In this document: piece by piece, positions 1-64,000 of the stretch
Layout: each line of letters starts with the position of its first letter
Position numbering within the stretch: position 1 is the first letter of the stretch
Origin: Desulfobacteraceae bacterium
GTDB taxonomy: Bacteria > Desulfobacterota > Desulfobacteria > Desulfobacterales > Desulfosalsimonadaceae
Length of the DNA stretch: 64,000 nucleotides
NCBI GenBank assembly: GCA_014237465.1
Contig: JABZFM010000011.1
Span: forward strand, 1-64,000
Reading direction: 5' to 3'
Notes under the pieces: model-generated
What the model saw: only the letters and a program-made list of their open reading frames with translations
Databases searched by the model: none
Told to the model about the DNA's origin: nothing
Position numbers and translations under genes: made by a program

Positions 1-82
1 TAAGGATCAACATTACACATTAGAAATATATCAACGATATGGATATTCGTGAAAATCATTCACAATATCTAATTCCGAATTC

Positions 83-104
83 GCGGCAGGATGCCGCTCC
101 CACA
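83..104. repeat. REP-like unit (GATGCCGCTCCCAC family)
   Basis: A single copy of the inverted GCGGCA..TGCCGC motif followed by CTCCCAC. The same core recurs many times at 9736-9873. It lies in the otherwise featureless leader before the first regulator; nothing else in 1-240 looks coding. Confidence 0.6.
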
Positions 105-240
105 GTGTTCATTCAAACGAATTTCCAAATGCGGTTACCCTGTAATTATGCCCGGAAAAGATTGCAATTGAAAATAAAAAAGGATACATTTTTAAAATAT
201 AAGTTTGAGAATATGGTAGACGATTTGTCAAGATTAAAGA

Positions 241-292
241 TTTGACCCATGCCCTCATTTGACCCATGCCCTCACGTTGACCCATGCCCTCA
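241..292. repeat. Three tandem 17-bp repeats
   Basis: Three near-identical 17-bp units, (T/G)TTGACCCATGCCCTCA, start at 241, 258 and 276. They lie directly upstream of the PAS/sigma-54 regulator, and the third contains an in-frame ATG at 284. The repeat could be operator-like or a slippage-prone tract. Confidence 0.75.
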
Positions 293-319
293 CACATACC
301 CAACTACAAGGCGATCAGG

Positions 320-3300
320 ATGAAAGATACGCGTAAGACAAAAAAACAACTCATAAGTGAAGTGATAGAACTGCGCCAATTGGCTGCCGCATTGAATACC
401 ACGGAGACCGAGTGCAGGCAGTCAAGGGCGGCGCTGCAGGAGAGCGAGGCGATGTTCCGCAATCTCCTGGATTATATTCCAGGAGTATCGATACAGGAAT
501 ACACGACGGATGGTATCGTGCGTTACTGGAACAAGGCCAGCGAAGAGGTCTATGGCTACACGGCGGAAGAGGCGATCGGCCGGAACCTGGGTGACCTGAT
601 AATCCCACCAGAGGTTCAACCCCTCTTTAAGCAAGCTCTTGAACTGGGAGCAAAGTGCACCAGGTCTGGGGAGTTAATGCATCCCAGCGAAGTCATGCTA
701 TTGCATAAGAATGGTTCCTTGGTTCCCGTATATTCCATCCATACGGTTGTCTGTATGTCTGACAAGCCCCCTTTAATGTTCTGCTTAGACGTTGACCTGT
801 CTGAGCGCAAACGAACTGAGGAGACGCTGCGAAAGGCTTACGATGAGCTGGAGCGACGTGTAGAGGAGCGGACTGCCGAACTTGCGAAAGTAAACGATAA
901 ACTAAGGAGAGAAATAGAAAAACGCAAGCTCGTGGAGGAGTCGCTGCGTGAGAGTGAAGAAAAATACATGACCATGATCGAATATTCCAATGACATGATA
1001 TGGACTTTGGATAAAAAAGGGAATTTTATATACTTCAATAATAAATCTGAAGAGATTACAGGGTATAAGATAAAAGAAGCACTCAACAAAGAATTTATGC
1101 CAACAATTTTAGAAGAAGATTTAGAAATGGTTTATGATGTTTTTAGAAGGACTTTACAAGGAAAACCTCTTCATTATGAAGTAAGGATTCATGATAGCAG
1201 CAGAAAAAAACTAATAACTTTGTCGGTTAATACAGCACCTATTTATAAAGATAAAGAAATTATAGGAACTGTTAGTTTCGGAAGAGACATTACCGAGCGC
1301 AAGCAGGCCGAGGCGGCGCTGCATGCGAGCCAGCAATGGTTTCGTGCCATTTTCGAGACGGCCGAAGATTCAATCTTCATCAAAGATCGCCACTTAAGAT
1401 ACACCCACGTCAATCCTGCTATGGAGCGCATTTTTGGAGTCCCAGCTTCTCAACTTTTGGAGAAATCTGATAAGGAACTTTTTGGAGATGAAGCGGGAGC
1501 ACATATCGGAGAGGCAGATTCTTGTGTTCTGAGAGGTGAGATTACTAATGAAGAACACACGAAACCGGTGGCTGGCGTTCCCACAACATTTCACGTCATT
1601 AAAGTGCCGATCAGAGATAATTCGGGGGAAATTATCAGTCTTTGTGGAATTGCCCGGGACATCACTGCTCAGAAGGTAGCCATAGATGAATTGCGCCTGG
1701 CAAGGATAAACTATCGAATGATAGCGGATTATACGTACGGATGGGAATGGTGGAAAAAACCAGACGGCACATTCCGCTATGTTTCCCCTGCGTGTGAGCG
1801 CATCACCGGTTATAAGCCAGACCGGTTTATTGAAAAGCGTTCTTTGCTCAGGGAAATCATTGTTCCTGAAGACAGAGAGAAATGGGACGAACATAATCGT
1901 CAGACGAATAAGGATATCGGACGGCGGGAAATGCAATTCCGCATCAAGGGGCCGCATGGCGAGATCCGCTGGATAGAACATTTCTGCCAACCGGTGTTCA
2001 CAAGAGAAAACGAGTTCTTAGGCATTCGTGCCAGTAATCGGGACATCACCGAGCGCAAGCAGTCCGAGGAGGTGCTGAGGAAGAGTGCCACTCAATTGCA
2101 GCTGGCGACCACCGCAGCCCGCATTGGCCATTGGGACTGGGACACCCGAACCAGCAAGATGTATTTCTCCCCGGAGTGGAAACGCCATCTCGGCTACGAA
2201 GACCACGAACTCCCCAACCGACTCGAAACATGGAAGTCCCGGCTACATCCCGACGACCGCCGGCGCGTAATCAAGGACATCCACGACTATCTTGCCGGGC
2301 GCCTATCTGATTATGCAATCGAGTTTCGCCTCAAGCACAAGGACGGCTCATATCGGTGGATCTATACTCGCGCCGAGAAGCTCTTGGATGACACCGGGAA
2401 CGCATACCGCTTTTTCGGATGCCACGTGGACATTACCGATCGCAAACAGACAGTGCTGGAACTTAAGAAATCATTGGCTGAAATTAAAAGGCTTAAAGAC
2501 CTGTACGAAAAAGAAAGCTTGTATCTGCGTGAAGAAATAGACCTTGTACATGACTATCGAAACATTATCGGCAACAGTCATGCCATCCGGCATGTCCTTT
2601 CCCAGGTTGAGCAGATTGCCGGAACCGACTCCAATGTTCTTATCCTGGGTGAAACAGGCACCGGCAAGGAATTAATCGCCCGGGCCGTTCACCACAACAG
2701 CCCATGGAAAGACCGGCCGCTTATCAAGACAAACTGTGCTACCTTGTCTGCCCACCTTATTGAAAGCGAGTTGTTCGGCCACGAGAGAGGTTCTTTCACC
2801 GGTGCCATTGCCAGGCGCGCGGGACGATTTGAGATCGCCGACGGTTCAAGCATTTTTCTTGATGAGATAGCTGAATTGTCAATCGAACTGCAGGCCAAGC
2901 TGCTCAGGGTAATCGAGGATGGCGAGTTTGAGCGGATCGGCAGTTCCAAGACCATGAAGGTGTCTGTACGCATCATTGCGGCCACCAACCGCGACCTGGA
3001 AAAAGATGTCCGTGACGGACGGTTTCGCCGGGACCTCTGGTACCGCTTAAATGTTTTTCCCATAACACTGCCGCCGCTGCGTGACAGGATTGAAGACATA
3101 CCTCTCCTTGTTCAATACTTCCTGAACATATTTACCAGGAAGCTGGGCAAAAACATTGTCTCCATACCTGCAAAAGTTATGACAGCCCTGCAAAGTTACA
3201 GTTGGCCTGGAAATGTCAGGGAACTGGAAAACGTTCTTGAAAGGGCGATTATCAGCACATCCGGTCCCAACCTGAGCCTGTCAGAAAAACTAGGGCGGAA

Positions 3301-3481
3301 TGAGCAAAAAACTTCTGAGAGTTTTAAGTCACTGCACGATATGGAGCGGAACTATATTGTCAAAGTACTTGAAGAAACAGACTGGAAGGTCAGTGGAAAA
3401 AACAGTGCAGCAGAAATCCTCGGGCTTGACAGGAGTACATTACGTTTCAGGATGAAAAAAATGAATATTCACAAGCCGTAA
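320..3481 (+). CDS. Multi-PAS sigma-54-dependent transcriptional activator
   Basis: An enhancer-binding protein that would sense signals through about five PAS/PAC modules and activate sigma-54 RNA polymerase. Order, by residue: PAS1 about 40-165, coiled coil 170-215, PAS2 about 215-335, PAS3 about 335-455, PAS4 about 460-585, PAS5 about 590-715, AAA+ domain about 750-985, and a Fis-type helix-turn-helix in the last 50 residues. The AAA+ domain has Walker A GETGTGKE, the sigma-54 contact loop as GSFTGA near residue 824 (usual form GAFTGA), and Walker B FLDEI. Protein length is 1053 residues from ATG 320. An in-frame ATG at 284 lies inside a tandem repeat and is less likely; neither start has a strong ribosome site. 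No transmembrane segment is evident, so it is probably cytoplasmic. A sigma-54-like promoter lies downstream at 3700, so the following operon is a likely target (inference). Confidence 0.9.
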
Positions 3482-3566
3482 GTTCAGTACAAACTACCAT
3501 TTTGCCGGTTGCATCAATTCCCAATCAACCCATCCGATCAATGCAATCCCGAATCCCGTTCAAAAG

Positions 3567-3601
3567 TGATCATATATTGCCACCTTGGTCATATATTACC
3601 A
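3567..3601. promoter_or_regulatory. Paired 16-bp palindromic boxes, putative enhancer sites
   Basis: TGATCATATATTGCCA (3567-3582) and TGGTCATATATTACCA (3586-3601) are near-identical imperfect palindromes, 19 bp apart, with TGGT/ACCA-type arms. They lie about 100 bp upstream of the sigma-54-like promoter at 3700, the usual place for an enhancer-binding-protein site. The adjacent activator (320-3481) is the obvious candidate to bind them. Confidence 0.55.
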
Positions 3602-3699
3602 CCTTTACCATCCGTTCAAGATGTGTATATCTGCCGGGCATTCTTCCTTCATTCAACAAATTTGGATACCTACAACTTATTTTACCAGGTTTTGCGCTT

Positions 3700-3715
3700 T
3701 GGCACAAATCTTGAT
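3700..3715 (+). promoter_or_regulatory. Putative sigma-54 (-24/-12) promoter
   Basis: TGGCAC-N5-TTGAT matches the TGGCAC-N5-TTGCW consensus except for A in place of C at the -12 GC. It would give a leader of about 400 nt before the gene at 4130. The rest of 3482-4129 shows no convincing gene. Confidence 0.5.
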
Positions 3716-4129
3716 TATTAAAATATGGAATGTCTGAACCTGAACGAGAACCTCGAAAATCTGAAAACCTGAAAATTTTTTCAAGTTCAAGGCGGGCGAC
3801 CAGATTTTAAACAAGCGATACACCATCCCCCGGGCAAGAAGCGGATGCGGATCGGTTGCTGCGCCACCCTGACCATCGCTTCCCAAGGCAAGTGGTGTAA
3901 AAAACGGCATCTCACCATCCGTGTCTGCAGCGCGCACCTGCCGCTGCCCGGGTCAGAAGTGCTCCCCGCGTCGATGGGGGGGCTTGTTGCGGAAATAAAC
4001 GGTACGGGCTGTCCGTTAAAACCGGCCCTGCAACTTCAAACAGGAAAGGAGGACGAAACGTAAACAATAACCGAAAAAATTCTTTCAAACGCACTTTTTT
4101 TTAACGTCATTAACGATGGAGGAGAAATT

Positions 4130-6229
4130 ATGAAAATCAAACATTTCATTGGTGTTGGCACGCTGCTGCTGTTTCTCGCGGCACTGGTGATGCCCTTGGG
4201 CGCAGGCGCGGAAACGGTCACGGATCGGGGTGTCAACGACGCCGGGCAGGCCCAATATACGCCTGACAACTTGTGCGCTGGTGCGGTTCATACAACTACG
4301 TTGAATGATCAACGTCACGCCATTGTCATCGGCACAAAGTTCAAGATGGGGTGGGAAAACCTCAGACGTCAGGGGCTCATTCCCGGGGCACTCAGCCCCT
4401 TTGCGCCCATGTCGATGACAGAACCCGACGTAGCCGTCTGGTCGCCCGGCCGAACGGTTGGATTCGCGAACGTGTATGGGGTCAACCTGGATACCGGGGA
4501 GATCGCCTGGCAGCCCAGACCCTGGTTTGGACCTTGGGATAAAGGCACGCCCGACCCTATGACCATGTTCGTGGGTGCGCTCATAGACGATGATGGCAAC
4601 AGCTATGTCATGGACGAAGATCAGGTGTGGTCTTGGGACCGGGACGGAAACCAGCGATGGGTCGTTGATTCACCGTGCACCATTCCGTGGATCGGCAATG
4701 CGTCAATCGTGCCCCAGGGCGGCGGCTTGATCGCAGGCACCTGTTCCGACGGGACATATTTGCTTATGAGCCGTGAGGATGGCTCCATAATCGATACGTT
4801 TGTACTGGAGGGCCTCAACCCGGAACCCTGTGACATCCTAGAACCGATCGGTTTTCTGGCATGGATCACCGGCTTTGAAACCACGCCCAAGGCGTTTGGG
4901 TCGCTGGCCTGCGGGGCCATCGGACTGGAGTTTAAAATCACCGAGACACAGGCGATGGACCCGGAAACCGGACGAATTTTTCAGGCCACCGCCGGAAGTA
5001 GTCCGTCTGAAGGATTTATGCGAGCTTACGATATCGTTCCAGGGGGGCCCAGCGGATGGCATTTTGCAGAGGCCTGGTCAAGCCTGATGGGCGCCAGCGG
5101 GGACACCAGCCCGACCATTCACAAGGAGGAAGGTGTTGTCTACGCCAGTGATGACGATGGTGTGATGTACGCCTTTGCTATCGACGATGGGTATCCTGTT
5201 GCCCAATCGGCCCCCGGGCTCCAGGGCGGCTTTTCCCCCCAGATCGCCTACAACAACTATCTGATCAACGCGAACGGTGACGGGATAGTCGCGCTTACGT
5301 TAGAAGACGATATTGATGACCTGGTTCCGACCGATAAGATACTGAACGTGGCCTGGCAAAAAACCCTGGCGGACCCGGATTATCAGGCGGTAATCGATGC
5401 GGCAGGACTGCCGGTAGGGCCTACGATACCGGGGGTCACTGACGGTGTTCCCACGGCCAAATATATCGGTATCTGCACCCAAATGCCGGATACAGCCGGC
5501 ATCGTGCCCATGGTGGGCTACAGGATGTCAATTCCTGTAAGTAGCCCGCTTTCGGATTTTATGGGCCGGGTCTTCGATGATGGCGGTGGACCGGCAATGT
5601 TTAACACCTTCGCACAGATGTACCACCAGTTCGATCCGGACACCGGCGATGTGATTCCGGGTAGCACCATAAAAGCTGTTCCGGAGACAGGCACGACGTT
5701 TGACGGCGGCTACGGTCACAGGTACAACTCCCAGCAGGTCGCTTTCCGTGCCGAATTCATCGCCAAACTGTTCCTGATAATGCAAAACGTGGTGTTGGCG
5801 AATGCTTCGCCGGAAGCGGATGCGTTCTACCGGCAGGATTTTGCGATCGGTGGTCTTACGGCCAATGTACCAGAAAGTTATCGGGTGCATACCGAGGAGA
5901 CCCTTACCAAGCTCATCAACTGGACAGACCAGGCAGTTGCCGAGCTGGATGCGGGCAGACTGCAGAACAGTTTCGACACCGCACGCATGCTGGCGCCCAA
6001 CTGCGACCGCCAGGTGGCCGTGATGGTGGAGAAGGGAAATGCCGAAGGCGAATTCTCCAATTCTGAAGCTAATCAATTGATCCACCGCCTCCGCAACCAG
6101 GCCGCTCACGAATTCCAGCAGGCGCGGGATGCGCTCCTGGGCGACCCCACACCGAATGATGTGAAGAAGGTACGCAGGGATCTGCTCAAGGGCAAAGATC
6201 GCCTGGAGCAATGTCTGGGCATGCTGTGA
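4130..6229 (+). CDS. Exported beta-propeller-like protein (PQQ-type repeats)
   Basis: A 699-residue protein of unknown function. Residues 1-28 form a clear signal peptide (basic start, LLLFLAALVM core, AGA cleavage region), so it should be exported. Residues about 90-420 contain repeated segments such as VYGVNLDTGEIAW, VWSWDRDGNQRW, TYLLMSREDGSI and VMYAFAIDDG, typical of PQQ-like or WD-like beta-propeller blades. The last 130 residues are predicted helical and charged. A good ribosome site (GGAGGAG) precedes ATG 4130. It is first in a plus-strand set with three more exported or membrane-anchored proteins and follows a sigma-54-like promoter at 3700. A hairpin terminator follows it. Residues that would bind a quinone cofactor were not identified, so enzyme activity is not claimed. 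Confidence 0.7.
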   Translation: MKIKHFIGVGTLLLFLAALVMPLGAGAETVTDRGVNDAGQAQYTPDNLCAGAVHTTTLNDQRHAIVIGTKFKMGWENLRRQGLIPGALSPFAPMSMTEPDVAVWSPGRTVGFANVYGVNLDTGEIAWQPRPWFGPWDKGTPDPMTMFVGALIDDDGNSYVMDEDQVWSWDRDGNQRWVVDSPCTIPWIGNASIVPQGGGLIAGTCSDGTYLLMSREDGSIIDTFVLEGLNPEPCDILEPIGFLAWITGFETTPKAFGSLACGAIGLEFKITETQAMDPETGRIFQATAGSSPSEGFMRAYDIVPGGPSGWHFAEAWSSLMGASGDTSPTIHKEEGVVYASDDDGVMYAFAIDDGYPVAQSAPGLQGGFSPQIAYNNYLINANGDGIVALTLEDDIDDLVPTDKILNVAWQKTLADPDYQAVIDAAGLPVGPTIPGVTDGVPTAKYIGICTQMPDTAGIVPMVGYRMSIPVSSPLSDFMGRVFDDGGGPAMFNTFAQMYHQFDPDTGDVIPGSTIKAVPETGTTFDGGYGHRYNSQQVAFRAEFIAKLFLIMQNVVLANASPEADAFYRQDFAIGGLTANVPESYRVHTEETLTKLINWTDQAVAELDAGRLQNSFDTARMLAPNCDRQVAVMVEKGNAEGEFSNSEANQLIHRLRNQAAHEFQQARDALLGDPTPNDVKKVRRDLLKGKDRLEQCLGML

Positions 6230-6285
6230 TGCTACGCGGTTAATGTGGCGCAATCGCAAAGGCGGCTATTTCGCCCTTAGCGCCC

Positions 6286-6326
6286 GGGATCGGGGGGGCT
6301 CCGGAGGCCTCCCCGGTCCCCTTTTT
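6286..6326 (+). terminator. Intrinsic terminator or attenuator
   Basis: A 13-bp GC-rich stem (arms 6286-6298 and 6308-6320, 9-nt loop, two wobble pairs) followed by CTTTTT. It lies between the beta-propeller gene and the next gene, so it probably reduces or ends read-through into 6358-9533. Confidence 0.75.
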
Positions 6327-6357
6327 CCGGCTCCGGAACGGAAGAAAGGTGTGTAAA

Positions 6358-7032
6358 ATGAAAAATTTCAAGCTACTGCCGGCCCTGGCCTCCATTGTCA
6401 TCACGGGTTCGCTGTTTATTGCCTATTATTATGTGTTTGAATGTCCCGGTTCAGCGGCCGATCTGGCCGCCATCGAACAGGTGTTCGACGACTTCAAGCA
6501 GGCCGCCATCCAGCAGAATGGAAACACGGCTATCAATCTAACCGACCAAGCGACGTACGACCGGATGGAGAAATTGCAGCACCTCGTCCTGGAAGCAACC
6601 AAAGACGAATTGGACGCAGAACCCATTGCGCATCAATTTTACGTGATGATGCTTAGATTGGAGCTGCCTCCCAGAATACTCGCCACAATGTCACCCAGGG
6701 ATGTGGCCGTGTATCTGCTGGAAAATCGGATTATAGGGAACTTTTTTGAAGAACGCTCCCGCATCGATCAGATCGAGGTGCAGGGCCGACGCGCGTCGGG
6801 TCGGCACATGAAGCTGAAATGGCAGGTGGGGGACCCCCTGGCGTTCGTGCAGGAGTCGGGTCGATGGCGTTTTCGACTCGTGGCGATGATCGACGAAGTC
6901 AATGGCCAAATGAAAAACCTCGTGGCTCAGCACGGGGGTGACGAACAGGAAATGATGTATCGGATCGTCGAATTTATCACTATGAAACGTTTGAAAAAAA
7001 ATCATTTCCTTCCGGTGAAAGGAGAACTGTGA
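6358..7032 (+). CDS. Small membrane-anchored protein of unknown function
   Basis: A 224-residue protein. The N-terminus has one hydrophobic segment (about residues 6-25, LPALASIVITGSLFIAYYYV), which should anchor it or act as an uncleaved signal. The rest is soluble, with no motif I recognise. The start is ATG 6358, preceded by GAAAGG; an in-frame GTG at 6349 is weaker. Its stop overlaps the start of the next gene (TGATG), so the two are translationally coupled. Its neighbours are an exported beta-propeller protein and a GspC-like protein, suggesting an envelope-associated role. Confidence 0.7.
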   Translation: MKNFKLLPALASIVITGSLFIAYYYVFECPGSAADLAAIEQVFDDFKQAAIQQNGNTAINLTDQATYDRMEKLQHLVLEATKDELDAEPIAHQFYVMMLRLELPPRILATMSPRDVAVYLLENRIIGNFFEERSRIDQIEVQGRRASGRHMKLKWQVGDPLAFVQESGRWRFRLVAMIDEVNGQMKNLVAQHGGDEQEMMYRIVEFITMKRLKKNHFLPVKGEL

Positions 7033-7901
7033 TGCGTAACAAAAAAGAACCGAATACCCGAAAACGCATCGCTGTGGGCGGCGGCATGGTCGCACTGGCG
7101 ATCGTCCTGACGGCGACATGGCTTACCTTTAACGGCGATGCAAGCAATCCCGATGTAAATCCGGTGACGGCAGTTTCTCCAACAGCGGCGACTTCAGCAT
7201 CAAAAGCGCTCCATACGGTCAATGATTCCGCCGCGATGGAAGCCGAACCCGTTCGCCCCGACCTCGAGCTTCGCCTCCTGGCCACCACGGTTTCCTTGGA
7301 CTCGAACGAGGCTTATTCCCGGGCGACCATCGAGGACATCAATCGGGAACGGCGACACATCATGCGCACCGGTCAGCTGCTGAGAGGCTATGAGGATGTG
7401 GTACTGGTTGAAATAGCAACCGACAGGGTGGTGCTGGAGAACGGCGGCCGCCCCGAGGTGGTTTTCCTGGACGACACCGTGCCCCTGAACCCTCGCAAAG
7501 AGGTTTGGCCGGTGGAGATCGATCTGTTCCCCGATGCTGAAAATCCTGCCGATATAACCGAGGACGTTTTTCTCCACGGGCTGGCGCGTCAAATCGCGGT
7601 TTTACAAACCCAGCGCACAGCACTCGCATTGGGCCACCAGGGCGCCTTTGCCCCCTGGGAAGAAAACGGCGAGTTCATCGGTCTTTTTACCAGTTCGGTT
7701 GTGGAAGGAAGTTTTTTCGACCAGCTTGGCCTTCGCCAGGGCGACATCCTCATGTCGATCAATGGATACGATATTAAAAGCGCGGCCGATAATGTGATAG
7801 TCCTTGATATACTGACCCATGAAACCCGCCTTTATTTTCGCGTGCGTGGGATCGATGGCGAAGAGCGGGAGTTTGAAACCCAGACCGTGCCGGTGATGTA
7901 G
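7032..7901 (+). CDS. GspC-like inner-membrane protein with PDZ domain
   Basis: A 289-residue protein with the layout of type II secretion GspC. It has a short cytoplasmic start, one transmembrane helix (about 13-33), a Thr/Ala/Ser-rich linker, an HR-like domain (about 75-150: LELRLLATT..., ATIEDI, DRVVLENGG) and a C-terminal PDZ-like domain (about 210-285: GSFFDQLGLRQGDILMSING). In known systems GspC links inner-membrane components to the secretin. No other gsp genes occur in the window, so it is a stand-alone relative. It could recruit cargo such as the exported neighbours to a secretion machine encoded elsewhere. ATG 7032 overlaps the preceding stop, with AAAGGAGA upstream. Confidence 0.65.
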   Translation: MRNKKEPNTRKRIAVGGGMVALAIVLTATWLTFNGDASNPDVNPVTAVSPTAATSASKALHTVNDSAAMEAEPVRPDLELRLLATTVSLDSNEAYSRATIEDINRERRHIMRTGQLLRGYEDVVLVEIATDRVVLENGGRPEVVFLDDTVPLNPRKEVWPVEIDLFPDAENPADITEDVFLHGLARQIAVLQTQRTALALGHQGAFAPWEENGEFIGLFTSSVVEGSFFDQLGLRQGDILMSINGYDIKSAADNVIVLDILTHETRLYFRVRGIDGEEREFETQTVPVM

Positions 7902-7964
7902 ATAGTCTTTTACCATTTTCATATTTTAAAAACGCACACTTCAAAAAAACAAGGAGGTTGTCTC

Positions 7965-9533
7965 ATGATAAACATGAATTTGTCGAGGGCGGTTCACATG
8001 TTGAAACGTTGGGCCGTAACGTTTCTCGCGCTGCTTTTTATCCCGGTTTTCGCCGGGAATGTCGGGGCCGTGGATTTCCCGCCCGGGCAAAGTCCCCACC
8101 GGGATATGCCGATTCCCGGTGAGGCGTACCCGCCGCCGTTACCGCCGGGCAACGTCGATCTCTCGTTGGTGAGCTACGAATTCCGGAACGCTTACACGCT
8201 CGGCGTCCAGAGCTTTGTTTTCTGTTTTCCGTACCTCTATAATGCCTTGTTGCGCTGGCAGATTATTACCCAGGAGCCGGAAGACCCCGACAACATACCT
8301 TACATCCCGCTCAACTATTTCTGGCACTCGCGGCAACTCTCCGAAGGGGGAACCGGGGGCTCGCCGAACAACGACACCCTTTACTCGGTCGCGTTGGTGG
8401 ACGTCAGCGAAGAGCCGTTCATCCTGAGCCACCCCGATATACCCGGCAACCGCTACTTCAGCTTTCAAATCGCAGGGTTTGACTCTGACAATTTCGCCTA
8501 CGTCGGCACCCGGACCACGGGCCAGCAGGGGGGATCATTCGCACTCATCGGCCCGGAGTACGTTTGCCGGAACCCAAGCGGCAAAGTAAAACGGCCTGAG
8601 TGGTGCCTACCCCCCGACGTGACCCTTCTCCCGCGCAGCAAGACCAATACGATCATCGTACTTGCAAGGATATTCGTGGAAGACACGGACGACGTCACGA
8701 ACGTCCATGTACTCCAGGACCAGATTGAGCTCACGCCGCTGAGTCTCTGGGGCACCGGTATCCCGGTGCCGGAGGATCGCGACGTGCTCCAGCCGTTCCC
8801 CCTGACGGACCCTCTGGGCCGGTGGAAAACGATTAATGCGGTGATGGAAGAATTCCCGGAGGAGCCTCGGCACAGAGCCATGCTGAACTGGTTCAAGTCC
8901 ATCGGGATCGGCCGTGGCGCTGACCCGGAAGACATGTCCCAGGATGTAAAGAATGCATTGGCGCTGGCATGGCTGGCCGGGTATCGTATCCTCGATGACG
9001 CCGCCACCGATGGGGTCGGCTCCATCGATGTCAATAACTGGTTCTATCCCCCGGAGGGATTTGGTCGTTCGGGGGTTTACGACGATTACCTGCTGCGGGC
9101 GGCCACCCAGTCTCTGGCAGGCATTATCGCAAATGACGCCGAGGAAGCCGTGTACATAATCAATGAAAAAGACGGCAACGACAATCAGCTCAAAAGCAGC
9201 TTGCCATACACCGTGCGTTTCGCGCCCGGCGATCTCCCCGATGTGGACGCTTTCTGGTCGCTCACCATGTACAGCTCTGCAAACTTCGACTTTGTTTCAA
9301 ATCCCATCGATCGCTACAAGATCAATGACCAGACCCCCGGTATCGAATTCGATCCGGACGGTGGACTCACGATCTACATCCAGAACACGCCACCGGTTGG
9401 CCACGAATCAAACTGGCTGCCGAGCGAAGCGGGCAACAAGGACTTCTATCTGATTATCCGGGCGTACCTGCCCGGTCCCAGTCTCGTGAATGCTACCTGG
9501 GTCCCGCCCTCTGTCGTTCTCACAGGCCCTTAG
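7965..9533 (+). CDS. Exported DUF1254/DUF1214-like protein
   Basis: A 522-residue protein with a signal peptide (about residues 1-36: LKRWAVTFLALLFIPVFAGNVGAV). The central and C-terminal parts resemble the DUF1254 plus DUF1214 family. Visible signs are the NNDTLYSVALVDVSEEP segment near 145 (compare N-D-T-x-Y-x-x-x-x-x-D-L in the family) and the C-terminal FWSLTMYSS...IYIQNTPP...NWLP stretch. The biochemical role of the family is not established. It is last in the 4.1-9.5 kb set, with AAGGAGG directly before ATG 7965. The secreted proteins at 9975-11243, 12565-14916 and 50373-51812 have a similar style of sequence (all-beta, many Pro/Asp) but share different motifs with each other. Confidence 0.65.
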   Translation: MINMNLSRAVHMLKRWAVTFLALLFIPVFAGNVGAVDFPPGQSPHRDMPIPGEAYPPPLPPGNVDLSLVSYEFRNAYTLGVQSFVFCFPYLYNALLRWQIITQEPEDPDNIPYIPLNYFWHSRQLSEGGTGGSPNNDTLYSVALVDVSEEPFILSHPDIPGNRYFSFQIAGFDSDNFAYVGTRTTGQQGGSFALIGPEYVCRNPSGKVKRPEWCLPPDVTLLPRSKTNTIIVLARIFVEDTDDVTNVHVLQDQIELTPLSLWGTGIPVPEDRDVLQPFPLTDPLGRWKTINAVMEEFPEEPRHRAMLNWFKSIGIGRGADPEDMSQDVKNALALAWLAGYRILDDAATDGVGSIDVNNWFYPPEGFGRSGVYDDYLLRAATQSLAGIIANDAEEAVYIINEKDGNDNQLKSSLPYTVRFAPGDLPDVDAFWSLTMYSSANFDFVSNPIDRYKINDQTPGIEFDPDGGLTIYIQNTPPVGHESNWLPSEAGNKDFYLIIRAYLPGPSLVNATWVPPSVVLTGP

Positions 9534-9735
9534 CCGAAGAACGACGGCCTGCGGTCGCTGTGATGAGGCTTGCGCAGGCCGGACGAGCGAAAGTAAGTAA
9601 ACGAATGGGTGATCGTCATGCCGGACTTGATCCGGCATCCAGGGCGGCCTTGGCGTAGTACTTGTCCAGCTTTCCGGGCTCCTGTTTTCGCCGGAGTGAC
9701 ACTGCTTAACTCAACTTTTCGGGCTTAGCATAAAA

Positions 9736-9873
9736 GCTGTGGGAGCGGCAAGATGCCTTGATACGCTGTGGGAGCGGCATCTTGCCGCGATACAGAATCG
9801 CCCGAAGTCCTCATATCGCGGCAAGATGCCGCTCCCACCAGGATGCCGCTCCCACCAGGATGCCGCTCCCACA
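9736..9873. repeat. Cluster of REP-like repeats
   Basis: At least five copies, in both orientations, of a GTGGGAGCGGCATC / GATGCCGCTCCCAC core. The last three are direct repeats (CCAGGATGCCGCTCCCA). They pair into long hairpins between the convergent genes ending at 9533 and 9975. Similar repeats are common in intergenic DNA of several proteobacterial groups. I see nothing else in 9534-9974. Confidence 0.8.
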
Positions 9874-9974
9874 TGGAACCCCAAAGTTGATCTATTAATT
9901 AATGTTAATCCGAAGTGAATTTAACTTCCTCGGGATACAGCCTTTAAATCGAGCCGCCCGCCCTGCAGGCGGCT

Positions 9975-11243
9975 TTATTTAGGATTGCCGTACGACTGAC
10001 GGTTTCTCAGCCAGTCCTTGAATCCCCAGATGCTATATACTTGTCCGGTCGGGCAATAGTCGCCCATAAAGTTGACCGCCATGTTTTCATCATAGTATTC
10101 CTGCATGTCTTCCGCCGGCGGATGAAAGATCTGTGGAACGTTGCCAATGGCGGCCGCGAAGGATTCATCGGCCAGCATATGGCGGTGGATCAGGAACGGT
10201 TTGACGAGCGCTCCCCAGCGCATATAATTCAACCCGGCATTTTCGATGGCAGACTTCAAGTAGAAGGGAGCGATGCAGATGGTAACACTGCCGTCCGGAT
10301 TTTCTACAACTTCGTCGTCGGAGATACAGTCCGTGGTGCCGCTGGTGGCCCAGTCGCCCACGCAAACCGACCAGTAGCGGACATCTTTACCGCCCTCGAA
10401 ATCATTGCCGGTGTAGGTATCCTCAAAGGTGGGCGGAGAAAAGGTTAACACCGCGACTTTGTCGGCATAATTCTGGGTAATGGGCGCCAAAATATATCGA
10501 TTGTGGAGCGTCGGGAAGAGCCCGGCAAGAAGTCCGAAATGGTGAAAGACGATATCGTCGCCATACAACTGCTGGGAATTTCCCCAAAATTCGGCAAGAT
10601 CCGCATTAAAGAACATCCCGCCTAATTCAGGTAATATTTCATCAAGATGCAGCAGCATGGATTCCGGCGTTTGCCCTGAGGTCAGATCGGCCTTTAATGA
10701 TTCAATGGCCGGCGGGGTGCCGCCATAGGAATTATCCTGATCCTGGTCGGCCCGGTATACCCGTGTCATCAGAACGTTGTTTTCGATGTCCGCCGGAACC
10801 ATAATTACGTTGGTTGATCCGACCGGGGCTTCGATGCCTTCCTTGACCACCCAGATGGTAAAGCTGCGCTTGTCCGCATTTCGATCCTCGCCAACCCGAA
10901 AAGGATTGATGCTGCCCGCGTCCGGTTCGATGTCATAATCAGCCATGGCAAGGACCGGGAGCCCCTCAACCCCATATATATTGAAACTGAAATGCCGGGC
11001 GCGGGGGAACTCCCCGGTCAGTTTCAGGATATCAAAATCCCGGGTATGCTGTTTGTAGATATACTCATCATAGCGCGCCACCGTATCCGGGTAGGCCGGG
11101 GTCAGGCGCATATCACCATTGACCTCAAGCCAGGGAGACCCCCCGAAGTCGCCCTGGACGATCTCAGCGTTTGCTATGTGGATATTCAGAACCACTGTGC
11201 CAAACAGCAGAGCACTAAAAATTATTACTTTGAAACACTTCAT
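9975..11243 (-). CDS. Secreted paralogue A (unknown family, FPxAR / NPFRxGxxR / DVRYWS motifs)
   Basis: A 422-residue protein with a signal peptide (residues 1-26, IFSALLFGTVVLNIHIANA). It shares ordered motifs with the products of 12565-14916 and 50373-51812: GEFPRARHFSFN near 80, then IEPDAGSINPFRVGEDR near 125, and GKDVRYWSV near 290. The fold is probably beta-rich. I do not recognise a named family or catalytic residues. It is transcribed alone. The 230 bp upstream contain no sigma-54 promoter I could accept, but a 140-bp repeat ends the next gene upstream. The start is ATG 11243 with AAAAAGGAG in front. Confidence 0.7.
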   Translation of the reverse strand: MKCFKVIIFSALLFGTVVLNIHIANAEIVQGDFGGSPWLEVNGDMRLTPAYPDTVARYDEYIYKQHTRDFDILKLTGEFPRARHFSFNIYGVEGLPVLAMADYDIEPDAGSINPFRVGEDRNADKRSFTIWVVKEGIEAPVGSTNVIMVPADIENNVLMTRVYRADQDQDNSYGGTPPAIESLKADLTSGQTPESMLLHLDEILPELGGMFFNADLAEFWGNSQQLYGDDIVFHHFGLLAGLFPTLHNRYILAPITQNYADKVAVLTFSPPTFEDTYTGNDFEGGKDVRYWSVCVGDWATSGTTDCISDDEVVENPDGSVTICIAPFYLKSAIENAGLNYMRWGALVKPFLIHRHMLADESFAAAIGNVPQIFHPPAEDMQEYYDENMAVNFMGDYCPTGQVYSIWGFKDWLRNRQSYGNPK

Positions 11244-11469
11244 AACTTTATACTCCTTTTTGTTAAAATTTTCTCTTACAAATTAAAATTGGATTGTGTC
11301 GTTCATTGTTTTTAGAATTTTTCTTTTATGACCTCCTTAAATTTTAGTCTAATAGGAGATTACAGCCTACGATAACGTCTTGCAGTACCGTCCAAGTTCA
11401 GATCGATGACCCAACCCCAGACGCTGCTTCAGACACCTTGAACCCTTGAATCCTCTGCCCCTTCTTATT

Positions 11470-11609
11470 TAGTACCTGAACGGAAAGCACATTTTTTGTA
11501 GGTTGGGTTGAGCCCGCTCTGACATGTTGGGTTTCGTGCCTCTACCCAACCTACGGGAATCAAGCATTTAACAAAATAGGATTCCAAAGGGCGAAACCCA
11601 ACAAATCCT
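11470..11609. repeat. 140-bp interspersed repeat, copy 1
   Basis: Identical base for base to 37309-37448. It contains a strong hairpin (GTAGGTTGGGT...ACCCAACCTAC) and starts TAGTACCTGAACGG, like the terminal repeat of the longer copy at 27271-27437. Its right edge falls inside the 3' end of the FKBP gene and supplies part of its stop codon. Confidence 0.9.
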
Positions 11610-12297
11610 AGGCCAGTTCAGCCGGGCACCCGATGCGGACTTTTTCACCCACGTGCATCTCTTCGAGGGTCTCCTTCCAGCATGGCATGCATCGGTAGAT
11701 CGGCAGATTGGCCGGCGAATTGTTTTTATGGGTGTCGGCAATCACCTGGCCGTCCGCCAGCATGCCCTTGTAGTGCACCTTTACGGTATCTTTCGTTTCG
11801 GGTCGGGGGCCGTCGCCTTTGCGCAACACACGTTTTACAATACCCGAATCCGTAACAACGGCGCCTTCTGCCTTTTGCTCCTCAGCCAGCAGTTTTTCCC
11901 CTTTTTCCTGTTCCGCGGCGCTGATTTTCTCGACGCGTTCGCTCAAGAGGGCCATGATCTCTTCACGGTAGCTTTCAACATTGACTTTCGGTTTCCGGTT
12001 TTTCAGGCGGTCCCAGAAACCGGTCTCAAGTATTTTAAGTTCCTCTTCGCTGAGTTGGAACGGCTCAACTTCCCAGGCCAATCGCTGCCCGATGGTGTAA
12101 ATGGTTTTCTCGGTCTCGGTTTTGAGGTTGGCCGGTCTTGTGTCTTCGGTTTTGGCTGAATTTTCGGAAGATGCGGCTGCCGGGCTGATGTTCCCTTTGC
12201 CTGATTCCGCAACGCTGCTGTTTACATTCATTGCGAGTATTGTCAAAAACATGATCAACAGCGCCATCAAATTTGAAAAAGGGGTCATTCGTTTCAT
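11608..12297 (-). CDS. FKBP-type peptidyl-prolyl isomerase, C-terminally truncated
   Basis: A 229-residue protein with a signal peptide (about 1-30), an FKBP N-terminal-like helical region (about 60-130), and an FKBP domain beginning near 145 (VKRVLRKGDGPRPETKDTVKVHYKG). It would act as a periplasmic folding helper. The domain ends abruptly at CPAELA, where FKBPs normally continue with YG and about 30 more residues forming the last strands. The break coincides with the edge of a 140-bp repeat, so it looks like an insertion or rearrangement. The FDSS-type active-site segment is also changed (VIADTH), so isomerase activity is doubtful. A ribosome site, AAGGAG, precedes ATG 12297. Confidence 0.75.
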   Translation of the reverse strand: MKRMTPFSNLMALLIMFLTILAMNVNSSVAESGKGNISPAAASSENSAKTEDTRPANLKTETEKTIYTIGQRLAWEVEPFQLSEEELKILETGFWDRLKNRKPKVNVESYREEIMALLSERVEKISAAEQEKGEKLLAEEQKAEGAVVTDSGIVKRVLRKGDGPRPETKDTVKVHYKGMLADGQVIADTHKNNSPANLPIYRCMPCWKETLEEMHVGEKVRIGCPAELA

Positions 12298-12478
12298 TCT
12301 TGCTCCTTACCTTTCTTTTTTTTTCTCGTAACATAATTACAGTGGAATAGATCCGTATAAGATATTTATATTTAAAACCACAGAGAACACAGAGGGATGG
12401 ATAATTCGCTTGAATAGTACTATCTACCACCTCTCTGTGCTCTCATAATAAAATCTTTCCATCATTCGGTTCAAACAC

Positions 12479-12516
12479 GCCCCCCTTTTGTGTCCATATG
12501 GGCACAAAAGGGGGGC
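12479..12516 (-). terminator. Hairpin terminator
   Basis: A perfect 14-bp stem (GCCCCCCTTTTGTG / CACAAAAGGGGGGC) with a 10-nt loop. It lies between the 3' end of 12565-14916 and the start of the FKBP gene. The T-rich tract after it is weak, so the direction is inferred from gene order. Confidence 0.6.
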
Positions 12517-12564
12517 TTTGGTTTGTGTTATAATCGACATTTGATGACTGACGTCTTGCTGCGC

Positions 12565-14916
12565 CTACCAGTCGTCATGATGCGGAATGTTCTGGGGATC
12601 CAGGCCGGTGCCCAGGGCCTCGAATTCCGCAGTGGTCATGTAATGAACCTGGGGTTGATAAACACCCATGAGTCCCTGCTGATCATTCTTGTTCGTCAGG
12701 TTGGGATCAAAGTCCGGGCTGCTCCAGGCCGCTTTTTCCCACGGCGCGTTCACAACGTTCGGCGCGATGGCCGGGTTACTCCACTCCGGTTCAATGTCGG
12801 ACCAGCGGATCAAGAGCGTCTGGAGGGCCTCGGGCCCCCAATCCTGGTAGTTGACACCGTTCGCCAGGGTGGCATTGACCGGTTTGTCTTCGGGCCGTGA
12901 GAACGCCATAACGTACCAGCCATTTTCGTCCAGCAGGACTTCATCGTCGGAAAAATCACCGTAAATAGGAAGCAGGTAAGTCTGTGTATCCGGGCTGTTG
13001 GTCATGGCCTCGTGGCTGATCGACCAGAAGCGCACATCCGTGCCGCTCTCCATAATGGATTCCCCGTCTTTGGTGTGCGGAAACGTGGGCATTTTACCGG
13101 TCAAAACCAGCACATGACCATCCTCGATGGTGGTCGGCCGCCAGAAGTAATGATTGTAAGGATCGCACGTGGCGGAATCCTCGTAATTACCGGGCGGCGG
13201 TTCCCAATACCCCTGCTTGGACACGGTGTTGTCAAATGTACGGGCACCCAATTTTGCCAACGGATCGGTTATCGACGTTGGATCCCAGCGCATGACGATC
13301 TCTTCCTGGGCACCGAGCACAATGCCGAACATCATGTGAAAGCCCACATCGGAATCCCAGGGCTGAAGCACACGGTTTTCAGTCGTTTGCAAATAGGTCA
13401 TATCAAGATTCACGTTCCACGTGCGCCGGTAATAGGCCCACTTGTCCTCCTGCAACCGGAACCAGAATTTCTCGCCGGTGGGCAGTTCCAGGCTGAGTTT
13501 TGGCAGCGGCGCGTCGCCGAACGGATCGGTGCCCTCATCCGGCCGAACCATACGGAGCCATAATTGCGCCGGGGTAATGGTATTGCATCCCACCGGGCCG
13601 GACAGCGTGAAGCCAGAAGCCATGCGCAGGTTATCGGTATTACCCGGTGTGCGGTAGCGCAGGGGGGTTTCGAGCATTGATCCGGGAGCCACGGCCTCGT
13701 TCACGTCAACCGGGTTACCCTGGGCCATCTCAAAGGTATATTTGTAATGGCGGTCGGTCGCGGTCCGGTCGGCACCGGCACGGAACGGGTTTACATGCCC
13801 CGGTTCCGGCTCGATATCAACGTCGATAAGCGGTGTTTCCCCCTGGCCGACGCCGTAAGTCCAGACATTGATCCCGTCAAACGGCGGCGTGCATGCAAGG
13901 GCAAACTTGCGGGCATGGGGGAAATCCCCTTCAACGGTCATCTTGGCGCCGTAAGGGGCCGTATAGATCGTCACGGCATAGGCGGTATTGCAGTCACCGG
14001 CCAGATTAAGGGTTCTGGAATAATCAAATGATTCCAATGCCGGCCGGAAGGCCCATTGGTCCTTCCAGGAAATGTCATCGGGATTCACGATTTCCCACTG
14101 AAAATACTCGTTCTGCATACCCGCCGGCAGAAGACCTTCGGGAACCGCAGTCGGTTCCTGGGAACCGGCGGCCCAGTCCTGAATGAAATCGGTCATATCA
14201 TCCGAGGCGTCTTCGGTTTCATCCAAAGCGAGCTCGGTGCGGAGTGCCAGTATGAGGGGGCCCCGCTCGGCCCACGCCACTTTGGACGTGACATCTTCGG
14301 TGCAGGGGGGCAGGGGGTCCACCGAGCTCCAGTACTCAAAACGCCGCATAAACACGGTGGGGATGCGCAATCCATTGATGATGACTTCATCAACAAGGCC
14401 ATAGCCATATCCGTTCCGAATATCGGTTGCATCCAGGGGCACCGTGGCGGTGATGCCGCCATAGGTTACAGTGATTTCGCCCTGGTGGTCACCGGTAAAA
14501 TCCGGGGTCCAGAGAACTTTTCCACCGGTAATCGTACTGAGTTGTTCGTCAGGAAAGGCCGGGTCCATCATTATTTCCCGCTGCCATCCTTCTATCGTCC
14601 CATAATTCGCCGTCCGGTCGCGCCCCTCGTAGGGCGGTTCAAAATAGCCGTAATCGGTCGTCCAAACCGGCGGGTCGGCACGGTCCAGATCCGGGTCCTC
14701 GATTCCGTCACTCCAGGTGGCCGTCACTTTAAACAGGTAGACCTGGGGGATGGAAAAACTTTCCCAGGAATCGGGGGTTACGGTTAATGTCAGGGGCGGC
14801 GGCGGATCATCGCCACCGGCGAACGCCATCATGGGGACAGCCGCCATCAGCACCAGGGCCAAAACGGGAATGGCAACATGCCACGCCCACGGTAATTTTT
14901 TGTTATTATAAGTCAT
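12565..14916 (-). CDS. Secreted paralogue B, long form
   Basis: A protein of 783 residues from ATG 14916; a GTG at 14919 is also possible, being better spaced from AAAGGAG. It has a signal peptide (about 1-34, VLALVLMAAVPMMAFA). The N-terminal third (about 35-290) is extra relative to the other paralogues and looks like an Ig-like beta domain. The rest carries the family motifs: GDFPHARKF near 335, IEPEPGHVNPFRAGADR near 375, GTDVRFWSI near 630, and a C-terminal YMTTAEFEALG. The same EFEALG ending occurs in 50373-51812. Function is unknown. Imperfect direct repeats lie upstream at 15286-15401. Confidence 0.7.
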   Translation of the reverse strand: MTYNNKKLPWAWHVAIPVLALVLMAAVPMMAFAGGDDPPPPLTLTVTPDSWESFSIPQVYLFKVTATWSDGIEDPDLDRADPPVWTTDYGYFEPPYEGRDRTANYGTIEGWQREIMMDPAFPDEQLSTITGGKVLWTPDFTGDHQGEITVTYGGITATVPLDATDIRNGYGYGLVDEVIINGLRIPTVFMRRFEYWSSVDPLPPCTEDVTSKVAWAERGPLILALRTELALDETEDASDDMTDFIQDWAAGSQEPTAVPEGLLPAGMQNEYFQWEIVNPDDISWKDQWAFRPALESFDYSRTLNLAGDCNTAYAVTIYTAPYGAKMTVEGDFPHARKFALACTPPFDGINVWTYGVGQGETPLIDVDIEPEPGHVNPFRAGADRTATDRHYKYTFEMAQGNPVDVNEAVAPGSMLETPLRYRTPGNTDNLRMASGFTLSGPVGCNTITPAQLWLRMVRPDEGTDPFGDAPLPKLSLELPTGEKFWFRLQEDKWAYYRRTWNVNLDMTYLQTTENRVLQPWDSDVGFHMMFGIVLGAQEEIVMRWDPTSITDPLAKLGARTFDNTVSKQGYWEPPPGNYEDSATCDPYNHYFWRPTTIEDGHVLVLTGKMPTFPHTKDGESIMESGTDVRFWSISHEAMTNSPDTQTYLLPIYGDFSDDEVLLDENGWYVMAFSRPEDKPVNATLANGVNYQDWGPEALQTLLIRWSDIEPEWSNPAIAPNVVNAPWEKAAWSSPDFDPNLTNKNDQQGLMGVYQPQVHYMTTAEFEALGTGLDPQNIPHHDDW

Positions 14917-15269
14917 CACTAAATCTACTCCTTTATGTACAATTAATATATTTAAATTAACACCCTACATAGTCTACTTCCTTGAAACTGCTTCTTATCA
15001 CCTCCCCTGTATGATTATGCGTTATTCTAGATGGTAGCTTCGGAAACAGAAAATTACCGTCATGACAATTTTTGCGTTCCGTCATTCATCTTATTTTTGC
15101 GTTTGGATACCGGAAGCTGAATTTGACGAAAATTTTAAAAACGCATAACCAGGATTTTTAACGTTAACGACAATAAATTTCGTAAACGATGTTCACAATA
15201 CAAGCACACGCGCTATCAACTATCATTTATCATCAGTAAAAGAATTAGCAGGAATAAAAACCGGATGTC

Positions 15270-15403
15270 GTGCCAAAACGAAAAAGTGTTCATATTGGCA
15301 CTTTTTTTTGAGGGAATGCCTTTAAGGTATAAATGATTGTTTATATAGGTATTCTATGTGGGAGACCTTTAGAAAATACATGATTGTTCATATTGTCACT
15401 TAA
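15270..15403. promoter_or_regulatory. Three spaced direct repeats, putative regulatory region
   Basis: TGTTCATATTGGCAC (15287), TGTTTATATAGGTA (15338) and TGTTCATATTGTCAC (15385) are similar boxes about 50 bp apart. GTGCCAA at 15270 and TTGGCAC at 15295 form an inverted pair. On the reverse strand, TGCCAATAT resembles half of the palindromes at 23728, 50230 and 52233. No sigma-54 promoter with the right spacing was found between here and 14916. The rest of 14920-15475 has no gene I can support. Confidence 0.4.
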
Positions 15404-15475
15404 TTAAGGGAGGCTTTCAGGAAGATTACAGTGAAAAAAGTCAGATTTTGATGACAAAAAAAATCAGGGGCCGGG

Positions 15476-17017
15476 TCAAGTTCGGTGAAACAAAAATAAT
15501 ATAACAAATAGAATACAGCAGAAAAATCCGAAAATATCACCGTATTTGCAATAATACGAGATTTTGTCTGTGGTCCCCGGATTATTTAAAAGATAGCCTT
15601 CGGTAAAAGGTTTCAAAAAATGAGTAATATTTCCGGTCAGATCCACAAATCCGGAAATCCCGGTGTTGGCAGAACGTACCAACGGCCGCCGACATTCAAC
15701 GGCCCGAAATACCGACATACTGAAATGTTGATAATGGGCACTGGATCTGCCGAACCAGGAATCATTGGAAATATTGACAATAATGTCTGCTCCATGTTTG
15801 ACAAACTGGCGGGCTAAATCGGAAAAAATGACTTCCCAGCAAATCAACGTTCCAACGCGCCCAACAGGCGTATCAAAAATGGAAAACGTATTCCCGGGAA
15901 CATATTCTCGAGGCCCTGCATATCTCAGTTTGAGCACATCAATAAACCCTAAAGGAAAATATTCGCCAAACGGCAACAAATGTATTTTATCTTGCATTTT
16001 TTCGATTCCCTGGCTCGTAACATAAAAAGCAGTGTTATAATAACTGAATTTTTCTTTTTCCAGAGCATAACGCGGACCGCCTGTTATCAGCGAAGCGTTT
16101 GATTTTTTTAACATTTTTTGGAGTTTAACCGGTATGCTGTCCTGCAAATAATATGGAATTACTGTCTCCGGCCATATAACCAACTTTGCCCTATTCTTAA
16201 GTGCTTCAGCAGTCATATTCATATACAGGGCTTCGATGGCCTCCCGATTGTCCATTTTCCACCGGGCATTTTGCTCCACGCTTCCTTGTATCGTGGCGAT
16301 CATCTCTGAATTCGAAGACTGCTTGAGGTTTGCAGGTGAGAAATAAGAAATACGGAAGCTGCCATAAACCAACGACACACCGATCAAGCAGAGCGGAAGC
16401 CATAGTGTTTTAAACGCCCTGTTAAAATTGGATATATTTTGAATCATTTCAAAAAAGGCGTAATTGGTAATCAGGATGAGAAACGACACACCATATACAC
16501 CTGTAACATCTGCTATTTGTATGATGTTCAGCCATGAATATTGAGAATAACCGGCCAACGCCCAGGGGCATCCGCCCAAAAAATGGACTCGAATCAACTC
16601 AACAGCAACCCAAAGGCCTGCAATCATAATTAATTTCACTACCGGCCCGGTGTTCTTTTGAATGATCTTAGCGGCAATAACGGCAAAACCGGCGAAATAA
16701 AGACCAACAAACCCCCAGATCACGATCAAGAAAATAATGGTCACTGATAAACCGGCGTTGCTGTAAAAATAAAATGCATTAAACAGCCAATAGGAAACAC
16801 CTGCAATATGAACAGACCCAAACAGCCAACCGATCAAAAAAGCCTGTATGGCCGATGTTCCGGAAAGTGCAAAAAAGAACGGAAGTAAACCGATCCAGGC
16901 AAGCGGCCAGGCATCGATGCATGGAAAAATGGCAACCCAGATTAGCGCCGAGATCAGCGTCAATCCGATTCGAAAGGGAAACGAAATTACTTTTTGGGAA
17001 GGCCCGGCTTTATTCAT
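15476..17017 (-). CDS. lnt: Apolipoprotein N-acyltransferase
   Basis: A 513-residue inner-membrane enzyme that adds the third acyl chain to lipoproteins. About six N-terminal transmembrane segments (residues 10-205) precede a nitrilase-type domain (about 230-480). The catalytic triad can be seen: Glu in VIWPETVIP, Lys in QDKIHLLPFGEYFP and Cys in GTLICWEVIF. Length fits the family. It follows the large regulator at 17034-21758 by only 16 bp, but they share no obvious pathway. Two lipoprotein-like or exported groups elsewhere in the window may be its clients. Confidence 0.93.
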   Translation of the reverse strand: MNKAGPSQKVISFPFRIGLTLISALIWVAIFPCIDAWPLAWIGLLPFFFALSGTSAIQAFLIGWLFGSVHIAGVSYWLFNAFYFYSNAGLSVTIIFLIVIWGFVGLYFAGFAVIAAKIIQKNTGPVVKLIMIAGLWVAVELIRVHFLGGCPWALAGYSQYSWLNIIQIADVTGVYGVSFLILITNYAFFEMIQNISNFNRAFKTLWLPLCLIGVSLVYGSFRISYFSPANLKQSSNSEMIATIQGSVEQNARWKMDNREAIEALYMNMTAEALKNRAKLVIWPETVIPYYLQDSIPVKLQKMLKKSNASLITGGPRYALEKEKFSYYNTAFYVTSQGIEKMQDKIHLLPFGEYFPLGFIDVLKLRYAGPREYVPGNTFSIFDTPVGRVGTLICWEVIFSDLARQFVKHGADIIVNISNDSWFGRSSAHYQHFSMSVFRAVECRRPLVRSANTGISGFVDLTGNITHFLKPFTEGYLLNNPGTTDKISYYCKYGDIFGFFCCILFVILFLFHRT

Positions 17018-17033
17018 TTTAATTTTTTCGGCC

Positions 17034-20000
17034 TCAACAAATTACAAGCATCTGCACTTCTAAATTTCCCGTATTAGCCATTTTTTTATTAGATTTTCGG
17101 TATTCGCTTGCAGTAATATTCATATAATTAAAAAATAATCGATAAAAGGATCTGAGGCTTGAAAATCCTACATCAAAGGCGATTTCCGTAATTCCATCAT
17201 CCGTATTTTTTAATTTTTCAGCCGCTTTTTGAATTCTCAAATCATTTATATAGTCTCCGATTTTTTTGCCGGTATACAGTTTAAAATTTTTCCCCAAATA
17301 GTTCGGACTGATTCCAATAACGTCGGCAATCGTATCTCTTGTAATATCTTCAAAATAATTTTCATTAATATAAGCAATTGCTTTTTCAATTTTTTCTTTA
17401 ACCGACGAAGATATCTGTTTTTCCTCAAGAGGCTGTTGTAATGTTATCAATTTCTGTTTGTGGATCACATGTTCAAGCGGAACAGACGCCTTGGACATTA
17501 AATTCACAATCAAATCTGCGTCATTCTTATTAAAGACATCGCTTGATAATGGGTTATCCAGATAACATACACCAATGAACTTATTATTTGATCCAATCGG
17601 AACACATAAAATGGATTTACTGCCGTTATCCGTCATGGTTGAGCCGTTATGATCTGATTTAGCCGGTTCATTATTTGATGATACAATCACGTCCCCGGTT
17701 TGATATGATTTTTTTACCATTTTATCCAGATGTTCATATTCGGCGATACCGGCCACCCCCATACCTGTCTTTAACTCCAATGTGCCATGATCATCTACTA
17801 TAAAAATATAACCTCTCCGGGCGCCGCAAATTTTAACCGCATTGTTTAAGACGATATTTAATATCTCATCAATATTTTCCAGATGTTGAATCGACTGGAT
17901 TAGATTTTTAACAATGGAATTCTTTTCAGATTCCATCAGGTCCCATATCTTACCTGTTTCATAATCATCTTCCCCGGCACCCAGTAAATACTTAATCTTT
18001 TCCGTATAATGTTTTGAACCGATTTCTTTAGACAAATGATAGGCACTTTGAAGCATTTCTTTGGATTTGTCGGTACTCTCAATTTGAGACAGATATAATG
18101 CATAGTCATAATATGTATTCATTAATTCATATCTTCGGCCGTACTTTGTACAAATCGTGATGCTTTTATGAAAATATTTCACTGCGTTTCGGTGGGCCCC
18201 GTTGATTGCATAATAACGCCCGTTTACCCGCAGGGCACCTCCATATTGCCTGACCCATGGTCTTGTCATGCGCAAGGCTTCCCGGCATGCTTTTCCGGCT
18301 TTGCGTAACAGCCGTTTTTGATCTTTGTGTGTAGATTTATCTTTTGCTTCCAGATACTGTGCTATACTTAAGTCTGCATAATAATTATAATACTGTACAA
18401 TAAACTCAGGCATAAAGCGTTTGCCTTTTACTATCTCTTCAATATTATGAAATGCATCAGCCGATTTTTCATAATCTCCTTTTTCCAAGTATACCTTGCC
18501 AATGACCATCTGAAACAGTAAATTTACATAGTCATATTCAGATGAGCAGCTTGCGGCTTCTTCAATGATTTGAAAATCTCCCTGTTCCAGGGCAACGAAA
18601 CATTTAAGAAGTGGAATAACACTCAAAAACCGGGCGTCTCTGACTTCATCTAAATGTTCGCGTAATTTGTTTATAACAGCGGAGGTTTTGGTGTATTCGG
18701 ATAAAAACAAATGCGTACTTATTAGATTCACAAGAGAGATATGGTATTGTCTGATATCGCCTAATCTTTCGAAAAGATGAATGCTTTCATTGATATATTT
18801 TTTATTGGATGCACTGTCACCTTTCCAGCCACAGGCCATGGCCATAAATTGAAGGCCAAGCGCTTTATTCCATTCATCATTTAAATCTTCACTGATCTGA
18901 ATCGCTTTTTTGAGGTATTTAAAAGCCCGTTTAAACAAAGGAATATTGCTGCATACCATTGCATAATACAGCATGCAGGCGACAAGTTCCGGGGATCGGC
19001 CGACTCTTTTTTCAGCAATATTAAGGGAACGAAGGACCGACAAAATAAATTTCAATCGATCGGTCAAAAGGTAAACAAATTTGATGGAATTGTAGAGTTG
19101 GACAATGATTGTATAACGCTGCTTTTCCGATGCTACTCTTCTCCGAAACCGATGGATGGGAATCAATTGACACAGCACATGGGCTAATAACTCCTTAAAA
19201 ATCGTTTTTTTACTTTTTGTTCGATTATATAAGGGCTTTTCACCCAACATCGTCAGCGCATCGCTCACGATTTTCTCACCTTGTGACCAGTCACCTTTTT
19301 TAAAGTACGCCTGGCTTATTAACTGAAGCAGTTTTGCCTTATCCGTTTCTGTTTTAATCAGTGGAAGTAAGTTTTGAAAAATAAGGATCGCATCGTCGTA
19401 TTTTCCAGTGATTAGATATATATTCCCTGTGATTTCCTGACATTCCATCCAGATTTGCTGCAGAAAGGAAGAGGCCTTTGTCTTTTCAGGATGATCGAGT
19501 TGCTGAACCACAAAATGTAAGTAATAACGCGCTGTATCGTAGGCAAAATTTTCATATGCCTTTGTTCCCGCCAGATATGCAAATTCAACAGCCTTATCCG
19601 TGTCATCGGCTTTTATAAAATGATTGGCAATCTCGTATTCCATATTCTCACTTTTTTGATGAAGAAGCCGTTTTTCAAGCGCGTATGCGATTTTGCGATG
19701 CAAGTTTTTTCGATTTTCACCGGTAATACTGTTATAAAAAGCTTCCCGGACTTTATCATGAAAAAAATAGTATTTCCCTTTTTCTTGATTATCGCTCAAA
19801 ATCAATTGCAGACCAATCGCTTTATCTGCAATGGTTATGATATTTTCGGGGACAAGTTCGCTGATATCAAAAAGAATTGCCAGATTAAAAGTTCTACCTA
19901 TAACGGCTGCTGAAGAAAGTATCTGCTTTTCTTTTTCACTCAGCGACTGAATTCGATTCATGATGGCATCCACAACCGTTGTCGGCAAGTCTAGTGGATC

Positions 20001-21758
20001 CTGCAAATCAAGACGATACTCTATACGACCTTTAGTGTAACGGACGGCACGCTGTTCCATGAGTTGTTGGATGATCTCAATCGCAAACAGAGGGTTCCCC
20101 TTGCTTGCCTTGAAAACGAACTGCGAAATGCCTTCAACCGCCTCTTCAGGCTCTCCAAACATTAAAGAGAGCACCCGATTAATGTGATTTACTCCTAGAT
20201 TTTTCAAACAAATTTCTTTAAACGGGATTTGATTTGATTTTAACTCTCCAAAGAAATGTTTGAGCTGACGCGACATCGATATCTCTTCATCCCGAAAGAC
20301 CCCGATTATCGTGATCGGCATTTCTTTTAGATTAACGGCGATTTCAAAGAGAAGATCCAAACTCGCTTCATCAGCCCATTGAAGATCATCAAAAAGAATG
20401 AACAGCCCGTCTTCAAGTTGACTTATTTTTTTAAAAAATTGTCGTACCGTCTTGTAGAGTTTTTCCGAATTTTCTTTATCAATTGAAGAAGTGCCCGTTG
20501 AAAAGTCTCCCATAATTTCTGCAACCAAAGGATTTAACTTGGAAATAAGATGTGCCTGGCTGCCGAATTCTTTTGTGAATTGACTTATTATCTCCTTTTG
20601 TTTTTTTTCAGTGTATGTATTCAGATGATCCAAATACTGACTGAGTGCTTCATTAAACGGACGATAAGGGATTTGAGAGCCACCTTTAAAACATTTCCCA
20701 CAAATCATTAAGCCAGTATTGGCGCTGATATATTCCTGAAACTCCTGTGCCAGTCTTGTTTTACCAACACCCGCGCCCCCGCGAATAAAACATAACTTAT
20801 CTTTAGTCCCGCCGGGTTCCTGGAATAACCGTTTTAGTTCATTCAACTCAGTGCCGCGGCCAATCAAGCTTGTCCGATAATCAATTTTATCCACGCTGTC
20901 ATTTAGACCTAACACAAAGCCTCTCCGACCATTTTGTATTTTTCTGAGATCATGCAATAGGCCTCCAGGCGTTCGATAACGATTTTCCGGCTCTTTTTCA
21001 AGCAGCTTAAGGATTACTGAATCCAGATCAGCAGGAACGCCTGGATTGATTGAACTGGGTGGTTCCGGAATTCTAGCAATCTGTTGATGAAGAGTGGTCA
21101 GTAAATCATTTCCTTTAAACGGTACAGTGCTGCATAACATTTCATAGAAAATAATGCCCAGTGAATATAGATCGCTCCTTTCATCAATCTGTCGGTTGAT
21201 AAGGCCGTTTTGTTCAGGAGACCTGTATAAGTAAAATTCATCCATCCCTGAAGAATCGATCCGAGGTCGAAAATGCCTGATTCGGGAAATTCCCATGCCG
21301 GTAATTTTTATTCGATGATCCTCTACAAAAATATATCCGGGTTTCAGGCTTCGATGCAGAATGCCGTTCTTATGAATATAATCCACTATATTACAAATTT
21401 GTCCAATAATATCCAGCGCCTGATCAACATCCAGGGCGTTGGCGGAGATTATTTCCCGTATGCTCTTTCCGCGGATGCATTCCAGAACAATATAATGAAG
21501 GCCGAAGATTTCTCCGAATTCAAAAATCTCAACAATTCCCGGATGCTTAAAAGATGCTGAAGTACGAATTTCGTGGTGGAATCGGATCGTATCTTCAATT
21601 TGATTGGAAGAGGAATTCTTTTTAAAGATCTGAATCGCAACAATGCGGTCCGATTGCGTAACGTCCTGCGCATTGTATATATCACTCAAACAGTCATTAC
21701 AGATTTTTGCAGTGATTTTATACCGGTTATTGATCAATGTTCCACTTAGATTTTTCAT
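17034..21758 (-). CDS. Giant regulator: pseudokinase, ATPase, TPR, GAF and AraC-type HTH
   Basis: A 1574-residue protein. Residues 10-275 are a serine/threonine kinase-like domain missing all three catalytic signatures: VAIQ in place of VAIK (Gln43), HRSLKP in place of HRDLKP (Ser137), and GMG in place of DFG (154-156). It is therefore a probable pseudokinase. An AAA-type ATPase follows (Walker A GGAGVGKT near 330, ILFDDLQWAD near 465), then a long TPR-like helical region (about 720-1290), a GAF domain (about 1320-1455), and a C-terminal AraC/XylS helix-turn-helix (about 1465-1560). The design matches signal-integrating multi-domain regulators, but ending in AraC-type DNA binding is less common. 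The DNA is clearly AT-richer than the 4-15 kb region. ATG 21758 lacks a strong ribosome site. Confidence 0.85.
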   Translation of the reverse strand: MKNLSGTLINNRYKITAKICNDCLSDIYNAQDVTQSDRIVAIQIFKKNSSSNQIEDTIRFHHEIRTSASFKHPGIVEIFEFGEIFGLHYIVLECIRGKSIREIISANALDVDQALDIIGQICNIVDYIHKNGILHRSLKPGYIFVEDHRIKITGMGISRIRHFRPRIDSSGMDEFYLYRSPEQNGLINRQIDERSDLYSLGIIFYEMLCSTVPFKGNDLLTTLHQQIARIPEPPSSINPGVPADLDSVILKLLEKEPENRYRTPGGLLHDLRKIQNGRRGFVLGLNDSVDKIDYRTSLIGRGTELNELKRLFQEPGGTKDKLCFIRGGAGVGKTRLAQEFQEYISANTGLMICGKCFKGGSQIPYRPFNEALSQYLDHLNTYTEKKQKEIISQFTKEFGSQAHLISKLNPLVAEIMGDFSTGTSSIDKENSEKLYKTVRQFFKKISQLEDGLFILFDDLQWADEASLDLLFEIAVNLKEMPITIIGVFRDEEISMSRQLKHFFGELKSNQIPFKEICLKNLGVNHINRVLSLMFGEPEEAVEGISQFVFKASKGNPLFAIEIIQQLMEQRAVRYTKGRIEYRLDLQDPLDLPTTVVDAIMNRIQSLSEKEKQILSSAAVIGRTFNLAILFDISELVPENIITIADKAIGLQLILSDNQEKGKYYFFHDKVREAFYNSITGENRKNLHRKIAYALEKRLLHQKSENMEYEIANHFIKADDTDKAVEFAYLAGTKAYENFAYDTARYYLHFVVQQLDHPEKTKASSFLQQIWMECQEITGNIYLITGKYDDAILIFQNLLPLIKTETDKAKLLQLISQAYFKKGDWSQGEKIVSDALTMLGEKPLYNRTKSKKTIFKELLAHVLCQLIPIHRFRRRVASEKQRYTIIVQLYNSIKFVYLLTDRLKFILSVLRSLNIAEKRVGRSPELVACMLYYAMVCSNIPLFKRAFKYLKKAIQISEDLNDEWNKALGLQFMAMACGWKGDSASNKKYINESIHLFERLGDIRQYHISLVNLISTHLFLSEYTKTSAVINKLREHLDEVRDARFLSVIPLLKCFVALEQGDFQIIEEAASCSSEYDYVNLLFQMVIGKVYLEKGDYEKSADAFHNIEEIVKGKRFMPEFIVQYYNYYADLSIAQYLEAKDKSTHKDQKRLLRKAGKACREALRMTRPWVRQYGGALRVNGRYYAINGAHRNAVKYFHKSITICTKYGRRYELMNTYYDYALYLSQIESTDKSKEMLQSAYHLSKEIGSKHYTEKIKYLLGAGEDDYETGKIWDLMESEKNSIVKNLIQSIQHLENIDEILNIVLNNAVKICGARRGYIFIVDDHGTLELKTGMGVAGIAEYEHLDKMVKKSYQTGDVIVSSNNEPAKSDHNGSTMTDNGSKSILCVPIGSNNKFIGVCYLDNPLSSDVFNKNDADLIVNLMSKASVPLEHVIHKQKLITLQQPLEEKQISSSVKEKIEKAIAYINENYFEDITRDTIADVIGISPNYLGKNFKLYTGKKIGDYINDLRIQKAAEKLKNTDDGITEIAFDVGFSSLRSFYRLFFNYMNITASEYRKSNKKMANTGNLEVQMLVIC

Positions 21759-21823
21759 AAGATATGCTTACCTTATAAAGAAACTTACATTGAGTCGTTA
21801 TTTTATCCATTTAAAAATCGTTA

Positions 21824-22155
21824 TCATAACGCAACTTTTTGATTCATTCCGATTTTAGATCGTTTTTTCAGATAATACAAATGAGGAATTATGATCCGGT
21901 TTGGGTTTCCCGTGCCGTCATAAAAAATATCAATGATGGGAATTTCAAAATCCTCCTGCATTTTTCTGAAAATAGATGATGATACAACTCCGGGACAGCA
22001 GAACATGGGATTTACGTGAATAAGGGCATCAATCTGCTTGTTTTTGATAAAATGCAACGCCCGTCCAATGGTCATGGAGGTTTCACCGGGAATATAGTGC
22101 TTAATCCGGGCAGCGGCGTTTCGTGGGTAAATATTGGTTTGATTTTATCATTGCT
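21824..22155 (-). pseudogene. C-terminal remnant of a 2-hydroxyacyl-CoA dehydratase-type protein
   Basis: An open frame after a TAA at about 22158 encodes IYPRNAAARIKHYIPGE, then DALIHVNPMFCCPGVVSS and IIDIFYDGTGNP. This resembles the C-terminus of the HgdB/HgdC-associated dehydratase and activator families (Cys-containing HV-P-CCP stretch, then IPIIDI..DG). Only about 105 residues remain. There is no proper start, and nothing upstream matches. I infer a decayed gene. Confidence 0.6.
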
Positions 22156-22188
22156 TCCATTTTATTCTATAATTTGATCTGATCCAAA

Positions 22189-23295
22189 TCAGGTTATTTC
22201 AATCCGATTCTTGCCGTTGCTTTTTGCCAGATACATCGCTTTATCAGATATTTTATAAAACCAGTTCATATCCATTTCAGCATCCGGTATTCTTGTGGTT
22301 AAACCCATCGATGCGGTAAGGAATGGCCCTGCGCTGTCATTCTGATGTTTAATTTTTAATTCCGCTATCTTGATCCGTATTTTTTCTGAAAATTCTCCGG
22401 CTTGTTGCGGGCCATGTCCTGAAAAAACAACTGCAAATTCTTCTCCGCCCAATCTGAAGGCATAATCACTGGCGCGGGCGGCAAGACTTCTTAACAGACT
22501 GCCGATAGACACTAAAACATGGTCTCCCTTTTGATGCCCATATGTATCGTTGTATTTTTTAAAATCATCCAAATCCATCATCAGCAAACTTATGGATTTG
22601 TCATCTCTTCTGGCTCTGCTTATCTCTCTTGGAAAAATCTGGTTAAAGAAGCGCCGGTTATATAATTGAGTTAATTCATCTTTTAATGTTAACCATCTGA
22701 TTTTTTCCTGCTGAAAACGGTAGCTTCGCATGACGAGTAAAACCAGTAGCGCGATCCCTGATCCTAAAATAATAATACTGAAAAACTTTTCCGATAGATA
22801 TTGAATCGAAGGCTCATGATTAATCATATACTCAGGGAACATCATTTCAATAAAATAAATTGCAGAAACGACACTACAGTTGGATATAAACGCAATGAAC
22901 AGCGGCCTGCCCGACAGGAGTAACGGGAGGATACAGGTTAATACAAGGGCAATTGAAAGAGAAATCCCAGTGTAACCGCCGATAAACAGCCAGTAGTAAA
23001 ATATAATGATATAATTAAAAATCAGATACGCCCAAACCAGCCATACAAAGTTTCTCAGCCATCTTCCGATCCCATATAAGGCAAAAAAAGCACCCGCAGA
23101 AACTATTGCCAGAAGAAACGTGGCCTTTGGAAGGCGTATCACAATACACGCGATGAATCCCAGAATAGAAATGACTGTTGAAGAAAAAATCGCCGCATTG
23201 AGGACTCTGTTCTGAAATGAGAATTTATCAGCATCTCCCAACAGAATCTGCAGATATCTTTCCCCTATTTCTTGTTTCATTTCTTGAGAACACAT
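22189..23295 (-). CDS. Membrane-bound diguanylate cyclase (GGDEF)
   Basis: A 368-residue protein predicted to make cyclic di-GMP. The N-terminal half (about 30-195) contains around six transmembrane helices with no recognised sensor motif. The C-terminal GGDEF domain (about 205-365) has an intact GGEEF active site and an RxxD (RASD) inhibitory I-site five residues before it. It starts directly after a truncated SDR gene. ATG 23295 has no clear ribosome site, and ATG 23280 is an alternative. Confidence 0.85.
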   Translation of the reverse strand: MCSQEMKQEIGERYLQILLGDADKFSFQNRVLNAAIFSSTVISILGFIACIVIRLPKATFLLAIVSAGAFFALYGIGRWLRNFVWLVWAYLIFNYIIIFYYWLFIGGYTGISLSIALVLTCILPLLLSGRPLFIAFISNCSVVSAIYFIEMMFPEYMINHEPSIQYLSEKFFSIIILGSGIALLVLLVMRSYRFQQEKIRWLTLKDELTQLYNRRFFNQIFPREISRARRDDKSISLLMMDLDDFKKYNDTYGHQKGDHVLVSIGSLLRSLAARASDYAFRLGGEEFAVVFSGHGPQQAGEFSEKIRIKIAELKIKHQNDSAGPFLTASMGLTTRIPDAEMDMNWFYKISDKAMYLAKSNGKNRIEIT

Positions 23296-23297
23296 TA

Positions 23298-23471
23298 TTA
23301 TTTATTAAGCCCGTGCGAGATCAAGAAGGAAAGAAACAATTGACAATCATCCTTATTGATGTCAGAAAGAACAACATCTGCACCCTGACTTGCCAAACGA
23401 TCACATAAGGCCTTTCCGATCCCTGATCCGCCGCCTGTGACAATTGCAACCTTATCTTTAAATATGTCCAT
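23298..23471 (-). pseudogene. N-terminal remnant of a short-chain dehydrogenase
   Basis: From ATG 23471, with AGAGGGGA in front, the first 41 residues are a perfect SDR start: [18 protein letters not shown] (the TGxxxGIG NAD(P) site) and [12 protein letters not shown]. The similarity then stops and the frame ends 16 residues later, so the catalytic YxxxK half is lost. A sigma-54-like promoter with the regulon spacing lies upstream at 23617-23632, suggesting the intact gene once belonged to the regulon. Confidence 0.8.
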
Positions 23472-23616
23472 ACGTTTTCCCCTCTCTTGATTTGGAGATT
23501 TGAAACATGGCTGCCACACTATCGGTTACACTTGTCTTGTGAAAATGCGGTACGTCTCCTATAAAACACCCTCTTTTCGATCAAAGATACTTAGTGTATC
23601 TTATGCAATATTCGTT

Positions 23617-23632
23617 TGCAATATTCATTCCA
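23617..23632 (-). promoter_or_regulatory. Putative sigma-54 promoter, leftward
   Basis: On the minus strand, TGGAAT-N5-TTGCA keeps the invariant GG-N10-GC spacing but has a weaker -24 half. It faces the truncated SDR gene and lies 74 bp from the palindromic element at 23706-23743, matching the other three sites. Confidence 0.45.
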
Positions 23633-23705
23633 ACCTGTATCTATAATATAACACACTGATATTCATTATTATTTATAAAAATTAGAATTAACTGCGCCTC
23701 TTCAT

Positions 23706-23743
23706 GCGCCATTATAATGGCGCTTGATGCCAATATAGCGGCA
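23706..23743. promoter_or_regulatory. Two-box palindromic enhancer element A
   Basis: Box 1 is a perfect 18-bp palindrome, GCGCCATTATAATGGCGC (23706-23723). Box 2 is TGCCAATATAGCGGCA (23728-23743). Centres are 21 bp apart (two helical turns). The same two-box layout is at 50209-50247 and 52211-52248. Sigma-54-like promoters lie 72-74 bp away on both sides. Confidence 0.7.
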
Positions 23744-23814
23744 ATACAATTCTTCTCATATTCAACACCAAATAAATCTTTATAAATTTCAGGAACATAG
23801 AAGTTGAACGATTA

Positions 23815-23830
23815 CGGCACGAATATTGCT
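23815..23830 (+). promoter_or_regulatory. Sigma-54 (-24/-12) promoter for the wax-ester synthase genes
   Basis: CGGCACG-AATA-TTGCT matches TGGCACG-N4-TTGCW with one change (first T to C) and the exact GG-N10-GC spacing. The predicted start near 23841 gives a leader of about 175 nt before ATG 24016. Confidence 0.75.
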
Positions 23831-24015
23831 TTAATCTCATGCAGAATTAATGACCCAGGCGCTGTTGTATGAATCGTCATATTGTGCTAATATTTAAGTA
23901 AGATGGCAGCCTGTTATTTTTTTTAAAACCTTTTCAACGTCATTTGCTCAAAAAAAATAACAGTCTAACAACAGGCATTGGGATTAAAAAACTAATTTTT
24001 GGGGGAGGAACAATC

Positions 24016-25566
24016 ATGCAGGAATTATCCGGCTTAGACGCTACGTTTTTATATTTGGAAACACCCAATATACCCATGCATGTGGGTGGGGTCAGTGTCA
24101 TTGAAGGTTCATTGGACTTTGACACTTTTCGTGATTTAATCAAAACACGTATACACCTTTCAAGAAGCTTTACCCAGAGACTGGTGCAGACCCCTATCGG
24201 CCTGGACCGCCCCTACTGGATCGATGACCCGAATTTTAATCTGGATTATCATCTTCATCATACTGCTTTGCCGGATCCGGGAGATTGGCGCCAGTTAAGA
24301 AGGCTGGCTTCACGTATTTTCAGCCAGCCGCTGGATCGTTCGCGCCCGCTCTGGGAATTTGTTTTTGTTGAAGGCCTAAATAGTATTCCCCAGGTTCCCT
24401 CGGGTTCAGCGGCCCTTATCAGTAAAGTCCATCATGCAGCAATTGACGGGGTATCCGGTTCGAATATCATGAGTATGATTTTTGATATTACTCCCAAGGG
24501 CCGTGATTTGCCGCCGCCGAAAAAATACAAACCCGAGAAGGTGCCGGGTAATTTAAAACTATTCATGCGCAGTGTCCAAAACCTTGCCACACGACCTCTT
24601 AAATTACCGGAACTGCTTTTTGAAACCGCCAAATCCACGGTTAAAGCCGGTTATCTTACCCGGGTGCAGGGTCTGCAGGCGCCAACCCTGCCGTTTAATG
24701 CGCCCCGCACCAGGCTCAATACAAAAGTAAGCCCAAACCGGATATGGAATGCATCCCTGCTGGACTTTAAGCGGGTCCAGGCCCTGCGCCGGGCCATACC
24801 GGGCAGCACGGTCAATGATGTGATCCTGACAATATGCGCAGGTGCGCTGCGTCGTTATTTAGTAGCAAAAAACGACCTTCCCGACGAACCGCTCGTTGCA
24901 ATGGTGCCTGTTTCAATCCGTACAAAAAAACAAAAAAATACCATGGGCAACCAGGTATCAGCTATGTTTATCCAGCTGGCGACAGATGTTGAAGATCATA
25001 TCGAACGCCTGCAAAAAATTTGTGAAAATACAAAAACCGGAAAAACATATCATGAAGCGCTTGATGCTAAATCCTTAACTAGCTATGCTGAATTTATTCC
25101 CTTTGCATTAGGCGGTCTGGCGGCCCGTGTTTACAGCCGGGCAGATATTTCCAAACGCCATAAACCGTTTTTCAATGTGGTGATCACTAATGTTCCGGGG
25201 CCGCAGATCCCGCTTTACATGGCTGGACATCGATTGCTGACGCATATGGCCATGGCGCCTATTTTTGACGGCATGGGCCTGATCCTGACAATTTTCAGTT
25301 ATAACGGCATGATATCCATCAGCCCGACGTCGGCACAAAATATCATGCCGGATATTGATAAACTGGCCCTTTTTCTTCGGGAAGTGGCCAATGAAATGGA
25401 AGCGGATGTATTCGCTAAATTAAATAATCAAAACATTATACCGTTAAACAGGCCTGAACCTGATACCACAACCCTTTGCAAAGCGATCACCAAAAGCGGC
25501 AAACAATGCCTTAATCAATCGTTAAAAGACTCTCAATTTTGTCGTGTTCATTCACCGCAAGAATGA
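24016..25566 (+). CDS. Wax ester synthase / diacylglycerol acyltransferase with C-terminal Cys/His tail
   Basis: A 516-residue WS/DGAT that esterifies fatty alcohol or diacylglycerol with acyl-CoA to make storage lipid. The start is ATG 24016, preceded by GGGGGAGGA, because the family begins LSGLDATFLYLETP...MHVGG there; an in-frame ATG at 23944 is too early. The active-site HHxxxDG is HHAAIDG at residues 139-145. The acceptor-side motif NDVILTICAGALRRYL is also present. Unusually, the last 30 residues form C488-x9-C498-x10-C509-x2-H512, like a small zinc-binding 'CxAxTKxGxxC' module. It is first gene of a plus-strand group with two hydrolases and an SDR, driven by a sigma-54 promoter. Confidence 0.93.
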   Translation: MQELSGLDATFLYLETPNIPMHVGGVSVIEGSLDFDTFRDLIKTRIHLSRSFTQRLVQTPIGLDRPYWIDDPNFNLDYHLHHTALPDPGDWRQLRRLASRIFSQPLDRSRPLWEFVFVEGLNSIPQVPSGSAALISKVHHAAIDGVSGSNIMSMIFDITPKGRDLPPPKKYKPEKVPGNLKLFMRSVQNLATRPLKLPELLFETAKSTVKAGYLTRVQGLQAPTLPFNAPRTRLNTKVSPNRIWNASLLDFKRVQALRRAIPGSTVNDVILTICAGALRRYLVAKNDLPDEPLVAMVPVSIRTKKQKNTMGNQVSAMFIQLATDVEDHIERLQKICENTKTGKTYHEALDAKSLTSYAEFIPFALGGLAARVYSRADISKRHKPFFNVVITNVPGPQIPLYMAGHRLLTHMAMAPIFDGMGLILTIFSYNGMISISPTSAQNIMPDIDKLALFLREVANEMEADVFAKLNNQNIIPLNRPEPDTTTLCKAITKSGKQCLNQSLKDSQFCRVHSPQE

Positions 25567-25600
25567 TTGCGGATAATCACTTTATTTAAGGAACTTTTTT

Positions 25601-26413
25601 ATGACTCAACTTTCACCTTCTGCATCTCTCGTTAAACGGCCATCAATGTTTAAACTGTTTCTTGAATTTCGAGCCGTATTTGAGTTTGGTGCATATTTTC
25701 TGTCCTTTCCCATTTTATCAAAAGCACCGCGTGGAGACGGCCATCCGGTACTGGTACTGCCCGGTTTCCTGGCCGGCGACAGTTCCACTCTGGCGTTGCG
25801 TGCTTTTTTGAAATACAAGGGCTATAAGCCTCACGGATGGGGACTTGGCCGCAATTTGGGAAGGGACGTGAACTCCAGGCATGGAATAAGCAGTCGTTTA
25901 TTGAAACGTGCGAAACAGTTGAGCGCCAGATACAATCGGCGGGTGAGCCTGATCGGGTGGAGTCTGGGCGGTATTTATGCCCGCGAACTGTCACGTGCAA
26001 TGCGCGACGACATACGAATGGTTATATCCATGGGAAGCCCTTTTTTTTATATAGATGTCAAGACAAATGCGACGCCGATGTATGAACTTCTCAACGGCAA
26101 TCATGATCGCTTAAATTCAGCACTGCAACAAAGACTGAAGACACCGCCGCCGGTTCCATCCACGGCAATCTTCACGCGAACAGACGGGATTGCTCCATGG
26201 GAAGCATGTCATGACCATCAACATTTACTTGACGAATGGACGGAGAATGTTGAAATTGAAGGAAGCCACTGCGGATTAGGGTATAATCCTCTGGCACTGT
26301 GGGTTATTGCCGACCGTCTCGCTCAACCAAAAGGAGAGTGGCGGCCGTTTAACCGTTCAGGGTTTAAAAAAATAGTTTATCGAGACCCGCACCGGCGCGG
26401 GTATTTCTGGTAA
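25601..26413 (+). CDS. Alpha/beta hydrolase (lipase-like)
   Basis: A 270-residue cytoplasmic-looking hydrolase. The oxyanion strand is PVLVLPGFLAGD (about 48-59). The nucleophile elbow is GWSLGG (Ser about 121), and the likely Asp and His are in RTDGIAPW and GSHCGLG. Such hydrolases often sit beside WS/DGAT genes, where they may release acyl chains from stored or imported esters (inference). It starts 34 bp after the synthase with AAGGAAC before ATG 25601, consistent with one transcript. Confidence 0.85.
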   Translation: MTQLSPSASLVKRPSMFKLFLEFRAVFEFGAYFLSFPILSKAPRGDGHPVLVLPGFLAGDSSTLALRAFLKYKGYKPHGWGLGRNLGRDVNSRHGISSRLLKRAKQLSARYNRRVSLIGWSLGGIYARELSRAMRDDIRMVISMGSPFFYIDVKTNATPMYELLNGNHDRLNSALQQRLKTPPPVPSTAIFTRTDGIAPWEACHDHQHLLDEWTENVEIEGSHCGLGYNPLALWVIADRLAQPKGEWRPFNRSGFKKIVYRDPHRRGYFW

Positions 26414-26434
26414 CAAGAAAAAAGGATATAATAT

Positions 26435-27247
26435 ATGGCACGCCCCACAGCTTTAATAACAGGCGCATCAGCGGGTATCGGCAGATCCCTTGCCGACGTT
26501 TTTGCCCAAAACCAGCATGATGTTATTCTTATAGCCCGACAGAAAAAGATGCTAGCAGAGGTGGCTGAAGAAATACGCAAAAAATGGAAGGTTAAAGCAC
26601 ATATTTTTTCTCATGATCTGATCCCTTCTGATGCACCCCAACAGTTATTCAGTAAAATCAATGATAAAAACCTGAAGGTGGATGTATTGGTCAATAACGC
26701 CGGCATGATTCACGTTGAACCGTTTCACCAGACAAATCTTGACCTGTTGCAACGGATTGTATATCTGAATATCGCTTCGCTGATGACGCTGACCCATCTG
26801 TTTTTACCGTCAATGATCAAACGAAAAAGCGGAAAGATTTTAAACGTGGCGTCTATCGCCAGCTTTATGCCCACACCGACTTTTGCCGTTTATGGCGCGA
26901 GCAAAGCGTTTGTTCTATCTTTTTCTGAAGCATTGGGACAGGAACTGAAAGACACCGGTGTTACAGTGACCTGTTTATGTCCGGGTATAACTGAAACGGA
27001 TATGTTGACCCGGGCAGGCAGCCTGGAAGATTATATTCCCGGATTCATGCGGCTTGATGCCGATACGGTAGCCCAGGAAGGGTTTAAGGCCTGCATGAAG
27101 GGAAAGGGAGTTCACGTTGACAGCCTGACCAACAAAACATTAATACAGATGGTAAAATACCAGCCCCGCTGGCTGGTACGCAACGCAGGCGGATTTCTAA
27201 CGCGCTTTATTCAATCGATTGAAAGTAAAAGATTGAAAGATAAATAG
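26435..27247 (+). CDS. Short-chain dehydrogenase/reductase
   Basis: A 270-residue classical SDR: TGASAGIG cofactor site (residues 9-16), NNAG near 88, catalytic Ser in VASIAS and YGASK near 150. The sequence type is like the DltE/acyl-reductase SDRs. Next to WS/DGAT it could make fatty alcohol or handle a 3-keto/hydroxy-acyl intermediate, but the substrate cannot be read from sequence. It follows the hydrolase by 21 bp with AAAAAAGGA before the start. Confidence 0.88.
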   Translation: MARPTALITGASAGIGRSLADVFAQNQHDVILIARQKKMLAEVAEEIRKKWKVKAHIFSHDLIPSDAPQQLFSKINDKNLKVDVLVNNAGMIHVEPFHQTNLDLLQRIVYLNIASLMTLTHLFLPSMIKRKSGKILNVASIASFMPTPTFAVYGASKAFVLSFSEALGQELKDTGVTVTCLCPGITETDMLTRAGSLEDYIPGFMRLDADTVAQEGFKACMKGKGVHVDSLTNKTLIQMVKYQPRWLVRNAGGFLTRFIQSIESKRLKDK

Positions 27248-27270
27248 AACTGTGTTTAACTTTTTATAAT

Positions 27271-27437
27271 TAGTCACTGAACGGAAAATCCATTTATTGG
27301 TAGGTTGGGTTGAGCCCCATGGGTTATGTTGGGTTTCGTGCCTCAACCCAACCTACGAAAATCATATGTTTACCAACACAAAAATTGAAAGGGCGTAACC
27401 CAACAAATCATGCGGCCGGGTTTCCGTTCAACCACTA
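27271..27437. repeat. 167-bp MITE-like element (copy 3 of the family)
   Basis: Terminal inverted repeats TAGTCACTGAACGGAAA and TTTCCGTTCAACCACTA match at 14 of 17 positions. Inside are the GTAGGTTGGGTTGAG...CCCAACCTAC hairpin and GGGCGTAACCCAACAAATC, as in the 140-bp copies at 11470 and 37309. TA occurs at both ends, fitting a TA-target mariner-type element. It separates the SDR from the next hydrolase. Confidence 0.8.
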
Positions 27438-27479
27438 ATTACCTGAATTCTTCTTTGAAAGCCAAGCGGTTAAATATTG

Positions 27480-28385
27480 ATGACAGAAAAAACAGAAGAA
27501 CGACTCATTGAAGCAAATGGTATTCAGCTCGCGTATGACGCATTTGGCAATCCGGCTGATCCGCCGATACTGTTGGTGATGGGATTGGGGATGCAAATGC
27601 TTGCCTGGGATGAACAGTTTTGTGAGCATCTTGCAATTCGCGGTTATCGGGTGATTCGGTTTGACAACCGTGACATCGGCTGCTCAACCAAATTTAATAC
27701 CGCCGTGACACCCGGTTTATGGCAGATGTTGTCCGCCGGACTGTTTAACCGACCCTTGTCAGCCCCTTACCGTCTAAAGGATATGGCTGCGGATACCATA
27801 GGTTTGATGGACGCATTGGGTATCCGGGCCGCGCACATTGTCGGCGTATCCATGGGCGGCATGATCGCTCAGGAGATGGCCATTCGTCACCCTGAACGTT
27901 TGAATACAATAACCTCCATCATGTCGACCACAGGAGAGCACCATTTACCACAAGCAAGGCTGAATATGCGTCTGCGACTCTTGAAACGATCGCCGGCTGA
28001 ACAGTACGCATATGAAAACCATATTGTAAACCTGTTTAAACTTTTAAATGGGTCTTTTTATCCTTTTGACGAAGACAGGGTTCGACGGCTGGCGGCTAAC
28101 AGTTTTAAACGATGTTATCATCCGAAGGGTATTGCCAGACAGTTGGCGGCAGTGATCGCCTCCGGCAGCAGAAAAAACAAACTCGGCCAAGTCAACACAC
28201 CGACTCTGGTCATTCATGGTAAAGCAGACCCGCTCGTTCCTGTGGCCCACGGACAGGCAACCGCCGATGCGATTCCCAATGCCAGGTTACATGTTATACG
28301 CGGTATGGGCCACACAATGCCCCAGGCGGTGTGGCCGGAGATTATCGATACCATCGCCGGACATGCAGCCAACGGAAGTTATTAG
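27480..28385 (+). CDS. Alpha/beta hydrolase
   Basis: A 301-residue alpha/beta-fold hydrolase of the esterase/haloperoxidase type. It has HG-like oxyanion MGLGMQMLAW near 37-46, nucleophile GVSMGG (Ser about 123), Asp in HGKADPLVP and His in GMGHTMP. A TTG three bases upstream could also start it; the ribosome site is weak. The MITE at 27271-27437 is inserted before it, so it may be uncoupled from, or depend on read-through from, the wax-ester synthase genes. Confidence 0.85.
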   Translation: MTEKTEERLIEANGIQLAYDAFGNPADPPILLVMGLGMQMLAWDEQFCEHLAIRGYRVIRFDNRDIGCSTKFNTAVTPGLWQMLSAGLFNRPLSAPYRLKDMAADTIGLMDALGIRAAHIVGVSMGGMIAQEMAIRHPERLNTITSIMSTTGEHHLPQARLNMRLRLLKRSPAEQYAYENHIVNLFKLLNGSFYPFDEDRVRRLAANSFKRCYHPKGIARQLAAVIASGSRKNKLGQVNTPTLVIHGKADPLVPVAHGQATADAIPNARLHVIRGMGHTMPQAVWPEIIDTIAGHAANGSY

Positions 28386-28626
28386 ACCACTTAATTTTTA
28401 TACCAATGCAAGACGAAGTAAACCACTTACCCATCTGTTTTTACGGGCAATGCGCAGTTACCCGGATATCCATTTCTCATTCAATTCAGTTTCATCGTTT
28501 CTTTTCCCTAATGCAGATTTAAATATTCTTTTGTAAATATTTTCTGTATACTATCATGTGTTTAATACCTGAAAGTTAAGATTCGGGCCCTGAAAACCAG
28601 GTTTTGATACTGGAATAAATAATCAT

Positions 28627-31380
28627 ATGAATCATCATACCGGCCATATGCCATTGATACACACCAAACTGACTCCGCCGCGAAACAGCGCGCCGCAATT
28701 ATTGCGAGCAAGACTCCTGCGAACTCTGGCTGTAAGCCGACTCAAAAGCCTCACACTGATTCTGGCCCCTGCGGGTTTCGGTAAAACAACACTGCTGACG
28801 AATTTTCAACAGGAACTTGTCAGAGAAGGCATTCCGGTGGCATGGGTGTCAGTTGATGAGGACGATAATGATTTTATTCAATTTTTTTCTTATGTGATCG
28901 CATCTTTACAGAAAATTATCCCTGGTACGTGCCTCGGAACCCAGGCATTGCTTCAGGCCGGGCCGCACATTCCGCCAAAAGCGATTATCTCGACATTGAT
29001 TAATGAGCTATCGAGTATTCACAAGCTCGTTTATATTATTTTTGATGACTACCATCTGGTTTCAGAAGAATCAATTCATAAGACAATGAATTATTTGCTT
29101 TTGCATGTGCCGGAGAATATCCATGTGGTCATTGCAAGCCGCTCTGTCCCCCCGCTAAAGATTGACAGGCTTAGAGCCCGTAATCAGCTTGTGGAAATAG
29201 ATGCCGCGGCCATGCGTTTCACTCTCAGCGAGACAAATGAATTACTGAATGAATTAATGGGAATGCAGCTGACCCGGCAGGATATCAATACGCTTTATCA
29301 TATAATTGAGGGATGGGCAGGCGGACTTCAACTCGCATCCATATCTCTTCAACATCACAAAAACCGATCCGACTTTATTAACTCATTTTCAGCTGAAAAT
29401 CTGGCAATTGTCAATTACCTTACCGCGGATGTCCTTTCGCATCAACCGGAACCAGTTATATCCTTTCTGACTAAAACTTCCATTTTAAAAAGAATGAGCG
29501 TTGAATTGTGCAATGCGGTGGCCGGCATTGCCAACAGCTATGACATGATTCATATCATTGAACAGAACAATCTTTTTATTTTCCCGCTTGATGAAAACAG
29601 ACAATGGTTCCGATATCATCAACTTTTCGCAGACTTTTTAAAACAGCGCCTTAAATCCACTATGCCTGAAAAGGCCGCCAAACTCCATCTTGCCGCATGC
29701 AAATGGTTTCATGACAACGAACTCATGGAGGAAGCAGTCTACCATGCACTTTCTGCAAATAAAACCGCCCTTGCCGCTGAACTGATCGAAAAATGCGCCA
29801 TGAATCTTGTAGAAAAAAGTTACATGTCAGTCCTGCTTGGGTGGATAAACAAAATTCCTGAAAATCATTTAAAAAATCGGAATAAATTAAAGCTTGCACA
29901 AGCCTGGGCCCTTTGCCTGACAAATCGAACCAGGGAGGCCGAAGCGGTATTATCCGGTATCGGTCCTGAAAACATCAGCGCTGAAAAGAAAATTCAATTT
30001 GAGATCAATGCCGTTCGAGCTGTCTGTGCCGCTTTCAGGCAGGACATCTTGCGGGCTGAAGTGATGGCGAACCGCTTAATGGAAGAATCCCTGGACCGTA
30101 ACCCCTGGACCGTCGCTGTCATCGGCAATGTCCTTACTTACGTTTATCTCCATCTCGGCAATTTCAGTAAAGCGCGTGAAGTGCAGATTTGGGCAGCAAA
30201 ATATCAGGAGTCAGCTGCCGGCATTTTTGCGGCCGGATATGGAATGGGACTTTCAGGCCTTATCTTTTCATTCGAGGGTCGACTCCATGAAGCAGCGGCA
30301 CAGTATCGAAAAGCGATCAGCCTCTCAATAGAGGTTATGGGGCTCCGCAGTGTCCTGACGTCAATGGTGTCCCCGCTTTTATTTGACATTCTGTACGAGT
30401 GGAATGAAATTGATGAAGCTTTCCGGGTCCTGGATGATTGCCATGATCTCATTGATATCGGTGCTCCGGTTGACATTCTGATCACATGTTACATTCCCCT
30501 GATACGCTCATACATCAACAGGCGTGACCGGAAGGCGGCATTTTCAATTCTCGACAGACTTGAAAAGGTCGGAATGGTTAAGGAAAACGACTGGGTTCTT
30601 GCTGTTGTGCTGCATGAAAAAGTAAGAGCCCTGATTCTTTTCAGAGCGCTTTCCGATGCAAAAAAAGGCTTTGACTCATACACACGAATCAAAAGACGAA
30701 AGGAAAACATTGGGACCGGATTGATTATGCTCGAAACTGAAATGGAAAAACGAGCGGAAGCACGCATACTGATAACCAATGGAGAGCCGGAAAAAGCCAT
30801 TGAAATTCTTGAAAAACTATATGAGGATGTCAGTGCCTTCGGCTTTATTCGTCGAAAAATAGAGCTCAAGGCGCTCCTTTCAACAGTCTATTACCATACA
30901 GGCGATTACAGACAGGCAATGACATGTCTGGCAAGCGCTCTGTCTGTTGGAAAACCCCAGAATATGATCCGTACTTTTGCCGACGAGGGCATGCCAATGA
31001 AAAAACTTTTGGAAATGCTCTTAAATAACAAAGATGATGTTGCAGAGAGCCTGCCGGAGATCAATTCAAAATCATGGGAATCTTATTTGGAAAAACTGAT
31101 TGATGCATTTGATACATTTTCCCCGGAAAAATTGACAAGCAAAATTTCTTTCACTCAGAAAAAAAATGAAACGAATCACTCAACAGGTTTATTAAGCAGC
31201 CGCGAACTTGAAATTTTGCAAATTCTTGAAAAAGGGCTTTCAAACAAAGAAATCGCCGTCACTCTCAGCATGACCGTGAACACCGTCAAATGGCACCTGA
31301 AAAATGTTTACGGCAAATTGGGTGTCTCCAGCCGCACGGAGGCCATCAGCGAAGCACGGATAATGGGCATTCTTGAATAA
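28627..31380 (+). CDS. MalT-like LuxR-family transcriptional regulator
   Basis: A 917-residue regulator. It has an N-terminal NTPase (Walker A APAGFGKTT near residue 49, IIFDDYHLV Walker B region near 140), winged-helix and TPR-like helical repeats (about 340-800), and a C-terminal LuxR helix-turn-helix (about 855-915: LSSRELEILQ, NKEIAVTL, NTVKWHLKNVYGKLGV). Such proteins bind ATP and a small inducer and activate promoters. It lies between the wax-ester genes and the acyl-CoA dehydrogenase set, so it probably controls one or both (inference). 28386-28626 shows no promoter I can name. Confidence 0.9.
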   Translation: MNHHTGHMPLIHTKLTPPRNSAPQLLRARLLRTLAVSRLKSLTLILAPAGFGKTTLLTNFQQELVREGIPVAWVSVDEDDNDFIQFFSYVIASLQKIIPGTCLGTQALLQAGPHIPPKAIISTLINELSSIHKLVYIIFDDYHLVSEESIHKTMNYLLLHVPENIHVVIASRSVPPLKIDRLRARNQLVEIDAAAMRFTLSETNELLNELMGMQLTRQDINTLYHIIEGWAGGLQLASISLQHHKNRSDFINSFSAENLAIVNYLTADVLSHQPEPVISFLTKTSILKRMSVELCNAVAGIANSYDMIHIIEQNNLFIFPLDENRQWFRYHQLFADFLKQRLKSTMPEKAAKLHLAACKWFHDNELMEEAVYHALSANKTALAAELIEKCAMNLVEKSYMSVLLGWINKIPENHLKNRNKLKLAQAWALCLTNRTREAEAVLSGIGPENISAEKKIQFEINAVRAVCAAFRQDILRAEVMANRLMEESLDRNPWTVAVIGNVLTYVYLHLGNFSKAREVQIWAAKYQESAAGIFAAGYGMGLSGLIFSFEGRLHEAAAQYRKAISLSIEVMGLRSVLTSMVSPLLFDILYEWNEIDEAFRVLDDCHDLIDIGAPVDILITCYIPLIRSYINRRDRKAAFSILDRLEKVGMVKENDWVLAVVLHEKVRALILFRALSDAKKGFDSYTRIKRRKENIGTGLIMLETEMEKRAEARILITNGEPEKAIEILEKLYEDVSAFGFIRRKIELKALLSTVYYHTGDYRQAMTCLASALSVGKPQNMIRTFADEGMPMKKLLEMLLNNKDDVAESLPEINSKSWESYLEKLIDAFDTFSPEKLTSKISFTQKKNETNHSTGLLSSRELEILQILEKGLSNKEIAVTLSMTVNTVKWHLKNVYGKLGVSSRTEAISEARIMGILE

Positions 31381-31591
31381 ACCCAAATTTACTCCTGATT
31401 TTTTCCTCTAAAATCGAATAATACGTCTTGGCTTTTCTTTCAATCATCCCCACCCCACCCGAATGGATGGTGACATCACCTTATAAGCTGCGTTATTTTA
31501 GTCCTACCAAAAAAGATTTCTGTTTGAGAACGCTTTTATAGTCTCGTTCTAAACAACAGGAAGGCTAAGTTAAAAGTTCCATATGCAAGGC

Positions 31592-31651
31592 GTAGTGGTT
31601 TTTCAGTCCCAAGATAATACATGCAATATTGAGGGGCTGAAAAACCACTAC
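31592..31651. repeat. 15-bp perfect inverted repeat
   Basis: GTAGTGGTTTTTCAG (31592-31606) and CTGAAAAACCACTAC (31637-31651), with a 30-nt spacer. It lies in the 340-bp gap before the acyl-CoA dehydrogenase genes. It may be a repeat element or a leader hairpin, and it argues against a start at 31583. Confidence 0.65.
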
Positions 31652-31720
31652 AACGCAGCAGATGGGGCTTATATCGACGCCATTTGCTTTGATAACATTA
31701 ATTTCAAGTATGAGGGGATC

Positions 31721-33232
31721 ATGATTTCACGTGCCCAAATAAAGTCTTTAATAAAGCGAGAACCCGGATTTGAGGATATCACCTGTAGCCTCCGCGCCAC
31801 GGTGAAACAACCCAAAGGGATTTTAAAAGAATCAAAAAAAGTCATGGCCATTGCAAGAAAATTTACAGATGAGGTCGTCCGGCCAATGTCTTTGGAGCTT
31901 GACAAAAAGATGCATGAAGATCCGGAATACCTGCCCTGGGAGTATATTCAAAAAGTCAACGAGTGGGGTTTATACACGATGTTTATTCCAAAAATCTTCG
32001 GCGGCCAGGGCTACAGTTTATCCTGCCTGTTCTATTTGCTTGAAGAAATCGGAACCGCCTGCCTGGCAATGTCAAACCTGATCGGCGTCCATTATCTTGG
32101 ATATGCGAGTCTGATTTCCTCATGGAATATGAAAATGATTGATAAAATATCAAGAGACGTTGCCAGGGGCGAAAAAACAGGAGAACCCTGCATTATTTCA
32201 CTGGCAATAACCGAACCCAATGCCGGAACAGACTCCCAGAACATTGAACTCATGGACACCGGCAACCTCGCCTGCCACGCCCAAAAAACCGACAATGGGT
32301 ATATTATAAACGGTACCAAGATTTTTATTTCATCCGGCCATCTTTCAACATGGCATATTGTTCATGCTTACACGGACCTGAAAAAAGGCTCAGAGAACAC
32401 GATTATGTTTGCCGTTAAAACAGGTAGTGAAGGGTTTTCGTTTGGCAGAAAAGAAAAAAAAATGGGGCAAAAAGCATGTGTTGCCAGTGAACTTATCTTT
32501 AACAACTGCTTTGTCCCGGATGAAAATGTCTGCATAGATAACCGGGGCCTGCGAAACCGGTCAAAAGGAATCTGGCACTCAAATGAACAGATTTTGGCAT
32601 ACATATGGGGCGCCTCAAGGATCGGGGTCAGCAGTTTTGGCGCAGGCGCGGCCAGAGGCGCTTATGAGACGGCATTAAAGTTTGCATCGGAAACCGAGAT
32701 CAACGGACAACTTCTGATAAACCATGAATGGTGTCAGTGTATGCTTGCGGATATGTACATAAATGCGGCATCGGCAAGAATAGCATATACTGAAGGAAAT
32801 TATGCCAACGGATTGTATGGGCTGTGGAAAATTTTAAATTTGAAACCGCTTTACTATCTGATGAAATACACGCACGTAAAATTTCTTGACAAGTTTTACA
32901 TGTGGCTCTGGAACAAACCGGTGATGACCCTGATCTTCAGAAAACTGTGCCTTGACTTTCAAAAAGACGCTGAAACAGCCCGCGTGGATGGATGGGGTTC
33001 GCTTGCCAAGGTGTTATGCACTGATGCGGGTGTCAAAAACTGCATGATGGCTATAGAGATAATGGGACAGGCCGGAATCCGGCATGACCGGCGCGCGGAA
33101 AAAATATTAAGGGATGCAAAGCTGCTTCAAATTTATGAAGGCACCAACCAGATTAACCGCATCAATGTATTTAAACGGTTGATTGCCCCGCCATATCCGC
33201 AAACAGAAATTTTTACAGCCGGTAATATTTAA
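31721..33232 (+). CDS. Acyl-CoA dehydrogenase, long form
   Basis: A 503-residue flavoprotein that would introduce a trans-2 double bond into acyl-CoA and pass electrons to Etf. Visible signs are the ITEPNAGTDS FAD/substrate segment, GYIINGTKIFIS, and a C-terminal IYEGTNQINRI carrying the usual catalytic Glu. It is longer than the usual 380 residues because of an inserted region (about 345-420). The start is ATG 31721 with GAGGGG in front; an upstream ATG at 31583 runs through an inverted repeat and adds non-family residues. It is followed after 12 bp by a second dehydrogenase. Confidence 0.88.
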   Translation: MISRAQIKSLIKREPGFEDITCSLRATVKQPKGILKESKKVMAIARKFTDEVVRPMSLELDKKMHEDPEYLPWEYIQKVNEWGLYTMFIPKIFGGQGYSLSCLFYLLEEIGTACLAMSNLIGVHYLGYASLISSWNMKMIDKISRDVARGEKTGEPCIISLAITEPNAGTDSQNIELMDTGNLACHAQKTDNGYIINGTKIFISSGHLSTWHIVHAYTDLKKGSENTIMFAVKTGSEGFSFGRKEKKMGQKACVASELIFNNCFVPDENVCIDNRGLRNRSKGIWHSNEQILAYIWGASRIGVSSFGAGAARGAYETALKFASETEINGQLLINHEWCQCMLADMYINAASARIAYTEGNYANGLYGLWKILNLKPLYYLMKYTHVKFLDKFYMWLWNKPVMTLIFRKLCLDFQKDAETARVDGWGSLAKVLCTDAGVKNCMMAIEIMGQAGIRHDRRAEKILRDAKLLQIYEGTNQINRINVFKRLIAPPYPQTEIFTAGNI

Positions 33233-33244
33233 GGAGAGAAAACC

Positions 33245-34363
33245 ATGATGATATCCGTCAGCAATGAATTAAAAATGATTGACAAAGCCGCTTTTGAATA
33301 TTCCCGCAAAATACTTGCCCCGGAAAGAGAGGAAAACGACAAGTTCCCGTACGGCCCATTTTTTGATCACCTGATTGAAAAAGCCTATGACCTTGACTTT
33401 TTTCATTCATTACTTCCTGAAAGTTTAGGGGGAATCGGACAGAGCATCAGCGCCATATGCACTATTCTTGAAAATATTAGCCGTGAAGACAGCAGTCTTG
33501 GGGGCATTATCCTGACCACCACCGCAACGCACGAAATCCTCCTGGCAGCGGATGCGCAGGGATTACTTAAACAATTAACGGAAAATGCGGATACGTTTAA
33601 AAAATTTATGGTCGCATACCCCTTGTTTTCCAATCCGTCTGAAACGAATCACCTATGCATCGCAGAAAAGAACAAAAATGGATATTCACTTTCAGGGGCA
33701 CAGGAATTTCTCGTCCTGGGAGGCATTTCAGATCATGCAATCATCCCGACAAAAATGAAGGGGGAGGCGGAATATTCTTTTTTTCTGGTTAACCTGAATG
33801 ATGCGGGTGTTGAAAAAAGTGAACCGATTCAAAGCCTTGGGCTTCATTCCTGCCCGGCAGCCGATGTTTCATTTGCAAAGGTCAAAGGAAAGCTTATCGG
33901 AAAACAAGGAGATGGCGAAACCTATTTTGAAGCCATGGCATCCAGACTTTCCATAGCCGCCGCTGCCATGGCATGCGGGATCATGAAAGGATCATTTAAG
34001 GAAGCAGCCGATTATTGCAAAAAAAGAGTTCAGGGCGGGAGAAAGATAATTGACTGGTCGGAAGTAAAAATGACCCTTGCCCAAATGGCCATCAATCTTA
34101 AAACTGCGGAAATGGTTGTATCAAGCGCATGTCAGGCAATGGAAAATAATGAACCGGACTGGCAGCAATGCGCTAAAGCCGCTGCCATTCATGTTCATGA
34201 AATGGCCTGCAATCTAACAAATGACGGAATCCAGGTCATGGGGGGTGTTGGATACATGAAGGATTTCGGCCAGGAAAAAAGATTTCGTGATGCCAAGCAT
34301 ATCCAGGCTGTCTTTGGGTTAACCCCCATGAAAAAGCTAAGGTATCTTGAAAGTATCGTTTAA
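33245..34363 (+). CDS. Acyl-CoA dehydrogenase-like subunit lacking the usual catalytic Glu
   Basis: A 372-residue acyl-CoA dehydrogenase fold protein. Family signs are ICTILENISREDSSLG, YSLSGAQEFLVLGG and the C-terminal IQVMGGVGYMKDFGQEKRFRDAK. After RDAK the normal IYEGT is replaced by HIQAVFGLTP, so the usual catalytic base is missing. In known heteromeric acyl-CoA dehydrogenases (for example the ChsE1-ChsE2 steroid enzymes) one partner has lost such residues. AAGGAGAG precedes ATG 33245, 12 bp after its neighbour, suggesting a two-subunit enzyme (inference). Confidence 0.85.
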   Translation: MMISVSNELKMIDKAAFEYSRKILAPEREENDKFPYGPFFDHLIEKAYDLDFFHSLLPESLGGIGQSISAICTILENISREDSSLGGIILTTTATHEILLAADAQGLLKQLTENADTFKKFMVAYPLFSNPSETNHLCIAEKNKNGYSLSGAQEFLVLGGISDHAIIPTKMKGEAEYSFFLVNLNDAGVEKSEPIQSLGLHSCPAADVSFAKVKGKLIGKQGDGETYFEAMASRLSIAAAAMACGIMKGSFKEAADYCKKRVQGGRKIIDWSEVKMTLAQMAINLKTAEMVVSSACQAMENNEPDWQQCAKAAAIHVHEMACNLTNDGIQVMGGVGYMKDFGQEKRFRDAKHIQAVFGLTPMKKLRYLESIV

Positions 34364-34380
34364 ACATTCAGGAGGTCGCT

Positions 34381-35403
34381 ATGTTTCTATTTAATTCACT
34401 GAGAAAGGCATATTTCCCGGAAACCGATTTTCCGGAAAGGCATGTTGATAAAGAAAAATGTTCTAAATGCGGAAGATGTTATGAAACCTGTCCTACCCAT
34501 GGGTATCGATGGCGCAAAGGGGATTTTCCCGAACCCGTCGGATACGGAGAGTTTAAAGCAGCCTGTCTAAATTGCGGGAACTGCATAGCGGTATGCCCGA
34601 CAGATGCCATTACCATCAATGGGAGCTACTCTGTTAAGTCCGGAAGGTATCAAAATTATCTTTTAAAAAAAGTATCTCCCCCCGACCCGCTGGGATTGAA
34701 GGGGAAAAAACAATACAAGGACTTTAAAGAAAATCTGTCCAAAGTTGAACAGGCCATATATTCAAGAAGATCAAACCGGTTGTTTAAAGACAAACAAGTC
34801 CCTAAACATTTGATTGAGCGAATCCTTGAAGCAGGACGATTTGCCCCTTCGGCCGGGAACTGTCAGCCATACAAATTTATTGTCATAACCGATCAGCAAA
34901 TCATCAGGGAATATGAAATGCGATCAATGAAAATTTTAAAGCAATACAAAGATCTTTATCTGGATACGGAAGGAAACCGGCCGTGGTGGAAAAGAATACT
35001 TGTCATGGCGATGATCACGTTTTCAAGCTGGATAATGGTCAATAAAGTTGATCCCAGGCCGATTACAGCGATGCATAAAGCTTACAAGAACAATGAAAAA
35101 ATCCATTTCAACGCACCAACGGTAATTATGGTTTTAAAAGACAAACGGGGGATCAGCAATCCTGATCTTGATGCCGGCATATGCGCACAAAACATGGTTC
35201 TTGCCGCGCATTCACTCGGGCTTGGGACCTGTTACATCAGTTTATCCATTACCCCGCTGAATTATCCGATTATGAGAAGTTTCAGGAAAAAACTCGGGAT
35301 CAGTTATCCTTATGAAGCAGTCACAAGTATTGCAATAGGATACCCAAAGGGAAAGATTGACGGTATTGTTAAACGGGATACCCCCCCGGTTGCCTGGATA
35401 TAG
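34381..35403 (+). CDS. Ferredoxin-nitroreductase fusion protein
   Basis: A 340-residue protein. Residues 20-85 hold two 4Fe-4S motifs (CSKCGRCYETCP and CLNCGNCIAVCP). The rest (about 120-335) is a nitroreductase-fold FMN domain (YSRRSNRLF...FAPSAGNCQPYKF). It probably moves electrons between ferredoxin and an organic or flavin acceptor. It is third in the acyl-CoA dehydrogenase group, 17 bp downstream with AGGAGG, so it may re-oxidise or reduce their flavins (inference). Confidence 0.88.
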   Translation: MFLFNSLRKAYFPETDFPERHVDKEKCSKCGRCYETCPTHGYRWRKGDFPEPVGYGEFKAACLNCGNCIAVCPTDAITINGSYSVKSGRYQNYLLKKVSPPDPLGLKGKKQYKDFKENLSKVEQAIYSRRSNRLFKDKQVPKHLIERILEAGRFAPSAGNCQPYKFIVITDQQIIREYEMRSMKILKQYKDLYLDTEGNRPWWKRILVMAMITFSSWIMVNKVDPRPITAMHKAYKNNEKIHFNAPTVIMVLKDKRGISNPDLDAGICAQNMVLAAHSLGLGTCYISLSITPLNYPIMRSFRKKLGISYPYEAVTSIAIGYPKGKIDGIVKRDTPPVAWI

Positions 35404-35481
35404 TGCTTCTGACGGATAGGTATGAACCTGAATAACAATTCAGACGAGTTTTAAACTGGAAAAAAATAACCTTAGACAAAA

Positions 35482-35514
35482 ATACCCTGTCCCGATAAAT
35501 ACGGGACAGGGTAT
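35482..35514. terminator. Bidirectional hairpin terminator
   Basis: A perfect 13-bp stem ATACCCTGTCCCG / CGGGACAGGGTAT with a 7-nt loop between two convergent genes (ends 35403 and 35525). A-rich bases lie on the left flank and T-rich on the right. Confidence 0.85.
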
Positions 35515-35524
35515 CTATCTTAAT

Positions 35525-36229
35525 TTATCCTCTAAAAGCTTTCAGTTCCTGCACGATTAATCTGTTTCCGTACATTACCTGATTACTCCTTTCCAATATT
35601 TCTGACTTGATAAGGCCGACACCCTTTACGTACCACTCGGCCTTTTCAACTGCCACATTTGAAACCCCAAGAAATTCTCCAAGATTTTTTGTAAACTGGC
35701 CTTTTTTTATCAGCTTTAAACAATTCTGATACGTTCCTGCAGGGACCGTTACCGTTTCATCCATACTTTCAATTGTTACTGTCACAGGTACCATCATTTT
35801 TTCCGGCAGACACTGGGTCGCATGAATCTCTTTCCATGATCCGCCTATTTGAACAGGCGTTTTTAAATAAAACAGTTTCGGGTCGTTAATTTCGGGCATC
35901 CCCATGCCATACAGTTGTTTCCCAAATTCAAAAATGCCTTCCTCATTTTGTATAATAAATTTTAAATCTGATTTTCCTTTATAAGTTATTTGTTGCGGCG
36001 TCACCTTCTCTAGTTTTAAATATTTTTTTTCCAGATTAGAGATTGTTAAAATTGCATTCTCATCACTATCATCGATTGTTTCGCCACTAGAAACCTGATA
36101 CGTCCAGTTTAAACCTTCTTTTAAAGGATAATAAGATTCAGATTCACTGTCGGACTTTTTGCATGATACACCGGCATGAAAGATTATTATAAATAACAAT
36201 GCCAATGTGATTTTCTTCCATACAGTCAT
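35525..36229 (-). CDS. Lipoprotein of unknown function
   Basis: A 234-residue protein with a lipoprotein signal: hydrophobic ALLFIIIF then AGVSC (Cys23) followed by KKSDSES. The body begins YYPLKEGLNWTYQV, which I have seen as a typical start of secreted 'LEGLxWxY' beta-rich proteins, but no function is known. It is 40 bp downstream of the TPR protein on the same strand and is probably co-transcribed with it. Confidence 0.75.
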   Translation of the reverse strand: MTVWKKITLALLFIIIFHAGVSCKKSDSESESYYPLKEGLNWTYQVSSGETIDDSDENAILTISNLEKKYLKLEKVTPQQITYKGKSDLKFIIQNEEGIFEFGKQLYGMGMPEINDPKLFYLKTPVQIGGSWKEIHATQCLPEKMMVPVTVTIESMDETVTVPAGTYQNCLKLIKKGQFTKNLGEFLGVSNVAVEKAEWYVKGVGLIKSEILERSNQVMYGNRLIVQELKAFRG

Positions 36230-36269
36230 TCTTTCCCCTTTTTTATATCTGTATCATTAATATGAAAGA

Positions 36270-37238
36270 CTACATTTCCGCCAAAAGTTCTTTGGCCTTT
36301 TTGTTCCAATATTTATTACTTGAAATTTTAGGGACTTGCTCTAACATAGCCTTGGCTTCGTTTTTTGTCTTCTTCTTGTCCATCAGAAGTTCAGCAAAGA
36401 ACACATTCCCCTTGACATTGTACTCAATGCCAAAAAATTTTGTATTTTGAAATTCCCGATAATATTCCATGGATTTATCTTTGTCGCTTAACGGCCAGGG
36501 AAGAACCTGCCAGAATCTGCCCAATGCGGCAATGGGACCGCCTTTATCATAGTATTTGTCAATCTTGTAAGCCGCCTCAAAACTATCCTGGGTTTTATCT
36601 TTCAAGCCCTCTCTAAGCGCGGTCAGAATGCTTACCGAGTCGGAATAAATACCCACATTCATTCCATACCAGTAATGCCCGTCAGACTTCTTTGAATCTA
36701 AAGCAATCGCCTTTTCACCATATCCCATCCCTTTTTTACCATACGACTTGCATGTGTCTTCCCAATCTGACAGTTCCAGTTCCTGAGCTTCCATCCCGTA
36801 TAACCGGCAGGCTTTTGCAGCCATCCAGTTTGCCCTAAAACTATTCGGATCATTTTCCGCAGCAGTCATGCACAGATCAAGCGCTTGTTTGTAGTTTTTC
36901 AGGCCTTTCATATCCATTAATTCAGCGGCCTGTTCCAGATTGTCTTTGGGCTCAGGCGGGGGAGGAATGACGACAGGCGGTTTTACTTTTGCAACGACTT
37001 CCTCGGGTTCCGGCTGGGGCTCGGCTTCGGCAACAACTTCCGCAGGCTCTGCCAGGGGCAAAGTTTCAGTAGTCGCTTCCTCAACAGGTTCGGTTTCCGG
37101 TTCCACGACAAGCGGTAATTCCTGTCTCGCTGTTTCTCCAGGTAATAAACGAATCTCTGAATCCCCGGCCCATAAATTTGTAAGGCCCAACACAAAAATG
37201 ATTACCAGGATTGATATGGATGCCACATTCTCTCTCAT
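36270..37238 (-). CDS. Exported TPR-like protein (possible TatT-type)
   Basis: A 322-residue protein with a signal peptide (about 1-24), a Pro/Glu/Val-rich linker (about 35-95, repeated 'EPxP' and 'VVAxVKPP') that would cross the periplasm, and an all-helical C-terminal domain (about 100-322). The HYWYGMNVG and YKIDKYYDKGGPIAALGRFW segments resemble the T-component family of TRAP transporters and the RMD family, but no transporter genes are near. It is separated from etfB by the 140-bp repeat, so it may have its own promoter. Confidence 0.65.
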   Translation of the reverse strand: MRENVASISILVIIFVLGLTNLWAGDSEIRLLPGETARQELPLVVEPETEPVEEATTETLPLAEPAEVVAEAEPQPEPEEVVAKVKPPVVIPPPPEPKDNLEQAAELMDMKGLKNYKQALDLCMTAAENDPNSFRANWMAAKACRLYGMEAQELELSDWEDTCKSYGKKGMGYGEKAIALDSKKSDGHYWYGMNVGIYSDSVSILTALREGLKDKTQDSFEAAYKIDKYYDKGGPIAALGRFWQVLPWPLSDKDKSMEYYREFQNTKFFGIEYNVKGNVFFAELLMDKKKTKNEAKAMLEQVPKISSNKYWNKKAKELLAEM

Positions 37239-37308
37239 AGTTTTTTCTCCTTATAATATTTATTTTTGATTTTAACCTTCCTGAAAGTCATCGCCCAAAC
37301 AAGCTATA

Positions 37309-37448
37309 TAGTACCTGAACGGAAAGCACATTTTTTGTAGGTTGGGTTGAGCCCGCTCTGACATGTTGGGTTTCGTGCCTCTACCCAACCTACGGGAATC
37401 AAGCATTTAACAAAATAGGATTCCAAAGGGCGAAACCCAACAAATCCT
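37309..37448. repeat. 140-bp interspersed repeat, copy 2
   Basis: Identical base for base to 11470-11609, in the same orientation. Its right edge (37399-37448) supplies the last residues and the stop codon of etfB. Its GTAGGTTGGGT/ACCCAACCTAC hairpin may also end transcription of the acyl-CoA operon. Confidence 0.9.
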
Positions 37449-38094
37449 TTGTCACTTTGGGGGTTGTATCAACGCCAAGGTCTGAAGGCGACATCTTCTT
37501 GATCTCCTTTTTCTTGGCTTTCATGATAGCCGGCAACGCGGGATAACGGGGTTCATTCAGCCGAAGGTCCGCGCTGATCACTCCGGGCAGATCCATCTCC
37601 ACCACCTCGATCCCGCCGTCCACTTCGCGCTCCACTTTAGCCGTACCATCATTAATCTCTACTTTTGACGCAAAGCATGCCTGACCCCATCCAAGATACT
37701 CGGCAAGCAACTGGGCCACCTGGTTATCATCCACATCAATGGCCTGCTTGCCTAACAGGACAAGATCCGGGGATTCTGTTTCAACCAGCTTTGCCAAAAT
37801 CCGCGCCACACAATCCGAATCCAGTTCACTGCCTTCCGTCACATGAATGCCGCGATCCGCCCCCATGCTGAGGCCGTATCGGATTTCCACGGACGCTTTA
37901 TCATCCCCGATACTTACGACAATCACCTCCCCCCCCTTGTCATCTCGAATACGCAGGGCCTCTTCTATGGCGATTTCATCAAACGGATTGACCTTAAAGC
38001 TCATGGAAGACATTTCAATCCCCGTGCCGTCATCTTTGACTTTTATGTTCATATCCGGGTCAGTCACCCTTTTTGCGGTTACTAATATTTTCAT
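37399..38094 (-). CDS. etfB: Electron transfer flavoprotein beta subunit, truncated by a repeat
   Basis: A 231-residue EtfB. Family features include KRVTDPDMNIKV at the start, NPFDEIAIEEALRI near 38 and the LLGKQAIDVDDNQVAQLLAE signature near 117-136. It should hold AMP and dock acyl-CoA dehydrogenases. Authentic EtfB similarity ends at about residue 215 (TTPKVT). The last 15 residues (DLLGFALWNP..) are read from the 140-bp repeat, so about 30 native residues are missing. It is also separated from etfA by three genes. Either it still works with EtfA 41636-42595, or a complete etfB exists elsewhere. AAAGGA precedes ATG 38094. Confidence 0.9.
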   Translation of the reverse strand: MKILVTAKRVTDPDMNIKVKDDGTGIEMSSMSFKVNPFDEIAIEEALRIRDDKGGEVIVVSIGDDKASVEIRYGLSMGADRGIHVTEGSELDSDCVARILAKLVETESPDLVLLGKQAIDVDDNQVAQLLAEYLGWGQACFASKVEINDGTAKVEREVDGGIEVVEMDLPGVISADLRLNEPRYPALPAIMKAKKKEIKKMSPSDLGVDTTPKVTKDLLGFALWNPILLNA

Positions 38095-38132
38095 CTGTTA
38101 TTCCTTTCATTGACCATAACAATCAAAAAAAA

Positions 38133-38438
38133 TTATATCGAATCGATCTCGTTTAAAACGTTAATCTCGAGTCTGTCTGATGCAATTGAAAACACTTTAT
38201 CCATAAACTTCCTGACATATGGTGATGAACTGTGAACATTCAGAGCGGTCCTATCTTTATATCGCTCAATAAAAATCAATGTGTTTGGATTTTTTTCGTC
38301 AATATTTAATGAATGGTGAAGAACGCCCTCTTCTTTTGACACCTGTTTCATAAATTCCTTTACAGCAATCAATGCCTCTTCTTTTTTTTCCGGCTTTACC
38401 GGAACCTTTGAAATCACAGAAATCATCAAATTACCCAT
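38133..38438 (-). CDS. Antibiotic-biosynthesis-monooxygenase (ABM) domain protein
   Basis: A 101-residue (or 97, if ATG 38426 is used) single-domain ferredoxin-like protein. Features are VPVKPEKKEEALIAVKEFM, then GVLHHSLNID and FIERYKDRTALNVHSSSPYV, typical of YgiN-type ABM proteins. These often act on quinols or aromatic compounds, but the anaerobic context makes oxygenase activity unlikely. It lies between usp and etfB in the acyl-CoA operon. Confidence 0.85.
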   Translation of the reverse strand: MGNLMISVISKVPVKPEKKEEALIAVKEFMKQVSKEEGVLHHSLNIDEKNPNTLIFIERYKDRTALNVHSSSPYVRKFMDKVFSIASDRLEINVLNEIDSI

Positions 38439-38491
38439 TGCCTTTTAAAATATAACCGCAGATTGATTGATTAAGATCATTTACAAAAGTT

Positions 38492-39424
38492 TTAAACAAT
38501 CCAAACGGCCTGTGTATGCGCCTTGTGCAAAATTTTCATGGTCACACGGCCCATCATAAAATCACGGATTATCGATAATCCGCGCCGCCCGACAACAACT
38601 GAACCGCAATGGCGGCTTTCAGCTGTTTTTGAAATTGCTACCGCCCTGCTTATCATTCCCTCCAAAATCTCTTTTTCTATCAAAGACCGGTCAAAACCGG
38701 CGCCGGCCAGGCGGTCCTCAGCCCTCTGCATAACCGTTTCAACCGGATTGCGCCCTTGATTCATCCCTTCTTTTTTCTGATCCCGGGCCAACGCTTTCCC
38801 ATCAGGATCATCATGATCCGTCTCCCGGGAAACATGGCATAATACAACCTTACGCAACGGATGCGGCATCAACTCACATACACAGTCAACTGCCTTAAGC
38901 GAATTCTCAGAACCGTCAAACCCGATTAATACATTCCCGGAATCCGGGTTGTCCCCCACGATAACGACCGGCAGGTGCTCAATGGCTTTCATCATCCGGT
39001 ATGCAGTGGCCCCCACGATATTATTCGTGGGATCATTTAAACCGCGCCGACCAACCAGCAAGGCATTATATGCCTTTTCAGATTCAGCAATGATATCTCT
39101 TGCCACACCCTTTATCTGGGTTTGAATTTTTACATTGATAGACTGTTTATCGTATCCAGCGCTTTGCAATATCGATTCGGCTTCTTCCATTTTTTTTTGA
39201 ATATGCTTTGTCGTTTCCCGATGCCATTTTTCGGTTTCAACGTTTGTGTCTTCCGGCGATGCAACAGATCGCAAGACCTCTGCAGCAGGCGGCATATTCG
39301 ACATTATATGGATAAGGACAACATCTGTTTTTTGAGGGTTAAAAAAATTGCCGGCATATCGGACGGCCGCCATGGCACTTTTTGATCCATCAATTGCAAT
39401 CAGTATTTTAATTTTTTTCGCCAT
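38492..39424 (-). CDS. Tandem universal stress protein
   Basis: A 310-residue protein with two UspA domains (about 3-145 and 150-310). Each has the ATP-type VGRRG...G motif near its end (VGRRGLND, VGRRGLSI). Such proteins respond to starvation and energy stress. It is in the minus-strand acyl-CoA oxidation operon but is separated from the EMO gene by a MITE-like element. A ribosome site AAGGTGAGG precedes ATG 39424. Confidence 0.9.
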   Translation of the reverse strand: MAKKIKILIAIDGSKSAMAAVRYAGNFFNPQKTDVVLIHIMSNMPPAAEVLRSVASPEDTNVETEKWHRETTKHIQKKMEEAESILQSAGYDKQSINVKIQTQIKGVARDIIAESEKAYNALLVGRRGLNDPTNNIVGATAYRMMKAIEHLPVVIVGDNPDSGNVLIGFDGSENSLKAVDCVCELMPHPLRKVVLCHVSRETDHDDPDGKALARDQKKEGMNQGRNPVETVMQRAEDRLAGAGFDRSLIEKEILEGMISRAVAISKTAESRHCGSVVVGRRGLSIIRDFMMGRVTMKILHKAHTQAVWIV

Positions 39425-39450
39425 TGCCTCACCTTAATTTCCATTTTTGT

Positions 39451-39584
39451 ACTTTCTCAATAAGCATAGGCCATGTAGCGGAGGTCCTTAGACCTCCATA
39501 CACACGGAGAATTGGAAGGCTAAAGCCTTCCGCTACATGGGTTGCACATGAATTCACATTTATACCCCGGACTTATTGAGAAGT
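39451..39584. repeat. 134-bp MITE-like element with terminal inverted repeats
   Basis: Ends ACTTTCTCAATAAG and CTTATTGAGAAGT are inverted copies (one base indel). Within is a second inverted pair, CCATGTAGCGGAGG and CCTTCCGCTACATGG, plus GGTCC..GGACC-like and GGCTAAAGCC hairpins. It contains no gene and sits between two operon genes. Confidence 0.8.
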
Positions 39585-39596
39585 TACCCATCTTTA

Positions 39597-41639
39597 CTAT
39601 TCATTTTCTATAGATTTAAGCATCATCTGCGCCAGATCCACGACTTCGTATTCTTCTTCCAGGCCCTTTTCCTTCATTGCGTCATCTAACATAATCATGC
39701 AGTAAGGACAGGCAGTGGCAATTGTTTTGGCGCCTGTGGCTGAAAGCTGTTCAAACCTTTCCGCATTGATCCGTTTGCCGATATTTTCCTCCATCCACAT
39801 ACGACCGCCGCCGGCGCCGCAGCAGAAGCTGGTGCGCTCACGCCGCTCCGCCTCCACCAGCTTCACGCCCGGGACAAACCGGGCGATATCCCTGGGGATA
39901 TCATATAAATCATTATAACGCCCCAGGTAACAGGAATCATGGTATACCACCGGCCCCTTGCCGGAAAATTTTTTTCCACCTTTAAACGCCCCTTTTCGGG
40001 TGAGTTCCCGGATCAGTTCCGTATGATGGATAACCTCAAAGCTTTTTCCGAACTGGGGGTATTCATTTTTCAATGTGTTAAAACAATGGGGGCAGGCCGT
40101 AATGATCTTTTTAACGCCCACGGTGTCAAACATTTCAAGATTAAAGTTGATCATGTGCTGGGCCAGATATTCATTACCCAGCCGCCTTGCCGTCTCACCG
40201 CAACACATTTCATTATCGCCCAGACAGACAAAATTGACACCGGCTTTCTGCAGCAATTTAGTAAATGCGATAGTCACTTTTTTATACCGGTCGTCAAATG
40301 ATCCGGCACACCCCACATAAAACAGATACTCAAAATCAGGGTTTTCCTCCGGGGTCTGTACCCCTAACTCTTTGAACCAGTCTCCCCGCGTGTTGGACGC
40401 AAGCCCCCAGGGGTTGGACAAATTTTCACAGCCTTTAAAAAACTGGGTCAATTCTTTGGGAAACCGGCTTTCCACCTGGACCAGGTGACGCCGCATATCA
40501 ATAATATTGTCCACGTGCTCAATCATCAACGGGCAGTTTGAGGTACAATGCCCGCACGTGGTGCACGACCAGATGGCTTCTTCTGATATGACATTTCCGA
40601 TAAGGCTTTCACCGTCCCATTGTTCAAGAAGCGCTGCCTCTTTTTCCGGCTCTTTTTTGAATTTATGAATGGCCGCCCTGCCCATGAGATTTGTCTTTTT
40701 TTTAAGATGATCTCTTTCGTCCATGATCAAATGCATGGGAGACAAGGGCTTGTCTGTGAGAAAGGCGGGACAGTTGGCACGGCACCTGCCGCACTCAGCG
40801 CAGGAATACATGTCCATCCCCCGCTTCCAGGAAAATTCTTCAATTTTTCCCACACCAAACAGGGTATCCTCGTCTTCCAGGTCCTGAGGGGTGAGTTCTC
40901 CTTTTTTCTTGAGGCTTCGCATATACAGGGAAGGCAGGGAGGTGATTTCATGAAACTGTTTACAATAGGGCAGGTAGTTTAAAAATGACAACCCCAGTAT
41001 TAGATGTCCCCAACTGCCAATGGAATGAAGCCGGGCAGTCAGGGGCGCGTCTGCCGTGTGGCCGAAAAAGATAAGAATTTGCTTAACAAAAACGCCTAAA
41101 AAAGCGGCTTTTGCTTCATAATGTTCCGGTGACAAGACCAATTGAGCAGACTCATACAGCAGGTCCATTGCCATCATCCAGAAAATCCAGTTTAAAATGA
41201 CAAGCGCTTCCAAGGAAAGAATCATTCGTGACGGGCGAAAAAAAACGCGATTCACAAACGCCATGGTGCACCCTGTCATAATCGACAAGGTAAACAGATC
41301 TTTAAAAAAAATATAGGTCAGCCCCAGTCCGGTATCGCCAAGCCCGGGCAGGTGCCAGTCCGGCACAAAGCCCCGGCCGGCCATCTGGATAGTGGAAAGT
41401 GTGACCACCACCGCCCCCCAGAAAATCATGATATGGGCAATGCCGTGGACCCGTTCGAAACTTCTTAAAAATCTGAGCTGGCCGAAGAAATACTTGAGTA
41501 TTCCGACAACTCTCTCTTTGGGGTTATCCCAGCGAACATCCGGCTGCATAACAAACAGAGGCAAAAATCGGCGCACAACGCTGAACGTAAACACAGAAAG
41601 AGAAATGAACAGCAACAAACCCATTGCAACCGGGTTCAT
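39597..41639 (-). CDS. Membrane Fe-S oxidoreductase (EMO / HdrD-like), Etf:quinone oxidoreductase
   Basis: A 680-residue membrane protein. The N-terminal 250 residues have about six transmembrane helices with a NarI-like cytochrome-b layout. Two 4Fe-4S motifs follow (CAECGRCRANCP and CTTCGHCTSNCP), then two CCG domains (CGD..CCG near 470, CCGAGGG near 620) as in HdrD. In syntrophs and sulfate reducers such proteins take electrons from EtfAB and reduce menaquinone. The start overlaps the etfA stop (ATGA), supporting this pairing. ATG 41639 is used. Confidence 0.93.
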   Translation of the reverse strand: MNPVAMGLLLFISLSVFTFSVVRRFLPLFVMQPDVRWDNPKERVVGILKYFFGQLRFLRSFERVHGIAHIMIFWGAVVVTLSTIQMAGRGFVPDWHLPGLGDTGLGLTYIFFKDLFTLSIMTGCTMAFVNRVFFRPSRMILSLEALVILNWIFWMMAMDLLYESAQLVLSPEHYEAKAAFLGVFVKQILIFFGHTADAPLTARLHSIGSWGHLILGLSFLNYLPYCKQFHEITSLPSLYMRSLKKKGELTPQDLEDEDTLFGVGKIEEFSWKRGMDMYSCAECGRCRANCPAFLTDKPLSPMHLIMDERDHLKKKTNLMGRAAIHKFKKEPEKEAALLEQWDGESLIGNVISEEAIWSCTTCGHCTSNCPLMIEHVDNIIDMRRHLVQVESRFPKELTQFFKGCENLSNPWGLASNTRGDWFKELGVQTPEENPDFEYLFYVGCAGSFDDRYKKVTIAFTKLLQKAGVNFVCLGDNEMCCGETARRLGNEYLAQHMINFNLEMFDTVGVKKIITACPHCFNTLKNEYPQFGKSFEVIHHTELIRELTRKGAFKGGKKFSGKGPVVYHDSCYLGRYNDLYDIPRDIARFVPGVKLVEAERRERTSFCCGAGGGRMWMEENIGKRINAERFEQLSATGAKTIATACPYCMIMLDDAMKEKGLEEEYEVVDLAQMMLKSIENE

Positions 41640-42595
41640 GACATTTCCTTTTCCAATAGGTCACTCATCTCCGGAATGACTTTAAAAAGATCAGCGACTA
41701 TGCCGAAATCAGCAATTTGAAAAATCGGCGCTTCTTCATCCTTATTGATCGCAACAATCACCTTGCTGTTCTTCATGCCGGCCTGGTGCTGAATGGAACC
41801 GGACAATCCGGCCGCAACATATAAATCAGGGGCCACCATCTTTCCGGTCTGGCCGATCTGAAGGTCGTTGGGCACCCATCCGGCGTCAACCGCGGCACGC
41901 GTCGCCCCGACGGCACCGCCGAAAATATCTGCGAGTCTTTCAATAATTTTAAAATTTTCTGCGCCATTTACCCCGCGTCCGCCCGTTATCACAACGCCGG
42001 CTTCCGTGGGATCAGGCCGTTCACTCACGGTTTCGCGCATCTCCACAAAACGGGTTTTCGTTTGCGGCAGACTGATATCCAGTTGTTCCAGAACAGATTC
42101 CCCCTCGACAGGTTCAGCCGCTGCAAACGCAGTTGTCTGAATCGTAACAACTTTGACCGGTGTAGTGATTTCTATGGTGGCCAGGGCATTGCCGGCCCAC
42201 ATGCCACGTTTAAAAGTTGTCCCATCAAACTCAATGATGTCAGACCCCATGCCGGCATTCAGTTTTACGGCCACACGCGGCATCATGTCCTTTCCCGTGG
42301 TGCCCGAGGCCATGCCAACGAGCATTGCGTCATATTTTTGGGCGGCTTCAGCGGCTACATGAGCCCATTGTTCCGCCGTATAATTTTCCAGACAAGCATC
42401 ATCGGCAATAATAATTTTTGATGCGCCGGATTTTTTCAATTCATCTGCCACACCGGAAATCTCATGACCGATCACAACAACGCAAAGTTCGGCACCCAGC
42501 TTTTCCGCTGCATCTTTGCCGAACGTGATGGCGTTCAATGTTGATTTCTTGAGTTTTCCGTTCTGGTGCTCCGCGATAATACATACACTTGACAT
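41636..42595 (-). CDS. etfA: Electron transfer flavoprotein alpha subunit
   Basis: A 319-residue EtfA. The C-terminal FAD domain is clear: [10 protein letters not shown] near 205, [29 protein letters not shown] near 230-258, then [16 protein letters not shown] (278 region) and [21 protein letters not shown]. It accepts electrons from acyl-CoA dehydrogenases. It overlaps the EMO start by four bases, so they are co-translated. Its beta partner lies 3.5 kb downstream rather than adjacent, which is unusual. Confidence 0.95.
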
Positions 42596-42658
42596 TAAAC
42601 TATCTCCTGAAATTTATTCCCTGATTATCATCATTTTATTCTTACTCTTTCTATACAT

Positions 42659-42753
42659 CTCTCCCTTTCGGGAGGAGGCAGGGGTGGGGGGGGAGACATG
42701 CGCATCATGTTTTTCCCACCCCTGCCGCAACCCTATCCCCATAGGGGGAAAGG
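42659..42753. repeat. Interspersed inverted repeat
   Basis: A perfect 12-bp pair GGCAGGGGTGGG (42677-42688) and CCCACCCCTGCC (42715-42726), flanked by smaller CTCCC/GGGAG and CCCC/GGGG hairpins, inserted between the thiolase and etfA genes. It resembles common intergenic repeat elements and may cause partial termination. Confidence 0.7.
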
Positions 42754-43992
42754 TTATACTTTTTCCAATATATGAATACACATGGCTGCCTCTTCCACGC
42801 CGATATTGCCGCCGCCGTTTTCTGCAAGACCCAGTCGGGCGCCTTCCACCTGTCGATTGCCGGCATTACCCCGCAACTGGAGTCCGAGTTCATAAATCTG
42901 GGCCAGGCCGGACGCCCCGATGGGATGACCGCGGCATTCCAGGCCACCACTCGTATTCACCGGCTGTTTGCCGCCCAGTTTTGTGGCGCCGGTTTCCGCA
43001 TAGGGCCCGCCTTCACCCATGGGACAGAAACCCATGGCTTCTGTTTGATGGATTTCGCCATAAGCAGTTGCATCATGCAGTTCCGCAAGACTGATGTCTT
43101 TTGGTCCCACACCGGCCATGTCATATGCCTGCTTCACCAGACGTTCGCCGATATCTTCGGCATCAAAATCTCTGTCCATACCGGAACCATGAACCGACGC
43201 CCGGATTTTTAAAGGATGGACATTTTTTAACTTTTTTAAATATTCTTCAGAACAGACGATGGCGACCGCCGCACCATCTCCTACCGGCGCGCACATGGCC
43301 CGGGTTAATGGATAAGCAATGGGCCTGTCTGCCAGAACCTCTTCAATCGTCATATCCTGCTGATACTGGGCCATGGGATTGAGTGATCCGTGAAAATGGT
43401 TTTTGGCACAGACCGCAGCCAGTTGTTCCTGGGTGGTTCCGAATTTGCTCATGTGCCATCTGGCTCCCGTGGCATAGGCATCCATGAAAATACTCCGGCC
43501 TTCCCCGGGCGGCGTCTGCCCCTCGGGAATAGTCACCTTGAACTTTTTTGACGCTTTTTCCAATAATTCCATCTGCACATGAAAATTTTCAACATCCATG
43601 GCAGTCGCATACGCGGAAAGGGATTTCATTTTGTCCGGATCAGTGATTTTTTCGGAACCCACGGCAATAGCCACATCATACATCCCGGCCCGGATACCCG
43701 TATATGCCAGATGCAGCGCTGTTGACGCGCCGGCGCAGGCATTTTCCACATTTACCACCGGAATCGCGCCGACCCCCATAGAGCGCAAAACAACTTGCCC
43801 CCGAATCGAGTGCTGATTGGCGAACATTCCCCAGAATGTGTTTGAAAAAAATGCAGCCTGAAGATCCTCTTTTTCCATCCCGGCATCCTTGAGTGACAAA
43901 TTTATCGCTTCATGAGCCATTTCCCGGACATTTCCGTCCGGATATTTATTAAACCGGATCATACCCAGTCCGACGATGTACACATCAGTCAT
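42754..43992 (-). CDS. SCPx-type thiolase (lipid-transfer-protein family)
   Basis: A 412-residue thiolase-fold protein. The active Cys is in NVENACAGAST (about 93), with HD in ELHDATAYGE (about 306) and GHPIGASG (about 358). These match the SCP2/sterol-carrier thiolase class, which cleaves 3-keto acyl-CoA with bulky or branched chains. A separate SCP2-domain protein is in the same operon. ATG 43992 has AAGGAGAA in front. Confidence 0.92.
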   Translation of the reverse strand: MTDVYIVGLGMIRFNKYPDGNVREMAHEAINLSLKDAGMEKEDLQAAFFSNTFWGMFANQHSIRGQVVLRSMGVGAIPVVNVENACAGASTALHLAYTGIRAGMYDVAIAVGSEKITDPDKMKSLSAYATAMDVENFHVQMELLEKASKKFKVTIPEGQTPPGEGRSIFMDAYATGARWHMSKFGTTQEQLAAVCAKNHFHGSLNPMAQYQQDMTIEEVLADRPIAYPLTRAMCAPVGDGAAVAIVCSEEYLKKLKNVHPLKIRASVHGSGMDRDFDAEDIGERLVKQAYDMAGVGPKDISLAELHDATAYGEIHQTEAMGFCPMGEGGPYAETGATKLGGKQPVNTSGGLECRGHPIGASGLAQIYELGLQLRGNAGNRQVEGARLGLAENGGGNIGVEEAAMCIHILEKV

Positions 43993-44007
43993 TAATTTTC
44001 TCCTTAA

Positions 44008-45261
44008 TCATGTTAAATCATTCATACGCGGATATGTTTGAATAAATTTATGGCCCGCAGAAATAGCCAGCGTATCGTTGGATCCGTCTTCTATCAACAT
44101 GGCACGGGCATCCCGGAACAATTTTTCAATCAGATATTCCTTGCTCAGACCGTTGCCGCCGAAAATCTGGATGGCTTCATGGGCCACTTCATATGCTGAC
44201 TGGGTACCGTGAACTTTTGCAATGATTGAATATTCTTCAGCAGATTCTGTATTATTCATGTTATAATTCCATGCCGCGCGGCTCATAAGGCGGGTAGTTT
44301 CTACTTTTCTGAACATTTCAAACAGCTTCATTTGAACGTTCGGATATTCAATGAGCGGTTTACCACCCTGAATCCTGTTTTTGGCATATTCCAGTGCTTC
44401 TTCCATTGCTGCCCTGGCAATACCTATTGAATATAAACCCATTGATGCGGTGGTTAAACTTAATGTTGTTTCAAGGAATACCTCATAGGCTTCCGGACCA
44501 ACAATCAGACAATCTTTGGGCACACGTACATTGTCAAAAAAGATTTCTCCCTGGTTGAGGTCCCGCTGCCCGATCTTATTTAAGGGCGCTCCCTTGCTGA
44601 CGCCGGGAAGATCCAGCGGAATCGTAAAAATACCGCTGCCGGCAAACCCCATGGACGGATCCATCTGACAGAAAAGAAAGCAATGGGTTGCCACTGTCCC
44701 CATAGAAACCCACGCGGCTTTCTGGCCGTTGATGACATATTCATCACCATCCAGCTTTGCCCGACACTGGCCTTTGATGTTGGGATCACTAAATATAGGA
44801 TGACCCGGCATGACCGTATCGGATCCATGATCCGGTTCGGTGATTCCCCAGCAGCCAACAATGCTGGCATCCGTGCATTCACAAAACGGGGTTACAAAAT
44901 TATCAACCAGATAATCTTCTCCGGTAAGCGTTCCGCCAAAAGCAAAAAAGCCGGCAACGCCCAACCCGACCGTTAATCCGACACTTCCCCAGGCGAGCTC
45001 TTCCATAATAATCGCCTGCTGGAGGGGTGTCAAATCAAGCCCGCCATAGGTATCCGGAATATATATTTTATGATACCCCAGCTCATATGCTTTTTTCATA
45101 AACGTCCAAAAGGGAGAATCTTTTGCAATGACCTGTTCCGGGGTCATCTCATCAAGCTCTTTTGCTATGGGACGCATCACCTCTTTTGCAAACCGGTGCG
45201 CACTCTGCCTCAGCGCAATGTCATCTTCATTTAAGTTAATATCAAGGTCTAAATAGTTCAT
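44008..45261 (-). CDS. Acyl-CoA dehydrogenase
   Basis: A 417-residue acyl-CoA dehydrogenase with the complete domain set: LQQAIIMEELAWGSVGLTV, WGITEPDHGSD, VINGQKAAWVS and a C-terminal MLIEDGSNDTLAI, with Glu at the usual base position in a slightly unusual setting. It feeds EtfA/EtfB. It lies between the thiolase and the DUF2148-like genes, 15 and 26 bp away, with a good ribosome site. Confidence 0.93.
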   Translation of the reverse strand: MNYLDLDINLNEDDIALRQSAHRFAKEVMRPIAKELDEMTPEQVIAKDSPFWTFMKKAYELGYHKIYIPDTYGGLDLTPLQQAIIMEELAWGSVGLTVGLGVAGFFAFGGTLTGEDYLVDNFVTPFCECTDASIVGCWGITEPDHGSDTVMPGHPIFSDPNIKGQCRAKLDGDEYVINGQKAAWVSMGTVATHCFLFCQMDPSMGFAGSGIFTIPLDLPGVSKGAPLNKIGQRDLNQGEIFFDNVRVPKDCLIVGPEAYEVFLETTLSLTTASMGLYSIGIARAAMEEALEYAKNRIQGGKPLIEYPNVQMKLFEMFRKVETTRLMSRAAWNYNMNNTESAEEYSIIAKVHGTQSAYEVAHEAIQIFGGNGLSKEYLIEKLFRDARAMLIEDGSNDTLAISAGHKFIQTYPRMNDLT

Positions 45262-45287
45262 GTTAAGTTTCCTTTCTCATAATTGAC

Positions 45288-46127
45288 CTATTTTTTCTTA
45301 TCTTTGTAACGGGCTTCAATCTTGTCCGCATGCTTGACAACGATTTCCGGAACTTCCTCAAACAGAAGCTGCTGATACATTTCCATGGCCTCTTCGGAAT
45401 AGCCGATTCCCATAAATTCCGGCGGCGCCCACCAATCATCCTTGGTCTTGTACATGGGGGTTCCGCCCCCGGGAAATGCGGTAAACATCGTAGGTACACA
45501 ATTCACCATGTCCTGTTTGTCCATTTCATAAGACATGCTCTTGTGCATTTCCTCCCGGTTGTAATAGACCATATCCCTTGGCGGTCCCAGCACAAGTCCA
45601 ATATTAGCATCCATATCCGGCAGAAATCCCAGCGCATGCAGGGCAAATCCGACGGATCCCATGATCCGGTTATCCACCCGGTACTGCCAGGCAGACGCAC
45701 AGGCCCAGTCACAAGCCATGGCCCAATCCAGTACTTTCCAGTTGCAGGACGGCCCACCCATCTGCCCGCCGCCCTTGTACTCCTTGCTGTAGGCGTTAAA
45801 TTCCTTACAGGTATCATGTCCGCAGGCCCCGCAGTTCCAGTTCAGATTTGATTTACTGACCTTGGCACCGATGTTGATAATGACCGGTGACTCTCCCTTT
45901 TCATAGCATTTTTTTATCGTCTCATAGTCCCATTGGATATACCGCATCACCTTGGCAACAGGCCCCATGACTTCGATGATGGGCTCCAGGTCCTCACCCC
46001 AGATAATTTCCGCCTCAATTTTTGTCTTGCCGGTGATCTGGGGAGCCTTATGAATAGCCAGCACAATACTTTTTGCCACCTCGATCACATGATCCAAATA
46101 ATATTCTTTTCCGATTAAATGTCCCAT
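45288..46127 (-). CDS. DUF2148-like ferredoxin-domain protein 1
   Basis: A 279-residue protein with a CGACGHDTC cluster motif (residues about 99-107) in the context NWNCGACGHDTCKEF, and further Cys at PSC, ACDWAC. These are typical of the uncharacterised ferredoxin-domain family DUF2148. It lacks transmembrane helices and a signal. Its start overlaps the stop of the next gene upstream, so the two DUF2148-like proteins probably form a complex and may carry electrons for the neighbouring acyl-CoA enzymes (inference). Confidence 0.75.
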   Translation of the reverse strand: MGHLIGKEYYLDHVIEVAKSIVLAIHKAPQITGKTKIEAEIIWGEDLEPIIEVMGPVAKVMRYIQWDYETIKKCYEKGESPVIINIGAKVSKSNLNWNCGACGHDTCKEFNAYSKEYKGGGQMGGPSCNWKVLDWAMACDWACASAWQYRVDNRIMGSVGFALHALGFLPDMDANIGLVLGPPRDMVYYNREEMHKSMSYEMDKQDMVNCVPTMFTAFPGGGTPMYKTKDDWWAPPEFMGIGYSEEAMEMYQQLLFEEVPEIVVKHADKIEARYKDKKK

Positions 46128-46936
46128 TATTCATCGTCTCCTTCCGGCCCTTCCGATTTTTTCGGTTTTGGAATCCATTTTCGATAATCAAACCCCCGGA
46201 TAATTCGAGCGGTCTGATAAATCTTTCGGGTATTATCCAATACCTTGTCCATGTTGATGAGATGGTAATCCACATTCACATCCACGTATGGATTTTTAGG
46301 TTTGACCGCCAGCGGGACTCCCACCACCATCCCGGACTTGGGGCAATACCCCATTTTCTGACCCGCCATGCCCATGCTGGCAAACGGCCGGGCATCCACC
46401 ATCAACGTGGCAGCCGCCCAAAGCGCGCTGCCCACCGCATACCCCAGATCACCCACCCGGGCCGTACACAAGGGACCATCAATCATCCGCTCAGATGACC
46501 GGTCCGTAATATCCACCAGGCCGTATTTCTGGGTTTTCTGTTCATAAAAATATCCACAATCCAGTGTTCCCCCGCACATGCCGCAACCGGCATCCAGCGG
46601 CGTTTCATGGCACCGGGTGTTACCCAGAAAAATGATAACATCCGAGTCTCGCACCATCACGGCTTCATACAAAAACGCCTCCTTCCAGCTTTCCTGTTGG
46701 TGAGCGATTTCTTCTACTTTGCGGGCAACTGCCTCAAGCTCTTCCTGTCCATAGACAATATGCGCCTCAATCGAGGGCACGCCGCCGGCAAACGGCGCCG
46801 TCATCGCCGCATCAACCATCAGTCGAGCAGATTCCAGCGCACACTTCTTTCGGCGAATATCCTGGGGCGACCATGACGGCCAATCACTGATGTATTCTTC
46901 ACCCTGAAAATTCAGGTCTTCTACATATTTTTTCAT
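46127..46936 (-). CDS. DUF2148-like ferredoxin-domain protein 2
   Basis: A 269-residue paralogue of the product of 45288-46127. Cluster motif DAGCGMCGGTLDCGYF lies near residues 117-132; the GVPLAVKPKNPYVD segment is near 225. AGGAG precedes ATG 46936, and the one-base overlap with the next gene implies coupled translation. Two divergent copies side by side in a CoA-degradation operon are unusual. Confidence 0.75.
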   Translation of the reverse strand: MKKYVEDLNFQGEEYISDWPSWSPQDIRRKKCALESARLMVDAAMTAPFAGGVPSIEAHIVYGQEELEAVARKVEEIAHQQESWKEAFLYEAVMVRDSDVIIFLGNTRCHETPLDAGCGMCGGTLDCGYFYEQKTQKYGLVDITDRSSERMIDGPLCTARVGDLGYAVGSALWAAATLMVDARPFASMGMAGQKMGYCPKSGMVVGVPLAVKPKNPYVDVNVDYHLINMDKVLDNTRKIYQTARIIRGFDYRKWIPKPKKSEGPEGDDE

Positions 46937-46974
46937 TCCATTTTCTCCTATTTGGTTTTTCGCGTAACAGGAAT

Positions 46975-48582
46975 TTATTTGTAATCCATAAATGCAAACA
47001 CATTATCCGCATCTTTTGAAAATTCATCTCTTAATACCCGGTCCAGGTTCTTTTCAGACGCGGTTTTTGGTATTTCATCCACCACCTGAAGAAAAGACGG
47101 GATAGAATTGCCTTCAAGGCTTTGCCTGCAATGGGCAAACACGGATTTTGGATCTATGGCATTGCCATTCATGGGAACGACTGCCGCCACCAGATCACTT
47201 TCACCTGGTGCCCCTGACTCCGCCGGGATACCATAAACACACACATCAGTGATATCTGAATGTACGGCAATAGCTGATTCCACGTACTGGGGTTGAATAA
47301 AATCACCTGACCGCCGCAAACCACCGCCGGCCCGATAGTCAAAGAAAAACCATCCTTCCTCATCTGTATGTCCCATGTCACCGGTACGCAGCCAGCCGCC
47401 CCGGGTCTTTTCTTGTGATGCCTTCTTCTTACCCAGATAATCCACTTCCATCTTTTGCCCGACCAGACGGAAAATGATCTGCCCGGTTTCACCCGGCGCA
47501 CATTCCATATCGTCTTTACGAACCACTTTCATTTCCATCAAACCCTCAAGCGGCTTGCCGAAAGATCCAATGGGTCCGACGCCCGGGGCTTTATGCGCAA
47601 ACCCGCCCTCGACTGCGCCATACCACTCATGAATCATCACACCGAATCGTTTTTCAAACGTTTCCCAGATGGCTTTTGGCGTTCCCGCGCTTAATACCAG
47701 GCGAACCGGGTTATCCGCGTCATCCGGTTTGGGCGGTTCACTGTAAATCCCCATCATCATGCCGCCTAATAAAGAAAATGATGTACACCCATATTTTCGG
47801 CAAATATCCCATATCCGGCTCTTGGTGAACTTTGTACTAATTACGGATGGAATTGAAAGCATCAGAGAAGGAACCATGGTAGCAGCCTGTGCATTACCGT
47901 GTGTGAGGGACAAACCGGTATACAGTTTATCTTCAGCCGTATACTGCCAGACAAACTGGGCAAGCTGGGCAGGCAAAGCAATGCGGTCGCCCTTGCTCAC
48001 AACCCCTTTAGGGTCACCGGTAGTACCGGATGTATAAATCACCTCTATGGGTACCGCTATTTCATCGCTACGGTTATCAGGTGGAGGTGCCTCCGGAGCA
48101 TTGCATATTTCATTTAATGACGGATATACATCCGTTACCGGCACCTTCATGTTGTCTTTATAGGATACACTCAAAACAGATGCATCCGGGACATCCGGCA
48201 ACACTTCTTCGACATTCGCCAAAAACTCACTGGTAAGAATGATACCTTTTGATTTTGAATCATTTAACATATAGGCCAGCCTTTGCCCCTTGACCCGCGG
48301 GTCGATGGGAACCATTACCGCACCGAGAAGCGCTCCGGCATATAATGAGTACAAAAATTCCGGATGGTTTCTCATAAGCAGCGCGAATGCATCACCTTTT
48401 CCAATTCCGGCATCCTGCATCAGCCCGGCAATTTTTCGGCCCTGAATAACGATATCCTTATACGTCACGATCTCTTCAGCATAATTGCCGTTTTCAAAAG
48501 TGACCACATTAAAATCAGGCTTGCTTTCCGCCCGGGTATCCAGTTCATAGGCAAAATGTCCGGGAACTTTACTTTCTGTCAT
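46975..48582 (-). CDS. AMP-forming acyl-CoA ligase
   Basis: A 535-residue ANL-superfamily ligase that activates a carboxylic acid with ATP and CoA. Motifs are YTSGTTGDPKG (about 189-199), EWYGAVEGG near 320, the GDMGHTDEEGWFFFDYR stretch near 400-417 and a C-terminal catalytic Lys in PKTASEKNLDR. It resembles the CaiC/fatty-acid ligase group. It would supply substrate to the SDR, dehydrogenase and thiolase of the operon. GAAAGGAGAA precedes ATG 48582. Confidence 0.93.
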   Translation of the reverse strand: MTESKVPGHFAYELDTRAESKPDFNVVTFENGNYAEEIVTYKDIVIQGRKIAGLMQDAGIGKGDAFALLMRNHPEFLYSLYAGALLGAVMVPIDPRVKGQRLAYMLNDSKSKGIILTSEFLANVEEVLPDVPDASVLSVSYKDNMKVPVTDVYPSLNEICNAPEAPPPDNRSDEIAVPIEVIYTSGTTGDPKGVVSKGDRIALPAQLAQFVWQYTAEDKLYTGLSLTHGNAQAATMVPSLMLSIPSVISTKFTKSRIWDICRKYGCTSFSLLGGMMMGIYSEPPKPDDADNPVRLVLSAGTPKAIWETFEKRFGVMIHEWYGAVEGGFAHKAPGVGPIGSFGKPLEGLMEMKVVRKDDMECAPGETGQIIFRLVGQKMEVDYLGKKKASQEKTRGGWLRTGDMGHTDEEGWFFFDYRAGGGLRRSGDFIQPQYVESAIAVHSDITDVCVYGIPAESGAPGESDLVAAVVPMNGNAIDPKSVFAHCRQSLEGNSIPSFLQVVDEIPKTASEKNLDRVLRDEFSKDADNVFAFMDYK

Positions 48583-48657
48583 TTAATATTTCTCCTTTCG
48601 AGGTCAGATTGCCGAATTAGAAACCAAAATGATTTTATGACGGCAGCCTCTACACGG

Positions 48658-49056
48658 TTAATCAATCGGTACATTATGCTTTTTGCAGAATTCCGGGAAA
48701 ATCGGATAAATGGGTTTTAACGCCGGCGTCATTTTCAACATTTTGGGGATCGGCCCCTTGGCTTTAATTTTGCGGGTTGCCAATGCGACCGGCAGCGACA
48801 GCTTTTTCAGCCAGAACAAAACAACCGTATCCGCAGACATTTCCATTCTCAGGACGGCATCCCGGTTTGCTTCCTCTCCGGTTATAACGTTATCTGCGTC
48901 AATATATATATAACCATCCGGGTCTGTTATTTTATACCGGTAACTAACCTCATAAGCCCTTAGTTTTTCTCCCAGTCCTGCTTCGAATACGATATGTTTC
49001 CACAAATCTTCCAAAAATTCATACATATGCTTCTGATCTTTAAAATAAACGCCCAT
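48658..49056 (-). CDS. SCP2 sterol-carrier-domain protein
   Basis: A 132-residue single-domain protein of the SCP2 lipid-binding fold: YKITDPDGYIYIDADNVI, then DAVLRMEMSADTVVLFWLKKLSL, with ATRKIKAKGPIPKML giving the usual basic end of the domain. It could present a bulky lipid-CoA to the enzymes. The start is ATG 49056 with AAGGAGG, not the in-frame ATG at 49107. Confidence 0.88.
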   Translation of the reverse strand: MGVYFKDQKHMYEFLEDLWKHIVFEAGLGEKLRAYEVSYRYKITDPDGYIYIDADNVITGEEANRDAVLRMEMSADTVVLFWLKKLSLPVALATRKIKAKGPIPKMLKMTPALKPIYPIFPEFCKKHNVPID

Positions 49057-49182
49057 GGTGTCCTCCTTTTTGTTTGTTTGGTTCTTAACTACGCTTGTCA
49101 AATACACTTTACCTTGATTTGAACTCTAAACATTGTTCACGATCAAAAAAATGAACCTTTCTTTTTAGAAACCACAAAATAA

Positions 49183-50013
49183 CTACTTAACCCCCATCGC
49201 CTTATCCAATATCCCACGGCCAAAAACAAAGCTTTGAAGTTTGATATAAAAATTCGGAAAATGTCTTTTGATGGACCACCAGAGCTTAGCATCCGGCTGT
49301 TTTATCGCATACGTTTTGTTTTTTTTGACACACTTTATGATATGACGGCTGACGCCTTCGGCGGATCCCATGGATTTGTTAAAGAACGCATCCATTCGGT
49401 CATATGATTTTTTATCAGTAGAGCGGGTCTGATCCAATAAGTTGGTTTTAAAAAACGTGGGGCAGACAACTGTGACGCCAATATTTTGGTATTTCAGTTC
49501 AGGTCTAAGGGTTTCCGATAAGGAAATAACAGCGGCTTTGGTCACATTATAGGGCCCCATTTCCGCCATGGCGCAAAATCCGGCAGCAGATGAGATATTG
49601 ACAACATGCCCGCTGCCCTGTTTTTTAAACAGCGGTATGAATGCTTTGCAGCCATGGATGACGCCCATGAGATTGATGTCGATAATCCAGCGCCAGTCTT
49701 CAAGTTTGACTTTTTCCATCACACCGACATTCAGAACACCCGCGTTATTTACGATGATATCGGTCCCACCCCATTTTGAAACCGCAGCATCCGCAAGTTT
49801 TTGCACCTGTTCCCATTTTGTGACATCACATTGGACGGCAAAACCTTCGCCACCAGATTCATTGACCAATTTGACAGTTTCTTTGGCGCCGTCCAGGTTG
49901 ACGTCACTAACCAGAACCTTCCATTCCTTTTTGGCAAATTCGATCGCAAGCGCACGTCCCAGGCCGCTGCCGGCTCCGGTGATCACAACCCGTTTTTTGG
50001 GAAATTTTTTCAT
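49183..50013 (-). CDS. Short-chain dehydrogenase, first gene of the acyl-CoA oxidation operon
   Basis: A 276-residue SDR: TGAGSGLG (residues 12-19), NNAG near 89, catalytic Ser (SSAAG) near 142 and YNVTK near 157. It may oxidise a hydroxyl group on the substrate or a hydroxyacyl-CoA; not determinable. The sigma-54-like promoter at 50122-50137 and enhancer element B lie directly upstream. AAGGA is 10 bp before ATG 50013. Confidence 0.9.
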   Translation of the reverse strand: MKKFPKKRVVITGAGSGLGRALAIEFAKKEWKVLVSDVNLDGAKETVKLVNESGGEGFAVQCDVTKWEQVQKLADAAVSKWGGTDIIVNNAGVLNVGVMEKVKLEDWRWIIDINLMGVIHGCKAFIPLFKKQGSGHVVNISSAAGFCAMAEMGPYNVTKAAVISLSETLRPELKYQNIGVTVVCPTFFKTNLLDQTRSTDKKSYDRMDAFFNKSMGSAEGVSRHIIKCVKKNKTYAIKQPDAKLWWSIKRHFPNFYIKLQSFVFGRGILDKAMGVK

Positions 50014-50121
50014 GAGGCAATATCCTTTTCATCGTTAAATAAGTTAAACTTGATAACCAACTAACCTTTGAATACATCAATCACCTAAGGCATGATCTCA
50101 TCCAAGGATAAAACTATAGAA

Positions 50122-50137
50122 TGCAAACGGCATGCCA
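50122..50137 (-). promoter_or_regulatory. Sigma-54 (-24/-12) promoter for the acyl-CoA oxidation operon
   Basis: On the minus strand TTGGCAT-GCCG-TTTGCA reads TGGCAT-N5-TTGCA, one change from consensus with exact GG-N10-GC spacing. It is 72 bp from the two-box element B and about 110 bp before ATG 50013. Confidence 0.75.
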
Positions 50138-50208
50138 AACTTATTACAATTTGTAATTGCTCGATATTTAAGTATATTTAAAAATTTATCAAAAACAAAA
50201 CATCTGCT

Positions 50209-50247
50209 GCGCCATTATATAGTCAATTGGTGCCAAAATAATGGCAC
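50209..50247. promoter_or_regulatory. Two-box palindromic enhancer element B
   Basis: GCGCCATTATATAGTC (50209-) followed by GTGCCAAAATAATGGCAC (50230-50247), with box centres about 21 bp apart. It aligns without gaps to element A (23706-23743) and its second box is the same as in element C (52233-52248). Confidence 0.7.
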
Positions 50248-50295
50248 TTTCGCCAAATTTTACGATTAACTCCTGATAAGAATTTCATAGCCCTG

Positions 50296-50330
50296 AAAAA
50301 AGAAAAGCCGGGAGCAATTAAGCCCCCGGC
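50296..50330 (-). terminator. Intrinsic terminator
   Basis: On the minus strand GCCGGGGGC-TTAATT-GCTCCCGGC is followed by a TTTTCTTTTTT tract. It ends transcription of the secreted paralogue C gene before enhancer element B. Confidence 0.85.
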
Positions 50331-50372
50331 CTTGATTAAGACTGAAATCATTTATTAATTCATTTTGATGGA

Positions 50373-51812
50373 TTATGGCAAATTTGCTCCGGGATCATTA
50401 CCAAGCGCTTCGAACTCCTCGGTGCTCATATACTGAATCTCAGGAAAGTATTCTCCCAATACACTTTCTTCGTCACCTGTCGCTAATACTTTTTGAATTG
50501 CGTGTTCAAAGCCAGGTGAAGGAAGCATATGGCGTAGAATAAGATGCCCGTCATCCAGGTTTCCTGCGCCATCACCATTTTCTCCCCAATGCAGCCATTT
50601 CACCCCATATCTATCCTCTGCGTTTGAGGGACGGTCTTCGACAAGGCATACGACGATCGTATAAAAACCATTGTCGTCAAGCGGGACTTGTTCATCATAG
50701 ACGCCATCAATGACCTTTGTGGTAACCAACGACTCGTTTGTGGTAATCGACCAATAGCGCATGTCCACATCGCCGTCCATGAAATCGCCATCCATGAATG
50801 GGTCGCGCTGGTATGTCTCGGGCGTAATGGGCGCCTTTGCTCGAATGACCGCAACCTCGCCGTATCTTCGGTCCAAAAGAACAGACATATACTGATTGTC
50901 CAGGTTTGCATACTGAGCTACTTTATAGGGCGGTGTCGGCAAGGTTAACCCCACATACCAGGCCGTGACCGTATGAGCGATATCAAAGGTTTTCATCCAG
51001 TCCGGCGGATCCTGAGCCGGGAAGTACTCCGGCATTTCACCAGCATATTCATGCCATGCATAACCGCCTCGCAGATAACCGTAGGTAAACGGATCCATGG
51101 GCATAACAGGAAGAGGAGTGGGGTCAATGGACAATACAGCGTATGAAGCCTCTGTATCCAGCTCCTCACCGCTTGCCATGGTCACACGCGGTTCCGGCAG
51201 TCCCACGCCGCCGGTAATATCACGGTTTTTGTCCATAACATAGATACGCCACGCCAGAGTGAGCGCACCCTGATCACCGGCTTTGGCATACAGTGTATTT
51301 TGCATCCGATCGGCTGGATCTTCGGGCGGAAGCTCATTTAGAATTGTAATAATGAAGTCACGATTGTACACCGAATTTCGTTTTGCGCCTGGCAAAAAGG
51401 GATTTTCAGAGCCCGGATCCGGGATAATCTGTGTATCGTTCAAAGCATCGGTTGGCGCACCGCTGACCGCATCATAGGAATTAATGGATATATACCGCGC
51501 ATGTGCATATTTGCACACCAGCTCCAGTGTGGCACCTTCGGGTATCGTGCATTTTGCTGACCAGTATGCTGCGCCGGTATCCGGAAACGCGATGTTAAGC
51601 TCCGGATTGATAAAGATGTCATAGGGCCCTGCCCACAGGGGCGTATTGATCGGGAACTCATTTTCAGCCGCATGGGCGGTGAGCGGGCCCATGAGCAAGA
51701 CGGATACGGCAATGGCGAATGCAACAGAAAGCAGCGTATACTTCACCGTCACTTGTTTAAAATGGTTAAAATGGTTAAAATGTTTAAAATGTTTAAAATG
51801 TTTTTTCTCCAT
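50373..51812 (-). CDS. Secreted paralogue C with repeat-encoded signal peptide start
   Basis: A 479-residue exported protein of unknown function. The N-terminus is MEKK followed by HFKHFKHFNHFNHFK, encoded by five tandem 9-bp units; then a hydrophobic core and a signal cleavage region at about 49 (TAHAAE). Family motifs are CKYAHARYISIN near 105, IIPDPGSENPFLPGAKR near 140, VDMRYWSIT near 345 and C-terminal YMSTEEFEALG, the last shared with 12565-14916. AGGAGAC lies before ATG 51812. It has its own sigma-54 promoter (52122-52137) and a leader of about 300 nt with a 13-bp repeat tract and a hairpin. Confidence 0.8.
   Translation of the reverse strand: MEKKHFKHFKHFNHFNHFKQVTVKYTLLSVAFAIAVSVLLMGPLTAHAAENEFPINTPLWAGPYDIFINPELNIAFPDTGAAYWSAKCTIPEGATLELVCKYAHARYISINSYDAVSGAPTDALNDTQIIPDPGSENPFLPGAKRNSVYNRDFIITILNELPPEDPADRMQNTLYAKAGDQGALTLAWRIYVMDKNRDITGGVGLPEPRVTMASGEELDTEASYAVLSIDPTPLPVMPMDPFTYGYLRGGYAWHEYAGEMPEYFPAQDPPDWMKTFDIAHTVTAWYVGLTLPTPPYKVAQYANLDNQYMSVLLDRRYGEVAVIRAKAPITPETYQRDPFMDGDFMDGDVDMRYWSITTNESLVTTKVIDGVYDEQVPLDDNGFYTIVVCLVEDRPSNAEDRYGVKWLHWGENGDGAGNLDDGHLILRHMLPSPGFEHAIQKVLATGDEESVLGEYFPEIQYMSTEEFEALGNDPGANLP
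51757..51801. repeat. Five tandem 9-bp repeats inside a signal-peptide coding region
   Basis: Units TTAAAATGG, TTAAAATGG and three TTAAAATGT (plus strand). Being 9 bp, they keep the frame and encode HFN/HFK in the minus-strand gene. Slippage would change length of the signal peptide's N-region without breaking the gene. Confidence 0.9.
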
Positions 51813-51881
51813 ACGAAGTCTCCTTTTTTATTTAATTGGATTAACGCAGGCATGCTCACAAAGCATCCCTTTGCTTTATTG

Positions 51882-51906
51882 ATACAATGGCGGAATGCCA
51901 TTGTAT
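51882..51906. promoter_or_regulatory. Perfect 10-bp inverted repeat in the leader
   Basis: ATACAATGGC-GGAAT-GCCATTGTAT. It lies about 70 nt before the start of the secreted paralogue C gene and inside its predicted leader. It could be an operator or an RNA hairpin. Confidence 0.55.
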
Positions 51907-52041
51907 TCGACCAAACATTGACCTTTTTCCAATATTCAAACCCGGACTCCTGAAGACTGCTGCATATCTCGAACAGATGTTCATTCTTCGACTTCATCCG
52001 GTGTTTTTACAGATCAACCATTTAATATCCTGAACATGCAG

Positions 52042-52090
52042 ACAAAAAGAGAAAACAAAAAGAGAAAACAAAAAGAGAAAACAAAAAGCA
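52042..52090. repeat. 13-bp tandem repeat, about 3.7 units
   Basis: ACAAAAAGAGAAA is repeated three times and followed by a partial unit. It is in the transcribed leader just downstream of the sigma-54 promoter of the minus-strand paralogue gene. Confidence 0.9.
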
Positions 52091-52121
52091 GACCAATAAG
52101 CGGACAATCAGTATTATTCAA

Positions 52122-52137
52122 AGCAAAAATGATGCCA
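52122..52137 (-). promoter_or_regulatory. Sigma-54 (-24/-12) promoter for secreted paralogue C
   Basis: On the minus strand TGGCAT-N5-TTGCT with exact GG-N10-GC spacing (one change from consensus). It is 74 bp from enhancer element C. Confidence 0.75.
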
Positions 52138-52210
52138 AACATCGCAAACATAATAACATGCTGGAATTTTTATATAATACAAAAACAGGAATCCCATCGA
52201 AACTTCATTT

Positions 52211-52248
52211 TGCTGTTATATGGTCATTAAAATGCCAAAATAATGGCA
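52211..52248. promoter_or_regulatory. Two-box palindromic enhancer element C
   Basis: A degenerate box GCTGTTATATGGTC (from 52212) and TGCCAAAATAATGGCA (52233-52248). The second box is the same as in element B. It is 67 bp before the sigma-54 activator's ATG and 74 bp from the leftward promoter, so it could serve both activation and autoregulation. Confidence 0.7.
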
Positions 52249-52314
52249 ATTTTTATTGCTTAATTGAAATTATCGCGATATCAAATTTATCAGTTCTTAA
52301 TAAGGAGACTCACA

Positions 52315-55300
52315 ATGCCGAAAAAAACACCCGCCTTTTCCAATGAACAGTGGCGATTCCTTGCTGTTTTAGATGCTCTTGGCAGCAATGTTCCCATAGA
52401 TATTCTTGGATTCCTGGTGCCCCTCCCCCCCGGGCCTTTATTTGAAGTGATAAAACAATCCAAAAAAATGGGTTGGCTTATTTCAAAACATGAAGATCAT
52501 TTTTCTCTATCTGAAAAACTTCCGGATAATGTTCAAAACCAAATCTCAACCATAAACACCCCTGCCCAGCTGAATATGATTGCGAACCAGCTGCGAAATT
52601 TTGAACCGTTATCACCGTCGATTTCAAAATGGATCATGCAATTAATAAAAAGGAGCGACATTTCTATTGAATCCATAGAGTTTGAAACAGACTTTGCAAA
52701 TCAACTTTTGGAATACAATCTGGATGGGCAGGCCTGGAATCACCTCAATCATGCGTCCGGCCTGATGGTTGCTTATCTTCGCAACGATGAGATTAAGCAA
52801 TTATATGTCTCAACTGTTCTCACCTTATCCTGTCTTTCGTTCAACCTGGGGCGGGGATTAACCGATGTTGAAGGTTCACTGGTCAAAGCGATGGAAGTTG
52901 CCCGGGAACTGGGAGATAAGCGTTCACAGGCGTTGATTAATATGCACCTTGGATGGCTATATTACTTTTCTGACAGGCGGGAAAATGCATTGGCTGCATT
53001 GTCTTTTGGGCTTAATGAAATTGAAGATATCTCGGATGAGGATATCCTCAACCAGTCGGCTGTGTTCCTTGGTTTGTTTTATTATATGCAGGGATTGTTC
53101 GCAGAAGCCTTGCCTCATTTGGAACGGGCCGCACGGCTTTATGAGACAGAGAATAATAAAAGAATGGCTTATCCGATTGCGACTTTTTTTCTCGGGTTTT
53201 GCCTGACATATCTTGGCGAATTTCACCAAGCCATCGGCAGCCTGGACTTTAACTGGCGATTGGCCATTGAACGATCAAACCATAACCTGGCCACCACGCT
53301 CCGCGTGGTTTTAGGAACCATATTACTCCTGATAAATAAAAAAGAAGAGGCTTTTTTTCATCTTGAAGAAGCCCGACAAGAAGCGGAAAAATACGAAAAC
53401 GCCTTTGCTTTACATCTGCATCCAGGTCCTATAGCGTTAAATCTGAGAAATACCGGTCGGACCAAAAAAGCTTATGATCTGTTGATGCAATCCAATATTA
53501 AAGGCGTCAAAGCCGGTTTGATTCGCCAGTTTTCTTCTCCGTGGTACCTCGAGATGGTCTTTGAGTTCGAAGAGATGAATTTTTCATTACCCGCTGCCCT
53601 ACGCTTTAAAAATCTCATGAAACGGGCATTTAAGGAAAACAATGTTCATCTCATGGGCGTGGCACTTCGATTGCAAGCATTAGATATGATGGAAAAAAAC
53701 AAAAAACCGGATTCCATACGGGACACTCTTGAACAAAGCGAAACCTATCTTAAACAATCCGGTGATATTGTCCAGATTTCAAAAACACTTATTCAAAAAT
53801 CCCGATTTGAACTCTCAACAGGCAATACGGACAAAGCAAAAGACCTTGCCAAAAGAGCATGGGCACACTTAGGCGGATATGCGGATGACTTTTTTCCGGA
53901 TGACTTAAGAAGCCTTGTTAAACCTATAAAAAACAAACATCATCAAACGGATATGCCGCGGGAATCCCTTGAAAAATATATTGAGCTGACAGAATCCATG
54001 TTTCCCGTAAACAGCCAGGATGAAGTCCTCCAAAGAGCTGTTATTGCATCCAACCGATTCTATGGTGCTGAGCGAGGCGGAATTTTCTGGTTCCCCGGCG
54101 GAAAGCTGACCAGAAATCCTGAACTGAGGGCATCGTGTAATCTGTCAATAAATGATACCCGATCCGAGAGTTTCAAGCTGAGCCATGAATTAATTATAAA
54201 AACATTTAACGAAAACCGGCCGGGTTTAATACGCAGCGAGATCAAACACAGTGCCGCTCTGGACAGGCCTATTACAGCGGCATTATGCCTGCCCATAAAA
54301 ATAAGGGAAAAAATCCGGGCTGTGTTGTACCATGACAACTCCTACATGGAAGACTGCTTTGATTTTCTTGATAATGAAACACTTATAAGGATGATGGATC
54401 ATATCAGCCGCCAGGTCGCAAGGATATGGGAATACTCCCGGTTGAAAGAAGAACGAAACAGCCTGATATCTGAAAAGCATCTTCACGATAAACCAACAGG
54501 TAAATCTGAGTTGGTGTTTAAAAGCTACGTGATGGACAATTTAATCAACCAGGTGGATAAAGCTGCCGGTTCCGATTCTACCATCCTGATCCTTGGCGAA
54601 AGCGGTGTTGGTAAAGAGTTGATCGCCCGTCGGGTTCATGCCATGAGCCCACGACATGATAAGGCATTTATTGTCGTCGATGCCAACACCATACCCGAAG
54701 GGTTGTTTGAAAGCGAACTCTTTGGTCATGAAAAAGGCGCCTTTACCGGAGCAGACCGCCAGAAAAAAGGACGCCTTGAAATCGCAGACAAGGGCACCCT
54801 CTTTATTGATGAAATCGGGGAACTGCCTAAATCCATGCAAGTCAAATTATTACGCGCCATCCAGGAAAAAACATTTGTACGGGTGGGCGGCACACAGACC
54901 CTGCATTCGAATTTTCGCCTGGTTGCGGCTACGAACCGCGACCTTGCCCAGGAAGTCACTATGGGAAACTTCAGAGAGGATCTTTATTACCGTTTGAATG
55001 TGGTTCCCATTCATATTCCGCCTTTAAAAAAACGAATTGGCGATATACCGCTTCTATCCAATTATTTCATGGTCCAATACGCCAAAAAATACAATCGTGA
55101 GAACCTGTATATCGACGCTGAAACGGAAACATTGTTAAAACAGTATCAATGGCCCGGCAATATCCGGGAGCTTGAAAACATCATTGAAAGAGCGGTTCTT
55201 CTTTCATCGGGAAACTTGCTTGAAATCGATCTGACACTGCATACACACAAAAAAAGCGCTTATTCTTTCGAAGACATGCCGACCCTTGATGAACTGCAGC

Positions 55301-55425
55301 GCAGATACATTCAATACGTTATTGACAAAACAGATGGCAAGATCAGCGGGTCGAACAGTGCCAGCGAAATACTGGGTGTAAAAAGAACAACACTTCAAGC
55401 AAAGATTAAAAAGTTAAAAATATGA
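52315..55425 (+). CDS. Sigma-54-dependent activator with TPR and GAF sensor region
   Basis: A 1036-residue enhancer-binding protein. Residues about 1-90 look like a winged helix, 100-540 are TPR-like helical repeats, about 560-720 a GAF domain, 740-970 an AAA+ domain (Walker A GESGVGKE near 761, GAFTGA near 808, Walker B FIDEI), and a C-terminal Fis helix-turn-helix (last 50 residues, ISGSNSASEILGVKRTTLQAKIKKL). All sigma-54 signatures are intact. ATG 52315 with AAGGAG is preferred over an in-frame ATG at 52264. It sits beside element C and is the best candidate to bind all three two-box elements. Its HTH is related to the one at 320-3481. Confidence 0.9.
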   Translation: MPKKTPAFSNEQWRFLAVLDALGSNVPIDILGFLVPLPPGPLFEVIKQSKKMGWLISKHEDHFSLSEKLPDNVQNQISTINTPAQLNMIANQLRNFEPLSPSISKWIMQLIKRSDISIESIEFETDFANQLLEYNLDGQAWNHLNHASGLMVAYLRNDEIKQLYVSTVLTLSCLSFNLGRGLTDVEGSLVKAMEVARELGDKRSQALINMHLGWLYYFSDRRENALAALSFGLNEIEDISDEDILNQSAVFLGLFYYMQGLFAEALPHLERAARLYETENNKRMAYPIATFFLGFCLTYLGEFHQAIGSLDFNWRLAIERSNHNLATTLRVVLGTILLLINKKEEAFFHLEEARQEAEKYENAFALHLHPGPIALNLRNTGRTKKAYDLLMQSNIKGVKAGLIRQFSSPWYLEMVFEFEEMNFSLPAALRFKNLMKRAFKENNVHLMGVALRLQALDMMEKNKKPDSIRDTLEQSETYLKQSGDIVQISKTLIQKSRFELSTGNTDKAKDLAKRAWAHLGGYADDFFPDDLRSLVKPIKNKHHQTDMPRESLEKYIELTESMFPVNSQDEVLQRAVIASNRFYGAERGGIFWFPGGKLTRNPELRASCNLSINDTRSESFKLSHELIIKTFNENRPGLIRSEIKHSAALDRPITAALCLPIKIREKIRAVLYHDNSYMEDCFDFLDNETLIRMMDHISRQVARIWEYSRLKEERNSLISEKHLHDKPTGKSELVFKSYVMDNLINQVDKAAGSDSTILILGESGVGKELIARRVHAMSPRHDKAFIVVDANTIPEGLFESELFGHEKGAFTGADRQKKGRLEIADKGTLFIDEIGELPKSMQVKLLRAIQEKTFVRVGGTQTLHSNFRLVAATNRDLAQEVTMGNFREDLYYRLNVVPIHIPPLKKRIGDIPLLSNYFMVQYAKKYNRENLYIDAETETLLKQYQWPGNIRELENIIERAVLLSSGNLLEIDLTLHTHKKSAYSFEDMPTLDELQRRYIQYVIDKTDGKISGSNSASEILGVKRTTLQAKIKKLKI

Positions 55426-55438
55426 TATCAATCGTTTC

Positions 55439-57160
55439 TTATTTGATTTTTTGCTTCTTTAAAATTTTCGCCCACATGTCCCTTAACGTGACGATTCGGT
55501 TAAATACAAGATTGTCCGACGACGAATCCCTGATATCCACACAGAAATACCCCAAACGTTCAAATTGACAACCAAATCCCGGTTCAGCAGTTTCTAAGCC
55601 GGGCTCGACTTTACAATCCTTTAGTATCTGAACTGAATTTTCATTCAAAGTGGCTTTAAAATCGTCTGCCGCTGCGGGGTTTTCAGTGATAAACAAATTC
55701 TCATATAATCTGACCTCGGCATTGATTGCATGTTGTGCCGATACCCAGTGAAGTGTTGATTTTACTTTTCTACCATCCGGCGCATCCCCGCCACGGGTTT
55801 CGGGATCATAGGTGCAGCGCAGTTCAACGACTTTACCGGTTTCGTCTTTTATGACATCCGTGCAGGTGACAAAATACGCATATCGCAGTCGGACTTCACG
55901 ACCGGGTCCCAAACGAAAAAACTTCCTGGGAGGGTCTTCCATAAAATCATCCTGTTCAATGTACAATACTTTTGAAAACGGTATTTTCCGGGTTCCCATG
56001 GTTTTATCTTCAGGATTATTGATGGCGTCCATTTCTTCTGACTGATCATCCGGATAATTTTCGATAACCACCCGAAGCGGGTTTAAAACGGCCATGACAC
56101 GATAAGCCTTTTTATTTAAATCCTCGCGGATACAATGTTCCAGCAATGCAAAATCAACCATGCTGTCCCGCCTGGCCACACCGATGCGTTCACAGAAATT
56201 TCTGATGGCTTCAGGCGTGTAACCGCGCCTGCGCAGTCCGGATATGGTCGGCATCCTCGGATCATCCCAACCGGAAACATAATCTCCTTCCACCAGCTCG
56301 ATCAATTTTCTTTTGCTCAATACCGTGTAACTTAAATTCAGTCGGGCAAACTCGATTTGCCGGGGATGATACATGCCAAGCGCATCCAATATCCAGTCAT
56401 ACAGTTCCCGGTTGTTTTCAAATTCAAGCGTGCAGAGGGAATGGGTAATTCCTTCAATGGAATCTGACAGACAATGGGCCAAATCATACATGGGGTAAAT
56501 ACACCATTGATCTTTTGTCCGATGGTGGTGGTGTTTGCGTATCCGGTATAATGCCGGGTCTCTCATGATAATATTCGGCGAATCCATGTCAATCTTTGCT
56601 CGCAATACACATGCTCCTTCCTCAAATTCACCATCTTTCATTTTTCGAAACAATTCCAGATTTTCTTCCTTTGACCGGTTCCGATACGGACTGTCAACCC
56701 CCGGCGCCTTCAAGGATCCCCGATTCTGACGGATCTCATCCGCACTCTGGCTGTCGACATATGCTTTCCCTCTTTGTATCAATTCAACGGCATGCGCATA
56801 AAGCCGCTCAAAATAATCAGAGGTAAAATAAAGATGCTCATTCCAGTTAAACCCCATCCAACGTACATCTTCTTGAATGGCATTTACAAATTCGACATTT
56901 TCTTTGCCGGGATTTGTATCATCAAATCGTAAATGGCAGGACCCGTTGTATTCAATTGAAACACCGAAATTCAGACAAATGGATTTTGCATGACCGATAT
57001 GAAGATATCCGTTCGGTTCCGGCGGAAACCGGGTGACCACGCGACCATCGTATTTCCCGGTCTGCAAATCATCTTCAATAATATGACGAATAAAATTTGG
57101 TGGCACGGATACTCCATTTGCTGCATTTTTATTACCGCTATTGGAATTTGAACCTGGCAT
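55439..57160 (-). CDS. glnS: Glutaminyl-tRNA synthetase
   Basis: A 573-residue class I synthetase. HIGH motif is LHIGHAKS (about 52-59), and the KMSKS-like motif is VLSKRKL near 285. N-terminal catalytic core and C-terminal anticodon-binding beta-barrels are complete. Length fits. AAGGAG precedes ATG 57160. It heads towards the sigma-54 activator's end with 13 bp between stops. Confidence 0.96.
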
Positions 57161-57185
57161 TGCTAAAAGATCTCCTTAATTAAAT

Positions 57186-59057
57186 TCATTTTTCCGAGAC
57201 AACAGTTGAATTATCTATCATACCTTTCAAATAAGAAACAATCATTTCCTTGGCGATCGGGCCGGCACTGCTGGAGCCATGCATTCCATGTTCCACCAGT
57301 ACGGAAACAACAATTTCAGGGCTTTCTGTCGGCGCATAACCGACAAACCATGCATGAGACTCATAAGAAACATCATTTTTCTTTTTTTGACTGTCCTTTT
57401 CCGTTTTGCGGCTAACCACCTGGGCAGTTCCTGTTTTACCGCTGATGTCAATTTCTTCATCATAAACATACCACCGGGCGGTGCCGTGCTTACTGTGTAC
57501 AACATCTCTCAATCCTTTTCTGACAAGATCCAGCGTACCTTGGCTTACCGGCAGCTTTCCAATCATTTCCGGTTGACCGGTCTTGACAATTTTCCCTTCC
57601 ACCGTTTGAATTGATTTTAAAATCTGCGGCCGAAATTCGGTTCCGCCGTTCGCCACCGCACCGAATAAAACCGCCAGTTGAAGCGGTGTGACCAGATTAT
57701 AGCTCTGACCGATGGCAATGGACAGGTTTTCACCCCCCTGCCATGAAATTCCGGTTCGCTTTTTCTTCCACGCGGCCGTTGGAATCAGTCCGTCTGACTC
57801 TTGATCTAGATTAATTCCGGTTTGAGACCCCAGACCGCAGCTTGTTGCATACCAGGCCAGTCGATCCACGCCGAGTTTCTTACCCACATGATAGAAAAAA
57901 ACATCACAGGATTGTGCCAGGGCATCGACCACATTGACTTTTCCGTGCCCCTGCTTTTTCCAGCAGCCGAAAACCCGGTTACCATACTGATAGCTTCCGG
58001 GACAATAAAAGGTGGTATTTTCATCAATCACTCCTTCTTCAAGAGCGGCAATGGCCGTGACGACTTTATATGTTGAAGCCGGCGGATAAACACCTTGAAC
58101 CGCTTTGTTCATCATGGGGCGGTTGGGGTCAGAAACAAGGCGGTGCCACTGGTCTGAGGAGATTCCATTAATAAAATCATTCTGATTAAATGTCGGACTG
58201 CTGGCCATTGCAAGGATGTCCCCGGAAGAAGGATCCATGGCAACAACTGCGCCCACCTTGTCCTTCAACTGTGCCTCAGCAATGGTCTGCAGATCATAAT
58301 CAATTGTTAAAAAAATATTATGCCCGGGTTCCGGTTCCACCGTATCCAGCACCTTTACGACCTGGCCATTGGCATTCACCTGGACAATTCTGCCGCCGGG
58401 AATGCCGCTTAAAAATGTATCATATGCTTTTTCAACCCCATACCTTCCGATAAAATCCCCGCCTTCCTTATATCTGTAAATACCGCTTTTCAGTTCACCG
58501 GCGTTAATTTCCCCCAAGTAACCGACCAGGTGTGAAGACAACGCATCATAGATATAGTTTCTACAGGCATTTGTATCAATGACGATACCCGGGAGCTCAA
58601 ACCGATGGGCTGAAATGGTTGCCAGGGCATCCCTGCCGATATCTTTTTTCAGGAGCACCGGCCGGTAACCATATCCTAATTTCTTTTTTTGGATTTTTTC
58701 AACAACCTCATCCGCAAATTCAGGAATATAGACAGATAGATTATCGATGGTCACGTTTAGCGGCTTGGCATCGCAAGGAATGATGCTTAAATCAAATGAG
58801 GGCCTGTTTTCCACCAATAATTTACCGTTTCGATCAAAAATCAGGCCACGGACCGGCTTTACGCGCTGGATCCGGATACAATTATTCTTGGACATTTTGA
58901 AGTAATGATCGCCCTGGATTATCTGAAGGTAAAACAGTCGCGACGCTAAAATTCCAAAAGCCGCAAAAACAGCTATCATTATACCGAATAAGCGCCTTTT
59001 GTACCAGTCGCTATCAACAGTGTAAAAATACTTATGAAAATTTTTCAAAGGAGCCAT
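57186..59057 (-). CDS. mrdA: Penicillin-binding protein 2, cell-elongation transpeptidase
   Basis: A 623-residue membrane-anchored class B PBP. It has one N-terminal transmembrane segment (about 22-42), a dimerisation domain, and a transpeptidase domain with SxxK (ASTYK, about 327), SCD in the SxN position and KTG (SGKTGTAQV near 542). It follows mreBCD as usual and would build the lateral wall. ATG 59057 is chosen over TTG 59060. A MITE-like repeat separates it from mreD. Confidence 0.95.
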   Translation of the reverse strand: MAPLKNFHKYFYTVDSDWYKRRLFGIMIAVFAAFGILASRLFYLQIIQGDHYFKMSKNNCIRIQRVKPVRGLIFDRNGKLLVENRPSFDLSIIPCDAKPLNVTIDNLSVYIPEFADEVVEKIQKKKLGYGYRPVLLKKDIGRDALATISAHRFELPGIVIDTNACRNYIYDALSSHLVGYLGEINAGELKSGIYRYKEGGDFIGRYGVEKAYDTFLSGIPGGRIVQVNANGQVVKVLDTVEPEPGHNIFLTIDYDLQTIAEAQLKDKVGAVVAMDPSSGDILAMASSPTFNQNDFINGISSDQWHRLVSDPNRPMMNKAVQGVYPPASTYKVVTAIAALEEGVIDENTTFYCPGSYQYGNRVFGCWKKQGHGKVNVVDALAQSCDVFFYHVGKKLGVDRLAWYATSCGLGSQTGINLDQESDGLIPTAAWKKKRTGISWQGGENLSIAIGQSYNLVTPLQLAVLFGAVANGGTEFRPQILKSIQTVEGKIVKTGQPEMIGKLPVSQGTLDLVRKGLRDVVHSKHGTARWYVYDEEIDISGKTGTAQVVSRKTEKDSQKKKNDVSYESHAWFVGYAPTESPEIVVSVLVEHGMHGSSSAGPIAKEMIVSYLKGMIDNSTVVSEK

Positions 59058-59130
59058 CAACTACCCAAAACGCATTACCGGAAAAACAAAAAGTCAAATT
59101 ACAACGCGCTGAACCCGGACTTCTCACGGG

Positions 59131-59295
59131 CTAGTGTCGCGTCAAAGATGATATGTCGCAAGATTGCGCTGCCATTTTTTGTGTCTGTGAGGCACAACTT
59201 GAGGAGCATAGTGGGCTATATGACTCAAGTCGTAACGACGCAGACGCGGAAAATGGCAAGAAAGATGCGTCAGTTCAAAGTTGGCACGATACTAG
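59131..59295. repeat. 165-bp MITE-like element
   Basis: Ends CTAGTGTCG and CGATACTAG are terminal inverted repeats, and GCTGCCATTTTT / AAAATGGCA is a further inverted pair. It has no gene. Its right end overlaps and supplies the mreD stop codon. Confidence 0.8.
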
Positions 59296-59807
59296 ACCCT
59301 CTCTCTTAATCCACCCGTAATTATTTTATCAATCCCGTTAAATATATAATCAAACATGAAATAAACCAGCGGACTGGAAATCAAAGCCCATATAAGCTGG
59401 GCCGCCACAACGCTGCCGGCATAAAAAGAAAAATTAAAAGTCAATGTTTGAAGTAAAATCACCATGCCGAAAATGATATTTTCGATTAAAACGGACAGGA
59501 TGACGACAATTTGAAATAGCGTTGAATTTTTAAAGTGAAAATAAACCGTTGTGTTTCTGAAACAAATTAGAATTAAAATATATGTGGCAATATAGACACC
59601 GATAGTTCCCCCGGACAGCAAATCCATCAGGCATCCGGATATTAAAATAACCGGGAGTATTCCAAGACTGGACCTGAACAGGGTCAAATAGACAACAAAC
59701 GGAATGAGCAGATCATATTGAGCGAATAATCGGGGAAAGGCCGGCAATAGGGTTGTTTGAATGCAAACCAGCAAAATAGAAAAAATAAAATATACCAGAA
59801 AATGCAT
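59292..59807 (-). CDS. mreD: Rod-shape-determining membrane protein MreD
   Basis: A 171-residue protein with four to five transmembrane helices and the family's typical GxLxDLLSGGTIGVY segment (about 56-72). It links MreBC to the wall-synthesis complex. Its start overlaps the mreC stop by one base. The stop codon comes from the edge of a MITE-like element, so the last few residues may be altered. Confidence 0.9.
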   Translation of the reverse strand: MHFLVYFIFSILLVCIQTTLLPAFPRLFAQYDLLIPFVVYLTLFRSSLGILPVILISGCLMDLLSGGTIGVYIATYILILICFRNTTVYFHFKNSTLFQIVVILSVLIENIIFGMVILLQTLTFNFSFYAGSVVAAQLIWALISSPLVYFMFDYIFNGIDKIITGGLRERV

Positions 59808-60643
59808 CAGTCACCCACATTATCCTGTAGCGGCGGACTTAAAATAATCATGACTTCTTCAAGCTTTGTGAAATCCACATACGGGGTTAGCTCAACATCC
59901 TGAAAAAGTCCCGAGTTCCTGCGAATCACCTTTGAAATATAGCCGATTCGAAGGCCTTTTGGATATATACCGTCAAATCCGGAGGAAACAACATTATCAC
60001 CAATTTTGATGTCAAGCTTTCGCAGCACATAATCAAATCGGCACAGACCCCTGGTTAAGCCTTGTGCAAGACCACGGGAACGGGTTCGCTGAACCAGGGC
60101 ATCAACCGAACTGTTTCGGTCAATTATCAGGTGGACTTTCGCATCTTTGGAAGAAGCTGTAAGGACATATCCCACAATACCTTCGGAAACAATCACGGGG
60201 CACCCGGAGGTGACGCCGTCATCCGTGCCCTTGTTAATAATGATGGTTTTGTACCAGGGTGAAGAATCCTTAGCGATGACTTCGGCGGATTTCAGGTTAA
60301 ACGGGCTTTGCTTTTTGAGTTTAACAAATTCCCTGAGGCGGTCATTGAAAAGTTCAATTTCCCGGCATTCATTATTTTTACTAACCGCCTGGGCCAACTT
60401 TTTCTTTAATTCATCATTTTCTCTGGAAACAGAAATTAAAAAAAAATAGTGAGTCCAAAGATCGTCCATAAAATCCACGGAAGACGAAAGTGCCGCCTGG
60501 AATGGTGAAGCAAGAAATAAGGCCGTACGGGTCGCGGCATCTCCTACGGAAGATTTCCGCAGAAATGCAAATGAAAAAACTATTATGTAAAGGCCGATTA
60601 AAACAACTGCCCCTACAGCCACCATCGTTTTCTTGGAAAACAT
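59807..60643 (-). CDS. mreC: Rod-shape-determining protein MreC
   Basis: A 278-residue protein: one N-terminal transmembrane helix (about 8-28), a coiled coil (about 75-115), then beta-barrel domains with the VIAKDSSPWYKTIIINKGTDDGV stretch. It bridges MreB and PBP2 in the periplasm. It follows mreB by three bases; no strong ribosome site, so translation is probably coupled. Confidence 0.95.
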   Translation of the reverse strand: MFSKKTMVAVGAVVLIGLYIIVFSFAFLRKSSVGDAATRTALFLASPFQAALSSSVDFMDDLWTHYFFLISVSRENDELKKKLAQAVSKNNECREIELFNDRLREFVKLKKQSPFNLKSAEVIAKDSSPWYKTIIINKGTDDGVTSGCPVIVSEGIVGYVLTASSKDAKVHLIIDRNSSVDALVQRTRSRGLAQGLTRGLCRFDYVLRKLDIKIGDNVVSSGFDGIYPKGLRIGYISKVIRRNSGLFQDVELTPYVDFTKLEEVMIILSPPLQDNVGD

Positions 60644-60646
60644 TGA

Positions 60647-61729
<1,083 letters not shown>

Positions 61730-61822
61730 CTAATTTAATAACGTCAAGAAATCCGACATGATTGGATAAAAATTTATGAATACCAGATATAGCATGCTAT
61801 TACAAGAATAAAATCCCTGCAG

Positions 61823-62920
61823 TCACAAGGTCGAAAGCTTTCTCAATTGTTTCATCACCTGGTTATGAATTAAGGGTCTGAATTTTTTTATCTGTTCATT
61901 GTTCCGGGAAGGATGGACGCGATTGGTAAGGAGTATGACAATCACCTGTTGCTCTAGATCCACCCAGAAGGATGTGCCGGTGAACCCTAAGTGACCCACG
62001 GTGGCATCCCTGTTAAACAATTCACCACAACTGGAACCGGTTTGTGAAGGAACATCAAACCCCAGAGAACGGTCATTCTTATTGCTTTTATGAAAAAACA
62101 AACGCACCAGGTCGGATTGAAAGATTTGTTCTGAGGATTCTCCATGAAAAATTTTTAATAATTCAAGCACAATGGCATGAACGGATTCCGCCGTACCGAA
62201 CAAACCGGCATGTCCGGCTACGCCTCCCATGACATAGGCATTGTCATCATGCACCCGCCCGTTTAACAAAATCTGCCGCCAGGGACATAATTCTGTTGCC
62301 GCATAGTTCTTGTCCGGAATGCATTGATCATGAACAATAAAAAATAAATTTTCGATACCAATGGGGTCATATATTCTTTCTTTAACAAAATCGTTTAAAC
62401 GCGCTCCAGACACCAATTCGATCGCCCATTCAAGCACCATAAATCCGATATCACTGTACAGGGTTTTTTCGCCGATACCGGATACCAGGGGCTCCAAGAT
62501 CAAGTTTTTTCTTAACGCATCTTTTCTTTGCTCAAGCGGCAATTGACTGATGCCTTTATAATATGGGCGATAATCCGGAAAACCGGATGTATGATTTAAC
62601 AGATGACGAATCTGAATATCCGCTTTCGTCATTTTATTGAAAGCAGGAATAATCGAGGCAAGTGTTTGTTCAAGATGGAGCTTTTCTTCCTGGACCAGCA
62701 GCATAACAGCAAGCGTGGCTGCCAACGGTTTTGTCAATGAAGCCAGATCATATACTGTGTTACGGGTTACGACCTGACCGGTATAAAGATTGGCAAGCCC
62801 GTATGCTTCATTAAAAAGGATCTTGCCTGAAAGAGAAACCAGTAACCTCCCACCCGGAAAAACGTGTTCGGCAACTGCCTGCTGCATCATTGAATCGACA
62901 GGCTTCATCCTCATATCCAT
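61823..62920 (-). CDS. Serine hydrolase of the beta-lactamase/class C family
   Basis: A 365-residue protein with the S-x-x-K motif in SLTKPLAAT (about 62), a LYSDIGF tyrosine motif near 155, and HLGFTGTSFW near 310. There is no signal peptide, so it is probably cytoplasmic; the substrate could be an ester or peptide rather than a beta-lactam. Three in-frame ATG codons lie at the start (62920, 62914, 62908). Confidence 0.85.
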   Translation of the reverse strand: MDMRMKPVDSMMQQAVAEHVFPGGRLLVSLSGKILFNEAYGLANLYTGQVVTRNTVYDLASLTKPLAATLAVMLLVQEEKLHLEQTLASIIPAFNKMTKADIQIRHLLNHTSGFPDYRPYYKGISQLPLEQRKDALRKNLILEPLVSGIGEKTLYSDIGFMVLEWAIELVSGARLNDFVKERIYDPIGIENLFFIVHDQCIPDKNYAATELCPWRQILLNGRVHDDNAYVMGGVAGHAGLFGTAESVHAIVLELLKIFHGESSEQIFQSDLVRLFFHKSNKNDRSLGFDVPSQTGSSCGELFNRDATVGHLGFTGTSFWVDLEQQVIVILLTNRVHPSRNNEQIKKFRPLIHNQVMKQLRKLSTL

Positions 62921-62947
62921 ATCAAAAAAAATAGCATTCCAGAATAA

Positions 62948-63871
62948 TCAACTATCACAAAACGAAAATTCGCCGTATGAAATCTTCCCATTAGCGGTAT
63001 CCAGTGAAGCCGTAATCCCAAAGGGAATTGTTAAGTTCGGTTCATCATGCCCGATATCAAAGCCGGCCAGAATCGGAAAGCAATCATTGGAAAAGATATC
63101 ATCAAAGACTTGATACACAACATCCGGCTCACCACACCCCTTAAATGACCCCAGAACAAGGCCGGCAATATGGTCAAAACACCCTGCCATCTTCATGTGG
63201 ATCAGCAACCGGTCAATTCTGTAAGGCGATTCACCGATGTCTTCAAGTAAAAGTATCTGGTCTGAAAAATTCGGCTCAAAAGGGGTGCCCACCAAATGAC
63301 ATAATGTGGTCAGGTTGCCGCCCGCCATGATTCCTGATGCCAGACCTGAATGAATAACCACTCTGTTTTCGCAAACTATCGTTAAAGCCTGCTCCTTTAA
63401 AAGCATGTCATGCAACGACTGCTTTGTTTGATCCGAAGCCTCGGCAAGGGATTCGATCATCGGGCCATGCAGGGAAACCAGTCCACACTTTGAATAAAAC
63501 GTATTTAGCAAGACGGTTATGTCACTGCATCCGATAAACAATTTCGGGTTTAATGATATGCTATCATAATCAATTAATGGAAGTATTCTAAGAGCTCCGT
63601 ACCCACCTCTGGCACAAAAAATACCTTTAACGGCAGAATCAATGAACATGGAATTTAACATCTTTGCACGATGGGCATCCGAACCGGCAAGATATCCTTT
63701 TTGTTCAAAAATATTTTCCGGAAAAAAAACCGTAAATCCGATTTCTTCTAAAACTGAAAGACCTTTACGGAATTTTGGTTTATCAAAGGGACTGGATGGT
63801 GCAATGATTCCAATCGTATCACCGGTAAAAAGACGGGCCGGTTTTTTTTTATGTATAGAATCAAATGACAT
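62948..63871 (-). CDS. LD-carboxypeptidase family (peptidase S66)
   Basis: A 307-residue protein. The catalytic Ser is in FIGCSDITVLLN (about 115), Glu in LLLEDIGESPYRIDR (about 210), and His in DIGHDEPNLTIPFG. It removes the terminal D-Ala from muropeptides or acts in the related MccF-type reaction. It lies 27 bp before the beta-lactamase-fold gene, so they may share cell-wall recycling. Confidence 0.9.
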   Translation of the reverse strand: MSFDSIHKKKPARLFTGDTIGIIAPSSPFDKPKFRKGLSVLEEIGFTVFFPENIFEQKGYLAGSDAHRAKMLNSMFIDSAVKGIFCARGGYGALRILPLIDYDSISLNPKLFIGCSDITVLLNTFYSKCGLVSLHGPMIESLAEASDQTKQSLHDMLLKEQALTIVCENRVVIHSGLASGIMAGGNLTTLCHLVGTPFEPNFSDQILLLEDIGESPYRIDRLLIHMKMAGCFDHIAGLVLGSFKGCGEPDVVYQVFDDIFSNDCFPILAGFDIGHDEPNLTIPFGITASLDTANGKISYGEFSFCDS

Positions 63872-63883
63872 ACTGGTAAAAAT

Positions 63884-64000
63884 TTATTTATCGTCTTTTG
63901 TCTTCTTTCCTGTTTTTTTTTCAAGAGATGCCTTGATGAAATCTCTGAATAACGGATGGGGATTCATGGGCCGGGATTTGAATTCCGGATGGAACTGGCA
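63884..64000 (-). CDS. pyrG: CTP synthase, C-terminal end (partial)
   Basis: The last 38 residues of a protein that continues past the window: [18 protein letters not shown] is the invariant end of the glutamine amidotransferase domain of CTP synthase (HPE catalytic pair). It ends with a Lys-rich tail. It converts UTP to CTP. Confidence 0.9.

Follow-up and report, generated by a model that had tools for sequence, protein, structure and literature searches.

NtrC, NifA and FhlA represent the class of one-component sigma-54 enhancer-binding proteins with a C-terminal Fis-type HTH. The system described here, centred on an activator gene at position 52315 of a 64-kb window (the whole stretch of DNA analysed), shares with that class an AAA+ domain with a GAFTGA loop, a putative Fis-type HTH, paired upstream palindromes, an IHF-like site and a -24/-12 promoter. 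It differs in its sensor half, made up of winged-helix-like, TPR and GAF parts, and its family differs in having palindrome arms that depend on the activator subfamily and in its putative lipid targets.

The nearest operators found in print are those of DVU2894 (yGTCA-N6-TGACr) and Vibrio cholerae FlrA (GTCA-N6-TGGC), both assigned to flagellar genes (PMC4641369). Their N6 palindrome is that of the TGCCA boxes (TGCCA-N6-TGGCA type) of this locus, and the half-site is almost identical. The first-pass annotation did not recognise a lipid-metabolism regulon with this binding sequence; the box itself is not wholly unfamiliar. Here, however, they are paired about 22 bp apart at a fixed distance from a promoter, a feature that the accessible portion of the same source does not mention for DVU2894 or FlrA (PMC4641369). 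Sigma-54 promoters have also been predicted on genes for acyl-CoA dehydrogenase, 3-hydroxyacyl-CoA dehydrogenase, thiolase and enoyl-CoA hydratase. Such predicted control of fatty-acid oxidation is enriched mainly in Clostridia and Bacilli, and Desulfobacteria hold the largest numbers of EBP genes (PMC12316311). These are the same kinds of gene as lie behind our elements, but no such activators or operators appear in the accessible part of that study (PMC12316311). A literature search, with most subscription journals outside it, found no description of this activator family, its operators or a sigma-54-controlled wax-ester synthase.

Paired palindromes and sigma-54 promoters

Elements A, B and C each carry two 16-bp palindromes (Table 1). 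The TGCCA-N6-TGGCA boxes that the first-pass annotation had described as common to all three were found where it placed them, and the distances it claimed from the putative sigma-54 promoter to the nearer palindrome also hold, at 72 bp for A, 73 bp for B and 74 bp for C. The activator gene (52315-55425) likewise adjoins element C, its start being 66 bp from the outer C box.

Table 1. Features of the window and of related elements elsewhere in the genome. Positions refer to the window unless preceded by C26 or C10.
Feature	Position	Strand	Details
Element A, two tandem palindromes	23707..23743	.	21 bp apart, bidirectional; CGCCATTATAATGGCG 23707-23722 and TGCCAATATAGCGGCA 23728-23743
Element A, main putative -24/-12 promoter	23815..23829	+	CGGCACGAATATTGC, towards WS/DGAT
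Element A, weaker putative -24/-12 promoter on opposite side	23618..23632	-	TGGAATGAATATTGC; whole-element minus-strand match E 2.2e-16
Element B, two tandem palindromes	50210..50246	.	21 bp apart; exact TGCCAAAATAATGGCA 50231-50246, weaker one 50210-50225
Element B, putative -24/-12 promoter	50123..50137	-	TGGCATGCCGTTTGC
Element B, IHF-like site	50154..50166	-	TATCGAGCAATTA; position as in related elements; alone not significant (p = 0.35)
Element C, two tandem palindromes	52211..52248	.	22 bp apart, inner one degenerate; exact TGCCAAAATAATGGCA 52233-52248, weaker one 52211-52226
Element C, putative -24/-12 promoter	52123..52137	-	TGGCATCATTTTTGC
Element D	C26:680-716		R1 genome search
Element E	C26:15777-15813		R1 genome search
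Element F	C10:41123-41160		R1 genome search
SDR gene stump	23298..23471	-	57 codons; homologous to start of intact SDR behind D
WS/DGAT wax-ester synthase/acyltransferase, candidate A target	24016..25566	+	PF03007, PF06974; start picked by reading
Candidate co-transcribed genes after WS/DGAT	25601..28385	+	orphan 25601-26413, SDR 26435-27247, alpha/beta hydrolase 27477-28385
Operon B	37399..50013	-	paralogous to C50 operon
Terminator-like stem and T run	50304..50333	-	strong stem, 12 pairs; between secreted-protein gene and B
Secreted-protein candidate, putative C target	50373..51812	-	479 aa; signal-like N terminus; no Pfam match at 0.001
Sigma-54 activator	52315..55425	+	winged-helix-like N end, TPR array, GAF, AAA+ with GAFTGA, putative Fis-type HTH

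Single boxes are not enriched. The window holds 32 matches with up to two mismatches against 36.6 expected, and the genome holds 67 against 64 and 49 for the reversed control. Since these counts are close to chance, they were left out as evidence for a regulon. Element C by itself was not significant against shuffles (p = 0.18). The departure from chance lies in the box pair plus promoter, not in the single box.

The source genome (5.09 Mb, 70 contigs, 99.96% complete; the window opens a 155-kb contig and covers its first 64 kb) was searched with a sequence-only two-box model, R1, built from six sequences. Six places scored E 1.2e-6 or better, namely elements A to F. The runner-up, C50:122583, reached E 0.3 and all later places had E above 1. 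The 137-position model R2, which includes the promoter, found the same six elements at about 1e-21 or better. It also matched the opposite strand of A (2e-16) and of D (3e-19), and the C50 place scored 9e-7. R1 scored 150 of 1584 candidates and R2 150 of 2915, so weaker sites may be missed. The genome-wide search for boxes with a -24/-12 promoter proposed in the first-pass annotation thereby yielded three elements beyond A, B and C, and the distance from promoter to nearer box is 72-74 bp in all six. The genome has one sigma-54 gene (a single PF04552 match).

Both models were built from the very sequences, A to F, that they match, and a leave-one-out test was run for this reason. The elements scored 30.4-43.2 against a maximum of 26.9 anywhere else in 182,603 bp, and the best non-member place was always the C50 element. 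As A and D are duplicates, omitting either one is not an independent test.

The activator and its family

The AAA+ domain of the 52315 protein matches PF00158 at E 2.6e-66 and its GAFTGA loop can be read in the translation. The putative C-terminal Fis-type HTH matches PF02954 at E 0.00025 and 21.2 bits, slightly below the 22-bit cut-off, and aligns with the HTH of related activators. The predicted fold of the sensor half has a mean pLDDT of 85.2. In structural alignments its TPR part matched Rap/NprR (Z 22-23), APC/C subunits (Z 25) and MalT domain III (Z 21.1, rmsd 5.2 over 342); for its GAF part the match was 3ci6 (Z 15.3, rmsd 2.9 over 142). The N end is called winged-helix-like from predicted secondary structure. 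The TPR matches, made with a predicted fold, say little about the ligand; a lipid or acyl-CoA would be a guess from the targets.

A search with an alignment of the sensor half gave 40 family loci. One comes from an isolate, Desulfatibacillum alkenivorans DSM 16219 (L093, with a TGTCC pair), and the others come from MAGs. Adding the window copy and three paralogues from its own genome brought the total to 44, and after removal of L087, L100, L106 and L107, which have no upstream DNA, 40 were examined. A qualifying sigma-54 promoter was found in 37 of these. The two-palindrome layout beside the activator gene was significant against 500 dinucleotide shuffles in 30 of the 40 loci at p < 0.05 (28 at p < 0.01), which are not all independent because several share one genome. 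Spacing in the 30 significant loci is 22 bp in 25, 21 bp in four and 23 bp in one. Their promoter distances fall into two groups about one helical turn apart, 60-64 bp (18 loci) and 71-76 bp (12 loci). L073, L079 and L082 failed the layout test and had no promoter by the rule used, with boxes visible in L079 and L082; L068, L069, L081, L088, L094, L099 and window element C also missed p < 0.05.

An IHF-like site is apparent over the set. After removal of L088, L094 and L099, the summed score over 38 intervals was 515 against 472 for shuffles (sd 6.6, highest shuffle 488), the interval for E having been taken 2 bases too long. Scores of at least 14 of 16 occurred in 22 of the 38 intervals against 8.7 expected, and 17 of these 22 sites share their place and orientation. 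Tested singly, none of the window elements had a significant site. An SCP2-like gene was matched in 24 of the 40 loci; in 23 it is the adjacent gene on the divergent side.

A more distant paralogue (31%) was seen at L064 (G000 C23:80000-99000), beside genes for pterin-, B12- and URO-D-type methyltransferases. Its boxes are TATCGATATATCGATG and TATCTAAAAATCGATT (p = 0.016), with a putative sigma-54 promoter 74 bp on.

Operator arms and recognition helices

The palindrome arms vary with activator subfamily and include TGTCA, TGTCC, TGTTC and GACC, among others. In a maximum-likelihood tree of 40 activators, clade I (nine members, support 100/100) has TGTCA-type boxes wherever upstream DNA exists (L100 has none for box reading), imperfect in L068 and L069. 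The exception is the window activator, which has TGCCA boxes and a long branch (0.63). In clade II, TGTCC appears in one or both boxes of 15 of the 19 members, for the most part at 60-64 bp; the others are L095 with GACC, L099 with none, L087 without upstream DNA and L094 with a run of N. A contig equal in length to that of L094, L042, has TGTCC boxes visible by eye. The genome bin PL23a_bin.76 has four family activators (L074, L077, L078 and L081), with boxes TGTTC, GCTC, ATTGA and one unclear, which make it a natural set for testing insulation.

The recognition helix reads LKRTTLxARM in most of clade I and MKRTSLYNRM in most of clade II. MDRATLYHR occurs with TGTTC, MHRATLYHR with GCTC, and the window protein has VKRTTLQAKI. 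This joint change of arm and helix is a correlation along the tree and does not prove a code. A pairing of residue with base (Asn with TGTCC, Ala with TGTCA) can be made out, but it is confounded with the tree and has exceptions, and we claim no residue-to-base code.

Genes behind the elements

Control of lipid storage by element A, as proposed earlier, rests on the domain match of the predicted WS/DGAT. Operon B encodes an SDR, an SCP2-like protein, an acyl-CoA ligase, two DUF2148 proteins, an acyl-CoA dehydrogenase, a thiolase, EtfA, an Fe-S oxidoreductase, Usp and EtfB. Its earlier description as 12 or more genes is plausible, but the same-strand genes number 11 to 13 depending on whether the operon runs from 50013 to 37399 or to 35525, with gaps of up to about 400 bp. 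Behind D are genes for an SDR, acyl-CoA dehydrogenase, APH-fold protein, thiolase, 3-hydroxyacyl-CoA dehydrogenase and enoyl-CoA hydratase, then acyl-CoA dehydrogenase, SDR, FMN oxidoreductase, hydratase, dehydrogenase and hydrolase. The E target is a small hydrophobic protein with no Pfam match. Element F sits between the gene of a 59%-identical paralogue of the 52315 activator (on C10) and an operon for SCP2-like protein, acyl-CoA dehydrogenase, ligase, thiolase, EtfB, EtfA and nitroreductase. The first gene of this operon had no Pfam match at 0.001 and is called SCP2-like because it aligns at 37% with the SCP2 gene of operon B. No flagellar gene was recognised behind A to F, the C and E targets being without a Pfam match.

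The candidate secreted protein behind C has relatives in 10 matching stretches of the genome at E 0.001 or better, among them window 9975-11243, 12565-14919 and 50373-51812 and G000 C50:103220, C23:86361-87680, C39:82278 and C20:71833. A family activator lies about 15 kb from the stretch on C50 and another about 3 kb from that on C23, and none of the four tested had a Pfam match. A predicted fold of the C-target protein was discarded (mean pLDDT 41, two sequences only). Short tandem repeats occur at about 51760-51800, encoding an HFKHFNHF stretch at the start of the protein, and at about 52044-52090 in its leader (AAAAAGAGAAAAC type).

Two further regulators were observed in the window. One is a second sigma-54 activator with four PAS domains (284-3481); the other, perhaps a second lipid regulator, is a 917-aa protein of MalT/LuxR type with two acyl-CoA dehydrogenase genes next to it (28627-34363).

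Duplication and distribution

Elements A and D represent two copies of a single bidirectional control region. The copies share 76% identity across 306 bp and 74% across another 189 bp. Copy A retains WS/DGAT and the SDR stump, and copy D the intact SDR-led oxidation operon. Operon B has the gene order of the operon beside the genome's own TGTCC activator on C50, with identities of 73% (SCP2), 75% (ligase), 95% and 90% (DUF2148), 75% (dehydrogenase) and 85% (thiolase). This likeness indicates that operon B was copied or moved under TGCCA control. The first DUF2148 gene (window 46127-46936 against L063:11133-11921) stands at 95% beside 73-90% for the other operon genes, which suggests gene conversion between the paralogous operons.

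The TGTCC model R3 (14 sequences) found one place per genome in 12 of 26 genomes, with 150 candidates scored in each. In eight of the 12 it lies within about 210 bp of a listed family activator. In G010, G011, G014 and G015 no family activator was among the matches listed on the R3 contig; the G010 place adjoins an SCP2 gene. Across an evenly drawn sample of 389 genomes of the class, R2, run with stricter filters, matched at E 1e-6 or better in nine and at more than one place only in the source genome, to which the five-site TGCCA set is confined in this sample. TGCC-type arms occur in G051, beside a distant activator of 34-36% identity, and in G306, where the TGCC-like match (L187) has no family activator in its 3.1 kb and none matching in the surrounding 13 kb (L191). 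Such arms are therefore not confined to the source genome, and it is the five-site set that was seen only there.

Discussion

The earlier proposal placed the wax-ester synthase, the secreted protein and an acyl-CoA operon in one sigma-54 regulon under 52315. Comparison supports this proposal, through the three further elements, the recurring layout and the arms that follow subfamily. We consider it likely that 52315 is a one-component sigma-54 activator that switches the lipid and secreted targets of A to E together and has grown, by duplication and operator change, from a family with one operator each. Its Fis-type HTH would bind as dimers to the two tandem palindromes, the DNA from there to the promoter would be bent, probably by IHF, and the AAA+ ring with its GAFTGA loop would remodel sigma-54 RNA polymerase at the -24/-12 promoter. 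The protein would thus act on the wax-ester synthase unit (A), two acyl-CoA oxidation operons (B and D), the secreted protein (C) and the small membrane protein (E), in response to a signal sensed by its TPR/GAF half. We infer binding of 52315 to A-E from its proximity to C together with the arms that follow subfamily, and to A, B, D and E from the likeness of their boxes to those of C.

The paralogue beside F could cross-bind A to E, and 52315 and this C10 protein might recognise one relaxed operator, with A to F shared and no private TGCCA specificity. The inner box of F, TGGCAATATAATGACA, is indeed near that of E, TGGCAATATAATGGCG, and all six elements align well. Clade I elsewhere nevertheless keeps TGTCA, and only the window protein combines TGCCA arms with a changed recognition helix; we regard a shared operator as unlikely. 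It is far less probable that the boxes serve a different regulator, for instance a flagellar activator of the FlrA/DVU2894 type (GTCA-N6-TGRC), and that the neighbouring activator is incidental. The motifs are alike (DVU2894 yGTCA-N6-TGACr, FlrA GTCA-N6-TGGC; PMC4641369), but the arms track the subfamily of the neighbouring activator, layout and distance do not vary, and none of the genes recognised behind A to F is flagellar. A chance meeting of palindromic half-sites and sigma-54-like promoters would fit the ordinary frequency of single boxes; for the set it is refuted by the leave-one-out scores and the recurrence in 30 of 40 loci, and we give it next to no credence.

The origin of the regulon is a separate matter. 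Most likely a local activator was duplicated, its operator changed and a lipid regulon was gained. A family activator would typically have one operator beside its own gene and drive a divergent SCP2/acyl-CoA operon; the 52315 copy would have arisen by duplication, with its operator passing from TGTCA to TGCCA, and would have gained targets through copying of the A/D control region and takeover of operon B. We infer the direction of these changes. The TGCCA regulon might instead have been imported ready-made with its activator, which we think rather doubtful. No match to the WS/DGAT elsewhere in the 25 genomes searched exceeded 34% identity, so that its gene may be an import; the activator sits on a long branch, and none of the other genomes sampled has the five-site set. 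Against import, 52315 groups inside clade I with a paralogue from its own genome (in a set of five), and the DUF2148 gene of operon B is 95% identical to the C50 copy of the same genome and at most 88% identical to those elsewhere in the loci compared.

It is an even call whether TPR-type activators with rigid geometry freely change their operator letters to become mutually insulated pairs (TGTCA, TGTCC, TGTTC, GCTC, ATTGA, GACC and TGCCA, up to four pairs per genome), one of which escaped its one-operon role to reach a five-site lipid regulon. After the change of key, the bidirectional region would have been copied, each copy keeping a different arm, and an operon of the kind driven by a sister activator would have been captured.

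The regulon as read here would tie sigma-54 to acyl-CoA oxidation and wax-ester synthesis in Desulfobacterales. One activator of the family appears to have moved from a single target to five, offering a readable case of regulon birth in which enhancer geometry stayed constant whilst operators and recognition-helix residues changed. The recognition code of Fis-type activators and the insulation of paralogues would thereby become directly testable.
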